Shown here: positions 1 to 44,659 of the stretch, piece by piece
Layout of the letters: the number at the start of each line of letters is the position of its first letter
Position numbering within the stretch: the first letter of the stretch is position 1
IMG/VR virus record: IMGVR_UViG_3300034190_001954
Coordinates: 1 to 44,659 of that record
Source of the DNA: a virus
Direction: 5' to 3' (one strand)
DNA length: 44,659 nt
The notes under the pieces: generated by a model
Told to the model about the DNA's origin: nothing
Database searches by the model: none
What the model saw: only the letters and a program-made list of their open reading frames with translations
Program-made: the position numbers and the translations under genes

Positions 1-448
1 TCTCTAGGTCTGACTTTCTGTACTTGCGCACGGTTCTGGTAGAAGCGCGGAACTGTGCTGTCGTGGCTGGCGCTGAGGCGCTGCCCCCAAACCCTTGCTC
101 TACACCATACTGCGCAGTGACCAAATACCTCTGGTCGCCCAAGACCGCAACATCCACTGTCAGCAGGAAGCAGTCGTTGTTGCTGGGGTGAACGATTGGG
201 CCACCAGAGGTCTGCTGATCGTTGTTGAATGGGTCTTTGTACAGCGGCCCAAGCTGAGTGGTGATGTTGGGGCTGGACCCTGTCTCGCCCTTCATTTCAG
301 AAACGATGGTGTCAAGCCCGCCACCACTAGACGTATCTACGTCGCTCTTCACGATGAACTTGCGGGTGGCCCGCATCTTCAGCGGGTTAGCCTGCGTGTT
401 CGTAAAGCTGCTGCCAATAACGTCAGAGTGAACTGTTGAGGTGGTCAT
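1..448 (-). CDS. hypothetical virion protein, N-terminal part (runs off left edge)
   Basis: The reading frame starts with ATG at 448 and stays open for 149 codons to the window edge, so the C-terminus is missing. The protein begins MTTSTVHSDVIGSS and is rich in Ser, Thr, Gly and Asn with no hydrophobic segment. I do not recognise a family. It lies immediately downstream of the 103-aa gene's upstream neighbours in a compact leftward structural cluster; its start is 3 nt past the stop of the 103-aa gene. The last visible residues are KYRKSDLE. A leftward C-terminal fragment at 44569-44659 may be the rest of this protein if the molecule is circular, but a direct join is off by one base. Confidence 0.6.
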   Translation of the reverse strand, partial: MTTSTVHSDVIGSSFTNTQANPLKMRATRKFIVKSDVDTSSGGGLDTIVSEMKGETGSSPNITTQLGPLYKDPFNNDQQTSGGPIVHPSNNDCFLLTVDVAVLGDQRYLVTAQYGVEQGFGGSASAPATTAQFRASTRTVRKYRKSDLE

Positions 449-450
449 GG

Positions 451-762
451 TTAGATCGCGTAATAGTACACAGCTTCGACAATCCAGAGGCTGTCATTCC
501 CATCTGGGGAGCGGCCAGCCTTCTGAATCGTAACCTGCTGCATGGGCAGGTTGCCGTCAGTTTCGACTGTTTGAGGGTACAGATTGAAGTTCGATATGTC
601 GTCAATCAGACCAACAACATCGCTGATTATGGTCGTCTTGTCTTTGCGACCATTGCCGTCAACGAGAAATCTGCGGACTGCTCTTTCCCTGCGGTAATCA
701 TTGCCAACAAACCCGGTATAGCTTGATCCGGGAATGTCATAAGCGATAATCTCAGCAGCCAT
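451..762 (-). CDS. hypothetical protein, 103 aa, structural cluster
   Basis: A 103-aa protein starting MAAEIIAYDIPGSS, with a basic patch (YRRERAVRR, about residues 23-31) and an aromatic C-terminus (EAVYYYAI). No family is recognised and there is no membrane segment. It lies between the 41-aa coiled-coil gene (ending 766) and the edge gene (starting 448) with almost no gaps, so it is almost certainly co-transcribed with the virion genes around it. A head-tail completion or connector role is possible from position only. Confidence 0.6.
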   Translation of the reverse strand: MAAEIIAYDIPGSSYTGFVGNDYRRERAVRRFLVDGNGRKDKTTIISDVVGLIDDISNFNLYPQTVETDGNLPMQQVTIQKAGRSPDGNDSLWIVEAVYYYAI

Positions 763-765
763 GGC

Positions 766-891
766 TTAGTCCAGATTGCGGTCCAAGATGGAGGACACGT
801 TAGTAAGTTCGACAAGGATCTGTTGCAAGACCTGCTCAATAGCAGTCAGCTTGCCCTCGACACCAGACATATCAACCGGCTCTTCAGGCAT
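766..891 (-). CDS. small coiled-coil protein, 41 aa
   Basis: A short gene read from ATG at 891 to TAA at 766, giving a protein that begins MPEEPVDMSGVEGKL. The middle (about residues 8-34) has heptad-like Leu/Ile/Val spacing (KLTAIEQVLQQILVEL), so a short coiled coil is likely. The start is preceded by a strong ribosome binding site (GGAGG, 8 nt upstream) and overlaps the end of the 177-aa gene by 8 nt, typical of real coupled phage genes. An internal ATG at 870 is a possible alternative start. Function is unknown. Confidence 0.6.
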   Translation of the reverse strand: MPEEPVDMSGVEGKLTAIEQVLQQILVELTNVSSILDRNLD

Positions 892-1417
892 TGGCTTCCT
901 CCACCGGGTCGCCAGATCCGCCATGCTGGTCGGTAAGCTGGCCCGTAATAGTCACACCGACGTATGGCTCATCAATGCTCCAGTTGATTTGGATGGAGTT
1001 GACGACCATGCGGAACGAAACGTAGTAGGGCTGGTCAGCCGAAGCAGTGACTCCACGGCCAACCAAGAACTTCACATCAATGTTGTGACCAGCCGCATCT
1101 TCCAGCTTCTCGATCCCAACTGCGTTTGCGTCTGGAATCTGGCCCGAGAAGATTGATTGACCGCGAATCTGAGTCAGGCTGGTCATGTTTGTGTCATACA
1201 CAAACGCTGCTTCACCACCCACTCCAGAGCCAAGGTTGTTGGCGTACTCGCCTGTCGTATCGATTACGTCAGTAGAAAAGGTGAGTTGCGCCTGTGTGAC
1301 CTTGATGCGATAGCTGCTCCCTGCAATCGACATATTGCCTTGCAGGGTGTCTTCTGATGTGCCCAGCCCAGAAGAGTACGGACGTAGGGCAAGAAATGGT
1401 TGCCTACCGCGTGGCAT
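884..1417 (-). CDS. hypothetical virion protein, 177 aa
   Basis: A 177-aa protein starting MPRGRQPFLALRPYSSG. It has a basic N-terminus and then a beta-rich, Gly/Thr/Ser-rich body without membrane segments or cysteines, which suits a structural protein. It is the second member of a run of compact leftward genes downstream of the head-tail adaptor candidate (1672-2808). Its stop overlaps the start of the 41-aa gene. No named family is recognised, so the virion role is inferred from neighbours and composition. Confidence 0.6.
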   Translation of the reverse strand: MPRGRQPFLALRPYSSGLGTSEDTLQGNMSIAGSSYRIKVTQAQLTFSTDVIDTTGEYANNLGSGVGGEAAFVYDTNMTSLTQIRGQSIFSGQIPDANAVGIEKLEDAAGHNIDVKFLVGRGVTASADQPYYVSFRMVVNSIQINWSIDEPYVGVTITGQLTDQHGGSGDPVEEANA

Positions 1418-1423
1418 GGTCTA

Positions 1424-1660
1424 TCAACTTTCGCGGCTGATGTACTTCCAGACAGGGCTGGCCGAGGTTCCCGTGTTGATGAACAGGTTCGCATTGGCAC
1501 CACCGCCAATGTTGATGCAAAGAGCGCCCTTGGCATACCCGGTGTCGCCAGAAGCACCATCAACAGGCTCCGCGCCTTCCTTGATAAGCAGGAAAGCGCC
1601 GTCAAGAAGGGTGCCCTTCTGATCCTGACCGAGACTAAAAACTGCGTTGTGAGCAGACAT
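1424..1660 (-). CDS. small virion-associated protein, 78 aa
   Basis: A 78-aa protein starting MSAHNAVFSLGQDQKG. Its second half contains a stretch ending NTGTSASPVWKYI. Short segments of this type (a cue such as 'NTGTSxSPxW') recur in phage head-fibre, decoration and tail-spike proteins, which is established only as a general impression of the family. It lies 11 nt downstream of the adaptor candidate gene and just upstream of the 177-aa gene. A capsid or tail decoration role is plausible but not shown. Confidence 0.6.
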   Translation of the reverse strand: MSAHNAVFSLGQDQKGTLLDGAFLLIKEGAEPVDGASGDTGYAKGALCINIGGGANANLFINTGTSASPVWKYISRES

Positions 1661-1671
1661 GGAAAACCTTT

Positions 1672-2808
1672 CTAACTAGGGTAGCGAGTACCGGCTCTGT
1701 TGGTGTAATAGGCGTCAATGTCACGGACTGATTCGCGTCCGTGCATATCGGCAAAATCGGATCGGTCGTTGTTCTTGCCAAAGTATTCGACGCGGTGGTT
1801 TGCCCTGTCCTCGAATACTGCGGCCCTCAGTTGTGCAGAGAACACTTCTTGGAAGCGACCACGGCTGGGGGCCTCAGGCGCATAAAGCTCTGCAAGTGCA
1901 AGTGCGCCATTGACGACGGTTCCCTCGTACTTCTGCGGGATAAGCTCGTCGAGGTCATCCGCACCGCCAGTTCCAGTGGCGTTCAGGTTGACATCCTTGG
2001 TGTACTTGTACCTGAGCGTGTAAGCCTTGTCCGGCAGCGGGTAGAACAAGAAGCGTGCAAGTGCTTCATCCCAAGCTGCGTACTCAGGCGGGCCAGACCG
2101 CACTGGCTTGTTTGCAAACAGGTCACGCAGCGCCTCGATGTTTACGACCTGCGCACTGGCAATGCCAGAGTTGAGGTTGTAGGTCATGGTGCCATCGACT
2201 GCGCCGAAGCTCGTTCCGCCCGGGGCCATGCCGTTGTAGAACGTGAAGCTGACCCCACTCTGAACGCCACTCGTCACAGTGGTGACTTCCGACTCTGCAA
2301 TGTTCACGGCAGTATCGGCAAGGGTGAAGGTGAAGTCAGTTGTTCCGACGTTCGCCACAGCGGTCGGGATGTGGTAGCCATCGGCACCGGTTCCCATACC
2401 CGCCACTTCGACGACGGCCCCAACCTGATCCGATCCCCCGTCCCCCGTATGAATCCAGTCGGGGAATGCTGCAGCGATAGCTGAAGTATCCAGTCCGAGG
2501 CGCACGACTCCGTTGGCAACCTGAGGACAGTCATCCGCAGCAATGTTGGAATGAATCAGGAAGTCCGCCGCCGCCGCCTGCGAGTAAGTGACAGGGGCTT
2601 GCAGTGCAATGATCCCAGTGCTTTTGAGCCACGACCACTTGTGCGCTGAGTTTTCACCGGGCAGGACCGGGGGAATCACGAACTGCTGCATGGCTCGGTA
2701 GGCGATGTTGTTGAGAAAATCGCCATGCTGACCAGAAGCAGTGGCCGTGTAGCCGTACCCAAGGAAGAAAGCCACTTCCTTCTCGATTGTTGCGACAGTC
2801 ACACCCAT
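1672..2808 (-). CDS. head-tail adaptor / tail tubular A-like protein
   Basis: A 378-aa protein. The N-terminus (about residues 1-65) has a helical region with NNIAYRAMQQFVIPP followed by KWSWL, a layout seen in short-tail phage adaptor and tail tubular protein A families (an Asn/Leu-rich helix, a Pro-Pro turn, then a W-S-W/F-L strand). The C-terminal third (FLFYPLPDKAYTLRYKYT, about residues 255-272, then a helical ELIPQKYEGTVVNGALALAELY) also fits that family. The centre (about residues 80-210) is an inserted-looking Gly/Ala/Thr/Val-rich beta region that makes the protein longer than most adaptors. Assignment is by pattern, not by alignment. Confidence 0.5.
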   Translation of the reverse strand: MGVTVATIEKEVAFFLGYGYTATASGQHGDFLNNIAYRAMQQFVIPPVLPGENSAHKWSWLKSTGIIALQAPVTYSQAAAADFLIHSNIAADDCPQVANGVVRLGLDTSAIAAAFPDWIHTGDGGSDQVGAVVEVAGMGTGADGYHIPTAVANVGTTDFTFTLADTAVNIAESEVTTVTSGVQSGVSFTFYNGMAPGGTSFGAVDGTMTYNLNSGIASAQVVNIEALRDLFANKPVRSGPPEYAAWDEALARFLFYPLPDKAYTLRYKYTKDVNLNATGTGGADDLDELIPQKYEGTVVNGALALAELYAPEAPSRGRFQEVFSAQLRAAVFEDRANHRVEYFGKNNDRSDFADMHGRESVRDIDAYYTNRAGTRYPS

Positions 2809-2825
2809 TCATGCACCTTGCAGGG

Positions 2826-3038
2826 TTACTGCTTCTTTCGGTTGGCCTTTGCACTGATGACCCGAAGGTTTGACTTGCGGTTGTTCCGGGGGTTGCCATC
2901 CTTGTGGTCGATGTGCTTGCCATCGCCCTTGTGTACCAAGCCAGCACGCATAGCAGCGCGGCGATTCTTGTTGCGAAGCGCCCGCTCCTTCTTGTACTTC
3001 TCGGTGTGGTGTGGCTTGTCCCGGTACTGACTCATCAA
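2826..3038 (-). CDS. small HNH endonuclease-type protein
   Basis: A 70-aa, very basic protein containing HIDHKDGNPRNNRKSNLR (about residues 42-59). This is the core of the HNH nuclease fold, where the two His and the following Asn residues bind metal and drive cleavage. The small size matches minimal phage HNH proteins that nick DNA during packaging or act as mobile nucleases. The start (ATG at 3038, second ATG at 3035) overlaps the stop of the 214-aa gene. It sits between two structural genes rather than beside the terminase. Function as an active nuclease is inferred. Confidence 0.75.
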   Translation of the reverse strand: MMSQYRDKPHHTEKYKKERALRNKNRRAAMRAGLVHKGDGKHIDHKDGNPRNNRKSNLRVISAKANRKKQ

Positions 3039-3679
3039 TAATAGACTCGGTTTGCGTACACGTTGAACTTCGTGGTTGGCGCAAGCGAGCCACTGTCAAA
3101 TGCGCACAGAATCTCTTGGAAGTACCCACCAAGATAAATAACGTCTGTGAAGTAGCCAGCGACATCGAGAGGCTCTTCGATAGGATTAAGCACTGCGGTG
3201 GATGCCTGCGAAACTTGGATCTTTTTCATCAGCGCAGACGCTTCTCCGCCGTTTGCCGCGTTGGCACCAGCGCCAGTAGCTGTCACAAACTCAACACCAG
3301 CGGTGTCGGTGTAAGTGCGCTGAACACCAGCAATAACTCCACTGCTGACATTTGCAAGATCAGCGTACATCAGGTTCATCATCTGATGCACACTGTCTGC
3401 GGACTGCTCTAGCGTTGTTCCAAGCTCACCGATGCTATTCATGCCGTAGTAGTAATACTTAGCAGCGGTGGTGCCAACCCCACCAGTAACATTGGTGAGA
3501 AGTGAAGTCAGAGAGATGTACTGAACGCCATGACAAGGGATGCGAATGAGCTTGTCTTCGTCAGCTTCAAGCTGCGCCTGCGTGATATCAACCTGCGTCA
3601 CATCGTAAGGCGCAGATCCCGATCCTTTTGCGAGAACCCCACCGGGGCGTCCCCAAATAAGTCCATTTGTATACGGCAC
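3035..3679 (-). CDS. hypothetical virion protein, 214 aa
   Basis: A 214-aa protein beginning with GTG at 3679 (MPYTNGLIWGRPGG). GTG is chosen because a strong GGAGG site lies 8 nt upstream, encoded by the Gly-rich tail of the preceding small basic gene. The body is Ala/Gly/Thr-rich with no cysteine cluster and no membrane segment, and contains YKYY-like aromatic runs (KYYYYGM, about residues 74-80). No family is recognised. Context between the basic micro-proteins and the HNH/adaptor genes points to a virion component. Confidence 0.6.
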   Translation of the reverse strand: MPYTNGLIWGRPGGVLAKGSGSAPYDVTQVDITQAQLEADEDKLIRIPCHGVQYISLTSLLTNVTGGVGTTAAKYYYYGMNSIGELGTTLEQSADSVHQMMNLMYADLANVSSGVIAGVQRTYTDTAGVEFVTATGAGANAANGGEASALMKKIQVSQASTAVLNPIEEPLDVAGYFTDVIYLGGYFQEILCAFDSGSLAPTTKFNVYANRVYY

Positions 3680-3680
3680 T

Positions 3681-3824
3681 TTACTTACCTCCGCCGCGAC
3701 CGCCGCCGAAAGATACGTTAGCCTTGCGGCGACTACCTGTGTTTCTGCTACCCACCTTGGCCTTACGCGAGCCTGACTTGACTCTAGCCTTACCGACAGA
3801 TCCCTTGACTGATCGCTTTGCCAT
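3681..3824 (-). CDS. small basic protein, 47 aa
   Basis: Read from ATG at 3824 to TAA at 3681. The protein (starts MAKRSVKGSVGKAR) has about a third Lys plus Arg, no acidic residues, and a Gly-rich tail ending GGGRGGGK. It is the last of four coupled basic genes: its ATG shares one base with the stop of the upstream 45-aa gene (TAATG). Its final codons supply the GGAGG ribosome binding site of the next gene. DNA binding or condensation in the virion is an inference from charge. Confidence 0.6.
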   Translation of the reverse strand: MAKRSVKGSVGKARVKSGSRKAKVGSRNTGSRRKANVSFGGGRGGGK

Positions 3825-3961
3825 TACTTAGTACCTCTACGATCGCTGCTTCGGGCGTCACGACCCATAGTCTTCTTCTTCTTCTGTGACTTCTTCATCA
3901 TCATCGTCTTCTTCGCAGGACGACCGCGCTTACTACCGTAGGTTCCGGGGCCTCTGGGCAT
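3824..3961 (-). CDS. small basic protein, 45 aa
   Basis: Read from ATG at 3961 to TAA at 3824. The protein begins MPRGPGTYGSKRGRPAKK and then contains a Met/Lys block (MMMKKSQKKKK, about residues 20-30). The segment KRGRPAKK resembles an AT-hook (R-G-R-P core), which in known proteins binds the minor groove of AT-rich DNA. Both ends overlap neighbouring genes by one base (TGATG and TAATG), so translation is probably coupled. Function is inferred from composition. Confidence 0.6.
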   Translation of the reverse strand: MPRGPGTYGSKRGRPAKKTMMMKKSQKKKKTMGRDARSSDRRGTK

Positions 3962-4119
3962 CACTTACGACCTTTCTTCTTTGCAGTCTTGGCTGACTTT
4001 TTGAATGCAGCGTTAGTAGGGGCACCCTTTGTACCCGGCTTTCTCATCTTCTCGCCTGATCCAGCCTTGATGCGCTTGCGCTTGGCGTGGATGTTGGCGT
4101 AAAGGCCTCTCTTAGCCAT
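3961..4119 (-). CDS. small basic protein, MAKRGLYANIHAKRKRI type
   Basis: Read from ATG at 4119 to TGA at 3961, 52 aa. It starts MAKRGLYANIHAKRKRIKAG and continues with a GSGEKMRKPGTKGAPT-type stretch and a Lys/Ala tail. I recognise this as a conserved small basic protein found in many marine and cyanobacterial phages, with no assigned function that I can name. Stop and start overlap the neighbours by one base. It belongs to the coupled basic cluster and may be a virion DNA-binding protein. Confidence 0.7.
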   Translation of the reverse strand: MAKRGLYANIHAKRKRIKAGSGEKMRKPGTKGAPTNAAFKKSAKTAKKKGRK

Positions 4120-4409
4120 TAGCAGTCCCACTTTCTAAGAGACTTGTTGATTCTGGAGTTTGGGTCACGGGCCGTCTTGCTGCCCGTGTTCTTTGCCTTC
4201 ATGCCCTTCATCCTTGCACAGAAGCTCTTGCGCCTAGCCGCCTTCTTGGGGCTTTTGGCCGCTGCCTTCTTGCTGACAGGGGGCTTCAGGGTTCCGCCAG
4301 TCTGTCGCTTGTAACTGGCCCTGCCCTTTGCGTTTAGTCCGCCTTCAGGATTTTTGCCAGCCTTTCGAGTCCACGCTGGAGACTTCTTAGCCGTCTTCTT
4401 TTTAGCCAT
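4119..4409 (-). CDS. basic protein of the DUF6321 type, 96 aa
   Basis: A 96-aa Lys/Arg-rich protein. The segment SPAWTRKAGKNPEGGLNAKG (about residues 10-29) and the later SFCARMKGM region match what I recall of the DUF6321 family of small phage and marine proteins; the family number is from memory. The first gene of the basic cluster, its stop overlaps the next ATG (TAATG). Its ribosome binding site (GAGG) is encoded by the acidic tail of the upstream 55-aa gene. Function is unknown. Confidence 0.7.
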   Translation of the reverse strand: MAKKKTAKKSPAWTRKAGKNPEGGLNAKGRASYKRQTGGTLKPPVSKKAAAKSPKKAARRKSFCARMKGMKAKNTGSKTARDPNSRINKSLRKWDC

Positions 4410-4411
4410 GT

Positions 4412-4579
4412 CTATTCCTCATCTTCTTCATCGTCGTCTACTTCGATGACCATCAGAATATCCATTGCAATATCGAACATCACCCCGGCCACGGACCATT
4501 TGTCCATGTCAAACTCTGTCTGCCAGTATACCACATGCTTCCGGACCTCTTCGTGCATCTTCTGTGCTGCAGATTTCAT
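4412..4579 (-). CDS. small acidic protein, 55 aa
   Basis: Read from ATG at 4579 to TAG at 4412. The protein (MKSAAQKMHEEVRKHVVYWQ) has an amphipathic helix-like first half, a hydrophobic centre (VMFDIAMDILMVIEV) and a tail of Asp/Glu (DDDEEDEE). Its start overlaps the stop of the metallophosphoesterase gene by 4 nt (ATGA). It precedes four strongly basic proteins, so a chaperone-like or charge-balancing partner is conceivable, but nothing in the sequence proves it. Confidence 0.55.
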   Translation of the reverse strand: MKSAAQKMHEEVRKHVVYWQTEFDMDKWSVAGVMFDIAMDILMVIEVDDDEEDEE

Positions 4580-5358
4580 GGCATTTCCCTAAGTTCTGCT
4601 TCCCAACATCGCCCATTTAGCCGACTTGGTTTATCCCAGATGCAGTCTATGACCAGCATCGCAGATCCCCACAGGGATGTATCTTTTCGCTTCATGTAAT
4701 TGGGCTGGAGCGGCCCGCAGGTTCCGACATTGGAGTACCAGAATGGTAGAGGTATCTTGGACGTTCGTTTGCATTGGGTTGGCGGCACTGGGCGGTGCGT
4801 ATGGCCTCTCACGGTCAAGCTGAAAGGAATCCAGCCGCAGGCCCCAACCATTTGCAATCCCTCAAGTTCGTCTGAGTTCATCGAGCAGTCGAAGCCGTGG
4901 TAGAAGTGGCACTGCCCGACCCGGTAAACGCCTTGGGCCGACTTGACATATGGCACCCAGTGCCAGTTGTTGAACTCCTCCCCATACTCGGGGTGGTTCT
5001 TCCAATGCACTAACCCACGCAGTTCCTTGGGTATACGCCTTGGATCTTGGCACATGAGGTTGTCGTCATGGTTGCCAGTGTTGATCCAGCGGATTGTGTC
5101 GGGTGGGAGAACCTCACGAATGGATCGGAGGAAGTTGTGTGCGTGTTCGTACTCGTCTGCCAGAGAATGCTCGAACTCGTTGGCGTGGACTGAGGCTGCC
5201 CCCGCCTCAAAAACGTCACCCAAGTGCCCAAAATGCGTAATGTCCGGGATTCCGGAAAGCTCTTGCAAGATCCACTCGTGGGTTTTTTCGGGCGTGAATG
5301 GCGAGTGGGTGCAGGAGATGACGGCTATCTTTGCTTTTTTCCGCCCTGTTTTGAGCAT
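4576..5358 (-). CDS. calcineurin-like metallophosphoesterase
   Basis: A 260-aa protein with the ordered motifs of the calcineurin-like phosphoesterase fold: SCTH (15-18), GHLGD (44-48), GNHDD (95-99), a single His in FYHGFD (154) and GHTH (185-188). These residues bind a two-metal centre that hydrolyses phosphate esters in nucleotides, nucleic acids or proteins. The canonical first Asp of the D-x-H motif is replaced by Cys16, which may change metal use. The N-terminus (LKTGRKKAK) is basic. The substrate is unknown; phages carry such genes widely. The start overlaps the end of the 93-aa gene by 34 nt. Confidence 0.85.
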   Translation of the reverse strand: MLKTGRKKAKIAVISCTHSPFTPEKTHEWILQELSGIPDITHFGHLGDVFEAGAASVHANEFEHSLADEYEHAHNFLRSIREVLPPDTIRWINTGNHDDNLMCQDPRRIPKELRGLVHWKNHPEYGEEFNNWHWVPYVKSAQGVYRVGQCHFYHGFDCSMNSDELEGLQMVGACGWIPFSLTVRGHTHRPVPPTQCKRTSKIPLPFWYSNVGTCGPLQPNYMKRKDTSLWGSAMLVIDCIWDKPSRLNGRCWEAELREMP

Positions 5359-5606
5359 TGCTTGCCTACTTGTGCCTCAAGGATGTTCAAGACCTTGCGC
5401 GTGTTGCTTGCGACATACAGGAGGTCTTGGTGGTCTTCTCCTTCGATATGGCTATATTCGGCAATATCCTCGATTATCACACAAAAGCCGCGCAACACAG
5501 AAAACAATTCAGTGTTGGTTGGCTTTATCTTTTTGAGGTTCAAGGGCTTCTGCCTAGATGACCGCCAAGAGGGGCCTTTGTCTGGCTGGCCCACGCTGTC
5601 GGTCAT
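5325..5606 (-). CDS. hypothetical protein, 93 aa
   Basis: A 93-aa protein starting directly after the stop of the dockerin-like gene (TGA-ATG). It has a basic, Ser/Lys-rich N-terminal third, then a helical segment (about residues 35-78: LFSVLRGFCVIIEDIAEY, LLYVASNTRKVLNILEAQVG), and a Lys/Gln-rich end. It overlaps the phosphoesterase gene by 34 nt. No family is recognised. The helical part resembles small phage regulators of unknown role. Confidence 0.6.
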   Translation of the reverse strand: MTDSVGQPDKGPSWRSSRQKPLNLKKIKPTNTELFSVLRGFCVIIEDIAEYSHIEGEDHQDLLYVASNTRKVLNILEAQVGKQCSKQGGKKQR

Positions 5607-6092
5607 TCATGCACCGTTCCATCCTGCAAGTAGCTTTGTGAGGTCGCTTCCTCCAACGACCCCATCAAAGTCCAAGTCCCACGGGCTATCAACTGAACCC
5701 CAATCTCCAAGCAACTTTTCTAAATCTTCTGGTCCAAACTCAGATTTGAGGCTGTAGAAGATGAAATGCCGGGGGACGCTGTAGGGCAAGACTTGGTACT
5801 CCGAGTGGAATATGCACCACTCAACACTGACAGTGTTCTCGCTTTGAGTCACGCTGTCAAATGGCAGAATGGGCTTGCCGGGATTCGCGGAATGCGAAGG
5901 GCCACCCAGTTCTGTTGCAAACTCACCATCGAAGTCGTGGTGCAAGCACCGCATGACAATTGGGCTAGTCACATGGAATGCTGCTGTCCCGGCATACACG
6001 GTGCGCGGGCCGTCCTGTGTGACGGTGTAGCTGACAAATGACTCCTCTCCTACCCATCCAGCTATCGAGAATAGAGCCACTGCCAGTTTCAT
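5607..6092 (-). CDS. secreted protein with C-terminal dockerin-like repeat
   Basis: A 161-aa protein. A short hydrophobic N-terminus (KLAVALFSIAGWVG) suggests export. Residues about 18-115 form an unrecognised beta-rich domain with three Cys. Residues 119-161 hold a degenerate first repeat ending LEKLLGDWGS and then DLDFDGVVGGSDLTKLLAGW. The D-x-D-x-D-G-x-V-x-x-x-D-L spacing is that of dockerin/EF-hand calcium loops, and the LL(G/A)xW ending is typical of repeats at the C-termini of many planctomycete surface proteins (family knowledge). A good ribosome site (GGAG, 6 nt) supports the start. It may have been acquired from the host; a role in lysis or cell-surface contact is inference. Confidence 0.7.
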   Translation of the reverse strand: MKLAVALFSIAGWVGEESFVSYTVTQDGPRTVYAGTAAFHVTSPIVMRCLHHDFDGEFATELGGPSHSANPGKPILPFDSVTQSENTVSVEWCIFHSEYQVLPYSVPRHFIFYSLKSEFGPEDLEKLLGDWGSVDSPWDLDFDGVVGGSDLTKLLAGWNGA

Positions 6093-6093
6093 A

Positions 6094-6237
6094 TCAGTCT
6101 CCCGACCACTTGCCGCCAGAGATGAGCCTCAGGAACGGCGCCTTGAAAACCATGCCAGCACCAAAGCTGCCAACAGCAACAAGAAGGATGAACCAAAAGG
6201 TGCCAAGAAAACTCGAAAGGGAAGCGAGAGTAGTCAT
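6094..6237 (-). CDS. single-span membrane protein, 47 aa
   Basis: The start is taken at ATG 6237 (MTTLASLSSFLGTFW), which overlaps the stop of the lipoprotein-like gene in an ATGA. The protein has one clear membrane segment (about residues 9-32, TFWFILLVAVGSFGAGMVF) and a short basic tail. Size and topology fit a small holin-type protein, and three other membrane proteins lie directly upstream, but no holin family signature is recognisable. Confidence 0.6.
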   Translation of the reverse strand: MTTLASLSSFLGTFWFILLVAVGSFGAGMVFKAPFLRLISGGKWSGD

Positions 6238-6611
6238 TTGCTCTTTTTCTCCAAAAGGATTTGTCGCACGATCTTGTAGGTCCATGCGGCGGAAATCATG
6301 CCAGTGAACACCACCAGCGGGTAGAACAGGAAATCGCTGTAGCGGGCCACTGCGTAGTTCAGGATTACCAGCAGTATGCCACCGACAATAGGGTACCAAC
6401 CCTTCTTGCCGCTTGTCACGACCAGCAGAACCATCCCTGCTGCGAGGCACAGGCCCCCAGTCACGCTCAACACAGACAGGGTTTCTGGGTGCTGTGTGGC
6501 CTTGTCAACGTAGTCCACAGCGTGACTACTGATGGACGGCAGAGGTTGCGCGTACTGACAGGCAGTAATGCAAGCTGCTGAAAAAATCAGAAGTCCACGA
6601 ATGTAGTTCAT
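6234..6611 (-). CDS. putative lipoprotein with three membrane segments
   Basis: The start is set at ATG 6611 (MNYIRGLLIFSAACITACQ), which puts a lipoprotein-type signal at the N-terminus: a charged start, hydrophobic core and I-T-A-C lipobox with Cys18 as the modified residue. Later residues form about three hydrophobic segments (LSVLSVTGGLCLAAGMVLLV, YPIVGGILLVILNYAV, FYPLVVFTGMISAAW) and a Lys-rich end. The lipobox could instead be part of a first membrane span. It sits in a cluster of four small membrane proteins, suggesting a lysis or envelope role. Confidence 0.6.
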   Translation of the reverse strand: MNYIRGLLIFSAACITACQYAQPLPSISSHAVDYVDKATQHPETLSVLSVTGGLCLAAGMVLLVVTSGKKGWYPIVGGILLVILNYAVARYSDFLFYPLVVFTGMISAAWTYKIVRQILLEKKSK

Positions 6612-6618
6612 GGTGAGC

Positions 6619-6816
6619 CTATACGTCCTTGCGGATTGTGAAGGCTTTCTCAAAGTGAGATTGCAACTTCCGTGCGTTGGACCCAATGCGCTCGTCATGT
6701 GCATTGAGACGCTGTTCAATCATGCTCAGTTTGCTATTTACGCGCCAAAGAAAACCAAAGATGCCAAGCAGTACTGGACCAGCCAGCCCCATCCCAAACT
6801 CAATAATCTGCTCCAC
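6619..6816 (-). CDS. small membrane protein with coiled coil, 65 aa (XhlA-like layout)
   Basis: Residues about 6-25 form a membrane span (FGMGLAGPVLLGIFGFLW) and residues 27-58 a likely coiled coil (KLSMIEQRLNAHDERI...). A span joined to a coiled coil is the general layout of haemolysin XhlA-like proteins and inner-membrane spanins in phage lysis regions. The sequence alone does not identify either. It neighbours another gene of the same layout (6821-7072), and the two may be partners. Confidence 0.6.
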   Translation of the reverse strand: MEQIIEFGMGLAGPVLLGIFGFLWRVNSKLSMIEQRLNAHDERIGSNARKLQSHFEKAFTIRKDV

Positions 6817-6820
6817 AGGT

Positions 6821-7072
6821 CTACCTTTGCTCCAAGATGCTGATGCGTTCCTTAAGTTCGTCTAAGACCTTGCTGTGTGTGGCGTCGTTCGCTTCAGCCA
6901 AAACTTGCGACTTCACAAGGTCTGTCGAAATGCTTCTCAGTTCGCTGATCTGACCGGCGTTGTAGGCAATGTCCCGATCACGCCGTCCGATATTTAGAAA
7001 AATGCCCGCAGCAGTCGCAGCCAAAACAATGGTTTGCACGATCTGCCACGGGTTGTGTGTTGCCTTATCCAT
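6821..7072 (-). CDS. small membrane protein with coiled coil, 83 aa
   Basis: The N-terminal part has one membrane span (about residues 12-27, VQTIVLAATAAGIFLN) followed by a long charged helix ending LDELKERISILEQR, likely a coiled coil. The layout resembles the 65-aa neighbour and lysis-region membrane proteins. It is the first gene downstream of a strong terminator (7081-7115), so this set probably has its own promoter or relies on read-through; I could not identify a convincing promoter. Confidence 0.6.
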   Translation of the reverse strand: MDKATHNPWQIVQTIVLAATAAGIFLNIGRRDRDIAYNAGQISELRSISTDLVKSQVLAEANDATHSKVLDELKERISILEQR

Positions 7073-7080
7073 TCTTCACC

Positions 7081-7115
7081 AAAAAAACCGCCCGCCACCC
7101 TAAGGGCGACGGGGG
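7081..7115 (-). terminator. Rho-independent terminator after the resolvase gene
   Basis: On the minus strand a 9-bp stem (arms 7104-7112 and 7092-7100, loop TTA, two G-U pairs) is followed after four bases by seven T residues (7081-7087). It separates the replication/recombination operon from the small membrane protein genes. Confidence 0.75.
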
Positions 7116-7147
7116 TTAGAAAGAGATATGCCCTTTGGGAACATGGT

Positions 7148-7579
7148 TTACTGCAAATCTGGGGGATCGTAGGGGGTGATTCTGATCTTCACTTGCCGTA
7201 ATCCATCTTCGTCTTTTATTTGATCGACCGTGAGAAAAATGTGCGACGGGTCGTCGTCCAAAATGACCGACAGCCCCTTGCGAGATCTGCCCTTCGGACG
7301 CTTGAGCGCATCGATCAAATGCTTGCAAGATCCGTAGAGGTTGTCAAGGTCCATTGCTCGCTGCCTCTTGCCCCAGAGCCGTGTGATTTGCAGGCGAACA
7401 GGGCGTGTGAACTCTGGCAGCGGGCGACCGTAATACCACAACAGATCCCGCACCTTGTCGAACTCGCGCAACCGGGTTCGGTAGTGCATTCGCATGAGCC
7501 TGTTCGGGCTTATCAGGTCGTAAGGGATCACAGCTTCCCACTCGTCAGGATTCTCTTCACGCTGGCCTTCTGATGACAT
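7148..7579 (-). CDS. RusA-like Holliday junction resolvase
   Basis: A protein of about 143 aa from ATG 7579 (MSSEGQREENPDEWE); AGGA lies 8 nt upstream. The segment RAMDLDNLYGSCKHLIDAL followed by DDDPSHI matches the RusA pattern of D-x-D-N, K and D-D residues that bind magnesium and cut branched DNA. RusA proteins resolve Holliday junctions in recombination and replication. A longer frame back to 7621 exists but would overlap the primase by 65 nt. It is the last gene of the recombination operon, next to primase and helicase. The call is by motif order. Confidence 0.8.
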   Translation of the reverse strand: MSSEGQREENPDEWEAVIPYDLISPNRLMRMHYRTRLREFDKVRDLLWYYGRPLPEFTRPVRLQITRLWGKRQRAMDLDNLYGSCKHLIDALKRPKGRSRKGLSVILDDDPSHIFLTVDQIKDEDGLRQVKIRITPYDPPDLQ

Positions 7580-8360
7580 CGACAACGTCCTGCTTAGTTG
7601 CGCCCGACGCAACCCATTCACGCATGTCGTTGCACGGCGGCACGATTATCTTACATGCCGGACAGAGCTTTTCTAGGTGCGCCTGTAGCTTCCTTGCGCC
7701 GTCCATGCCCGGGCCGTCGTCGTCAGCCACGATTGCCACACGACGCCCAGAGACAGCCTCTGAGATCAGGTGTGTCCCACCAAGGCAGGATGGCCTACCA
7801 ATGGCGTCGAAGCCCAGATCGAGCGCAGCCGCCGTGTCAGTAGGTCCCTCGCAAATCAGCACGCCGTTCTTTTGGTTGTCGTTCCACCCATCAGGCAGGA
7901 ACAGACCCTGACGGCTGCCCTTGACGGCGAACTTCTTGCCAGTCATTGTCCGTATCCGTATGCCGATCACCCGGCGCTTGTGGCGGAACATCGGGAACGT
8001 CGCGCCGTTGTGCGTTCCGCTCCACCCCATGAACATGCGCTTCAGCGAAGGGGCTGACACCTTCAGGTCAGCGGCAACGGCACCAAGGTTATCATCAGTC
8101 CTCGCTGCAATCTGCTTCTTTGCAAGCTGTGCCAGCACTGTGTTGTGTTCTGGAAGCTCCTGCTTCCACTCTGGGTTCTGCTTCTTGTAAACCCCGGGCT
8201 TGAGAACATGCAGGTACCCAGAGCCGTCGATGTACTTCTTGCTGCCATCCTCGACCCGTGGGCAGATGATCGCGCTCTTGTCCTTCGCAACCAAGCACCA
8301 CTGCCCTTTGCCGCAGATTGGGCACTTGTTGTTTGCAGACACCCTGTCCCAGTCAGTCAT
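7557..8360 (-). CDS. DNA primase (zinc ribbon + TOPRIM)
   Basis: A 267-aa protein. The N-terminus has C13-P-I-C16, C22 and C33, a zinc ribbon that in phage primases reads template DNA. Residues 167-225 are a TOPRIM core: a glutamate in LICEGPTD (E171) and an aspartate run in VADDDGPGMDGA (D213-D215) that bind metal for primer synthesis. There is no attached helicase domain, unlike T7 gp4. The start overlaps the helicase stop by 4 nt, so the two are coupled. Confidence 0.87.
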   Translation of the reverse strand: MTDWDRVSANNKCPICGKGQWCLVAKDKSAIICPRVEDGSKKYIDGSGYLHVLKPGVYKKQNPEWKQELPEHNTVLAQLAKKQIAARTDDNLGAVAADLKVSAPSLKRMFMGWSGTHNGATFPMFRHKRRVIGIRIRTMTGKKFAVKGSRQGLFLPDGWNDNQKNGVLICEGPTDTAAALDLGFDAIGRPSCLGGTHLISEAVSGRRVAIVADDDGPGMDGARKLQAHLEKLCPACKIIVPPCNDMREWVASGATKQDVVDVIRRPA

Positions 8361-9994
8361 CCCCGTCTCCAGTTGTTTGCAGCGAGCCGGTCAATGATCT
8401 TGCTCGCTTCGCTGAATGTCTCATTCCCGGTATAGCCATGCTTCCTCAGCAGCTTTGCCTGCTTGTAGGTACAAAGGTTTTCCTTCCGCCTGCGGACAAG
8501 CTCCTTAAACAGCACGCGCTGTGTGTGGTGGTCCACGTTAGCGACCTCGATCCCATTGCGTGTGAGCATGGACTTCTGGCCTTCGGTCAGTGGCTTCGCG
8601 CCCATCCATATCTTGCTCGGCATCGAGATTTGCAACACATCGAATGGGTTCAGATCCTTGGCCTTGTACTTGACAGTAGCAGTGATCTTCTCCCGCTCAA
8701 GCATTGCCTTGCGCTCGGCCTCTTCGCGCTGCAACTCCTCCTCTGCCCACTCAAGCTCCGCAAGAACGTCAACCGGCGTAGCCGAGTCATCGTCATCCTT
8801 CTGCTTCTGTGTCACCAACTCGGCTGCTCGTGTCATGTCACCACCCAGAATGTCAGCAGCGTACACCAGCTTGTGCTTGGTGCTATTGCCGACGAAGTCG
8901 ATGACCTCGCAGTGGGGCTTTGCACTGTTGGCGATTGCAGCACACCGCTCCTCGGCTGTGTCTAGGCCATCAACTAGGTTGGGCAGCGGTCGAGTCCCAC
9001 GGCCAACCATCTGTGCGACAAGGGCGCGACTGCATGAGGGACGCGCCATCACAACCACCGCAACACTGGGGTCGTCAAAGCCCTCGGTTGCAATGCCGAC
9101 GTTCACCAGATACTGGAACTTGTTTGCTGCAAAGTCAGAAACAATGCCAGCCCGAATGTCCTTGGGTGTGTTGCCACACACCATGCGAGCAGACGCAGGC
9201 TTGTGCCTGTTGAAGATCTCAGCCAGCCTGTCGGCATGGGCGACACTGCTTGCAAAGACGATCGTCTTCTTGTCGCCAGTAAGCTCCAAGGTCGGGGTAG
9301 CTATGCCGTGCAGGTTCTTCTCGTACTCCATCACCTCCGACAACTGTCGCTGGTTCAGGTCACCTGCCACCTTGTTGACCTTGTTGAAGTCGAGCGACTC
9401 CACGCGAACCATGCGCTGCTTGATGGGCACAAGCCACCCGTCGCGGATGGACTGAGCCAACTCGTACTTGAAGGCGACCTTGTCGAACACCTGCCCCAGT
9501 GCAAGTTTGTCAGCACGGTCAGGTGTTGCGCTCACCCCCAGAACCTTCAGGTTCTCGTTGATGCGGAAGTAGTCAACAACCCGCATATACGTCTTTGCAA
9601 CCGCATGGTGCGCCTCGTCGATGATGAGCAGGGAGAAGTCACGCGGGTCGAACTTGGTGTACCTGTGCCCCAAGTACGCCTTCGCGTTGAGTGTCTGGAC
9701 ACTGGCAACCACCACCTTGCTGCGCATCCGCTCGTCTCGCTCGTAGGATCGCTCCTCTGCCATCTCGATGGCGGGCTTGATCCCAGTCACAGCTTCAACC
9801 TTGCTTGCAGCCTGCCGGATCAGTTCCTCACGGTGGGCGATGACCATGCACCGCTTCGACGCGATGCGAATCGCCTCGGCAAACACAATGGTTTTGCCAC
9901 ACCCCGTTGGCATGACCACCACCGCGCTTGCCGCTTTCCGTAATGTCTCGATGCAACCAGCAACCGCCTCTTTCTGGTACGGCCTCAGTTTCAC
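8357..9994 (-). CDS. SF2 helicase (RecG/UvsW/Hef-like DEAH type)
   Basis: A 545-aa protein with SF2 helicase motifs in order: Q-like MKLRPYQKEA, Walker A MPTGCGKT (28-35), DEAH (126-129), SATPDR (155-160), IATEGFDDP, and a C-terminal MVGRGTR. It hydrolyses ATP to unwind or remodel nucleic acid. The helicase core covers about residues 1-370; the C-terminal part has a long acidic/charged coiled region (EEELQREEAERKAM) and a possible DNA-binding end. Translation starts at GTG 9994, preceded by AAGGAG. It likely works with the primase and recombination proteins in this operon. Confidence 0.93.
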   Translation of the reverse strand: MKLRPYQKEAVAGCIETLRKAASAVVVMPTGCGKTIVFAEAIRIASKRCMVIAHREELIRQAASKVEAVTGIKPAIEMAEERSYERDERMRSKVVVASVQTLNAKAYLGHRYTKFDPRDFSLLIIDEAHHAVAKTYMRVVDYFRINENLKVLGVSATPDRADKLALGQVFDKVAFKYELAQSIRDGWLVPIKQRMVRVESLDFNKVNKVAGDLNQRQLSEVMEYEKNLHGIATPTLELTGDKKTIVFASSVAHADRLAEIFNRHKPASARMVCGNTPKDIRAGIVSDFAANKFQYLVNVGIATEGFDDPSVAVVVMARPSCSRALVAQMVGRGTRPLPNLVDGLDTAEERCAAIANSAKPHCEVIDFVGNSTKHKLVYAADILGGDMTRAAELVTQKQKDDDDSATPVDVLAELEWAEEELQREEAERKAMLEREKITATVKYKAKDLNPFDVLQISMPSKIWMGAKPLTEGQKSMLTRNGIEVANVDHHTQRVLFKELVRRRKENLCTYKQAKLLRKHGYTGNETFSEASKIIDRLAANNWRRG

Positions 9995-10007
9995 CTATAT
10001 CTCCTTC

Positions 10008-10280
10008 TTATCTCCTAAGTGTCTGGTTGCGGTAGCCAATGGCTTCGATGACTTGGTCAATCAACTGATTGCCCATCTCTTCGTAGCTTGGATTGTCACG
10101 CAAGTCCTCAGACCAGAGTTTTACTAGCCTGAGGAGCACCGCCAACACCTCTCGGTGCCCCTCGTTTCCGTGTGCGTCAAGCGTATTCATGGTGTCGATC
10201 CACTTCGAAAGTGCAATCAGCACGATTGACGGGCTGGTCGTTTCAGAAATCGGCACATCAAGCGGATCGTAGTTTTCCAT
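10008..10280 (-). CDS. hypothetical protein, 90 aa
   Basis: A 90-aa mostly helical protein starting MENYDPLDVPISETTS. It has no cysteines, membrane span or recognised motif. It lies between the HTH/zinc protein gene and the helicase gene, within the overlapping replication operon, so a role in DNA metabolism is likely but undefined. Confidence 0.6.
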   Translation of the reverse strand: MENYDPLDVPISETTSPSIVLIALSKWIDTMNTLDAHGNEGHREVLAVLLRLVKLWSEDLRDNPSYEEMGNQLIDQVIEAIGYRNQTLRR

Positions 10281-10281
10281 G

Positions 10282-11094
10282 TCAAGCCTTCATGTCGTCG
10301 GGCAGGGCGTCGTAGACACCCTTCGGAAGCCACCCAAGGTGGTTGCAACTGTCACATCCCTTACCCTCACAGTAAGGACAATCGGCTTCGGGTGCCGCCA
10401 GTTTCAGCAGTCTCGCTGCATTTTGCAAACTGGCAACGAACTGGTCGGCATCGAACCAGTGTGCGCCCTCCGACGCGCCCATGTCGTTCTTCACAGCAGC
10501 GGCGAACTCGCGCAGCCACTGGCGGTGAGTCTTGGTCGCCTCCAGAACGAAGGCACGACCGTCAGTCGGCGAGTCCTCTTCTTCTTCCGACTCCTTCGGC
10601 TGGGTCGGAATCGGATCTTCCGTAGGGATCACCTCGCCCTTGGCCTGCTTCAGCGTCTCGACAGTGACGCCTCGCTTGCCCGCATCGAACGCCAAGTCCT
10701 CCGCCTTCTGCCAGACATCGGCCTGCTCCTCGGGGTCAAGCCCTGTCAGGACGCGGGCCTGAGCGGTCGCAGTGATTGGCACAGTCTTCGCCACCTCGCT
10801 GGCGTCGATGACTTCATAGGCCCACGACTTCTTGTAGCCGAGCGAATGCTCGACGTACTCTGCAAACGTGGCGTACTTGGGCTTGTAAAGATCCTCATCC
10901 CGGATCTTCCGCAACGCCCAGCCCATTGTGATCCAAGACGACTTGGCCTTGGCCTCTGCGTCGAAGATGTGATCTTCGAGTGCTGACAGCTTGAACGCGG
11001 TGTCTTGGTCCTGAATGCCGACGTACCACGATTCATGCTGCTCGATTTGCTGCTCACGCACAGCCTTTGTGATTTCCTTTGATTCGTTCACCAC
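10282..11094 (-). CDS. HTH and zinc-ribbon protein, likely DNA-binding
   Basis: A 270-aa protein starting at GTG 11094 (overlapping the Bet stop by 7 nt). Residues about 55-95 (WALRKIRDEDLYK, FAEYVEHSLGYKKSWAYEVIDAS) form a helix-turn-helix of the sort found in plasmid and phage replication or partition proteins, where a 'YKTFEEYC...SYAYR' motif is usual. A Pro/Glu-rich linker follows, then a C-terminal zinc-ribbon CPYCEGKGCDSC (about residues 240-251). It may help load replication or recombination proteins. The family name is not certain. Confidence 0.6.
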   Translation of the reverse strand: MVNESKEITKAVREQQIEQHESWYVGIQDQDTAFKLSALEDHIFDAEAKAKSSWITMGWALRKIRDEDLYKPKYATFAEYVEHSLGYKKSWAYEVIDASEVAKTVPITATAQARVLTGLDPEEQADVWQKAEDLAFDAGKRGVTVETLKQAKGEVIPTEDPIPTQPKESEEEEDSPTDGRAFVLEATKTHRQWLREFAAAVKNDMGASEGAHWFDADQFVASLQNAARLLKLAAPEADCPYCEGKGCDSCNHLGWLPKGVYDALPDDMKA

Positions 11095-11912
11095 GGTGCC
11101 TCTTCTTCGGTGTGATTGTCCTGTGAAACTTCTTCATCCTTGGGCTGAAGAATCGCTTCTTCAAACGTCTTGCTCTCGGACGAAAACTGCTTGCACCTTG
11201 TGGCTGCAATCTTCGCCATCTCGTTCGTTGCGGTCCCGTCGGTCGGGAAGCCATGAAACTCCAAGACCTGCTTGCACATGCCGAGAACGTCGTCCTGACC
11301 AGTCCACTCCCTGACCACTTCAATCAGGTGAGCCTTCCAGTTCTTGGACTCCTCCGTCTCGGGTGCGGCCTCAGGAACCTCACGCTGTGGACGCGGGGGC
11401 TCCACCTCGGTGTGCCCGTTGTCAGGAGCAGACGCCTGCTGCATCTCCTCTTGGGTGTAGAGCCCGGAAAGCTCTGCGGGGAAAGCCTTGCGAATAGCAA
11501 GGGCCTCTGCGCACTTGCCCAGCATCAGGTGGGGCATCTTCTTCCACATGAAGCCCTGCTTCTCTCCGGGGAAGTACTGGTCCCAGCGTGCCGTCGCCGT
11601 GAACCCGCACCTCTGCCCGCCCACGATCTTGTAGACGGTCACAGTAGCCTTGCGGGGCTGGGCTTCGTCGTCGAAGACCGGGTCGTCGTTCCCTGCGTAC
11701 TTGCCAGTCCGGTCAGCGATGAGCCTGTAGCCATCGATGCCGGTCGTGATCGTCATGTTGTTCCCGCGAAGCTGCGGGTAGATCTGGTTCGCGATGGGGT
11801 TCAGCCCGTAGCGCTTGGAAGCGCACAGGAAGACCTCCAGTTGGTCGTCGGTCAGTCGAAAGCGGTTCTTGATGAACCGCTCTTCCTCTTCTGCAAAAAT
11901 CAGTTCACCCAT
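11088..11912 (-). CDS. bet: phage recombination protein Bet (single-strand annealing)
   Basis: About 274 aa, started at ATG 11912 with a strong AAGGAG site. The N-terminal 150 residues carry the Bet hallmark: FLCASKRYGLNPIANQIYPQLR, TGIDGYRLIADRTGKYAG, KMPHLMLGKCAEALAIRKAFP and LYTQEEM. Bet (lambda Red beta type) anneals complementary single strands during recombination. A Pro/Glu-rich spacer follows, then a C-terminal helical region. The adjacent PD-(D/E)XK nuclease probably generates the single strands, forming a Red-like pair. The frame could extend upstream, but the chosen start is the only one with a good ribosome site. Confidence 0.93.
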   Translation of the reverse strand: MGELIFAEEEERFIKNRFRLTDDQLEVFLCASKRYGLNPIANQIYPQLRGNNMTITTGIDGYRLIADRTGKYAGNDDPVFDDEAQPRKATVTVYKIVGGQRCGFTATARWDQYFPGEKQGFMWKKMPHLMLGKCAEALAIRKAFPAELSGLYTQEEMQQASAPDNGHTEVEPPRPQREVPEAAPETEESKNWKAHLIEVVREWTGQDDVLGMCKQVLEFHGFPTDGTATNEMAKIAATRCKQFSSESKTFEEAILQPKDEEVSQDNHTEEEAPW

Positions 11913-12837
11913 TGTTATCTCCTTCAAGTGGGCTGGTGTCGAATCGGTGGCAGAAGCTCTCAGCTTCACACAGGTGGCACTTGGCCGGGTCAGGGGTGGC
12001 CGGGAAGAAACCGGCCTTGTACATATCAACTCGTTTCTGAATCGCCGCGATCACGGCGTCTCGGTGTTCCGGCATGAAGTTCGCATACCGGAGGACAGAA
12101 TGTGTGGGCCGGGTGTCGCCTTTCTTGTATTCGCGCTCCGTGCCATCGTCGTCCTTGACTACTGTTTTTCTGCCGTAGGGTTTCAGGTGCGGCAGATGCA
12201 CCCATATTACCTTAGCGTCCGTTGCATTGGGGATCGGTCGATACCCGGCCCACTCTTCGACCAGAAACTCGCCTTGATTTGCCATGATCCAATACATGGC
12301 AAACTGCATGTTGCGAGCCAAGTACGCCTTGGTTGGTGCGTCCTTGCGCCACTTCCAATCGAAGATCAGCAATCTGTCCTTGCCATAACCGAATGCGTTT
12401 CCGGAATCCCGGACAATCAAATCGGTGTGGCTTGCAAACTCGGTGTCGCCCAGCTTCATTTTGCAAGGTGTTTCGCAACCGATGAAGACGGTCTGCGAGA
12501 ACTTGTCTGCAAAGCGCAGGGAATACTGCTCAACCACCTTCTCAATCTCTTCGAGGATCTCGTCGAGGTTCTTCTCTACCGCATCTGTCATCTCGCGCCG
12601 GTCTTGGATGAGGTCACGCTTGGTTTGTTCAAGCCCCCATGCCACTGCGGCGGCAGCGTCATCCCATGTGTTGGTTTCGTGCATGAACTGGCACGATGCA
12701 CCTGCAATCATCCCACGCACCAATGCGGTTGGAGCGTGTGGCAGGAGCTTGCCTTCCCAACGCAGAAGCACGCGGCGCGGGCAACTGTCCGTCAGGTCGG
12801 TCGAATGAATGGCGCTAATAGGCAACGTCATGGTCAT
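11905..12837 (-). CDS. PD-(D/E)XK exonuclease, Cas4/RecB-like, with Fe-S cysteines
   Basis: A 310-aa protein. It has an N-terminal Cys (C19 in SCPRR), a nuclease core with D139 (HTDLIVRD) and D160-x-K162 (FDWKWRK), and a C-terminal trio C287-x2-C290-x5-C296. This four-cysteine plus PD-(D/E)XK layout is that of Cas4 and AddB-type nucleases, where the cysteines bind an iron-sulphur cluster. It probably resects DNA ends for the Bet protein encoded just downstream; the stop overlaps Bet by 8 nt. It is the second gene of the recombination operon, after the HTH gene. Confidence 0.85.
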   Translation of the reverse strand: MTMTLPISAIHSTDLTDSCPRRVLLRWEGKLLPHAPTALVRGMIAGASCQFMHETNTWDDAAAAVAWGLEQTKRDLIQDRREMTDAVEKNLDEILEEIEKVVEQYSLRFADKFSQTVFIGCETPCKMKLGDTEFASHTDLIVRDSGNAFGYGKDRLLIFDWKWRKDAPTKAYLARNMQFAMYWIMANQGEFLVEEWAGYRPIPNATDAKVIWVHLPHLKPYGRKTVVKDDDGTEREYKKGDTRPTHSVLRYANFMPEHRDAVIAAIQKRVDMYKAGFFPATPDPAKCHLCEAESFCHRFDTSPLEGDNNG

Positions 12838-13067
12838 GCTTCTTGTCGTGCCGACTCAAGTTTCTCTACGAGGTTCTCGATCGATGACTGCACGGCCTTG
12901 CAAGTCTTGAGTCGTGGGTTCGCGTCTTGTGGGTGTGTAATCATGTTGTGAACGGTGTGTCGGCATACGCCTGCGGCTCTTGCAATCTCACTGACGCTCA
13001 GGCGCTGCGTTCGCACTTGGTGAGCCATCCAATCGAAATCTACGCAAAACTGATTCTTAGAAGACAT
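12834..13067 (-). CDS. helix-turn-helix regulator, 77 aa
   Basis: About 77 aa from ATG 13067 (AAAGGA 6 nt upstream). Residues about 25-45 (SVSEIARAAGVCRHTVHNMI) are a clear HTH of the Cro/resolvase type. It is the first gene of the replication/recombination operon, overlapping the nuclease start by 4 nt. It could autoregulate or bind the palindrome at 13597-13619 in front of the next gene upstream; that link is inference. Confidence 0.7.
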   Translation of the reverse strand: MSSKNQFCVDFDWMAHQVRTQRLSVSEIARAAGVCRHTVHNMITHPQDANPRLKTCKAVQSSIENLVEKLESARQEA

Positions 13068-13104
13068 CCTGTTCCTTTGTGAGTAGTACTCCGCGTGTAT
13101 ACAA

Positions 13105-13170
13105 GCAGGTGTGTGGGATGCGCGGCCCCCCACACACCTGCGGCGTCAGTGTCCCGAGGGCGCCTCGGAC
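13105..13170. promoter_or_regulatory. two strong hairpins between the HTH gene and the 127-aa gene
   Basis: The first is a perfect 13-bp inverted repeat (GCAGGTGTGTGGG at 13105-13117 and its complement at 13129-13141, 11-nt loop). The second (about 13151-13170) pairs GTCC-C-GAGG with CCTCGGAC. Neither has a clear T tract. Attenuation, protection of the 3' end, or a protein-binding site are all possible. Confidence 0.55.
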
Positions 13171-13183
13171 ACCTCCGCCTACA

Positions 13184-13567
13184 TTAGTCAGAGTTGTCGG
13201 TGCCCTCCGCCTTGAACATCTCCTCGAACTTGCGATCGAGGATCGCCTTGCGGAACTGCTTGGTGATGAACTTGATGAGGTCGCCGCGCTGGAACACCAT
13301 CGGCGTGTCGCTGATGTCGCTGATGTCAACGCCGGAGGCAGCGATCGCCGCCGCAGCCATGTCCATGCCCCGGCACATCTCCGCTTCGAGCGCATCCCAC
13401 GCTTCCCTGCCCGGGTTGCTCTCGGACCAGCCCTCCATGACCGTGTCCCACTCGATCTCGCTGGGAGCGTCCCAGCCCTCGAAGTGACAGAGGACCGGGT
13501 AGAGGCGCTGGGCGTGATCGAGCAGAACGCTCACGGTTTCGGCAGAGTCAACGATTCCAAACGTCAT
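13184..13567 (-). CDS. hypothetical acidic protein, 127 aa
   Basis: A 127-aa acidic protein starting MTFGIVDSAETVSVLL at ATG 13567 with AAGGAG upstream. It is helical in appearance with one conserved-looking stretch near DISDISDTPMVFQ. No family is recognised. It is the first product of the best promoter in the region (13621-13649), so it is probably an early protein. Confidence 0.6.
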   Translation of the reverse strand: MTFGIVDSAETVSVLLDHAQRLYPVLCHFEGWDAPSEIEWDTVMEGWSESNPGREAWDALEAEMCRGMDMAAAAIAASGVDISDISDTPMVFQRGDLIKFITKQFRKAILDRKFEEMFKAEGTDNSD

Positions 13568-13596
13568 GTGTATCTCCTTCAGGTTTGGGTTGTTCT

Positions 13597-13649
13597 GTGA
13601 ACCACACAGATGTGGTCACTATTCTAGGTGATGCCGACAGGTTTGTCAA
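13597..13649 (-). promoter_or_regulatory. sigma-70 promoter with an overlapping palindromic operator
   Basis: On the minus strand: TTGACA (13649-13644), a 17-bp spacer, and TAGAAT (13626-13621), almost exactly a sigma-70 promoter. Just downstream, over the likely start site, lies a near-perfect inverted repeat (13597-13619; arms GTGACCACA and TGTGGTtCAC). This is the arrangement of a repressor operator. It drives the 127-aa gene and probably the operon beyond. Confidence 0.75.
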
Positions 13650-13660
13650 CAGATGATATG

Positions 13661-13697
13661 AAAAACCCCCTCCCGGCTGACTGGTGCCGAAAGGGGG
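13661..13697 (-). terminator. Rho-independent terminator after the DUF3846-like gene
   Basis: A 12-bp stem on the minus strand (arms 13686-13697 and 13666-13677, two G-U pairs, 8-nt loop) is followed by five T residues (13661-13665). Confidence 0.85.
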
Positions 13698-13723
13698 ATG
13701 CAAAGAGTAGATCGACAGGTGGA

Positions 13724-14104
13724 TTAGCCAGACGCCTCAGCCTGCGTGTCCGAGAGGTCGCACCCTGAAACGAGTTGACTACCAAGACCCCGCAACACGT
13801 TCGCAAAGGTCTTGGGCAAACCGAGGGTCTTGCCGTCCTGATCTACTCCGCCACAAAGCACGCCGTTGCCCACCAGAAACGGGTGACCTGCGATTGCACA
13901 CAGCATGACGTTCATGGGCCTACCCTTGACGAGTCCTTCCTCGTCAACGTAGGCAGTGCATTCCTGCCCGTTCCAGTTGAACGTGACCGGCTCGATGTAG
14001 CCACCGACTCTGGTCTGAAACTCGACAAGCGTGTTGGGCATGTCTTCGACAGAGACGGTGCCATCTTCCGAGACGACAGCAACGGTAATCATTTCATCAA
14101 GCAT
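13724..14104 (-). CDS. DUF3846-like protein, 126 aa
   Basis: A 126-aa protein (MLDEMITVAVVSEDG...). The order of a VGGYIEPV segment, AYVDEEGLVKGRPMN and a GNGVLCGGVDQDGKT region matches DUF3846, a small family often seen on phages and plasmids beside ArdA-type anti-restriction genes, from general family memory. The start at 14104 has AAGGAG 8 nt upstream; a second ATG at 14092 is possible. The gene has its own terminator (13661-13697). Function unknown. Confidence 0.7.
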   Translation of the reverse strand: MLDEMITVAVVSEDGTVSVEDMPNTLVEFQTRVGGYIEPVTFNWNGQECTAYVDEEGLVKGRPMNVMLCAIAGHPFLVGNGVLCGGVDQDGKTLGLPKTFANVLRGLGSQLVSGCDLSDTQAEASG

Positions 14105-14220
14105 GGGATCTACTCCTTACGATCTCTTTTCGAACGGGGACATAATCACTTTGTCAACCCCCCTCGTCAACAGCAATCAGGCGGGTTTTCGTTTTTTGTA
14201 TCCAGTTTTTTCGGCCTTCG

Positions 14221-14370
14221 TCATTCCTCCGTGTCCGTAGTCTTCTTCTTCGCAAGCTCCGCTTGTGCCTTGCGCAGCTTCTCGCTGGTGACGTTGCCGT
14301 TGGTGGTCGTCTGCTCCAGCACTTCGGTGATGGCTTCAAGCACGGCGTGGATGGTCTTCTGCATGTTCAT
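14221..14370 (-). CDS. small protein, 49 aa
   Basis: Read from ATG 14370 (MNMQKTIHAVLEAITEV), a short helical protein with a Lys/Glu/Thr-rich tail (KKKTTDTEE). The leader carries the recurring CCTGAAAGGA-type ribosome site hairpin (14381-14395). Upstream ATGs exist (14379), so the exact start is uncertain. No family is recognised. Confidence 0.5.
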   Translation of the reverse strand: MNMQKTIHAVLEAITEVLEQTTTNGNVTSEKLRKAQAELAKKKTTDTEE

Positions 14371-14594
14371 GGTTATCATCAATCCTTTCAGGGTTAGTTG
14401 CTGCACACGGGCTGGGGGGTTGAGTAGTTCTGACGGCACGATGCACCTGCCTCCTACATAAACCGCCCCCCTTGACAGTGCCGTCGCACCGTGCCCGTGG
14501 CCTTGCAAGATGTTCGGGAAAGCCTCCTGCGCCAGCAGCGTTGCCGCAGGAGGTACAAGTTGCAAACCAACGAGGCTTGCAAAGGAGATTGAAA

Positions 14595-14624
14595 CCCTCC
14601 CCCCGGCTTGCGCCGAGGGGAAGG
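14595..14624 (-). terminator. very stable GNRA-loop hairpin
   Basis: A 13-bp stem (two G-U pairs) closed by the tetraloop GCAA. It is followed by only TTTCAAT, so it may be a weak terminator or an RNA structural element. Confidence 0.45.
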
Positions 14625-14648
14625 TGAAAGGACCAGCCAGAGGCTAGT

Positions 14649-14682
14649 AAAACCCTCACGCCACAGTGGCTGCGACGGAGGG
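14649..14682 (-). terminator. terminator after the YNGWTNRDTW protein gene
   Basis: On the minus strand CCCTC and CGC pair with GCG and GAGGG, followed by TTTTA. It lies 16 nt past the stop of the gene at 14698-15072. Confidence 0.5.
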
Positions 14683-14697
14683 CTCGGAGATGAATGC

Positions 14698-15072
14698 TCA
14701 GTCTTCTCTGTCTTCTTTGTCACGACGCATCAGGATGTCGCCCTCCTCGTCCTCGTCGCGCATCCTCCGATCATACTCGGATTCCTCGGACGGCGCATAC
14801 TCCTCAACGTCCTCCCACCAGTGTTCCGCGATCTCGTGGAAGTCCACGCTGTCGAGGGCGATACGGTCGGTGCAGCCACTGACAATCAGGAGGTGCTTGC
14901 TCAAACGCTCCAGCTCCTCACCGAGAACGGTGACGCCAGAGCCCTGCTCCGCAACGCACCTGCAAATCTCCATGCGAGTCTTGTACGAGAGTTCGGTGTT
15001 GTCCACCCAGAGGGCGAACGCCCATGTGTCCCGGTTGGTCCACCCGTTGTATTCGCGGTCGTTGTCAGTCAT
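14698..15072 (-). CDS. DUF7249-type protein (YNGWTNRDTW), 124 aa
   Basis: About 124 aa from ATG 15072 (AAGGAG site). The N-terminus EYNGWTNRDTWAFALWVDN is a recognisable motif of a small phage family that I recall as DUF7249 (the number is from memory); function is not known. The C-terminal third is very acidic and Arg-rich (DEDEEGDILMRRDKEDRED). It overlaps the stop of the 89-aa gene by 8 nt, so translation is probably coupled. Confidence 0.7.
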   Translation of the reverse strand: MTDNDREYNGWTNRDTWAFALWVDNTELSYKTRMEICRCVAEQGSGVTVLGEELERLSKHLLIVSGCTDRIALDSVDFHEIAEHWWEDVEEYAPSEESEYDRRMRDEDEEGDILMRRDKEDRED

Positions 15073-15334
15073 TGTTATCTCCTTCTTCGAAGTTGTTGAA
15101 ATACCTGACGTACTGCTTGTGCAGAACTTCAAGGTACGCTGCCATCCTCGGGTCGTCTTCCCCACCGAGATGCCGACGGAGAAGTATGTCCGTCCATGCA
15201 AACAACTGGCACGCCACGCTGTGTTCGCCATCAAGCTCGGTGTCGATCTTGCCGTGCATGATGCCAGCTGCCAGCAGGTGGGTGTGAAGCACCAGCTCAC
15301 GAAACTCTTCTTCAGTGATGGTCACGTCAGTCAT
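15065..15334 (-). CDS. hypothetical protein, 89 aa
   Basis: About 89 aa from ATG 15334 (MTDVTITEEEFREL) with AAGGAG 6 nt upstream. Helical and acidic at the end (FNNFEEGDNND). Its last codons contain the ribosome binding site of the next gene. No family is recognised. Confidence 0.6.
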   Translation of the reverse strand: MTDVTITEEEFRELVLHTHLLAAGIMHGKIDTELDGEHSVACQLFAWTDILLRRHLGGEDDPRMAAYLEVLHKQYVRYFNNFEEGDNND

Positions 15335-15345
15335 TGTCATCTCCT

Positions 15346-15525
15346 TCAGGGACTGTCGGTTGCAAGTGCAACAAAGGTGCGAGAGTCGTAAGCGCTGTGT
15401 TCGTGGGCCATGCAATCGAGAGCGTCTGCAAACTCCCATGCAATCCTGTCACGCTGTTCCGCAGCGCACAGACTTGGGTCGAGGTCGAGGTCGCGGATGA
15501 TCTCTGCGATCTGTTCGTGGTTCAT
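15346..15525 (-). CDS. hypothetical protein, 59 aa
   Basis: About 59 aa from ATG 15525 (MNHEQIAEIIRDLDLDP). Helical, with two Cys. The start overlaps the stop of the acidic 137-aa gene in an ATGA, with GAGGAGG as the ribosome site. No family is recognised. Confidence 0.55.
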   Translation of the reverse strand: MNHEQIAEIIRDLDLDPSLCAAEQRDRIAWEFADALDCMAHEHSAYDSRTFVALATDSP

Positions 15526-15935
15526 TCGGTTTCCTCCTCTTCGGTGTCCTCTTCGGTGTCGTCGTCGTCGTCGTCGTTCTCTGCGTCGTTCTCTTTGAGT
15601 TCGTCGCTCTCGTCGGTCACATCGTCCTGCCACTGGTCGTACTCGTCCTGCACGGCGTCCTGCACACTGTCAGCGATGAACTCGTCGCGGAACTTGTTCA
15701 GGTAGTCAGTGACCATGTTCTCGATGTCGTCGTGAATGGCATCGCTGACCGCCTCGATTGCAGCATCTCTTGCGCTATCGAAGTTGTGCGAGTCTGCAAA
15801 CGTAGGAGCCTCAACGTCGGGGTGCAGGTCGTCCGGCGTGCCGAAAGTTTCCGTGACGTGGCTAACGACCTCTTCGAAAAGCGAGCTGTTGTCGAGCCAG
15901 TCTTCGGCTGCGGATTGGATGTCGAAGGTATACAT
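15522..15935 (-). CDS. acidic protein, 137 aa
   Basis: About 137 aa from ATG 15935 (MYTFDIQSAAEDWLDNS) with the recurring hairpin ribosome site upstream (15944-15954). It is acidic throughout, ending in a long Asp/Glu run (about residues 113-137). Such tails can bind basic proteins or mimic DNA; that is inference. No family is recognised. Confidence 0.6.
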   Translation of the reverse strand: MYTFDIQSAAEDWLDNSSLFEEVVSHVTETFGTPDDLHPDVEAPTFADSHNFDSARDAAIEAVSDAIHDDIENMVTDYLNKFRDEFIADSVQDAVQDEYDQWQDDVTDESDELKENDAENDDDDDDTEEDTEEEETE

Positions 15936-15943
15936 GGGTGTGG

Positions 15944-15954
15944 TCCTTTCAGGA
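15944..15954 (-). promoter_or_regulatory. leader hairpin (weak copy) of the 137-aa gene
   Basis: CCTGAAAGG core; TCCT/AGGA pairing (4 bp) around a GAA loop, with the ribosome site in the right arm. Confidence 0.45.
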
Positions 15955-16125
15955 GTTGGTGGTGATGCTGGGACAGATGGTGATGCTGGGGCTGATGTCA
16001 CTGAGTGACGCGCCGTCGGTCAGGTCCCCAAGCTGCTGGGGTGTGACGAATGCGATGGTGCATCCGTCGAGTGTGTCGTGGGTTTCGCCGTCGGACATGA
16101 CGACGATGGGGATGAGGGTCTGCAT
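15949..16125 (-). CDS. hypothetical protein, 58 aa
   Basis: About 58 aa from ATG 16125 (MQTLIPIVVMSDGETHD), preceded by GAAAGGA in a leader that has lost the hairpin. It is likely driven by the TTGACA promoter at 16173-16201. No family is recognised. Confidence 0.55.
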   Translation of the reverse strand: MQTLIPIVVMSDGETHDTLDGCTIAFVTPQQLGDLTDGASLSDISPSITICPSITTNS

Positions 16126-16172
16126 GGCTGTGTCCTTTCGTTGGGGCGGCAACTCGCCACCGATGTCCAGCC

Positions 16173-16201
16173 AATCTATCGGCACTGGTCAGGCTTGTCA
16201 A
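16173..16201 (-). promoter_or_regulatory. sigma-70-like promoter
   Basis: Minus strand TTGACA (16201-16196), 17-bp spacer, TAGATT (16178-16173). It sits just downstream of a terminator and upstream of the 58-aa gene. Confidence 0.65.
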
Positions 16202-16213
16202 CAGGGAAAGTAG

Positions 16214-16240
16214 AAAAAACTTCACCCCCCCGAAGGGGGG
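16214..16240 (-). terminator. UUCG-loop terminator after the VWA-like gene
   Basis: Six C-G pairs (16235-16240 with 16225-16230) closed by TTCG on the minus strand, then GTGAAG and six T (16219-16214). Confidence 0.85.
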
Positions 16241-16258
16241 ATTTCCGGGATTCCGGAT

Positions 16259-17164
16259 TCAGGCAGCCTCGGCGGCCTCGATCGAACGGCTCACGGCTGC
16301 ACAGGCTGCGGTCAGGGACGTGTCCTTCCAGTCGATCATCACGTCGGGCTTGACGTGGTCAAGCACGGGCTTGCTTATGTCAGCGCACCGTCCGTAAGCG
16401 TGACCTTCGGCGGAGGTCTTTGCGCTGTTCTGGAATGCGTTGAGCATGACGCAGCGGAAGAAGCCAAGGTGCGCAACCGTTGCGAGGGTGCGGGAGATGG
16501 TCGTCGGCTCGTTGGCAGGCTTGACCAGCGTAAGCTGGCTGAAGTTGGCAGCACCAAACGCTGTGGTGCCGTCGCTGACGCAGTTGCCCGCCCAGATCTC
16601 GGCCTTGCCGCCTTGCTCCTCGATTTGCATGGCACTTGCAACGGCAGCAGCACCACGATAGACAAGGTTCAGCTTGTCCTCGCCAGCCGACGTAACCGGA
16701 TTGACCATGATGCGGACGATCTTGTGCGGAACTGCGGGCCGGTGCATGCGCTCCCACGGCTCGGGGTGGCGAGTCATGACCCGTTCGAGCATGAGGGTGT
16801 CGCCGTCTTCGAGGCCACGGAGACGCTTGCGGCGCGGCGCGGTGCCTTCGTGCTGCTTTGCAATCGCGGTCTGGATCTGGTCGAGGCACTCGTGCGCCCT
16901 CTCGACCATCCAATCCGGAGGATTTTCGAGCAGATCCAGCGTGGTCCGGCGGTCCCTGACCCCCAGAACCCACCGTTCGCGGCCCTTCAGGCGGTCGGCC
17001 TGCTTCACGCAGAACTGGCGGAAGTCACCCTCGTACCGAATCGTGGGGTTGCAACGAGTTGCAAACTGCTCGGGATCGTGGCAGCAGAAAGCCTGATCCA
17101 CGAGGTCCTCGATGCTGTCGAAGACAGTGAAGATGTGGTTGCGGGTGTTCATGACGTACTTCAT
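16259..17164 (-). CDS. possible degenerate VWA-like partner of the AAA+ ATPase
   Basis: A 301-aa protein from ATG 17164. The middle (about residues 149-195: VRIMVNPVTSAGEDKL, RGAAAVASAMQIEEQGGKAEIWA) has the spacing of a von Willebrand A fold, in which a helix with Arg/Ala-rich residues packs after the first strand, but the metal-binding D-x-S-x-S is not intact. In many bacteria a MoxR AAA+ ATPase is encoded beside a VWA protein, and here the ATPase gene lies 32 nt upstream. Its leader carries the same hairpin as the ATPase gene. The call is pattern-based and tentative. Confidence 0.45.
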   Translation of the reverse strand: MKYVMNTRNHIFTVFDSIEDLVDQAFCCHDPEQFATRCNPTIRYEGDFRQFCVKQADRLKGRERWVLGVRDRRTTLDLLENPPDWMVERAHECLDQIQTAIAKQHEGTAPRRKRLRGLEDGDTLMLERVMTRHPEPWERMHRPAVPHKIVRIMVNPVTSAGEDKLNLVYRGAAAVASAMQIEEQGGKAEIWAGNCVSDGTTAFGAANFSQLTLVKPANEPTTISRTLATVAHLGFFRCVMLNAFQNSAKTSAEGHAYGRCADISKPVLDHVKPDVMIDWKDTSLTAACAAVSRSIEAAEAA

Positions 17165-17170
17165 GGCGTG

Positions 17171-17183
17171 ATCCTTTCAGGAT
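17171..17183 (-). promoter_or_regulatory. leader hairpin of the VWA-like gene
   Basis: ATCCTGAAAGGAT: 5-bp stem, GAA loop. The terminal pair is A-T rather than G-C, matching on both sides. Confidence 0.6.
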
Positions 17184-17196
17184 GCGGGTGGTGAAG

Positions 17197-18396
17197 TCAG
17201 AGCCCGGCCTGCTTGCGGTGGGCTTCGGACCAGTCAACGGTCAGGCGGGACAGGACGGTTTCCGGCTCGGTTCCGGTCGCTGCCAGCTTCGCTGCTGCAA
17301 CGATCGAACGAGTGCCGACGACGTAGGGGGCACGCTCTCGCTTGATCCACGACCGGAGGTCGGAGATGGCGCTCCGCAACCGGGAGCGAACTTCGGAGTC
17401 GCTGACGGTCTGCCAGATCGAGTCTTCGATCTGTTCGGAGTAGTCAACGTGGAACTTGGCACCGGTGAACCGGTCGAGGGTGGCAGCGTCGAGAGGACTT
17501 CGTCCGGTGTACTGCCGGTCGGCACCGTAGCCCCATGTGTTCGTGGCAGCGACGAAGACGAAGTCGTCGTGGCGCTTCAACGTCTCTTCGGAGACGGGGT
17601 TGTGGAGGAAGCCATTTGCAAGGGCCGAGTTGATGAGGGTCAGCAGATTGGGATCTGCTGCGTCGAACTCGTCAGCGAGGAAGACACCACCTCCGGTGAA
17701 CAGGTCAACAAACTGCGTGGACCGATAGGTCCACTCACCGCTGACCGACGGCATGATCCGACCGGTGAAGACGGACTCAGAGAGTCCCGCCGTGCAACTG
17801 ACGGATCCGAAGGGGAGGCTGAGGGACTCAGCAAGCTGACCGGCAAGGGTGGTCTTCCCGGTGCCAGCAGGGCCACAGAGCAGGAGGTTGGCAAAGCCAG
17901 CGGAGACGGCGCCGACAAGGTCGGGAAGGACTTCGTGGGTCACGTCGTCGATAGTGACGGAGTCACGATCGGGGAAGTTGAACTGCACGGGCTTGCAACC
18001 GGAGGTTGCACCGAGCTTGCTGATGGTGTCAGCCATGCTCTCTTCGAGAGCAGAGATGCGGTCACCGACGACGGAGTCGATGGTGGTGGTGATTGCGTCA
18101 GCAATCGGGCTGCCGGTGGTCACGGGCTTCTCCTTCGGAGCAGGGGGTGAAGGCACCTTTGGTGCCGGAGGGGTGGACGGCACCTTCGGTGCAGGGGGGG
18201 TGGTGCTGCCGAAGGCAGCGTTGCGGATGTCTGCAACCGTGCTTCCAGCGAGGGTGGCTTTGTCGAGGACAGCCTCACACTGTGCTGCACGGAGGCCATT
18301 GGCCTCCGCAGCGGACAAGGCTTCCCGGAGGATCGGGTCCTCCTTACGGAGACGGCGGATTCTGCTCCGCAGATTGGCGGTGCGATTGACTGGCAT
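17197..18396 (-). CDS. MoxR-type AAA+ ATPase (AAA_5)
   Basis: About 399 aa from ATG 18396, the start placed by the leader hairpin (18404-18416). The N-terminus (1-60) is helical. A Pro-Ala-Pro-Lys-Val repeat linker spans about residues 67-90. The AAA+ core has Walker A GPAGTGKT (175-182), Walker B GVFLADEFD (D242, E243), sensor 1 in ATNTWG (N286) and an arginine finger candidate near LDRF (R309). MoxR-type ATPases are chaperone-like and often work with VWA proteins to insert cofactors or assemble complexes. The next gene may encode that partner. Confidence 0.85.
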   Translation of the reverse strand: MPVNRTANLRSRIRRLRKEDPILREALSAAEANGLRAAQCEAVLDKATLAGSTVADIRNAAFGSTTPPAPKVPSTPPAPKVPSPPAPKEKPVTTGSPIADAITTTIDSVVGDRISALEESMADTISKLGATSGCKPVQFNFPDRDSVTIDDVTHEVLPDLVGAVSAGFANLLLCGPAGTGKTTLAGQLAESLSLPFGSVSCTAGLSESVFTGRIMPSVSGEWTYRSTQFVDLFTGGGVFLADEFDAADPNLLTLINSALANGFLHNPVSEETLKRHDDFVFVAATNTWGYGADRQYTGRSPLDAATLDRFTGAKFHVDYSEQIEDSIWQTVSDSEVRSRLRSAISDLRSWIKRERAPYVVGTRSIVAAAKLAATGTEPETVLSRLTVDWSEAHRKQAGL

Positions 18397-18403
18397 GGCT
18401 GGG

Positions 18404-18416
18404 GTCCTTTCAGGAC
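18404..18416 (-). promoter_or_regulatory. leader hairpin of the AAA+ gene
   Basis: GTCCTGAAAGGAC: perfect 5-bp stem with GAA loop, 7 nt before ATG 18396; the ribosome site AAAGGA is in the stem and loop. Confidence 0.65.
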
Positions 18417-18459
18417 AGGGGGTGATGGGTGGCGGTCTGGTTGCCGCCGATGCCACTAC

Positions 18460-18487
18460 AAAGTAGCAGGGCTGCAAACTCTGTCAA
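18460..18487 (-). promoter_or_regulatory. sigma-70-like promoter for the AAA+ gene
   Basis: TTGACA (18487-18482), 16-bp spacer, TACTTT (18465-18460). It sits between a UUCG terminator and the AAA+ leader. The -10 is weak. Confidence 0.5.
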
Positions 18488-18498
18488 TGGCAAACTGC

Positions 18499-18529
18499 AA
18501 AAAATAGTTGACACCCCCCGAAGGGGGTG
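18499..18529 (-). terminator. UUCG-loop terminator after the 90-aa gene
   Basis: 7-bp stem (18523-18529 with 18512-18518) with TTCG loop on the minus strand, then TCAACTA and six T (18504-18499). Confidence 0.85.
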
Positions 18530-18548
18530 AAAACCTGAAAATGGCGGC

Positions 18549-18821
18549 TCAATCGGGCAGTGCGTCCCATGTGACCCGGAGGTAGAGAGGCGGATCCTGC
18601 AAGCTGTGATGCAACCCCAAGCGATCGGGGTGATTCGGGTCGAATGAAACGCGCCAAATCACCGCGTCATCATCGAAGAAGTTTTCGGCACCGTTACACT
18701 CCATCGACCCGGCGGGTCCGATGAAGGTTTCGATGAACTGCTCTGCATCCTTGCGGAGCAAGGGGGTGGCATCACTGGAATCGGTGACCCAGCGGAAGCT
18801 GGGGATGCGGGGGGTATTCAT
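18549..18821 (-). CDS. hypothetical protein, 90 aa
   Basis: About 90 aa from ATG 18821 (MNTPRIPSFRWVTDSSD), started by the leader hairpin (18830-18842). It has mixed charge and beta-like segments (AVIWRVSFDPNH, LYLRVTWDALPD). It ends 20 nt before a UUCG terminator, so it forms a single-gene unit. No family is recognised. Confidence 0.55.
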   Translation of the reverse strand: MNTPRIPSFRWVTDSSDATPLLRKDAEQFIETFIGPAGSMECNGAENFFDDDAVIWRVSFDPNHPDRLGLHHSLQDPPLYLRVTWDALPD

Positions 18822-18829
18822 GGCGGGTG

Positions 18830-18842
18830 GTCCTTTCGGGAC
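18830..18842 (-). promoter_or_regulatory. leader hairpin of the 90-aa gene
   Basis: GTCCCGAAAGGAC: same leader as elsewhere, with a C-A mismatch next to the loop leaving 4 bp. Confidence 0.5.
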
Positions 18843-18897
18843 TGTGGGTGATGAAGGGGGGCGGCACCGTGCCACCCCCCCTTCGGGGGTCAGTGAG

Positions 18898-19263
18898 TCA
18901 GCCACCGAAGGTGGCAAGGCGGCAGTCGTACCAGTCGTGGAGGCTGCCAAGTGTGTTCCACACTTCGTCGGCATCGATCAAGGACAAGTCCTTGTCTTCC
19001 AGTTCCGTCTCTCCTCTGAGGAGGAGAACGTAGAGGTCCTGCAAGATCCAAAGGATCTTGTCGGAGCCGATCGGCGTCCCACCTTCGGTGTGGCTGATCT
19101 CGATCTCGGCGCGGAGTGCATCCTTGATGCACCGTGTGAGATCGTCGAAGCTGAGGAGTTCCCTCTCCCACAGGAGAGGGAGCGAGTAGAATCGAGTCAC
19201 GGCCCGAAGCTGCGCTTCGGAGTCAGTGATGTCGAGGTCGGCAAGGCGGTCAAGGTATCCCAT
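18898..19263 (-). CDS. hypothetical protein, 121 aa
   Basis: About 121 aa from ATG 19263 (MGYLDRLADLDITDSE), placed by the leader hairpin (19272-19284); a longer frame to 19311 is possible but has no ribosome site. Helical and acidic, ending in a Cys-containing segment (DWYDCRLATFGG). No family is recognised. Confidence 0.55.
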   Translation of the reverse strand: MGYLDRLADLDITDSEAQLRAVTRFYSLPLLWERELLSFDDLTRCIKDALRAEIEISHTEGGTPIGSDKILWILQDLYVLLLRGETELEDKDLSLIDADEVWNTLGSLHDWYDCRLATFGG

Positions 19264-19271
19264 GGCGTGTG

Positions 19272-19284
19272 GTCCTTTCAGGAC
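19272..19284 (-). promoter_or_regulatory. leader hairpin of the 121-aa gene
   Basis: GTCCTGAAAGGAC, identical to the AAA+ leader hairpin, followed by CACACGCC and ATG; preceded by CATCACCCACA. Confidence 0.6.
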
Positions 19285-19322
19285 TGTGGGTGATGGTGAA
19301 TGAGCGGGCAACTGTGCCCTGC

Positions 19323-19610
19323 TCAGGAGGCGATGGCTTCCAAGATGGCCGCCGTGCCCCCCAGAGGGGGGTTCTCGGCCATCCGGTTGAAGAAGCTGAC
19401 CAGAGTCCGAATCTCCGATTCGGGCAGCTCACTGTCAGAGACAGTGAAGTGACGCATGACGAACCTCCGGACCGTGGTCCGGGTCCAGCTCCTAGAGCTG
19501 GCTCGCATGTTTTCCGACTGCCGGAAAAATGCCCTGCTGATCTCCAGATCAGAGGTCAGGTTGACGGAGACGATCCATGCCGCTCTGCGGCAGTGAACTT
19601 GCCTTCTCAT
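19323..19610 (-). CDS. hypothetical basic protein, 95 aa
   Basis: A 95-aa protein starting MRRQVHCRRAAWIVSVN. The first half is Arg-rich (12 Arg in about 50 residues), the second is helical and mixed. No family is recognised. It is the first gene of the leftward early region, next to the divergent control region, and uses the leader hairpin (19617-19629). Confidence 0.55.
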   Translation of the reverse strand: MRRQVHCRRAAWIVSVNLTSDLEISRAFFRQSENMRASSRSWTRTTVRRFVMRHFTVSDSELPESEIRTLVSFFNRMAENPPLGGTAAILEAIAS

Positions 19611-19616
19611 GGCGTG

Positions 19617-19629
19617 ATCCTTTCAGGAT
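19617..19629 (-). promoter_or_regulatory. leader hairpin of the 95-aa gene
   Basis: ATCCTGAAAGGAT, with an A-T closing pair instead of G-C; the match is compensated on both arms, as at 17171-17183. Confidence 0.6.
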
Positions 19630-19987
19630 TCATGGGTGATGACCGAGTCAGCCAACGGCGACCAGCTCGGCCCAATCACCATCGGTTCCGGCCACCCCGG
19701 AGGTCAAGCGAAAAGTTTGCAAATGGCCCCGTACCCCGTAGGGGTAGATTTTCGAAAATGGCCCCCTACGCTACGGGCAACCGTGCGCTGCCTGCTCCGT
19801 CAGGGCAGAGCCCGGTACGCACCGAGCTACGCTCCGTATGTCAGGGCTCCGCCCCGTATGGGTCAGGACGTAGTCCGGCACGCATGATGCCATCGAAGAT
19901 GGCCGATTGGGTTGAGGTGAGGGGGGGCTAGGTCAATCCCCTATGGGGATTCAACGTGCGCACACGCGAGGCAGTCCATCCCCAGAG

Positions 19988-20121
19988 TCACAGCTACGCT
20001 GTGCAGGTTTCCGGAACTCCGGAAAGTCACAGCTACGCTGTGGGGGTGGCGGTGTCAGGGTCCGGTCACAGCTATGCTGTGGGGTAGGGCTTGCAGCTTG
20101 CAAGGGCACAGCTATGCTGTG
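19988..20121. repeat. four phased dyads, TCACAGCTAYGCTGTG
   Basis: The core CACAGC-N3-GCTGTG occurs at 19989-20003, 20028-20042, 20067-20081 and 20107-20121. The starts are 39, 39 and 40 bp apart. The central three bases are TAC in the first two copies and TAT in the last two. Each is a perfect 6-bp dyad, suited to a dimeric DNA-binding protein. Flanks share little, so these are protein-binding sites or iterons rather than a long duplicated unit. Confidence 0.75.
20090..20104. repeat. inverted repeat CTTGCA-N3-TGCAAG
   Basis: Perfect 6-bp arms with a 3-bp spacer, just before the fourth dyad. Confidence 0.55.
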
Positions 20122-20137
20122 AGGGTGCTGGTCCTTG

Positions 20138-20159
20138 GTTTGCAAGTATCCTTGCAAAC
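20138..20159. repeat. 9-bp inverted repeat with TTGCAA core
   Basis: Arms GTTTGCAAG and CTTGCAAAC separated by TATC; perfect 9-bp match. Confidence 0.6.
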
Positions 20160-20170
20160 TGCGCGCAGGA

Positions 20171-20189
20171 GTAAAGCTAAAAGCTTTAC
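20171..20189. repeat. 8-bp inverted repeat GTAAAGCT / AGCTTTAC
   Basis: Perfect 8-bp arms with a 3-bp A spacer, a short distance upstream of the rightward operon. Confidence 0.55.
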
Positions 20190-20253
20190 CGCGCCCCCCC
20201 GTGCGGTTTCTGCAATTAGATATAACCCTCAAATCTAAGTACTGGAATGACTT

Positions 20254-20904
20254 GTGGTATTTATCCCCCCCCATCTTTACGAGAAGCGCGTTTCCAAGTC
20301 ACTGTTGCGGGATTGGTTGACGGAGCATGGGCATTGGTCCCGTTTCGTTGAGATCCGGGAGATGATTAAGAAGCAGGGAGTGGAGGCGTCAGAGGCGTGG
20401 GGAGCGGCGGCTATGACGCTTGAGATGGAGTTGGGGAATGGGGAGTCAGGATCGGCTGAAGAGCCTGTGAAGGCTTCTGCGGCCCCTGTGGTGCCTGTTA
20501 GGGCTTTGTCCGGTGACATCAGTGAGGACAAGGTTGAGAAGGGCGTGTTTTTGGGGAAGGGGTGTTCGACGCCTGAGACGGTTGAGTGGGTGGCGGCGAA
20601 TGTGATGGTTGAGGATGTGGCGGCGGAGGATGCTCCGAGTCCTGAGGCATGGGGGATGTTGTGCTGGGCACGGAGGTCGAATACGAATGAGGCTCAGTTC
20701 TGGGGTCAGATTTACACTAAGCTGCTTCCGAGTAGGACGAGTTTGGAGGCGGATGCTCGTTACCGTGACGATGGCCGCAACGTGTTGAATCTGATTGAGG
20801 TGATGAATGAAGAGTATGGGGAGCCGAGTGACGGTGGAGGGGAACTACACGAAGATCGAGATGGAGCATCCGACTCCGGGGGAGTGGAAGGCGAAGATTC
20901 GTGA
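20254..20904 (+). CDS. probable terminase small subunit
   Basis: A 216-aa protein started at GTG 20254 (MVFIPPHLYEKRVSK); a later ATG (about 20361) is possible because no strong ribosome site precedes the GTG. It opens the packaging operon four genes before the terminase. Residues about 128-165 (PEAWGMLCWARRSNTNEAQFWGQIYTKLLP) and about 175-190 (DDGRNVLNLIEVMNE) resemble a repeated layout I have seen in small-terminase-like phage proteins with DNA-binding and oligomerisation helices. The N-terminal helix could bind DNA. Assignment is by position and pattern. Confidence 0.5.
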   Translation: MVFIPPHLYEKRVSKSLLRDWLTEHGHWSRFVEIREMIKKQGVEASEAWGAAAMTLEMELGNGESGSAEEPVKASAAPVVPVRALSGDISEDKVEKGVFLGKGCSTPETVEWVAANVMVEDVAAEDAPSPEAWGMLCWARRSNTNEAQFWGQIYTKLLPSRTSLEADARYRDDGRNVLNLIEVMNEEYGEPSDGGGELHEDRDGASDSGGVEGEDS

Positions 20905-21145
20905 GTGCCTGAACTACGTCCTCAAACATTTGGATGTCAGCTATGACCAGTTTGTTGACGGGCGTATTCGGAGTGCGAATGAGGCCCGTGAGCGGATGGC
21001 GGTGATTGTGCGCGAATCGACCCCGCATTTTATGGGTGAGGTGGATATGGCCGATTTGCTTGGTATCCCACGCAGCACGATGTACTACTCGATCCGGAAC
21101 TGGAAGCGGAAGCATGGGGAAGAAACCCCAGAGGATGACGGCTGA
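20807..21145 (+). CDS. DnaA domain IV-like HTH protein, 112 aa
   Basis: A 112-aa protein from ATG 20807 (GAGG six bases upstream). Residues about 30-100 follow the DnaA C-terminal domain plan: VSYDQFVDGRIRSANEARER as the first helices, then a loop and DMADLLGIPRSTMYYSIRNW as the helix-turn-helix that reads DnaA boxes. The rest of DnaA is absent. It overlaps the preceding gene by 98 nt and the next by 32 nt. It may bind the dyads upstream, regulate packaging genes or act in replication. Confidence 0.55.
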   Translation: MKSMGSRVTVEGNYTKIEMEHPTPGEWKAKIRECLNYVLKHLDVSYDQFVDGRIRSANEARERMAVIVRESTPHFMGEVDMADLLGIPRSTMYYSIRNWKRKHGEETPEDDG

Positions 21146-21635
21146 GGAACTGCTGGAATACACGCACGCTTGGACATCGATGCGTTTGCGGTCTTTCCCC
21201 CTCTGGGATTTTGACGACATTCGGAATGAGGCTTATGTGACGGCGGTCACATTGCTGCACAGGTACGATCCTGACAAGGGGACGCTGCATCAGTTCCTGT
21301 CACAGAGGTTGTATGACTATGTGTCGAGGTCGTATCAAAAGCAGAACGGCATTGTTGTGACGCGAAAAAGGCTGCCTAATGGCCGTTGGGGGAAAAGGCA
21401 GTACAATAAACCCTTGAAATACATGCCGACGAACTGTCTACCGGCACCTCACCACTATGACCTCGAACCACATGACCAACCCGATCTCTCTGCTTTCCCC
21501 CGCAGCTTGCGCAAAACCGCGCAGATGCTGTCGATGGGCGTCAGCAAGAGCGATTGCGCGAAGAAAGATGGCCTCACCCCACAGGCCATCACATTCAGGA
21601 TGCGCAAGATGAGGGATTTGCTGGACGATTGTTGA
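21114..21635 (+). CDS. sigma-70-like transcription factor
   Basis: About 173 aa from ATG 21114 (MGKKPQRMTAEELLEYTH). Residues about 15-75 follow sigma region 2 (WDFDDIRNEAYVTAVTLLHRYDPDKGTLHQFLSQRLYDYVSR, resembling a 'D..D..QEA....L..Y....G.F..Y' plan). The C-terminus (SVSKSDCAKKDGLTPQAITFRM-like) resembles a region 4 HTH. A later ATG at 21135 lacks a spaced ribosome site. The gene is directly coupled to terminase (TGATG). It could direct host RNA polymerase to late promoters. Confidence 0.55.
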   Translation: MGKKPQRMTAEELLEYTHAWTSMRLRSFPLWDFDDIRNEAYVTAVTLLHRYDPDKGTLHQFLSQRLYDYVSRSYQKQNGIVVTRKRLPNGRWGKRQYNKPLKYMPTNCLPAPHHYDLEPHDQPDLSAFPRSLRKTAQMLSMGVSKSDCAKKDGLTPQAITFRMRKMRDLLDDC

Positions 21636-23362
21636 TGTCGTATTACGATAAGGTGCCGAAAAACCCACAAAAAAATTTGCGCTATCGCGCAAATGTGGTG
21701 CTGGCGGCGAAGCAGGACCGCAATTTGGCCGAGGAGCTATGGATTGCGTGTTCGCGTGACCTGTTGTTTTACATCAACACGTTCTGCTGGACCTACGATC
21801 CCCGTGTCGGATCTGGCGTAATCCCTTTCATCACCTATGGTTTTCAGGACGATGCCCTGCTTGAGATGGCTGACGCCATGGGCAAAAGGGATCTGGTCAT
21901 CAAGAAGAGCCGCGACATGGGAGCTTCTTGGATGCTCCTGACGGTTTTTGAGTGGAAGTGGCACTTCCTCCCGGGGCAGTCGTTTTTGTTGGTAAGTCGA
22001 AACGAGGATTACGTCGATAAGCCGGGTAATCCTAAGAGTCTGTTCTGGAAAATTGATTTCTTGCACAAGCACCAACCGGGTTGGCTGCTGCCCAAGATGA
22101 CCAGAACAAAGTTGAGACTAACCAATGAGTCAAACGGAAGCACTATCGACGGTGAATCTACCACCGGAGACGTTGCACGCGGGGATCGAAGAACTGCAAT
22201 TGGCCTTGATGAGTTTGCTGCTTTTGATGTGGATGCCGGATATCGTGCGCTGGCTTCTACGCGAGATGCGACAAATTCGCGCATCTTCAATTCAACGCCA
22301 GCAGGTTCGGGCAATGCGTTCTACGACATGGCGCACAAGCCGGACACCACGCAGATAACGCTGCATTGGACGCAGCACCCTGAGAAAAACAAAGACCTCT
22401 ACCATGATGAGCATGGCAAAATGCGCTCACCTTGGTATGACGCTGAATGCAAGCGGTGTGCGCACCCACAGGAGGTGGCGCAGGAGCTTGATATTGACTT
22501 CAGTGGGTCGGATTACCAGTTCTTCGATACGTCGATGCTGGACGATATCGAGCGAAACGTCTGCAAACCGCCCATGGCAGTGGGCGAACTGGACTATGAC
22601 GAGAACTCCTTGCAACCATTGGGGTTCTCAGCTACCTCTAAGGGCCGTTTGCAACTCTGGCGAATGCCTGATGACGAAGGAAACATGTCCAACGACCGCC
22701 GATTCGTGATCGGAGTCGATATTGCAACGGGTACGGGGTCCAGCAACAGCGTTATGAGCGTTGCAGACGCCAGAACAGGCGAGAAAGTCGCTGAATTCTG
22801 CTGCCCGAACACCAGACCTGAAGAACTTGGGCGGTATGCAGTTGCTTTAGGCCGATATTTCAAGGACGGCAGTGACCGGGACGCCTTTCTGATCTGGGAA
22901 GCGCCGGGTCCGGGCCGCAACTTCGGTGATGTAGTCCTCGAAAACGGCTATAGGAACATCTACTACCGTGAGCAAGAGAACTTGGTCACAAAGGTTGCGA
23001 CTAAGACACCGGGGTGGTGGCCGACCAAGGACTCAAAGCGCGGACTGTACGGGGATTACCGCAGGGCACTGCAATCAAAGTCCTTCATCAACTACAGCCT
23101 TCCGGCAATCAGGGAGGCCAGAGAGATCATTTTCTCCGTTAATGGCGGTGTCACCCACTCTAGGTCTGTACGGAACTTCGATCCCAGCGGAGCTAGGGAG
23201 AATCACGGCGACAGGCCAACCGCAGATGCCCTCTGTTGTCGTGGTATCAACCGAAGAAAAAACTCAACAACGCCGATAAGCACAGTAGAAGTGCCTCACG
23301 GCTCCATGTTGCACCGTAGGCAAATGGCTGAGAGCCGCAAACGCGAAAAGAAGTGGTGGTAA
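21635..23362 (+). CDS. terminase large subunit
   Basis: 575 aa from ATG 21635. ATPase: Walker A-like KSRDMGASW (91-99), Walker B TAIGLDEF (D192, E193) with the arginine-rich loop between. Nuclease: D362 in VIGVDIATGTG, E422 in LIWEAPGPGR, D531 in PTADALCC, the acidic triad of the RNase H-like packaging nuclease. It packages and cuts phage DNA at the portal. The start overlaps the sigma-like gene stop (TGATG), and the portal gene follows with 2 nt between. Confidence 0.95.
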   Translation: MSYYDKVPKNPQKNLRYRANVVLAAKQDRNLAEELWIACSRDLLFYINTFCWTYDPRVGSGVIPFITYGFQDDALLEMADAMGKRDLVIKKSRDMGASWMLLTVFEWKWHFLPGQSFLLVSRNEDYVDKPGNPKSLFWKIDFLHKHQPGWLLPKMTRTKLRLTNESNGSTIDGESTTGDVARGDRRTAIGLDEFAAFDVDAGYRALASTRDATNSRIFNSTPAGSGNAFYDMAHKPDTTQITLHWTQHPEKNKDLYHDEHGKMRSPWYDAECKRCAHPQEVAQELDIDFSGSDYQFFDTSMLDDIERNVCKPPMAVGELDYDENSLQPLGFSATSKGRLQLWRMPDDEGNMSNDRRFVIGVDIATGTGSSNSVMSVADARTGEKVAEFCCPNTRPEELGRYAVALGRYFKDGSDRDAFLIWEAPGPGRNFGDVVLENGYRNIYYREQENLVTKVATKTPGWWPTKDSKRGLYGDYRRALQSKSFINYSLPAIREAREIIFSVNGGVTHSRSVRNFDPSGARENHGDRPTADALCCRGINRRKNSTTPISTVEVPHGSMLHRRQMAESRKREKKWW

Positions 23363-23364
23363 AA

Positions 23365-25170
23365 ATGGCGAAGTGTATGGACTGCGACAAGCTGGGACGG
23401 CTGTCCAAGGCAGTTGAATATTCTCGGCGCAAGATGCAGCCCTTCAGGGAGAAGAGGCTTCATGCTATTCGCCAGTACGTTGGCAGCAACTACGGCGACT
23501 ATGGCCCTAACGACAAGGTGCCCGTAAACCTCATGGAGATGGCCCTTTCCATCTACAAGAGGCAGGTTGCAGCGCGTTCTCCGCAGGTTCTTGTGACCTC
23601 GGACAACCCGCTTGCAGCGCCAGTTGCCACGAACTTCGAGCTTGCACTCAACCTGCTGCTTGATGAGATTGGCTTTGAGGAAACCCTGCACAGGTGGGTT
23701 GTTGATGCCATGTTTGCAATGGGCATCATCAAGTGCGGCATCTCCCCAGACGCTAGCTCTGAGATCATGGGCTTTACCCACGATACCGGGCAGCCGTTTG
23801 CAGACAATGTTGACCTCGAAGACTTTGTATTCGACGTTGCAGCCAAGCGTTGGGACCAGATCCAGTTCTGCGGCAACCGTTACTGCCTGCCTTACGAGGC
23901 GGTGATGGACCTGAAGATCTTTGGCAAGGCCGACGTTCAGCCGACGGGCTACTTCCGTAACACGAACGAGGGTGGCGACGAGCGGGTCACCAGCCTTACG
24001 AACGAGGGCCAGTCCTACGGCGACGAGTCCTACATGGACATGATCGAGCTTTGGGACATCTGGCTTCCCTACGAGCAAATGCTTGTGACTGTCCCTGCTG
24101 CACCTGATGGCGGGTTCGACAACACTGAAGCGCACCGAATCATTGAGTGGACGGGTCCGGAGGAAGGCCCGTACTACCGCCTTGGTTTCGGTGAGGTGCC
24201 CGGAAACATCCTTCCGACATCCCCTGCAATGCAGCTTATCGATCTGCACGACCTTTCTAACAGGGTGTTCCGCAAGCTCGGCAGGCAGACTGAAAGGCAG
24301 AAGACCCTTACAGTCGTTGCTTCAGGCGCAGAAGAGGACGGTCGCCGCATTGGCATGGCTGATGACGGGGACATGATCCGCGCTGACAGGCCTGAATCAA
24401 CGCGAGAGGTCAGCTATGGCGGAGTTGACCAGAACTCGCTTGCGTTCTTTGTCCAGCTTCGCCAGATGTTCTCGTATCTGGGCGGCAATCTCGACACGAT
24501 GGGCGGACTGAGCCGCGCAGCAGACACCGTTGGTCAGGAACAGCTTATCTCGCAGTCTGCCAGCACCAAGATTTCGGATATGCAGGCCGCTGTTAGCACT
24601 GGGGTCAAGCAAGTCGTTACTGCGCTTGCAAAGTACCTCTACCACGACCCGGTTGCATCGCCGCGCATCTACAAGAAGATCCCGAATACCGAGATCACTG
24701 TGAAGGCGGACTTTGGTCCCGAGGTGCGGCAGAACGACTTCATTGATTATCACATCGACATTGCTCCGTACTCGATGCAGAGCCGAAGCCCAGCAGAGCG
24801 CGTGCAAACTGTCTCTCAGACTGTGGCTAACTTCGTCATGCCGATGGCCCAGAACTTGCAAAGCATGGGCCTGACCTTTGACATGCCGGAGTTTATCGAG
24901 ACTGTGGCTAAGTACAGCAATACTCCAGAGTTGCAGAACATTGTCCGGCCAATGACGGTTGATGAAGAGGACCGTCTGAAGGAACAGGCCGAGATTGCTG
25001 GGGCGACACAGGCTGGATCTGTGAAGCCTGCGCAGACTACTAGGCGTTATGTCCGGGAGAACGTGGCTGCTGGCATGTCTGGCACTGCAAGGGACGACGC
25101 AATGACTAGAATGCTGATGGGCGGCGGCAACCAAGAGGCCGAAGCGCAGCAGATGCAAATGGAGCAATGA
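23365..25170 (+). CDS. portal protein
   Basis: About 601 aa from ATG 23365 (the frame reaches GTG 23353 but ATG has the better context). The order (terminase, portal, scaffold, capsid) and size fit a portal. The N-terminus VPVNLMEMALSIYKRQVAARSPQVLVTSDNP is the recognisable start of portal proteins of related marine phages. It has long helices around residues 270-420 (FRKLGRQTERQ, AAVSTGVKQVVTALAKYLYH), fitting a 12-fold ring through which DNA passes. C-terminal Gln/Met-rich tail ends in MQMEQ. Four Cys near the N-terminus (KCMDCDKLG) are unusual. Confidence 0.85.
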   Translation: MAKCMDCDKLGRLSKAVEYSRRKMQPFREKRLHAIRQYVGSNYGDYGPNDKVPVNLMEMALSIYKRQVAARSPQVLVTSDNPLAAPVATNFELALNLLLDEIGFEETLHRWVVDAMFAMGIIKCGISPDASSEIMGFTHDTGQPFADNVDLEDFVFDVAAKRWDQIQFCGNRYCLPYEAVMDLKIFGKADVQPTGYFRNTNEGGDERVTSLTNEGQSYGDESYMDMIELWDIWLPYEQMLVTVPAAPDGGFDNTEAHRIIEWTGPEEGPYYRLGFGEVPGNILPTSPAMQLIDLHDLSNRVFRKLGRQTERQKTLTVVASGAEEDGRRIGMADDGDMIRADRPESTREVSYGGVDQNSLAFFVQLRQMFSYLGGNLDTMGGLSRAADTVGQEQLISQSASTKISDMQAAVSTGVKQVVTALAKYLYHDPVASPRIYKKIPNTEITVKADFGPEVRQNDFIDYHIDIAPYSMQSRSPAERVQTVSQTVANFVMPMAQNLQSMGLTFDMPEFIETVAKYSNTPELQNIVRPMTVDEEDRLKEQAEIAGATQAGSVKPAQTTRRYVRENVAAGMSGTARDDAMTRMLMGGGNQEAEAQQMQMEQ

Positions 25171-25544
25171 TGCCGACTTATATTTACGAAGATCCAGAAA
25201 ACAACCAAGTAACGTCAGTTTTTATGACCATTTCAGAGATGGAAAAGCGCTCGGCATCCGATATGTCAATAGAGCTAGATGGTGTTCATCTCAAGCGTAG
25301 GTTGGATCTGGAAATTGCAGGGGCATCTATTGGCTCTTGCGCAACTTGGCCCATGAAAAGCGACGCCGCAGGTGTGCATCCCAGCCAAGTAGGGGACTTT
25401 ACGCGAGACAGTGTCGAAAAGGGCGTGCCCACGGAGTTTGATAAGTCTACTGGGCAGGCGATTTTTACTTCAAGGCAGCATCGTGCTAGGTACTTGAAGG
25501 CTTACGGAATGTTCGACAAGAATGGTGGATACAGCGATGGCTGA
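25170..25544 (+). CDS. FmdB-like small protein, 124 aa
   Basis: Starts MPTYIYEDPENNQVTSV (ATG 25170; ATG 25167 overlaps the portal stop by one more codon). The opening MPTYIYED resembles the FmdB/zinc ribbon family start 'MPTYEYRC', but the family cysteines are missing. The rest is helical (ARYLKAYGMFDKN). It lies between portal and scaffold. Function unknown. Confidence 0.6.
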   Translation: MPTYIYEDPENNQVTSVFMTISEMEKRSASDMSIELDGVHLKRRLDLEIAGASIGSCATWPMKSDAAGVHPSQVGDFTRDSVEKGVPTEFDKSTGQAIFTSRQHRARYLKAYGMFDKNGGYSDG

Positions 25545-26517
25545 AGAAGAAGACAAGGTTGAAGAGACGAAGGAATACGAAGGTCCTTTCAAGGAAATGC
25601 ACTTTGATGAGCCAAATGAAGAGGATCTATACGGCATCCCTTCCGAAACCGAAGACACCGAAGATGCAGAAGGCGCCGAGGACGAGGAAGAGGCGCCCCA
25701 ATTTTACGACCCTGATGACCCTGACAGAGTCGGAGAAGAAGACGCAGCGATTCCCGACGAAGTTGTCGATGTTCCTGAAGGTCTTCAGAGCGATCTAGTC
25801 GATCTTGCAAAAAAGCAGGGGCTGAGTGAAGAAGAAATCAACCGCATCGGCAACCCCGATGCGTTAGACGTTATTGTTTCCGCGCTTCAGAAACGCGCCG
25901 TCGATGCTATTGCCGAGGACGCTGAAGAACAGAAGAGCGATGCGGCTGTTCAAGAGATTGAGCAGTCAAGAGAGCAGCTTACTGCGATCGAGGAAATGAA
26001 CCCCGAAGATCATTTCGATCCTGTAGCTGCCAAGGCAATCAAGGCTTTGAAGGGTGAGCTTGACCGTATGCGCGGCGAGCTTGCAAACATTGGAGGGGTT
26101 GCAATCGCAGCCCAGTCCGAACAAGACCTCTCGGTTATTGCAAAGCAGTACCCGGAGATCCTTGGGGATGGGCCTACTAAGAACCTCGTCCCCCACTCGG
26201 ACTTTGTCCGGAACCGAACGCGGCTGCTTGATGAAGTCAGCGTGTTGCGTGCCGGGTACCGGGCTGCCAACAAGGCGATTCCCGAAGACAAGGACTTGTT
26301 TGCCAAAGCGTTCCAAAGCGTTTTTGGATCGAAGATCAACGAAATTGAACGGCAGAGATTTTCCAAGAAGGTCAAGGCACGCGAGAAGCAGTTCATTTCA
26401 AGAGCCACCAACAATCGCAACCTTCCCAAGAAGGGCCGCGATAGGGCTGTTGCAAATGTTGCTGCGATGATGCGTGACAAGGGCATGTTGGAAATCGAAC
26501 CCGACACGTTTGAATGA
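25537..26517 (+). CDS. probable capsid scaffolding protein
   Basis: About 326 aa from ATG 25537 (an earlier ATG at 25522 is possible). The first 80 residues are very acidic (long Glu/Asp runs), followed by helical, Ala/Glu/Lys-rich segments (about residues 110-190) and a basic C-terminus (KKVKAREKQF, NLPKKGRDRAVA). A long acidic-to-basic helical protein between portal and capsid is typical of a scaffold that is removed after head assembly. Confidence 0.7.
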   Translation: MAEEEDKVEETKEYEGPFKEMHFDEPNEEDLYGIPSETEDTEDAEGAEDEEEAPQFYDPDDPDRVGEEDAAIPDEVVDVPEGLQSDLVDLAKKQGLSEEEINRIGNPDALDVIVSALQKRAVDAIAEDAEEQKSDAAVQEIEQSREQLTAIEEMNPEDHFDPVAAKAIKALKGELDRMRGELANIGGVAIAAQSEQDLSVIAKQYPEILGDGPTKNLVPHSDFVRNRTRLLDEVSVLRAGYRAANKAIPEDKDLFAKAFQSVFGSKINEIERQRFSKKVKAREKQFISRATNNRNLPKKGRDRAVANVAAMMRDKGMLEIEPDTFE

Positions 26518-26530
26518 AATGAGTTAAACC

Positions 26531-27589
26531 ATGGCCTCTCTTCAGGCATCAGACATTGCTGATCTGATTACGACGACCCAGAAGGATCTGGGCCGTATGA
26601 AGTGGACCGACATCTCCTATTCGCTTCAGGAGCATGTCGCCCTCCCCATGATTCTCCAGAAGGAGAAGGTTTCCTACCAGTCCGGCAACGCCCTTCAGTG
26701 GAACGTGCAGACTGGCACCAGCGGCGCTGCCCGGGATACCGGTCTGTACGCGGTGGACAACGTCAACGTCTCGGATGTCATGCAGACTGCAACGGCACCG
26801 TGGCGTCACATGACCACCAACTACGCCATTGAGCGGCGCGAGATTGCGATGAACCGGACCCCGGCTCAGATCGTCGATCTCGTCAAGATTCGTCGCCACG
26901 ACGCGATGAGTTCGCTTGCTACTCACATGGAGCAGCGGTTCTGGGGTGCCCCCGGCGCTTCCGAAACCGATCGCCTCTATGGCATCCCGTACTGGATCAC
27001 CTACGGATCCGGCTCGGCCAACGGTGGTTTTGCTGGCGGCGACCCCGCCTACACTTCGGAAGGAACCGGCGCTGGTAACCTCGCGTCCGCTACCTACCCG
27101 AACTGGCAGAACTGGGTTTCGACCTACTCTTCCGTCACCTCGGACGACCTTGTCCGTCGTTGGCGCAAGGCTGCTACCTTCACCAACTTCAAGCCCCCGT
27201 CGCCCCACCCCGATTACATGGGCGGTGCGTCGAACTACGGCTTCTACACCAACTACAACGTCATTGGCCCCCTCGAAGAGCTTCTTGAAGCTCAGAACGA
27301 GAACCTTGGCAACGACGTTGCGTCCAAGGACGGCCAGCTTCTCTTCCGTCGGACCCCCGTCATGTGGGTTCCGCAGCTTGAGAACGCAACTGGCGATCCG
27401 GTCTACGGCATCAACTGGTCTTCGCTCCGGCCCGCGTTCCTCGCTGGCGAGTACCTCCGCGAAGAAGGCCCCTCGAAGGCTTCCAACCAGCACACCGTGT
27501 TCCTCAGCCACGTTGACCTGACCATGAACCTGATCTGTTACAACCGCCGTGCGAACTTCCTGCTCGCCACTGGTTCTGACATCTCCTAA
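26531..27589 (+). CDS. major capsid protein (HK97-type)
   Basis: A 352-aa protein from ATG 26531 (MASLQASDIADLITTTQ). Size, position after portal and scaffold, and the flow of residues 20-130 (WTDISYSLQEHVALPMI, NALQWNVQTGTSGAARDTGL, TTNYAIERREIAMNRTPAQ) match HK97-fold capsid proteins of short-tail marine phages. No protease domain is attached. It forms the icosahedral head shell. The ribosome site is weak, but the start aligns with the usual N-terminal helix. Confidence 0.87.
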   Translation: MASLQASDIADLITTTQKDLGRMKWTDISYSLQEHVALPMILQKEKVSYQSGNALQWNVQTGTSGAARDTGLYAVDNVNVSDVMQTATAPWRHMTTNYAIERREIAMNRTPAQIVDLVKIRRHDAMSSLATHMEQRFWGAPGASETDRLYGIPYWITYGSGSANGGFAGGDPAYTSEGTGAGNLASATYPNWQNWVSTYSSVTSDDLVRRWRKAATFTNFKPPSPHPDYMGGASNYGFYTNYNVIGPLEELLEAQNENLGNDVASKDGQLLFRRTPVMWVPQLENATGDPVYGINWSSLRPAFLAGEYLREEGPSKASNQHTVFLSHVDLTMNLICYNRRANFLLATGSDIS

Positions 27590-27610
27590 TAAGTAGGAAG
27601 GAACACACAA

Positions 27611-28390
27611 ATGACGAACTACGTTCAGTACCGGGAAAGCCCCGATACGACGACTGGCTCTAGCCCGATCATTTGGGCTGACTGCCCGGTGGCCGAGCTT
27701 GAAGGCGGCAAGGGCCTCCACTACTTCGAGGACTTCGTGAGCGGCGGTGCTATCGCTGTTGCTTCCGGACCCGTTGGCGCCTTTCTTGACGCTGGCTCGA
27801 CTCTCACTTTCGCTAACGAGCAGAACGGCGCAGTCGTTCTCACCGAAGCGACTGACAACGAGGCGGTCTACGTCTTTGGCGCTCCGGCGTTCAAGGTCAC
27901 CGCTGGTGGTGGCAAGTTCTGGTTCGAGGCTCGAATCAAGACCAGCACCATCACCACGAATGAGCAGGCCTTCTTCTGTGGCCTGATGGACTCGACCGCT
28001 GTTTCGGAGACGGTGCCCCTGACCGCGACCGGCGCTCTGGCCGACGTTAACTGTGTCGGCTTCCACAAGCCGGAAGCTAACACCACGGCGTTCGACTGCT
28101 CTTACAAGGCCGATGGCGTTACCGCCGTCGAGGTCAACTCCGATGTTGGCACCCTTGCCGTTGACACCTACGTCAAGCTCGGTATGCGCTTTGACCCCAA
28201 GGACAACGTGCTTCGGTTCTTCATCAACGGAGTCGAGCAGACCAGCACCAAGACCATTCCGGCTGACACCGGAACTGACTTCCCTGCTGACGTTGCCATG
28301 AAGTTTGTCGTTGGACAGCTTCTCGCCAACTCCGCCGCCGAAACCATCACGATGGATTGGATTCGCGTGGCGCAGGAGCGGGCTTCTTAA
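27611..28390 (+). CDS. lectin-like capsid decoration protein
   Basis: A 259-aa protein with AAGGAA at the start. Residues about 90-250 form alternating short strands with conserved-looking FWFEARIKTST, YVKLGMRFDPKDNVLRFFINGVEQ and TITMDWIRVAQE, a jelly-roll/concanavalin A-like plan. Position after the capsid gene suggests a head decoration or minor capsid protein that might bind carbohydrate. The call rests on fold-like pattern. Confidence 0.6.
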   Translation: MTNYVQYRESPDTTTGSSPIIWADCPVAELEGGKGLHYFEDFVSGGAIAVASGPVGAFLDAGSTLTFANEQNGAVVLTEATDNEAVYVFGAPAFKVTAGGGKFWFEARIKTSTITTNEQAFFCGLMDSTAVSETVPLTATGALADVNCVGFHKPEANTTAFDCSYKADGVTAVEVNSDVGTLAVDTYVKLGMRFDPKDNVLRFFINGVEQTSTKTIPADTGTDFPADVAMKFVVGQLLANSAAETITMDWIRVAQERAS

Positions 28391-28409
28391 GTCTTCTCTT
28401 CCCCTTCGC

Positions 28410-28448
28410 GACCCCGCGCCCCACGTTCTCCGGGCGCGGGGTCTTTTT
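28410..28448 (+). terminator. strong Rho-independent terminator of the capsid operon
   Basis: 12-bp GC stem (28410-28421 with 28432-28443), 10-nt loop, then five T (28444-28448). It stops rightward transcription just before convergent leftward genes. Confidence 0.92.
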
Positions 28449-28450
28449 AT

Positions 28451-28678
28451 TTACATGTCTTGCATGTATTTGCCGACAGGACGGTGCGACGAATCCGTGG
28501 CACCGTGAGTCGGGTCAGTGGTTAGACGCGGCATGGGCCGAGGTGGTTCGAGAAACTTCTCCAGCATGATGTCAAACAAGTCAACAGCCTTGATACCGCG
28601 CTGTTTTGCAAGAAGTTTGACAGCAGAATAAGTCTCCTCGCGAACACGAACACTCACTGTCTCTGCCTTACGTCTCAT
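28451..28678 (-). CDS. ribbon-helix-helix protein, 75 aa
   Basis: A 75-aa protein starting MRRKAETVSVRVREETYSAV. A short strand (TVSVRV) followed by two helices (REETYSAVKLLAKQRG, AVDLFDIMLEKFLE) is the ribbon-helix-helix plan of small repressors. Its ATG overlaps the stop of the giant gene by 4 nt, so it may report the end of late-gene translation or regulate late transcription. Its operator is not identified. Confidence 0.75.
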   Translation of the reverse strand: MRRKAETVSVRVREETYSAVKLLAKQRGIKAVDLFDIMLEKFLEPPRPMPRLTTDPTHGATDSSHRPVGKYMQDM

Positions 28679-31600
28679 CGCGAACCACCATACTTCCTGT
28701 TCATGTATCTCTGAACGTCTGTCGAAGCGTTATCTACACGGCGCTGACCCACAGGCTTTCTTCGTGCTTCACGCTTGTTGTCGGCCCGTGCCTTCAAATC
28801 TCTCATGCTGATTCTAAGCTCAGGGTACATAGCATTGTGAAGCGCCACTATCTCTCTCGCAGTCTTCATGTCCCGAACAGCATAATACGTTGCAGCCTCG
28901 TCCTTGACACCGTCAATCAGCCGCATGACTGCCTGCTGGTGTGCCCACGCAGCACTGATTTCCGTTTCTTCCATAGTACGGAAACCACACATCTTTTTGA
29001 ACGTGAACTCAACAGTTGTGTTGAACTGGAACTCGCCCTGACTATTGAAGTAGGGGCGGCCAGAAGCCTCCATGTCCTGCGTTGCATCAAGGTAGTCACA
29101 CATGCTGTTCCATGCGTCAGGGATAAACCTGATCTGGTTTAGGGCTGGCGACGTATCCAGAATGCTCTTGAAGATGCGCTCAGGGGTGCTGACAGGAACG
29201 GCGGTCTTTTCCGTCAGATCGGTTGCAAGCCTGATGCCGCTGGTTCCTGCCGGACCTAAGAACTGGTTGCCCAAGATTTCAGCAAAGTTACGACCATAGG
29301 GCCTGTCAAGCAGTGCAACCGATCCACTGATGTCAATATCAAGCAGGCCAGCAAACATGCCATGTGCGACAGTGTTGGCTATAGCTCGCGAGCCAGTCAA
29401 TTCCTCCAGATACAGGCGGAATTCTTCAACGTCATCTCGTCCCGTAGGTGTTCCGTACCTCTGGCACGTTTCTGGGAATGCCGCGCAGAACCCACTCTTG
29501 CCGATCTCATAGAACGCAAGGGGCACGAGACCTCGCACGCCACCAAGAAGGAACTGCATTGCTGCAAACCGGGAAAATGCACCCATTCCTGTGGTGTTGT
29601 ACCCGGCCTCTTGGTCTACGCGACGGCCACGGTGGAGCATTGCATGTGCAAGCTGCACCTGATTTACCAAGAATCGCTTGAACTGGAAAGCGGTTGCAGC
29701 AATAGGGCTGCGCAGGAAGTAGGGCTGCGTTGTTCGCGTAAAGGCGTACTGTGTCATTGCAACGCCACGCACCATTGCAAACTCTGCGGCTTGGGTGTCA
29801 GACATCCCGAGCTTGCGCTTTGCATGGTCGAACATAGCCAAGAACGCAAAGTTTTGGTTTCGAACTTCAGAGCGCACTTCATACGGGACGTAATTCAGCA
29901 CGGCACGGCCAGCACGCTGTGCCGAGCGCAACGCCTTGACGCCCGAAACGCCTCCGCCCATTGGCGCGTCTCGGTACTTGCTACTGTCTGCACTCGGTCC
30001 AAACTGCTTGAGAATCCGACGGCCTTCCTTGCTGTTGTACAGAGTGATGGCACGAGCAAAGCCAACCTCACCAACAATAGGCCAAACGGTTTGCAGAGGC
30101 TGCAAGCTATTGACAACGTGCTGGCGAACGGTCTTCAGCTTGGTGAGATAGTGGAAGGAACGAACAAGGTGCAAGAAGCGCCTTGTTGGCCTGTGCCCCA
30201 TTTCCCAGTTCACGCGCAGTAGGCGCATGAGCGCATTGGGCTTATCCGTAGCGCTACCAAACATAGCTTCTAGGCTGCTATCCAGCCACTTCTCGACTGG
30301 GCCAGCGTGTTCGTCGCTTGCTGGGTAGATAATGTAGCTAGCCATATCCTCAAAATGCTTTGCCCAGTTGTGCAGCCCCTGCGCACGCATTTCGTCAACA
30401 CGCGGGAAAACGATCTTTCGAACATCTTGCGCCAGCATGTAACGGCGGTGCGCACGCCGCTGCATCTGCCAGACGCGCCAGAAGTCAGTCGAATACCCCT
30501 CTTTGCCAGTACGCTGAAGCATGGCGCCGTAGAAGGGGTTCTTGGACGATCTGGTGCCAACAATGCCCCGTGTTGCGTCGAAGATCTCTTGACTGGTCAG
30601 ATCTCCTGCCTGAGCAAGCTCGTCAAGGAGCATTGCGTGCTGCCTACTACTCAGGCGAACGGCCACATCACTGGGAACAGCGATACGCGGCAATGCAGCA
30701 ACAACAATCTTGCCGTCCTTGCGCAAGGCATCGTTGTTGTTCTTGTTGGCGTCCTCTATGTTCTTGACCATGCCAGCAGCGTCAGCCTGCGTTGCTGCAT
30801 GTCCGGTCACAACAAGCGCGTCGTACCTAGCCTGATATTCAGTTTTACCGCTGGCACGCGCTTTCAGGTACTTCTCTTCATCAATGTAGCCAACTTGATA
30901 TTCACCAAAGAATGCGTGGTGAATGTGTTCGTACTGATGACCCCAATCGTCAGTGTAAAGCAACTTTGCAAGTGCGCTGGCAGCGTCACCTGCTTCGTTG
31001 TCCGCAGTTTTGAGCAGTCTGTTGCCATCAGAATCGATGATGTAAGTGCGGATCTTGGTCGGATCACCACTGCGTGGCAACCGCTTCAGTTCCCAAGGCT
31101 TCTGTCCCTCTGGCAAAGCATCATTGGCTGCGTCAACGATGTCCTGAAGCGTTTTGCTAGCACCGCTGTAAACCCTATGAATAACGTCGCGCTTACTGCG
31201 CAAGATTTCTAGGCGCATGTCTTCGCCGCGAGCCTTAAAGTGCGCCAAAGCCCTACGAACCTTGGGAGGCAGATTCTTAGTCTCTTCGTTCGTGTCCACC
31301 TCGGAAGGGGCCACGCGGACCTTGTCCATAAGCTCGAAGAACTTTTCGCCCTTGTTCTTTCTGTATTCTCTAGGGAGACTGTCCCAGTATCTGCTGTCAG
31401 CGTCGTCCTGCTCAAGCTCGATGCGTCGATGCACAAGTTCCGCGTTAGTGAGCTTTGTTGCAGCGTCCTTCACAACACTCACAGTGCTGTTTGTGGCCGT
31501 GAACAGAATGTTGCCCACATATGAACGCCTTGCCTTAAGGTCGTCCTTTCTGGTTTCGACGAAGAACGTGTTTTCAAAGTCGCTTTGAATCTCGTCTTCG

Positions 31601-34600
31601 ACATCCAGACCAATAAGCCTGTTTGCAGATGCAAGGACGGAGTTCCCCAGCGGGGTGTCAGGGACTTCATCCGGGTACTGACCATCTTCCACGGTGGTGT
31701 CATTGCTTTCGCCATCACGGTTCAATGGCATGGGGCGGAAGTCGATTGTGTATGCGCCGCTTTCTGAGTCTTCAACATCCACCCGCGCAGCATCTGTGAG
31801 TTGGTAGATATCCAGAGGTGCGCCGGTGCCAGTCAAAAGACTGTCAAGAATGCCATGGTCAGTGGAACCGCCTTCGTCGCTAAGTGCAGTTGCATACTGC
31901 CGATCACCGCTGGTAAAGAACTTTCGGATAGCCCTTAGGCGGTTAGCTTGTGGCCCAACAAGGTTGCTGTGCCGGTACATCTTCTTTCCGGCAGCGTCCT
32001 TGTCTGGGCTTACCATTGCAACGCCAGAAACAATCTCGCCAGCTTCGCTTGCATTAATAGCGTCTGCGATTTGTGCGATGAGAATATCAGGCACGGGTGG
32101 GCGCGTAACCTTGGCGCTTTCTTCTTCCGCCTTGAAAGCTCTAGCCATTTGCTGTCGGCGCACCTGACCCTTTTCGTTTGTAGGCACACTCAGGATTGCT
32201 GCCCTATCACCACCAACTGTCAGGGGCGGAGCAGCAAACGAGTCCCTAACTTGATCGACAAGTTTGGGCATACCGGCTTTCTTGAACTTGGCAAGCTCTT
32301 TAAGCCCATCCTTAGTTACCTTGTCAGGGTCATCGGCAATGTCTTGTTCATCGAAGGCAGAGATGGCAATAAACCGAAGCGACTCTGTGCTTGGATCATA
32401 TTCGTATGCAACAGGGGTTGGCGGAAGGTTAACCATCCACAGTTCGTCAAGCTGCTGACCGTGTGCGAACGCAATGCGCGATATTCCCTTTTGCACCGCG
32501 ATCTTCATGATCTGCTTGGCAAGAAGACCGTACAGGCCGCGCTCATGGTGGTCCTTATCAAGCAGCGGCAGGGGCGGCATTCCCGGGGTATCCATAGCAG
32601 GAAGCACCTGAGTGCGCATTGCTCCGCCGACTTGATTAGCTGCACTATGGGCAGTGCTTGCCGGGTCACGGGCAATAGACTTGTCGTTCAGCCCAATTGC
32701 AATCGGAATCAGCGCGTCTCCGACTTCACTGACATCGATGCCTAGCTCGTCTGCAATGACTTCAGCTTGGGCCAAAGACATATTGTAGGCAACGCCAGTT
32801 TCCATATTCATTACGGAAACGACTTCGCCGTGCGTGACTATACGCATCTTCTTTCTGTCAACGTATGTGCTTTGGACGCCGTCTTCGCGGCGAGGGTCCA
32901 TGCCGTAAAGGCCACGGTCCTTCATGTAATCACTTTGCATTTCACCGACAAACAGCACATCATTGCCGTCAGCATCAGTTCTGATGTCATATCTGATGTG
33001 ACCAGCAAGGTTCGTTCGGATTTGCGTCGGAGTGAACTTAACATCAAGGTCAGACTCAACCAAAAGCGTGCCTCGATCGGCCCGCACAAGCCCAAAGTGC
33101 GAGGACTTGTAGGTAGTGGTTGTTCCAAGCCCATAGGTTGTAAGCATAACCTCGGTATACTCACGGGCTTTGGCCGACGCAGGAGACATCTTTTTCGTGG
33201 GTTTATCAAACCAATGATTTGCGTACTTGGGCTGCACCAAATGCTTGCCAAAGTCGGGGGACTCGGTGTCTGCCAGAGCGTTTATTAGCTCCCCAAAAAG
33301 ACCCGAAAAAGTTCCGCCAGTAAAGTACGCATTGGCACGGCGAAGATTATCGAGATCGATTTCGTGCGTAGACTTGTAACCGTCCTTTGCAAGAACCACT
33401 ATGCCTGTGTCAGAATCTGCGCTTCTGTCAACAAAGTCAGTGCTATTCTTGGGCGCAAACTGAGCAACCATGCCTGCGTTGGCTGCTGTGAAGCTAATCT
33501 CAATTTGATGTGGCCTATTAGTATTTGGGTCGATCAGGGTTTCGGTGCCAAATCGACTATCAAGATCTTCTACATTCAACTGGCCGCCAAACTCGTTTAG
33601 TAGCTCGCCATCTAGGTTGCCATGCAACACAAAGTCGTTGCCAAGCAAGCTAACTACATCAGGCATGTTAAGTGTCAAACGCTGATTGCGATTCCGCTCC
33701 ACCAGCTTGTCATTTATTTTCAGAGATGTGAAATCATCATACTCGCCACCCTTTGTGCGTGTACGGACATAGAAAGTGGTTTCGAGCGTGTAACGAAGCT
33801 CCGGCTTCCTGTTCTCACTAAACTCAAACACGATCTTGGGGTCCGTCATACGAGCCGTCATGCGAATCTCGTAATCAAGGTCCACGCCCATTTGTTCGGT
33901 CAAATGCTTAGTGAGGGCTTTTCCAGTATCAGTGCTGGCGATTTCTTCCTTTGTCAAAGTCATGGAATCAAAACGGCCAGCAACAAGCTGCGCAAAGTGA
34001 TCGTTAGTTCCATCGAATATGTCTGCTACAGGGGCCTTCACACGAACCCCCATTTCGAAGCGTTGATCTCCTGATTGCAGCGCCGATTGGGCAACTTCCG
34101 TAGCAGCGTGCTGCTTAATTACTGGAGCAGTTGCAAACAGGAAGGTGTCAACTTCCTCTTTAGTTGCACGCACAACCTTTGGTTGCTTGCCGTCATTTTC
34201 CGCAGTGCGCCGTGCAACAATCTCGTCAACAAAGTGGTTCCAGTTGCGCCAATCAGCCTCTTGCTTGAGAGAGGCAGTGAAGTTTCGCTCGACATCCTGA
34301 ATAGGCGTGCCCTTTTTGCCGCTGTACTCAGGCCTCCTGAGGAACCGCGCTAGCGCAGTTTGCATTGGCCTGACAGCGGGGGGCATCATTGTCGTTCCCG
34401 CAACAGTCTTGTCGGTATCGTCAAGATCCCTGTTCAGGGTGGGATTGCCATCGCGAGTGATCGTTCTTTCAGACTGCCGCAGATCAGCAAAAATCTGCTT
34501 GTAAATCCTTGCGGCCTCAGCTTTCTGTCGAACAGAAAAGTCAGATTCGCTTTGTGCTTCGAGGCGCTTAAGCAGTTCAAAGTTCTTCGGACCAAGCCTT

Positions 34601-37600
34601 TGCTCTACAGTCTGACGCAGCCGCAAAACCTCAAGCAGCTTTTGGACAAACCGAATAAACGGCCCGGGCGCCTCTCGAAGCAGTTCATCAATGACGGCAC
34701 TATCTGCGTGGATGAACTCGATAATTCTTTCAGCCAGCATCGCTGGCCCTTCAACCGCCAGCATCCAATCATCAGGCTTCGACGCAGTCTGCTCGCCGGT
34801 ACTGTCGCTTTGCAACTGACGTGCTTCGTAAGCAGCGGACCATGAGCGAAGCGCCTTTTCCATCGCCTCAGGTGCAATGCGCTGAAGCGCCTTGAACAGA
34901 CGGGCTACATCACCCGGCTTGGCTTCGCCCTGCCAAGTGTGAACAAGCTCATGCAGCAGGACGGCCTCCATTGGGACCGTTCCGCTGTCTGCGCGAAGGG
35001 CAATAGCGTTCGGGTTGCGGTACTGGCCCGCAGTCTTGCCTTCTCCGCCCTCGTAAAACAGAACCGATACACCAAGGCCCTTGGCAAATTCGGCTGCTTC
35101 GAGTTCACGTTCGTTTTTGGGAGATGTCCCGATTTTAACATCAATGCCTTCAGTTTCGATCAAGCCCAATGCGGCGAACACCAAGCCCAGTTCTTCGTTG
35201 CTAAGGGAGTCAATGTCCCCGCCAAGACGCGCAGGAGCAGCCCCCTTGGCCCGGTCCTTCGCAGATCGGTCTTGAGGGAAGAGCAGGCTGGCTTGCGGAA
35301 CAACTTCAATCAACTTGTCAAGAACACGCTGCCCGTGGTTAACTTCCTCAGGCGCTTCCGCCGCGTCTTCACGAACAGAAGAAGCCGTGTTTGCAGAACG
35401 CTGGCGCTGCTGCTCACTCTTTTCTGAAGCGCGTGTTGCATTTGCAAAAGCGCGACGGATGTTTTGCGTCAGGTTCTTTCTTTGAAGCTCTGGGTCCGGC
35501 CCTGCCTCTTCCGCAGCAGGGCCTGCTGCCGCCTCGACAACTTCACGCTCTAGCTCTTCGGCTTCTGCGTTGCTAATTTCAGTTTCTTCAACAGGTACGA
35601 CTTCTTCCTGTCGCGGCTCCTGCACCTCTGGCTCAGGCTCTTCTGTCACAGGCTGTTCGGTAATGGTGGGTTCGGTTCCAATCTCTACCAGCGTGCCTGC
35701 GGGATCTTGCGGTGCCTGTTCTGTTTCCACACGCGAGGCTTCTGCATCTGCCTCTTGAGTTGTGTCGATTTCAGGCAGCGTTGCGACATTCGATTGCACT
35801 GCGGCCCAGAAGCGAGCGCGAGCCTGTCCACTATTGGACTTGTGCTTGCGATTGAAAAGAGTCTCCATTTCCGACCGAGAAGGAGGGCTAGGTGCTTCTG
35901 CAATGCTTCGTGCCAGTTCGGGGTTATCGAGTACCCATTCACGCAATTCCATGTTTGCCAGTGGGTCACCACCAGCAAACGCAACGTCTGCCTCAAGAGT
36001 GCCGCGTGCGTCCTCACGCAACTGCCGCTTGTCAGTAACCTCAGCCTTCTCGCCCAGCTTTTGACGAACAGCGGGGGGCCGCTCGGGTTCTGTCTGTTGC
36101 AAAGCCCGAACGTCGGCTTCTTCCATCTGCAAGCCATGTCTGCGGGTCAGCGCAATGCGTGCTTCAAGGGGAGTAACCGGGCGGTTGATGTAACCAACAC
36201 CATTTGTGCCAGTCGCTGTAATCCTCAGATCTTTAACGTCTTCGCCAATCGCAACCTCAAAGCCACTTGCGGCAACTTGGGCCAGCTCTTGATCTGAGAA
36301 CTGATCGAATGAGTCCTCTACGTTCTCAACGAACTCAATCGACTTTTGGTATTCCTCCGCTCGCTTCTTCTTTTCCTTGAGGCTCAACTCGCCAAGCTGG
36401 GCCAAAACTTCTTGCTTGCTCGGCTTCTTGTCGGTGATTCCAGCGATAACGCCAGCAGGCGCATCCATGACGGCGCCGACACCAGCAATGAGAGCGATCT
36501 GATTCCAAGTTTCAGGGTCACCTTCAATCAGCCGGTCAAACATGGACTCTTCATCGCGGCTGTAGGAAATGAGCGCGTCAGCGACTACTTCCTCAATGAC
36601 CTCTTGCGTTGCGCCGGTAGCACCTGCCACCAAGCCCTTGCGTGCAATGCGAGCAGCCGCATAGGTCAAATGCTTCCGGAATCCCGGAATCTTCTCAAGC
36701 ACGAACTTGCCAGCGATGTACTCAGTTGCAGCCGTGACGGTGTATGCAGTGGCTGCCTCCATGTGGGCCTTAGCCAGAGCCTGTTCGACTGAGTAGCCAT
36801 TTGCTACCGCATCTTCGTAGCCGTCGATGAACTGGCGACCACCAACCTCTGCTGCGCTTGTGATTGCAAAAGTCGTTGCACGAAGCCGAGCCTGCCGCTT
36901 AATCGCCTTCTTGACCATGGCCTGAGACAGAGTCTGGCCACCAGACGTAACAGGGGCACTAGATCCGCCCGTTACAATCGCCAGCCCAAGCTCGAAGAGG
37001 GTGGCGGGTGCTTCCCGTGCCGCCTCCGTCATAAGCTGGAACAGGTAGGCCCGCTCATTCAGCGGCGTCTCATCAGCAGTATCGACATAGCCAAGGAACT
37101 TCTGGCTCTGGTTGACCTGCATTGCTGCGTCGATGTTGTACGTCGGGTCCAAGAACTGGGCACCATCAATGCCCACGGCATCAAGTCCGGAGATAGCGGA
37201 CTGCGTGACAAACGCAATGCTGCCACGGGTCGCAGAAACCATTTCCCGTGAGCCGTCCATAACGGCGTCGTAGAGGCTTTCTCCCAGACCGGGGTGCCTG
37301 ACTGACAAAAACCCTGAAAGGTCGTGTAGGCCCTTTCTAGGGCTTCTCATGGAAAGCAGGGACTTGCGGGCGCTCTCCATGGCCTGCTGTGCGTATGCGT
37401 TGGCCTTGTCGCGCTGCACACTGACCGGCTCATTGCCGTACAGGATGTCAACCAGACCAGTATAGAACTCACCATATGCACCACTGATGTTAGTAATAAA
37501 TCCACCAGCATCAGCATTAAGCAGGGATGAGAACGCATCCTTCATGGCGTAGTGCGTGCGGCCCAGAACTTCTTCCACACCCGGTGTGGTAAAGAACTCT

Positions 37601-38442
37601 CCGTCAACACCACGCTCAACCTGCCTGCGGCCAAACTGGGTTTCGACGCCAAGCTGCCGACGCTCTTCCATCCGCTCCAGATCTGCGAGCGTTGGCGTCC
37701 TGCCCTCTGGGGCAACCATCATGCCGCGCTGCGCGGTTGCAATCCTTGCAAACGGGTCTGCCGGGGCCTCAAGGGCAGGTTCACGATCCTGACCACGTTT
37801 TCTGGCTTTTGTGAATCTTTCTTCAAATGCCTTCTCAAACTCCTTCGGGTCCACCCCCTCAGGAACTGGCGGCAGCACACGACCCGTAGGGCCAGCACCC
37901 ATTTCGGCTCGCTGCACTTCAAGCATCCCAGCCGTTCGCTCAGGCAAATCCATGGGACTCTGGTTGTATTCGACCGGAGTGAGGTTGGCCTTGTCTCCAC
38001 GCTCTCTCTGGTTGCGAATCACATCCGCTGCCGTCATTGGCTTGGGCTGTGCGGCGGGCGGTGGCTCCTCGTCTTCGACAGGGATCTCCAGCCCTTGCTG
38101 CTGCATCACCGTGTTTCTATAGGCACGCACCTTGTCGTAGAAGTTGGGTTCACCGCGCTTTATATGCGGGAACCGCGTCTCTACCATGACGAGTGCTTTT
38201 TCAAGGGCCTGCTTTTGTGCCCGCTGGTATTCGAGGTTCGCCTTCTGCCTTGATCGAATCTCGTCCTGTGTCTCTTGCGGACTAGGCGGCTTCGGCTCTT
38301 CAATGCCAACGCGAACAGGCTGCTCCAGTGGCTCTTCCGGAGTTCCGGAAACTACTGGCGCAGGCTCTGGCGCGGGCTGAGTTGTGGGGGTGGCGGGAAA
38401 CTTCTTCGCAAGAAGACCTTCAAACAGTTCTTTTTCGTTCAT
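28675..38442 (-). CDS. giant internal virion / large polyvalent protein, 3255 aa
   Basis: A single uninterrupted gene of 9.77 kb, about a fifth of the window. N-terminal region (1-110) is Pro-rich and charged with a KALVMVETRFP segment. A zincin-type HELVH motif (1164-1168) in VLLHELVHTWQGE could bind zinc. GEMQSD (1833-1838) is a motif of large polyvalent proteins, in which EiQSD-type domains recur (family knowledge). Residues about 2900-2990 (RFAAMQFLLGGVRGLVPLAFYEI) form a hydrophobic region resembling LPD38-type C-terminal domains. Such proteins are packaged inside the head and enter the host with DNA to counter defences. No full catalytic site is confirmed. Confidence 0.75.
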   Translation of the reverse strand: MNEKELFEGLLAKKFPATPTTQPAPEPAPVVSGTPEEPLEQPVRVGIEEPKPPSPQETQDEIRSRQKANLEYQRAQKQALEKALVMVETRFPHIKRGEPNFYDKVRAYRNTVMQQQGLEIPVEDEEPPPAAQPKPMTAADVIRNQRERGDKANLTPVEYNQSPMDLPERTAGMLEVQRAEMGAGPTGRVLPPVPEGVDPKEFEKAFEERFTKARKRGQDREPALEAPADPFARIATAQRGMMVAPEGRTPTLADLERMEERRQLGVETQFGRRQVERGVDGEFFTTPGVEEVLGRTHYAMKDAFSSLLNADAGGFITNISGAYGEFYTGLVDILYGNEPVSVQRDKANAYAQQAMESARKSLLSMRSPRKGLHDLSGFLSVRHPGLGESLYDAVMDGSREMVSATRGSIAFVTQSAISGLDAVGIDGAQFLDPTYNIDAAMQVNQSQKFLGYVDTADETPLNERAYLFQLMTEAAREAPATLFELGLAIVTGGSSAPVTSGGQTLSQAMVKKAIKRQARLRATTFAITSAAEVGGRQFIDGYEDAVANGYSVEQALAKAHMEAATAYTVTAATEYIAGKFVLEKIPGFRKHLTYAAARIARKGLVAGATGATQEVIEEVVADALISYSRDEESMFDRLIEGDPETWNQIALIAGVGAVMDAPAGVIAGITDKKPSKQEVLAQLGELSLKEKKKRAEEYQKSIEFVENVEDSFDQFSDQELAQVAASGFEVAIGEDVKDLRITATGTNGVGYINRPVTPLEARIALTRRHGLQMEEADVRALQQTEPERPPAVRQKLGEKAEVTDKRQLREDARGTLEADVAFAGGDPLANMELREWVLDNPELARSIAEAPSPPSRSEMETLFNRKHKSNSGQARARFWAAVQSNVATLPEIDTTQEADAEASRVETEQAPQDPAGTLVEIGTEPTITEQPVTEEPEPEVQEPRQEEVVPVEETEISNAEAEELEREVVEAAAGPAAEEAGPDPELQRKNLTQNIRRAFANATRASEKSEQQRQRSANTASSVREDAAEAPEEVNHGQRVLDKLIEVVPQASLLFPQDRSAKDRAKGAAPARLGGDIDSLSNEELGLVFAALGLIETEGIDVKIGTSPKNERELEAAEFAKGLGVSVLFYEGGEGKTAGQYRNPNAIALRADSGTVPMEAVLLHELVHTWQGEAKPGDVARLFKALQRIAPEAMEKALRSWSAAYEARQLQSDSTGEQTASKPDDWMLAVEGPAMLAERIIEFIHADSAVIDELLREAPGPFIRFVQKLLEVLRLRQTVEQRLGPKNFELLKRLEAQSESDFSVRQKAEAARIYKQIFADLRQSERTITRDGNPTLNRDLDDTDKTVAGTTMMPPAVRPMQTALARFLRRPEYSGKKGTPIQDVERNFTASLKQEADWRNWNHFVDEIVARRTAENDGKQPKVVRATKEEVDTFLFATAPVIKQHAATEVAQSALQSGDQRFEMGVRVKAPVADIFDGTNDHFAQLVAGRFDSMTLTKEEIASTDTGKALTKHLTEQMGVDLDYEIRMTARMTDPKIVFEFSENRKPELRYTLETTFYVRTRTKGGEYDDFTSLKINDKLVERNRNQRLTLNMPDVVSLLGNDFVLHGNLDGELLNEFGGQLNVEDLDSRFGTETLIDPNTNRPHQIEISFTAANAGMVAQFAPKNSTDFVDRSADSDTGIVVLAKDGYKSTHEIDLDNLRRANAYFTGGTFSGLFGELINALADTESPDFGKHLVQPKYANHWFDKPTKKMSPASAKAREYTEVMLTTYGLGTTTTYKSSHFGLVRADRGTLLVESDLDVKFTPTQIRTNLAGHIRYDIRTDADGNDVLFVGEMQSDYMKDRGLYGMDPRREDGVQSTYVDRKKMRIVTHGEVVSVMNMETGVAYNMSLAQAEVIADELGIDVSEVGDALIPIAIGLNDKSIARDPASTAHSAANQVGGAMRTQVLPAMDTPGMPPLPLLDKDHHERGLYGLLAKQIMKIAVQKGISRIAFAHGQQLDELWMVNLPPTPVAYEYDPSTESLRFIAISAFDEQDIADDPDKVTKDGLKELAKFKKAGMPKLVDQVRDSFAAPPLTVGGDRAAILSVPTNEKGQVRRQQMARAFKAEEESAKVTRPPVPDILIAQIADAINASEAGEIVSGVAMVSPDKDAAGKKMYRHSNLVGPQANRLRAIRKFFTSGDRQYATALSDEGGSTDHGILDSLLTGTGAPLDIYQLTDAARVDVEDSESGAYTIDFRPMPLNRDGESNDTTVEDGQYPDEVPDTPLGNSVLASANRLIGLDVEDEIQSDFENTFFVETRKDDLKARRSYVGNILFTATNSTVSVVKDAATKLTNAELVHRRIELEQDDADSRYWDSLPREYRKNKGEKFFELMDKVRVAPSEVDTNEETKNLPPKVRRALAHFKARGEDMRLEILRSKRDVIHRVYSGASKTLQDIVDAANDALPEGQKPWELKRLPRSGDPTKIRTYIIDSDGNRLLKTADNEAGDAASALAKLLYTDDWGHQYEHIHHAFFGEYQVGYIDEEKYLKARASGKTEYQARYDALVVTGHAATQADAAGMVKNIEDANKNNNDALRKDGKIVVAALPRIAVPSDVAVRLSSRQHAMLLDELAQAGDLTSQEIFDATRGIVGTRSSKNPFYGAMLQRTGKEGYSTDFWRVWQMQRRAHRRYMLAQDVRKIVFPRVDEMRAQGLHNWAKHFEDMASYIIYPASDEHAGPVEKWLDSSLEAMFGSATDKPNALMRLLRVNWEMGHRPTRRFLHLVRSFHYLTKLKTVRQHVVNSLQPLQTVWPIVGEVGFARAITLYNSKEGRRILKQFGPSADSSKYRDAPMGGGVSGVKALRSAQRAGRAVLNYVPYEVRSEVRNQNFAFLAMFDHAKRKLGMSDTQAAEFAMVRGVAMTQYAFTRTTQPYFLRSPIAATAFQFKRFLVNQVQLAHAMLHRGRRVDQEAGYNTTGMGAFSRFAAMQFLLGGVRGLVPLAFYEIGKSGFCAAFPETCQRYGTPTGRDDVEEFRLYLEELTGSRAIANTVAHGMFAGLLDIDISGSVALLDRPYGRNFAEILGNQFLGPAGTSGIRLATDLTEKTAVPVSTPERIFKSILDTSPALNQIRFIPDAWNSMCDYLDATQDMEASGRPYFNSQGEFQFNTTVEFTFKKMCGFRTMEETEISAAWAHQQAVMRLIDGVKDEAATYYAVRDMKTAREIVALHNAMYPELRISMRDLKARADNKREARRKPVGQRRVDNASTDVQRYMNRKYGGSR

Positions 38443-38466
38443 CGCAACTCTTATCAGTTAGCGGAA

Positions 38467-40551
38467 TTAGTTTCTGGGGCCAGAATACCCCATGTATCGT
38501 GTATATGCGTCGAAGACTTGCTCGAAATCTTCTGGGTCATCAAAGAAATCAGCGGGATAAAGCTGAATGAGTTGGCCCATGATCGTGCTTGCTTCTTCAG
38601 GCGTGTAGCTGCCACGGGCACTACCCCTTGCTGCAACACTTGCAAGAACCCTGCCTTCAGAGGGGCTGTAGTACGCGAAGTTTGGATAGAGGTCGGGCGA
38701 TATTTGCATCAGTTCATCTGAGCTACGAATGACCGGCAAAGATCTACCGTAGAAAGCACTGCCGGGTTGCGTGATAGTGTAAGCCTCGTACTCAACCTTG
38801 TTGCCTTCGTCGGTTGTGTAAACAACAACATCACGCCCTTCAGCGATAGCAGGCTCAAAGGCAGCTATGGAGTTTTCGTATGGAGCCGCACGCTGTTGAT
38901 CCAGAATGTTTCGTCTGCGCAGATACTCTTCAGATTCTCGCTGTACGCGCAGAGCAAGTTCGAGCTTACGTTCCCGCTCCTGCCTTCCAGCTTCAGAATT
39001 AGGGTCAGTTGGCACCCTTAGAAGTCTTTCAAGGTCTTGTTCAGAGAGATCTAGTGCAAAATCTCCAAGAACCTCAAGTGTGCGCCCAGCCAACACATCT
39101 TCGGCAGTAAGAGTCAAATCCACATCAGGATATTCTGCGGCCAACCCTTGCATTGCAGCGAGCTGTTCGGGAATCGTTTGGTTAACGAACGTGTCGTATT
39201 CGCCAACTTGCTTTGCGTGGATTCTTGTGTACTCGTCCTGCTCAAACTTCATCCGGGCCTTTTCGTCTTCCGCCTGCTTCTTGAGCGCAGCTTCATTGGG
39301 CGCATCCGGTCCCGAAGTTGCAACAGCCAAAGTCGCAGAACCGGGCGGGAAATACGCAGTGCCTTTATGAAGCAACTTTGCTTGGTCTGCCGTAGCTGGG
39401 GCGGGGTACAGAGTATTGCCTAGTGCGCGAGTGGGGATCTTGGGGCCAGCCGGACCCGCCCCTTCAATACGCGCATACGCAGTGCCGTCACTATTCGCCC
39501 CGTACACAAGGCCGCCAACCGGGTTGCTGAAAGTGTACTGCTGTGGCGATTCAACAACTGGGGCAATATCTGTAGGCTCTTCGCTTACAACGCCAGCAAT
39601 CGCATCTGCTGCCGCGTTCCTAGTTTCGATTTCTGCTTTTAGAATGTCTTGGAACTGTTCTGGCGTAACAGGGAATCCTAAGTCTTCCTGCTTTTGAGCA
39701 GTTGCTTGGGCTGCATTGAAGGCACTTTCAAAGTCACGGATCTGTTCCGCAGCGGCTTTCCTAGAAGCAGCCGCTTCCGCCTCTTCCGCAATCATCCCCT
39801 GTCTTTCAAGCTGGGCGCCAATATCGCCAAGGCTAGGAATGCCAGCAGCCAGCGTTGCACGACGCTGCTGAACGGTTTCGATAGCTTGTCGGCGCTCGCT
39901 TTCTGTCAGCGAAGCATCCTGCTCAATAGCCCTTCGGTCTGATTCAAGCTGGTTGTAAAGCTGGGTAAACTGGCGAGCTTCAGGAGTGTCTAGCTGGCTG
40001 ATAGCGCTTGCTGTATCGCCAAGCACATTAATAGCTTGCTGGCTACCCGGGTCTTCAGGCGTGCCAAGAATGGATTGCCATGTTGCTTCTGAAAACCCTC
40101 TCCTGACATCTGGCGAGATCAAGCGTGTGCGGGCACCGCCAACCATCGCTTCTTGCGTTGCAAACTGGGCCTCTTGGCCGCGCACAGTGACAAAGATGTC
40201 GTCGGCAGGACTGGGGGGCTGGGCCGGGGCAGCGGGCGCACGCCTCTGCCTGCGCTCCTCGCGCCTTTGCTCAAAGCCTTCCCTGCGTTCCTGAATGCGC
40301 TCTTGGATCTGCTCCTGCTTTTCAAAGCCCTTTTCTCGCAACTGCTCACGGCGCTCTTCGATGAGAGCAGCGTCATCCTGCGGCTGCCTAAGCTTGTCAC
40401 CAAGTTCTTCAGACCGTTCGCGTGACTCTGCAATACGCCTCTGGTATTCCTCCGCACGCAACCTCTGGTCTTCTTGGAAAGAAGTTTCCTTGCGGATCGG
40501 CTCTTCGTCTTCGGGCACAAGGCCGGTCATGGTCGGTGGAAAAATGCTCAT
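38467..40551 (-). CDS. coiled-coil internal virion protein, 694 aa
   Basis: A 694-aa protein starting MSIFPPTMTGLVPEDEEP. Residues 25-110 are a long Glu/Arg/Gln coiled coil (ERREQLREKGFEKQEQIQER), followed by an Ala/Pro spacer and a second helical region (about 180-260). A central Gly/Pro/Ala segment precedes another long helical section (about 400-560). Its gene lies 24 nt upstream of the giant gene. It may package with it or act as a tail-tube or injection component. No family is recognised. Confidence 0.6.
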   Translation of the reverse strand: MSIFPPTMTGLVPEDEEPIRKETSFQEDQRLRAEEYQRRIAESRERSEELGDKLRQPQDDAALIEERREQLREKGFEKQEQIQERIQERREGFEQRREERRQRRAPAAPAQPPSPADDIFVTVRGQEAQFATQEAMVGGARTRLISPDVRRGFSEATWQSILGTPEDPGSQQAINVLGDTASAISQLDTPEARQFTQLYNQLESDRRAIEQDASLTESERRQAIETVQQRRATLAAGIPSLGDIGAQLERQGMIAEEAEAAASRKAAAEQIRDFESAFNAAQATAQKQEDLGFPVTPEQFQDILKAEIETRNAAADAIAGVVSEEPTDIAPVVESPQQYTFSNPVGGLVYGANSDGTAYARIEGAGPAGPKIPTRALGNTLYPAPATADQAKLLHKGTAYFPPGSATLAVATSGPDAPNEAALKKQAEDEKARMKFEQDEYTRIHAKQVGEYDTFVNQTIPEQLAAMQGLAAEYPDVDLTLTAEDVLAGRTLEVLGDFALDLSEQDLERLLRVPTDPNSEAGRQERERKLELALRVQRESEEYLRRRNILDQQRAAPYENSIAAFEPAIAEGRDVVVYTTDEGNKVEYEAYTITQPGSAFYGRSLPVIRSSDELMQISPDLYPNFAYYSPSEGRVLASVAARGSARGSYTPEEASTIMGQLIQLYPADFFDDPEDFEQVFDAYTRYMGYSGPRN

Positions 40552-40562
40552 GTTGCATCCAG

Positions 40563-42017
40563 TTAAGCGATGTAGGTTCCGTCAGCGACGAGAGTCGAAC
40601 CAGCAACCGGCAGCATCATGTTGCCGCCCATGACGTACTGGTTGAAGAACGTCTGCATTTCGCTGCCGTAGTTGTTGGTGTAGGCAAGCGTGAATCCATC
40701 GCGGAGACGGAAGTCATTCTCGCCGCGAGTGATTACGATTGAAGGCCCGCCGTCGTAAAGCTGGGTGGGTTCAGCCAGAATCAACTCGCCAACAATGAGC
40801 GAGCGGTCAGCTTGCAAGGCCGTGCTGAAATCGATTGCAAACCTGAGGTCTTGCGGAACGACCTTTTCAGACAGATCGATAACGCCAGTCAGGTTGGTCC
40901 AGCTTGTAGTGATGTTGGTGCTAGAGAAGTCCAGCGACAACGAAGAAGCAGACAGCCGGGAGGAAGTCCCATTCCAGAGAGCAAGCCGGATCACGCCACT
41001 GGTGATGGTGGTTGTGACAGCCCGCAGGTTGATGGAATACACATACGAGCGGCCAGAGTAAACCCTAGAGGTAGTTCCGTCCGTGTGGCCCATCCTCTGA
41101 AAAGCCGTGTGCTTGTATGAGTTGTTACCATTGAACTGGAGGTTGTAGGTGCCACGGCTGCCGAACGTCGTCGTGGTGCGCTGCGCGTTGTCGGACAACG
41201 CCCCGCCTTCGCCACCGTTCGTGGTAGCAAGGTCGGTCCCAGACCCACCCAGAGTGAACTGGTTGAGGGTGGTGGCATCAGACCAGCGGTCAAACCCACT
41301 GTTGCGCAGAAGGTTCGTGCCGGTTGTAGCCGCGTTGCGCCTGCCACTAACAGCCGAGTAGTTGTCTGAGGCAGTGACTGGAATGTTGGTGTTTGCAGCG
41401 CTGCCAGACGGCCAGTTGGGGTCGTAGTTGCTGTACTTGCGGCTGCCAGTGATCGTAAAAAGTTCTCGCCCCGGCTCAGGGCCGTAAGAAGCATCCTTGG
41501 TGCATTCGATACGCATGGTTTCTGCGCGAATGTTCTGGCGCTTCTTGCTAGGCCCACCAGCCATCCACTCAGGTGCATGGTTGGAAATAAGCACAGTCCC
41601 GACGTTGGAAGTGTTAGTCAGTCCGTCAAGGCCAGCGGAGAGCGTTCCAGCACTAATGGTGTTCTCTTCAACGTACACACCTTGGCGCTTCATGTCCTTG
41701 ACCAAAAGCGTCATTGCTTCTGACAGGGTGCTGGGGCTGAGTCCAAGCCCGTCGCGGATCGTTTCCATGACAATCCGATGGGCAGTCCGGCTAATCTCGC
41801 GGTCGAGCGTAGCAAGACCCTGAGAGAACGCATCTCGGCCTTCAACGAGCGATGCAATGTGGTCCGAGTCTGCGGTGGTAAACTCATCATCAACGTCGTC
41901 AATCTCAGTGACAACGTCGTCTCTAAAAGCGTTATGCACCTTTGCAAGCTGGAACAGCCTGCCAATGCGCATGAAGAAGGCACCTGATCCGGACGATCCA
42001 GTAAACGTGATTGCCAT
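40563..42017 (-). CDS. tail spike / fibre-like protein with carbohydrate-binding domain
   Basis: A 484-aa protein. The N-terminal 110 residues are helical (MRIGRLFQLAKVHNAFRDDV). Residues about 225-400 start LLRNSGFDRWSD and continue with alternating strands (YNLQFNGNNSYKHTAFQ, YSINLRAVTTTITSG), a galactose-binding/CBM-like jelly roll of the type used by phage receptor-binding proteins. The C-terminus (FTLAYTNNYGSEMQTFF) may oligomerise. Position next to the 106-aa gene in the tail cluster supports receptor binding, but the domain is recognised by pattern only. Confidence 0.65.
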   Translation of the reverse strand: MAITFTGSSGSGAFFMRIGRLFQLAKVHNAFRDDVVTEIDDVDDEFTTADSDHIASLVEGRDAFSQGLATLDREISRTAHRIVMETIRDGLGLSPSTLSEAMTLLVKDMKRQGVYVEENTISAGTLSAGLDGLTNTSNVGTVLISNHAPEWMAGGPSKKRQNIRAETMRIECTKDASYGPEPGRELFTITGSRKYSNYDPNWPSGSAANTNIPVTASDNYSAVSGRRNAATTGTNLLRNSGFDRWSDATTLNQFTLGGSGTDLATTNGGEGGALSDNAQRTTTTFGSRGTYNLQFNGNNSYKHTAFQRMGHTDGTTSRVYSGRSYVYSINLRAVTTTITSGVIRLALWNGTSSRLSASSLSLDFSSTNITTSWTNLTGVIDLSEKVVPQDLRFAIDFSTALQADRSLIVGELILAEPTQLYDGGPSIVITRGENDFRLRDGFTLAYTNNYGSEMQTFFNQYVMGGNMMLPVAGSTLVADGTYIA

Positions 42018-42019
42018 GC

Positions 42020-42340
42020 TTAGATTCCCAAGACCGTCAGAACGATGTCTGAGTTATGAGCAGCGAGAGCTTGCAGCTTGTAGCCCGCCATGTTGATATG
42101 AACGTCGTCGATGTAAAAAGTGTGAGTTGTTCCGGCAACTACCGTGGTGTGCCAGAGCAGGTGAGCGTTGGATGCGGCACCCTTCTTGGTGTCGTCCGGG
42201 ACGGCATAGACAGAGATGGACCTGTCGTGGCTAGTGTTGCTGTTGCAGGCTACAAGCGCCACAATCCTTGAGCCGATCTCAACCTCTTGGATTGAGTCGG
42301 TCAGCCCAAGCTGCGAAATAATCTTGGCCTCACTTGCCAT
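42020..42340 (-). CDS. hypothetical virion protein, 106 aa
   Basis: A 106-aa beta-rich protein (MASEAKIISQLGLTDSIQEVEIGSRIVALVA). No charged clusters, membrane spans or recognised motif. It overlaps the next gene by 11 nt. Likely a small structural or tail-associated protein. Confidence 0.6.
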   Translation of the reverse strand: MASEAKIISQLGLTDSIQEVEIGSRIVALVACNSNTSHDRSISVYAVPDDTKKGAASNAHLLWHTTVVAGTTHTFYIDDVHINMAGYKLQALAAHNSDIVLTVLGI

Positions 42341-42737
42341 AGGGCACCTTCTTGTTCAATGCCTTCCGTCGTCGCTCACAAGCAGAACACTTCTTGAAGC
42401 CAAAAAACCGAGCGACTTTCTCAACTGTGTCCCCTAATCCTTCGGACTTTTTTGGCGCTGCTGGGAATATTTTACTGGACTCCCGTGCCATCTTTTTTTG
42501 TTGGCACTTTTGGCAACCTTTCTTTCCCTGCTGCTTGGACAGCACCTTCACCACATCTTGAATGTGGGAGTTCTCTTCGTTCTCCTGTGTGAACTGGGTG
42601 CATTTGCCGCACTGCTGCCACACCGGCGTGCCGTTGAATAGCTTCAACGAGCAGGAGCGCGGCTTAGGATCCGCCTCGTCCCAATCACTGCTGTGCTTGC
42701 ACTGTGAATACAGCTTTTCTAGCTCGTTGACATTCAT
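42330..42737 (-). CDS. Cys-rich protein with CxxC-ERRRKALNK motif, 135 aa
   Basis: About 135 aa from ATG 42737, overlapping the stop of the Cys-rich gene in an ATGA. It has Cys pairs at about 14 and 30-45 (QCGKCTQF), 74-77 (CQKC) and near the end (KKCSACERRRKALNK). The last resembles the 'CGCxxRRxxLNxLFPF' ending of a group of phage structural/zinc proteins. Zinc binding is likely. It may bridge virion proteins; function is unknown. Confidence 0.6.
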   Translation of the reverse strand: MNVNELEKLYSQCKHSSDWDEADPKPRSCSLKLFNGTPVWQQCGKCTQFTQENEENSHIQDVVKVLSKQQGKKGCQKCQQKKMARESSKIFPAAPKKSEGLGDTVEKVARFFGFKKCSACERRRKALNKKVPYGK

Positions 42738-44023
42738 ATGAGGTCGCATAGCTCCCAAGGGTTGGGCAACTCTGGGAAGTAAATCCAGTCGCTGCATTCT
42801 CCGGGAATAGTGAGGCTGCTCGGGCCAACGACGCCTTGAGGAATATCCGTGTTTATGGCACACGCAGGCGGGGTGGTCGTCCAAGGCCCCCAAGGGTTGT
42901 AAAAATTATCATCAACCTGATTGCAGCCACACTGCACTTTTCCTTTGCAAGTCGTGTAGCCGCAATACTTGTCGTACACAATCGACCCGTAGTCTGGATC
43001 GGTGGGGTCGGTTACAGGTGTCCCTTTGTACACGACAACGCTAGTTACTGCGATCCAGTTGCCTACTTCGCAGGCTGGCTCAAGATCGTCGGGGCTGCAA
43101 TCGTTGTCGCAGCTACACGAAAGATTTTGCCAGCCCTGTCTTACGGATTGAGACGGCCACTCCGCAGTCCAACTAAGCGTGAGATATAGGGCGCCATCAG
43201 GTTCGCCAAAATCTGTTTCGAATGCTCCCTCTGGAACTACACGCGAGTAGACACCGCAAGACGTACTAAACCCTATCGCGTCGTTCGCATCATCACAGCG
43301 GCTGTAGTTATTGTTACAGTAAAGAGTTTCTGGACACGTTGACGTTTTCTCACAGGACCAATAGTTGTCTAGGCAAAACGGCCCACCCTTCCGCCTTGCA
43401 AACCAAAGTACGGAACTGGTTACTGCTGGAGCTTGGTTTGTAACCATCGTGTGTGTTGGCGTGCTGACGTATGGCCCCTGACCAGTCTGGTCATTGGGGC
43501 AGCAAGACCCATACGCGACACCCCATATGTCTCGGCCGCAATATGCACCGCAAGGGCAACTGTTTTGCCCGCACGTTGGAACTGGGGTAATCAACCCATA
43601 TGGATCAACGCTCATTTTGGAAAGGTTTATGCCACAAAACGTGTCAACTGCTTCAGCAGCTTCGAAATACTCAGGTGAGTCATCTGGAAATTGCAACTGT
43701 GAATGCTGGAATGGGCAAACAAACGGGTCTTGTACCCAATCCACACGCAGCATCCCGGGGTTTACAAGCTCCTGATACCCGACATATGAGGGGTACAACA
43801 CAGCAGATACTTGCAGTGCGTGCATCATGTACCCGTTGTAAGTACCGCCCGGTCCACCACCAGCATCTGTGCATTCGTTCTCGTAAAGAACCGAGCAGTC
43901 TGGACACTCAAACTCAACGTCAAAGTTGCAAGGCGGCCCGTCATAGTCAGGGCAGTTAGCGCAGCTTCCGCCTTCGCTGTTTCGTGCGCCATAGTATTGA
44001 TGCCAGAAGAACTGATAGGTCAT
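42734..44023 (-). CDS. Cys-rich virion/surface protein, 429 aa
   Basis: A 429-aa protein with about 31 Cys (about 7%), arranged in close pairs such as CANCPD, CPDC, CGQNSCPCGAYC, SCSCDNDC and CGCNQ. Aromatic and Pro/Gly-rich segments alternate with them. No signal sequence is evident. Such a Cys density is unusual for a phage structural protein and suggests disulfide-stabilised or metal-binding knobs, maybe in a tail fibre. No family is recognised. Confidence 0.6.
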   Translation of the reverse strand: MTYQFFWHQYYGARNSEGGSCANCPDYDGPPCNFDVEFECPDCSVLYENECTDAGGGPGGTYNGYMMHALQVSAVLYPSYVGYQELVNPGMLRVDWVQDPFVCPFQHSQLQFPDDSPEYFEAAEAVDTFCGINLSKMSVDPYGLITPVPTCGQNSCPCGAYCGRDIWGVAYGSCCPNDQTGQGPYVSTPTHTMVTNQAPAVTSSVLWFARRKGGPFCLDNYWSCEKTSTCPETLYCNNNYSRCDDANDAIGFSTSCGVYSRVVPEGAFETDFGEPDGALYLTLSWTAEWPSQSVRQGWQNLSCSCDNDCSPDDLEPACEVGNWIAVTSVVVYKGTPVTDPTDPDYGSIVYDKYCGYTTCKGKVQCGCNQVDDNFYNPWGPWTTTPPACAINTDIPQGVVGPSSLTIPGECSDWIYFPELPNPWELCDLI

Positions 44024-44568
44024 CAGGGCTCCGGATCACTTGGGCACTCCACGCACATAGGCACTGGGCAAGAGAAAAGCCAGAGCTTGCTTGTGTCGTC
44101 AAGTTGAGTCAAACGCCCGGAGTCATGGAGAAGGACGACAGTGCCAACAGCAATCCTGCTGCAATTGTAGTTCGGCGCGTTGCCGCCCGGGAAAATCTCA
44201 CCAATGCACTCAACAGACAGACCGGGTGGAATGAAGTCGCCAGCATCGCCGTTGCAAATCAGGCCGATCTCCATCACGTTCGCGCAGAACCCCTGCCTTG
44301 GAGCGCCTTCAAGCGGCTGCTCCTCTTCCCAAAAGTACGCTGGGGCATCTACGCCGCTGTCCTGCTCCAAGTGCGCAACAATCCTGCCCATGATTGGGTA
44401 GGTCTTGCCGCCGCCACCGCTACTCATTGCGTAGGTGCTAGACAGTCCTTCCAACAGAGGCAGGTACTGGTTCAGCCTAGCCAAATCCGAGCGCATCCCA
44501 TTGATGGCCTCTTTGTAAGAGGCAGACAGAGGGTTGCCAGTCAATGGGATGTCGGAGTTGTAAGGCAT
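44023..44568 (-). CDS. hypothetical virion protein, 181 aa
   Basis: A 181-aa protein starting MPYNSDIPLTGNPLSAS with a helical N-terminal segment (about 17-47) and then a Gly/Cys/Pro-containing beta region ending in CPVPMCVECPSDPEP. Its stop overlaps the next ATG by one base (TGATG). No family is recognised; the context is structural. Confidence 0.6.
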   Translation of the reverse strand: MPYNSDIPLTGNPLSASYKEAINGMRSDLARLNQYLPLLEGLSSTYAMSSGGGGKTYPIMGRIVAHLEQDSGVDAPAYFWEEEQPLEGAPRQGFCANVMEIGLICNGDAGDFIPPGLSVECIGEIFPGGNAPNYNCSRIAVGTVVLLHDSGRLTQLDDTSKLWLFSCPVPMCVECPSDPEP

Positions 44569-44659
44569 TTAGCTGTACCAGAGGTTGTCGTAAATCCAAC
44601 GAGCTTCAGTAACGTTGGACAGCACTGACCTGACTTGCCACCTCTTGGTGCCAGACTCA
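44569..44659 (-). CDS. C-terminal fragment of a leftward gene (runs off right edge)
   Basis: Twenty-nine residues ending at TAA 44569 (beginning ESGTKRWQVR, ending YDNLWYS) read leftward from beyond the window. The fragment could be the end of the gene cut at the left edge (1-448). The join would need one extra base, so this is uncertain. Confidence 0.5.
   Translation of the reverse strand, partial: ESGTKRWQVRSVLSNVTEARWIYDNLWYS

Follow-up and report, generated by a model that had tools for sequence, protein, structure and literature searches.

Type I dockerins (PF00404; structures 6kg9 and 2y3n) are C-terminal repeats built from a calcium loop and a helix. In freshwater Planctomycetes (Nemodlikiaceae) such modules underlie the "planctosome" hypothesis, which, in the part of that account drawn on here, envisages extracellular dockerin proteins joined to each other by cohesin-dockerin contacts (PMC6461901). 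Literature searches on dockerins in planctomycetes or phages, which covered an open-access library, brought up no account of such a module encoded by a phage. Among phage proteins, those for superinfection exclusion are small, exported products of accessory genes that act at the cell surface and are for the most part held in place by a lipid or a membrane helix. Dockerins as such, including planctomycete dockerins, are already known, and what is new here is a conserved one-loop form of the module on an accessory phage protein.

The window, i.e. the whole stretch of DNA analysed, corresponds to a linear virus record 44,659 bases long and encodes a dockerin-tailed protein of 161 aa, hereafter DOCK (Table 1). 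DOCK ends in FGPEDLEKLLGDWGSVDSPWDLDFDGVVGGSDLTKLLAGWNGA, and residues 119-161 correspond to DNA 5610-5738, exactly where an earlier note on this DNA had placed the tail (the last 43 residues). The loop of the second repeat contains the D-x-[DN]-x-D-G...D pattern, predicted from sequence to coordinate calcium, with G at loop position 9 where orthologs have D, N or G, and it aligns to PDB 6kg9 in a profile search with the orthologs. The tandem loop-helix pair is incomplete in this window type: repeat 2 is whole, and of repeat 1 just the helix is left in the nine aligned orthologs. Since the first calcium loop is missing in all nine of these and also in further window-type orthologs, its loss marks a conserved form and not the decayed copy of one phage. 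What had been described as a "degenerate copy" is this conserved form. Purifying selection acts on close ortholog pairs and extends to the tail, with dN/dS of 0.06-0.23 over the last 50 residues in the three window-type pairs (dS was saturated in one ortholog pair of this analysis).

Table 1. Features of the window that bear on the dockerin-tailed protein, its neighbourhood and the placement of the phage family.
Feature	Position	Strand	Remarks
KR96	4119..4409	-	Small basic protein; often beside the dockerin gene; DUF6321 in the L068 homologue
MPE, calcineurin-like metallophosphoesterase	4576..5358	-	Conserved cassette member; Pfam PF00149 over cut-off, phrog_221
"93", ORF after DOCK	5325..5606	-	Present also in L206 and L207, which have no DOCK
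DOCK, 161-aa dockerin-tailed protein	5607..6092	-	GGGAG motif precedes start; begins one base past the tm47 stop
Second dockerin repeat	5619..5678	-	Loop and helix with LLAGW end
Stretch cleanly absent in L206	5623..6093		blastn match up to 6094, resumes at 5622
Intact calcium loop DLDFDGVVGGSD of second repeat (D139, D141, D143, D150)	5643..5678	-	Direct reading; kept in nine orthologs
First dockerin repeat, truncated	5697..5738	-	Helix FGPEDLEKLLGDWG without calcium loop; model helix 121-129
N-terminal beta-sandwich domain (predicted), conserved C49 and C93	5745..6044	-	Alignment, AlphaFold, weak fibre-head fold likeness
N-terminal hydrophobic stretch MKLAVALFSIAGWVGE, possible weak signal peptide	6045..6092	-	Hydropathy; low pLDDT
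tm47, 47-aa protein with one TM	6094..6237	-	Conserved cassette member
tm161, multi-TM protein	6234..6650	-	Conserved cassette member; start uncertain
"65", one TM and coiled-coil-like tail	6619..6816	-	Conserved cassette member
"83", one TM and coiled-coil-like tail	6821..7072	-	Conserved cassette member
Major capsid protein	26531..27589	+	phrog_9953; used to place phage family and hosts
3255-aa ORF	28675..38442	-	No Pfam match over cut-off; relatives about 25-52% identical

Searched on its own, DOCK has no dockerin match in Pfam, NCBIfam or PHROGs, and in Pfam and NCBIfam none even at loose cut-offs. The earlier note had named the lack of such a profile match as grounds for refutation, but these blanks are overruled by better-powered profile tests. 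An HMM of 80 cellular dockerins, run against all ORFs of the window, scored DOCK at 37.5 bits (E 1e-10, aligned to positions 12-48 of the 49 in the model) and the next-best ORF at 13.6 bits, while a profile made from nine DOCK orthologs matches solved dockerins (6kg9 at E 7.8e-5). All three relatives tested (L039, L024, L045) pass the Pfam cut-off of Dockerin_1 (PF00404), and the modelled protein of a relative has a dockerin fold match in 2y3n_B (TMt 0.78). The top NCBIfam dockerin-type match of relatives with a full dockerin is NF041540 (L039 at E 7e-6); here the best relative scored 26.4 bits against a cut-off of 29 bits, and DOCK gave no match. The dockerin-type tail proposed in the earlier note is thereby borne out, with the qualification that the profile evidence comes from the cellular-dockerin HMM, the ortholog profile and the relatives, and not from DOCK's own searches of the three libraries.

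The cellular dockerins behind this HMM were the best 80 loci of a genome-collection scan in which an alignment of phage dockerins served as query, a sample biased towards the phage's type. Within it, 73 loci are titled Planctomycetota, 5 "uncultured bacterium" and 2 Bacteroidia/Chitinophaga, and the helix end D-L-x-x-L-L-x-x-W (LLxxW) is present in every one (80/80), in agreement with the planctomycete style that had been suggested for the tail. Dockerin_1 exceeds the Pfam cut-off in 95/120 Phycisphaerae genomes, often in dozens of copies, and Pfam cohesin does so in only 18/120. Planctomycete dockerins are thus many and cohesins rare. A host origin of the N-terminal domain is not supported: a search of 392 planctomycete genomes with this part of DOCK returned one weak partial match, so that only the tail looks host-type.

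The capsid profile found 1/392 genomes in a draw from the phylum Planctomycetota and 7/397 in a class draw (the draws overlap partly; 789 genome searches in total, covering planctomycete genomes), and the capsid family had no member in 50,697 phage records. One of the eight matches belongs to an integrated prophage (L175-L178) in a 6.96-Mb planctomycete contig, where terminase, portal and capsid keep the same order and lie between an integrase and the planctomycete cytochrome genes PSCyt1, PSCyt2 and PSD1; it is the clearest case. Planctomycetota are therefore hosts of this capsid family, as the earlier note had supposed for the phage; because the matching capsids are 22-41% identical to that of the window, the host set applies to the family at the level of the phylum and not to the species of this phage. 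The integrated prophage might also provide a temperate relative to work with in the laboratory. All eight capsid-bearing genomes encode dockerins of their own, and Pfam cohesin was found in none of them (0/9 searched), nor were dockerin genes found in the host prophage regions that were fetched. A protein closely related to the dockerin protein of L051 is encoded beside phage-like genes on a contig filed in a Phycisphaerae genome (L088); the capsid search of this genome and of those of L083, L156 and L080 gave no match.

The dockerin gene sits in a cassette with the conserved order 83-65-tm161-tm47-[DOCK]-MPE-55. Collecting cassette loci via MPE, with dockerins disregarded, yielded 13 contigs with the cassette. 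A window-type dockerin gene lies between tm47 and MPE in 7/13 of them (L205 is near-identical to the window, and L210 and L211 are near-identical to each other), a different dockerin protein is encoded after "55" in 2/13, and the remaining 4/13 are without a dockerin gene. In L206, whose MPE is 92% identical to that of the window, exactly the dockerin gene is missing. DOCK is an accessory gene that some of these phages have and others lack at one and the same position. "Host-derived cargo", as it had been called, is apt insofar as an optional gene at a fixed site fits cargo, and host-derived holds for the tail only.

In fold searches, viral fibre heads came closest to the DOCK N-terminal domain, weakly (E 0.02, TM < 0.4); looking for a named function, nothing in the PDB matched at E < 0.001, and the best viral fold match, A0A516MFS6 (E 1.6e-7), carries no name. 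No 19-residue segment of the DOCK N-terminus reaches TM level. Most orthologs have an N-terminal hydrophobic stretch, that of L051 being a good signal-like sequence and L045 having none, and the cysteine pair is present in both dockerin-protein families. Secretion, which the earlier note took as given, would be consistent with the hydrophobic stretch and the conserved cysteines, although the stretch is weak in the window copy.

We consider it an even call that DOCK is a small exported protein whose predicted beta-sandwich is fixed to the planctomycete envelope by a host-type dockerin and alters the surface there. It would be made in the infected cell and then exported, as the N-terminal hydrophobic stretches and the cysteine pair suggest. 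The tail would fold on calcium, given its intact loop, and, by analogy with what is known of the family, might bind the host factor that receives the host's own dockerins. Such docking would keep the beta-sandwich at the host surface or within the envelope, where the surface would most likely be masked or altered during infection; blocking the adsorption of further phages is one guess. Several observations temper this picture. The capsid-bearing genomes have no Pfam cohesin, so the docking partner may be of another kind; the window-type tail, with a single calcium loop instead of two, may not bind; the N-terminus of DOCK is weak as a signal peptide; and the host prophage regions fetched carry no dockerin gene.

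Dockerins also occur on other proteins of these phages. Full C-terminal dockerin pairs are found on proteins of phages that share the window's capsid, and 3/10 large records picked by capsid alone carry a dockerin. The N-terminal domains of the window-type group and of a capsid-adjacent group are both predicted beta-sandwiches, yet the proteins can be aligned only in the dockerin, and a single homologous N-terminal family is unsupported for these two groups. A third type of N-terminal domain is encoded after MPE-55 in L195/L198, and both the capsid-adjacent and the third-type dockerins have two full loop-helix repeats. The constant part is the dockerin tail, and the N-terminal domains vary. 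Tentatively, the dockerin could be a swappable address tag that joins at least three N-terminal types (plus a protease-like one on soil contigs) for delivery to a host surface complex during infection, with the one-loop tail as a phage-made variant; we regard this as possible but not probable.

Dockerin-like modules were also observed in further viral contexts. On soil viral contigs (L053-L061, e.g. L059:5164-6243) a protein of 360 aa combines a GDSGS motif like that of serine proteases with a dockerin pair, and in L058-L061 its gene stands directly behind a homologue of the window's KR96. In other phages the KR96 domain forms the end of longer proteins, whose PHROG profiles span 336-928 positions. 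A KR96 homologue followed by a dockerin protein is found at L051:5527-6171, in a contig whose terminase is, by eye, apparently T7-like; KR96 and the dockerin gene may thus travel together from one phage to an unrelated one. On L070, L071 (incomplete) and L078, contigs that resemble T4-like cyanophages, structural-type proteins of 830-902 aa contain a dockerin-like pair in their interior, so that such repeats also occur in phages other than those of planctomycetes. Further, a 2149-aa protein of a viral contig (L052:3652-10098) has about 16 dockerin-like repeats, and a 361-aa protein with several EF-hand-like loops (L202, record G762) is encoded beside a window-type dockerin protein in the same phage. 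Searches by tblastn in phage records gave no match for DOCK, the L051 protein or the capsid, and an idealised dockerin query gave none in plasmids.

The main rival to a surface role in the infected cell is adhesion by the virion, in which the protein would belong to the particle or to its fibres and the dockerin would grip dockerin-binding proteins on the host surface before infection. The dockerin gene of the capsid-adjacent group follows fibre-like genes and precedes zn125-scaffold-capsid; in L039, L068, L065 and L046 it adjoins them just downstream, within the portal-to-capsid block, the fibre genes having Mtd_N in L039 and collagen plus Phage_tail_C in L068. A dockerin gene in this position would equally suit a virion part, and the likeness of the DOCK N-terminal domain to viral fibre heads points the same way. 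On the other hand, these fold matches are weak and the gene of the window's clade sits among small membrane-protein genes. To our knowledge, virion proteins seldom have signal-like N-termini, which also counts against adhesion, and overall we find it rather unlikely.

The earlier note placed the gene near a possible lysis region, and small membrane-protein genes do lie upstream of DOCK. DOCK could be a lysis accessory that, together with these proteins, assists in opening the planctomycete envelope when infection ends, a role for which the conserved order 83-65-tm161-tm47-DOCK-MPE, with its one-TM and multi-TM proteins, and a marginal Rz-spanin match of the comparable L051 protein might speak. 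However, in those proteins of the window that were scanned Pfam detected no endolysin, and the lysis region stays putative. Moreover, four relatives have the complete cassette but no dockerin gene, which means that the gene is not needed for lysis and makes an involvement of DOCK improbable. We are slightly more sceptical still of a tail that is just a calcium-stabilised C-terminal cap without a partner, in a passenger gene without a surface role. Such a cap would account for the truncated first repeat, the lack of a recognisable cohesin in the eight capsid-bearing genomes and the dispensability of the gene, but not for a tail that is conserved in detail, recurs on different N-terminal domains and is under purifying selection in close pairs. 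Finally, that a short acidic motif merely looks like a dockerin, as DOCK's lack of matches in both Pfam and NCBIfam at permissive thresholds might imply, is barely credible given the relatives over the Pfam cut-off, the cellular-dockerin HMM and the conservation among orthologs, and is ruled out by the match of the ortholog profile to solved dockerins.

The phage tail, kept on different domains, offers a small, testable probe for the receptor of host dockerins, and dockerin tails may mark the hosts of unassigned phages. Compared with the planctosome, which in the part of the published account considered here involves host peptidases and cohesins and speaks of no phage component (PMC6461901), the hosts of this phage family are represented by eight capsid-bearing genomes without a Pfam cohesin. 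Another counterpart is the GC-type dockerin domain-anchored protein (NF041540); the relatives tested stay below its 29-bit cut-off, and DOCK has no match. With type I dockerins DOCK shares the C-terminal position and the repeat of calcium loop and helix, but the window-type tails are without the first calcium loop, are encoded by a phage and belong to no cellulosome. Compared with superinfection-exclusion proteins, the difference would lie in the proposed anchor, which in DOCK would be a docking repeat of the host's own type.

Follow-up and report, generated by a model that had tools for sequence, protein, structure and literature searches.

A giant gene of a divergent phage lineage that encodes a putative polyvalent protein with a zincin-like domain and a conserved helical C-terminal region

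The closest described systems are the tail-700/PLxRFG giants, the virion RNA polymerase gp50 of phage N4 (Schitoviridae), the Bcep22-type DarB-like giants such as gp69 of phage JC1, and gp16 of phage T7. The tail-700/PLxRFG giants, for example the 495 kDa protein of the Lastavirus phage ZX1, have a C-terminal match in common with the protein studied here, and the ZX1 gene is reported to occupy 19% of its genome (PMC9505181), compared with about a fifth in our case. N4 gp50, with about 3500 residues, is ejected and is described as having an HExxH-bearing C1 part and a helical C2 part (PMC12633501); its C-terminal 1400 residues are needed for encapsidation according to Iyer et al. (PMC5512222). 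Our protein resembles it in size and in the order of an HExxH domain and, later, a large helical tail, and the smaller virion-protein genes upstream of the N4 giant, in the same direction, have candidate counterparts here. However, no RNA polymerase family in Pfam matched our protein, and N4 does not match tail-700. JC1 gp69 (4515 aa) is the product of a giant multi-domain gene that ends the virion-gene block and takes 22.1% of the genome. It was detected in virions by 51 unique peptides, the highest number among the tabulated virion proteins that were compared (PMC9144972). The LPD38, LPD3, lytic-transglycosylase-like and helicase/methylase parts described for gp69 were not found in our protein by Pfam. 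T7 gp16 is a mostly helical core protein and the largest in the run of internal virion protein genes 14-15-16; our protein is 2.5 times larger and matches its fold only at Z 5.

The window, which is the whole stretch of viral DNA that was analysed, is 44,659 bases long. The original prediction placed a 3255-residue ORF at 28675-38442, and a single open frame of that length indeed spans these positions. It lies on the minus strand, which the prediction had left unstated, and the plus-strand frame across the same positions contains many stops. With 9768 of 44,659 bases (21.9% of the record), one gene takes up about a fifth of the genome, as had been claimed. The genes that matter here are:

21554..23362, plus strand: large subunit of the terminase (family match)
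26531..27589, plus strand: major head protein (phrog_9953)
28675..38442, minus strand: giant gene, 3255 aa, stop codon included (ORF listing and translation)
38467..40551, minus strand: 694-aa gene upstream of the giant gene, read in the same direction (possibly a second ejection protein, going by position only)
40563..42017, minus strand: 484-aa gene upstream of the giant gene (homologs lie upstream of giant genes in L082, L087, L091 and L093)

The head protein, further genes and the large terminase are convergent to the giant gene. Only 24 bases separate the giant gene from the upstream 694-aa ORF, whose product had no match in phages at E ≤ 0.01 and is a candidate second ejection protein, as judged from its position only.

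This gene order is conserved. A search with the head protein as query found 46 loci, the related loci coming from IMG/VR records, and tblastn detected part of the giant gene in 13 of these 46 capsid-gene relatives, fragments included. When the longer records (17 of the 46 head-protein loci and L048) were searched whole, 16 of 18 matched the giant gene; the other two, of 28.1 and 21.1 kb, are possibly fragmentary. In most of the long loci that were compared, the terminase is followed in order by the genes for proteins of 605, 125 and 331 aa, the head protein and then the convergent giant gene; in the records of L026 and L027 the giant gene is found elsewhere in the record. Seven related ORFs are complete (L075, L071, L014, L016, L072, L073 and L036; 2649 to 4370 aa), and that of L084 measures 3975 codons from stop to stop. 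In L103, L106 and L048 the tail is encoded in a shorter ORF (1747 codons in L103; at least 1012 in L106 and at least 970 in L048, where the locus end was reached) that follows separate upstream ORFs, so the giant gene may be split into consecutive ORFs in these loci. Throughout the family the tail is conserved and the middles of the relatives are unlike each other, a pattern of module exchange. The largest member, the 4370-aa giant of L072 (914-14023, minus strand), carries the Strawberry-notch helicase domains AAA_34 and Helicase_C_4 (E 3.6e-21 and 6e-15). PHROGs searches with 20 family members returned only families without a named function.

The gene families of the window and the comparison of loci both place the giant gene in the vicinity of virion genes. 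This bears on an explanation in which the giant is not a virion protein and functions in the infected cell alone, with a part in replication or anti-restriction, for instance. The helicase of the L072 relative would suit such a role, and the virion location in this lineage is something that we infer. Yet the neighbours of the giant gene include those for the terminase and the head protein and, upstream, those for the 694- and 484-aa products, phage polyvalent genes are typically found among virion genes according to Iyer et al. (PMC5512222), and the JC1 counterpart is present in virions (PMC9144972). A purely intracellular role is therefore improbable. It is likely instead that the giant gene encodes a virion protein of the polyvalent, ejection type and that the tailed phage to which it belongs is probably short-tailed.

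The lineage is highly divergent, and the giant protein is genuine, a divergent representative of a kind already described. Split into two overlapping pieces that cover the whole protein, it gave no tblastn match at E ≤ 0.01 among 50,697 phage records, which sets it apart from the described tail-700/PLxRFG giants. A pattern search of IMG/VR for the whole protein found none, and neither PHROGs (E ≤ 0.1) nor PADLOC returned a match. No defence or anti-defence family was matched in Pfam, PHROGs or PADLOC. A scan of genome contigs with one peptide pattern from the tail alignment found no host or prophage relatives.

Several parts of the giant protein could be delimited:

34663..35190, minus strand: zincin-like domain, about residues 1085-1260 (alignments, model and N4 profile match)
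34939..34953, minus strand: HELVH, residues 1164-1168 (invariant H, E and H in alignment A3)
31756..33240, minus strand: QSD region, residues 1735-2229 (resemblance to GNATs in a model of low confidence, no more than a lead)
32929..32946, minus strand: GEMQSD, residues 1833-1838 (motif position in the translation)
28678..31575, minus strand: conserved helical C-terminal region, residues 2290-3255 (alignment A2, model and BFVD matches)
29311..29877, minus strand: tail-700/PLxRFG match, residues 2856-3044 (NF032893 search)
29656..29850, minus strand: residues 2865-2887 and 2904-2929, tail segments that align with the profiles of N4 gp50 and T7 gp16 (profile comparisons)

HELVH and GEMQSD are thus found in the translation where the original prediction had put them. 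HELVH is the sole HExxH in the protein; about 0.07 would be expected from the composition, and an HExxH is aligned with it in seven relatives (A3) and in L084 (A7), so the motif is more than a chance occurrence. Invariant in A3, which holds the window protein and the seven relatives, are H125, E126, H129, G100, P137, L143 and P152. With L084 added in A7, the columns that show no variation are the H, E and H, two prolines and a Glu further downstream. The HETWH of L032 was left out of A3, as its surroundings are unlike the others, and the fold alignment A7 was made without L071 and L032. Structure prediction of the region around residue 1164 gives a helix and three strands, then the helix with the HExxH and, further on, another helix that carries the downstream Glu. 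This secondary structure matches the layout described for polyvalent zincins by Iyer et al. (PMC5512222), in which the HExxH helix comes after a three-strand sheet and the Glu sits on the following helix, and the same arrangement was found here by alignment and in a model of low to moderate confidence (mean pLDDT 42 over 1200 residues, about 55-70 in the zincin region).

Profile comparison points the same way. Alignment A3 matched a profile of the N4 vRNAP zincin, built from N4 gp50 and four relatives, with a score of 38.1 (probability 48%; E 1.9e-4, calculated for a single comparison) and with the HExxH motifs in register, whereas the best of 20 column shuffles scored 15.5. Phage vB_Pae1396P-5 was left out of this profile since the part of its protein that was fetched lacks the domain. 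The only Pfam hint in the giant protein is DUF6782, a putative metallopeptidase family, at E 0.013. When the PDB was searched by sequence, the zincin profile gave chance rows only, mostly myoglobin, at E ≥ 0.12, and a Foldseek search of the PDB with the model of residues 1070-2269 gave nothing at E ≤ 0.001. Five viral Foldseek rows for the same model at E ≤ 0.001 had TM values of about 0.1 and were not used. The alignments and the model thus indicate that HELVH lies in a zincin-like, putative metallopeptidase domain, in agreement with the zincin-type motif of the original prediction.

The motif is not found throughout the family. An HExxH is present in 8 of the 19 related ORFs, fragments included, and in 6 of the 9 complete members (the window protein and L084 counted); it is absent from L016, L036 and L072, so the giant-gene family can do without the zincin. 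These absences would agree with a protein that is packaged and ejected but has a structural function only, the HExxH domain being structural itself or a degenerate leftover. The precedent of N4 gp50, which according to Iyer et al. (PMC5512222) is packaged unprocessed although its HExxH-bearing region is required for encapsidation, would agree with it as well. What speaks against such a role, however, is the conservation of the H, E, H, the downstream Glu and the flanking G, P and L in zincin-region sequences that are only about 20-25% identical to that of the window, and we regard it as unlikely, though less so than a purely intracellular role. In addition to the aligned zincin motif, the L073 protein (residue 2138) and the L074 protein (residue 965) have a second HExxH (HEALH, HELAH).

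The role of the QSD region is less clear. GEMQSD is not a general motif of the family, its nearest forms being GEVQSD in L005 and GELQFD in L075. In a comparison of the model with VIA-align, acetyltransferases were among the rows over model positions 666-1160, which correspond to residues 1735-2229. These rows include isocitrate lyase 2 (C-terminal domain), KacT, GmvT and EsaI, which we take to be GNAT-like. The top rows have Z values from 8.9 to 5.3, the best covering 120 residues at 2.9 A, where best Z values of 7-8 are typical without a clear match. In the model GEMQSD is part of a strand, and the next helix predicted with confidence spans residues 1970-1984; much of the model is below pLDDT 50. 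The CoA pyrophosphate-binding loop of GNATs is RxxGxG-like; the window protein has a similar ERGLYG before the helix, which is not kept in L075 or L005. Judged from the model, the resemblance to GNAT acetyltransferases is a lead, to be held loosely. GNATs do occur in polyvalent proteins as described by Iyer et al. (PMC5512222).

The C-terminal residues 2290-3255 are the conserved part of the giant protein, with relatives 21-53% identical to the window in A2 (A8 is without L072 and L076, both of which are in A2; L077, L048 and L106 are in neither). This region matched the NCBIfam model NF032893, tail-700/PLxRFG, at E 2.4e-11 (42.8 bits, model positions 310-488). By hmmscan the model matched 9 of 20 family members, and in a search per genome 16 of 19 IMG/VR records, that of the window included. 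No match was obtained for JC1, for N4, T7, 45A6, BS-TP4 or D171, or for any of seven LPD38-type tails. The curated cut-off of 100 bits was reached by none of the 20 records, so that, in distinction to the tail-700/PLxRFG giants themselves, the giant protein appears from its sequence to be a remote relative and is not a member by NCBI's rule. The model of the tail is mostly helical (pLDDT 63.8). In BFVD it resembles giant phage proteins (40 rows at E ≤ 0.001), several of them named for a large polyvalent protein domain. Against the PDB its two best rows were core proteins, that of phage E1004 (Z 5.3 over 211 residues) and that of T7 (Z 5.0 over 209 residues), and the seventh was the PhiM1 ejectosome (Z 4.0, 223 residues), all below the level that the tool calls meaningful; by sequence, the tail profile found chance rows only in the PDB.

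With a zincin, a tail common to very large phage proteins, virion genes as neighbours and interchangeable middles, the assignment to the polyvalent class made by the original prediction holds up, and injection and an action against host defences would be presumed by analogy. The combination that was to refute the prediction, lack of a zincin fold together with lack of resemblance to polyvalent proteins, was not observed. If the protein works like N4 gp50 and the Bcep22-type DarB-like giants, the conserved helical C-terminus of the tail-700/PLxRFG kind would mediate loading into the head and exit from it. The variable internal modules, here the zincin-like metallopeptidase at about 1085-1260 and the QSD region at 1735-2229, would be the cargo, which is swapped among relatives, as for the Strawberry-notch helicase of L072. 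Following adsorption, the giant protein would exit from the virion together with the DNA or before it. The zincin would then most likely cut either the polypeptide itself, releasing modules, or a host protein; cleavage of its own chain and of a host target are both options discussed by Iyer et al. (PMC5512222).

The original prediction had further described the C-terminal region as LPD38-like, which was not borne out. Pfam PF18857 (LPD38) matched neither the window protein (E ≤ 1) nor any of 20 family members (E ≤ 0.05) nor any of 11 records (E ≤ 10), whereas all six fetched C-termini of LPD38-type phages, used as a positive control, matched at E 2e-29 or better. When full-length profiles were compared directly, the tail scored 20.2 against the LPD38-type tail, no better than chance (21.3 for the best of 20 shuffles). 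What speaks for an LPD38-type polyvalent protein is a weak motif in the same register in both tails, linked via N4 gp50: the comparisons of the tail with N4 C2, of the LPD38-type tail with N4 C2 and of the tail with the LPD38-type tail all chose the same register. In chosen segments the tail and the LPD38-type tail reached 19.4, barely above the 17.9 of shuffles. An LPD38-type protein is thus highly improbable and largely refuted at the family level, and the relation to tail-700/PLxRFG is preferred.

The same comparisons raise the question whether these tails are related at a deeper level. With full-length profiles the tail scored 29.2 against N4 C2 (best of 20 shuffles 25.2) and 31.1 against T7 gp16 (best of 20 shuffles 22.7; by hhalign 31.1, best of 30 shuffles 23.0), and the LPD38-type tail scored 42.0 against N4 C2 (best of 20 shuffles 27.6). 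The LPD38-type tail against T7 (19.0, best of 20 shuffles 27.2) and T7 against N4 C2 (21.6, best of 20 shuffles 24.5) remained at chance level. The tail reached 30.4 against a joint segment of N4 and LPD38-type sequences, with 17.9 for the best of 30 shuffles. Between chosen segments the probabilities were 91.5% for N4 with LPD38-type and, for the window family, 42% with N4, 42% with T7 and 4.5% with LPD38-type; as the choice of segments was guided by the initial comparisons, the E-values are post hoc and belong to single comparisons. The N4/T7 and LPD38-type/T7 segments were no better than shuffles. The match with N4 covers about 23 columns and that with T7 gp16 is one 26-column segment. The latter aligns tail-model residues 615-640 with about gp16 1091-1116, while the structural alignment pairs tail-model residues 21-551 with gp16 515-1291; the two registers disagree and therefore cannot both be right. 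The C-termini of JC1 (L079) and N4 (L117) are closer to each other than to the window family (E 8.7e-7, one post hoc comparison).

This evidence, post hoc and partly inconsistent as it is, suggests a tentative reading, which we find possible but somewhat doubtful: PLxRFG-type giants, N4-type vRNAPs, LPD38/DarB-like giants and T7 gp16 may have a C-terminal ejection terminus of common descent. Its proposed signature would consist of two segments, the first around Y-x-x-h...G-x-S-x3-A and the second aromatic and F-x-[FN]-like. One loading-and-exit end might then have been combined repeatedly with different cargo (RNA polymerase, helicase-methylase, transglycosylase or zincin), the window representing a lineage in which it bears a zincin together with a GNAT-like module. 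In the literature on PLxRFG and LPD38, as far as it was surveyed, we found no published link that joins the PLxRFG-type, N4, LPD38-type and T7 tails. Of the present proposals, the shared terminus most deserves a test. Infection begins with the action of giant ejected proteins, and their fast divergence makes classification hard; if tail segments are indeed common to N4, DarB-like, PLxRFG- and T7-type proteins, one signature could find ejected cargo proteins across short-tailed phages. A family with swappable middles on a conserved tail also allows a direct test of the head-loading part against the delivered part.

The window yielded neither tRNAs nor Rfam families nor direct repeats of at least 30 bases, and scans for promoters and terminators gave fewer sites than in shuffles, so no claim on transcription is made. 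A 426-aa ORF at 17197-18477 (minus strand) has matches to several ATPase families and to phrog_249, which bears the name porphyrin biosynthesis. A run of ORFs at 7557-12837, also on the minus strand, matches primase, helicase, RecT-like annealing protein and exonuclease families.
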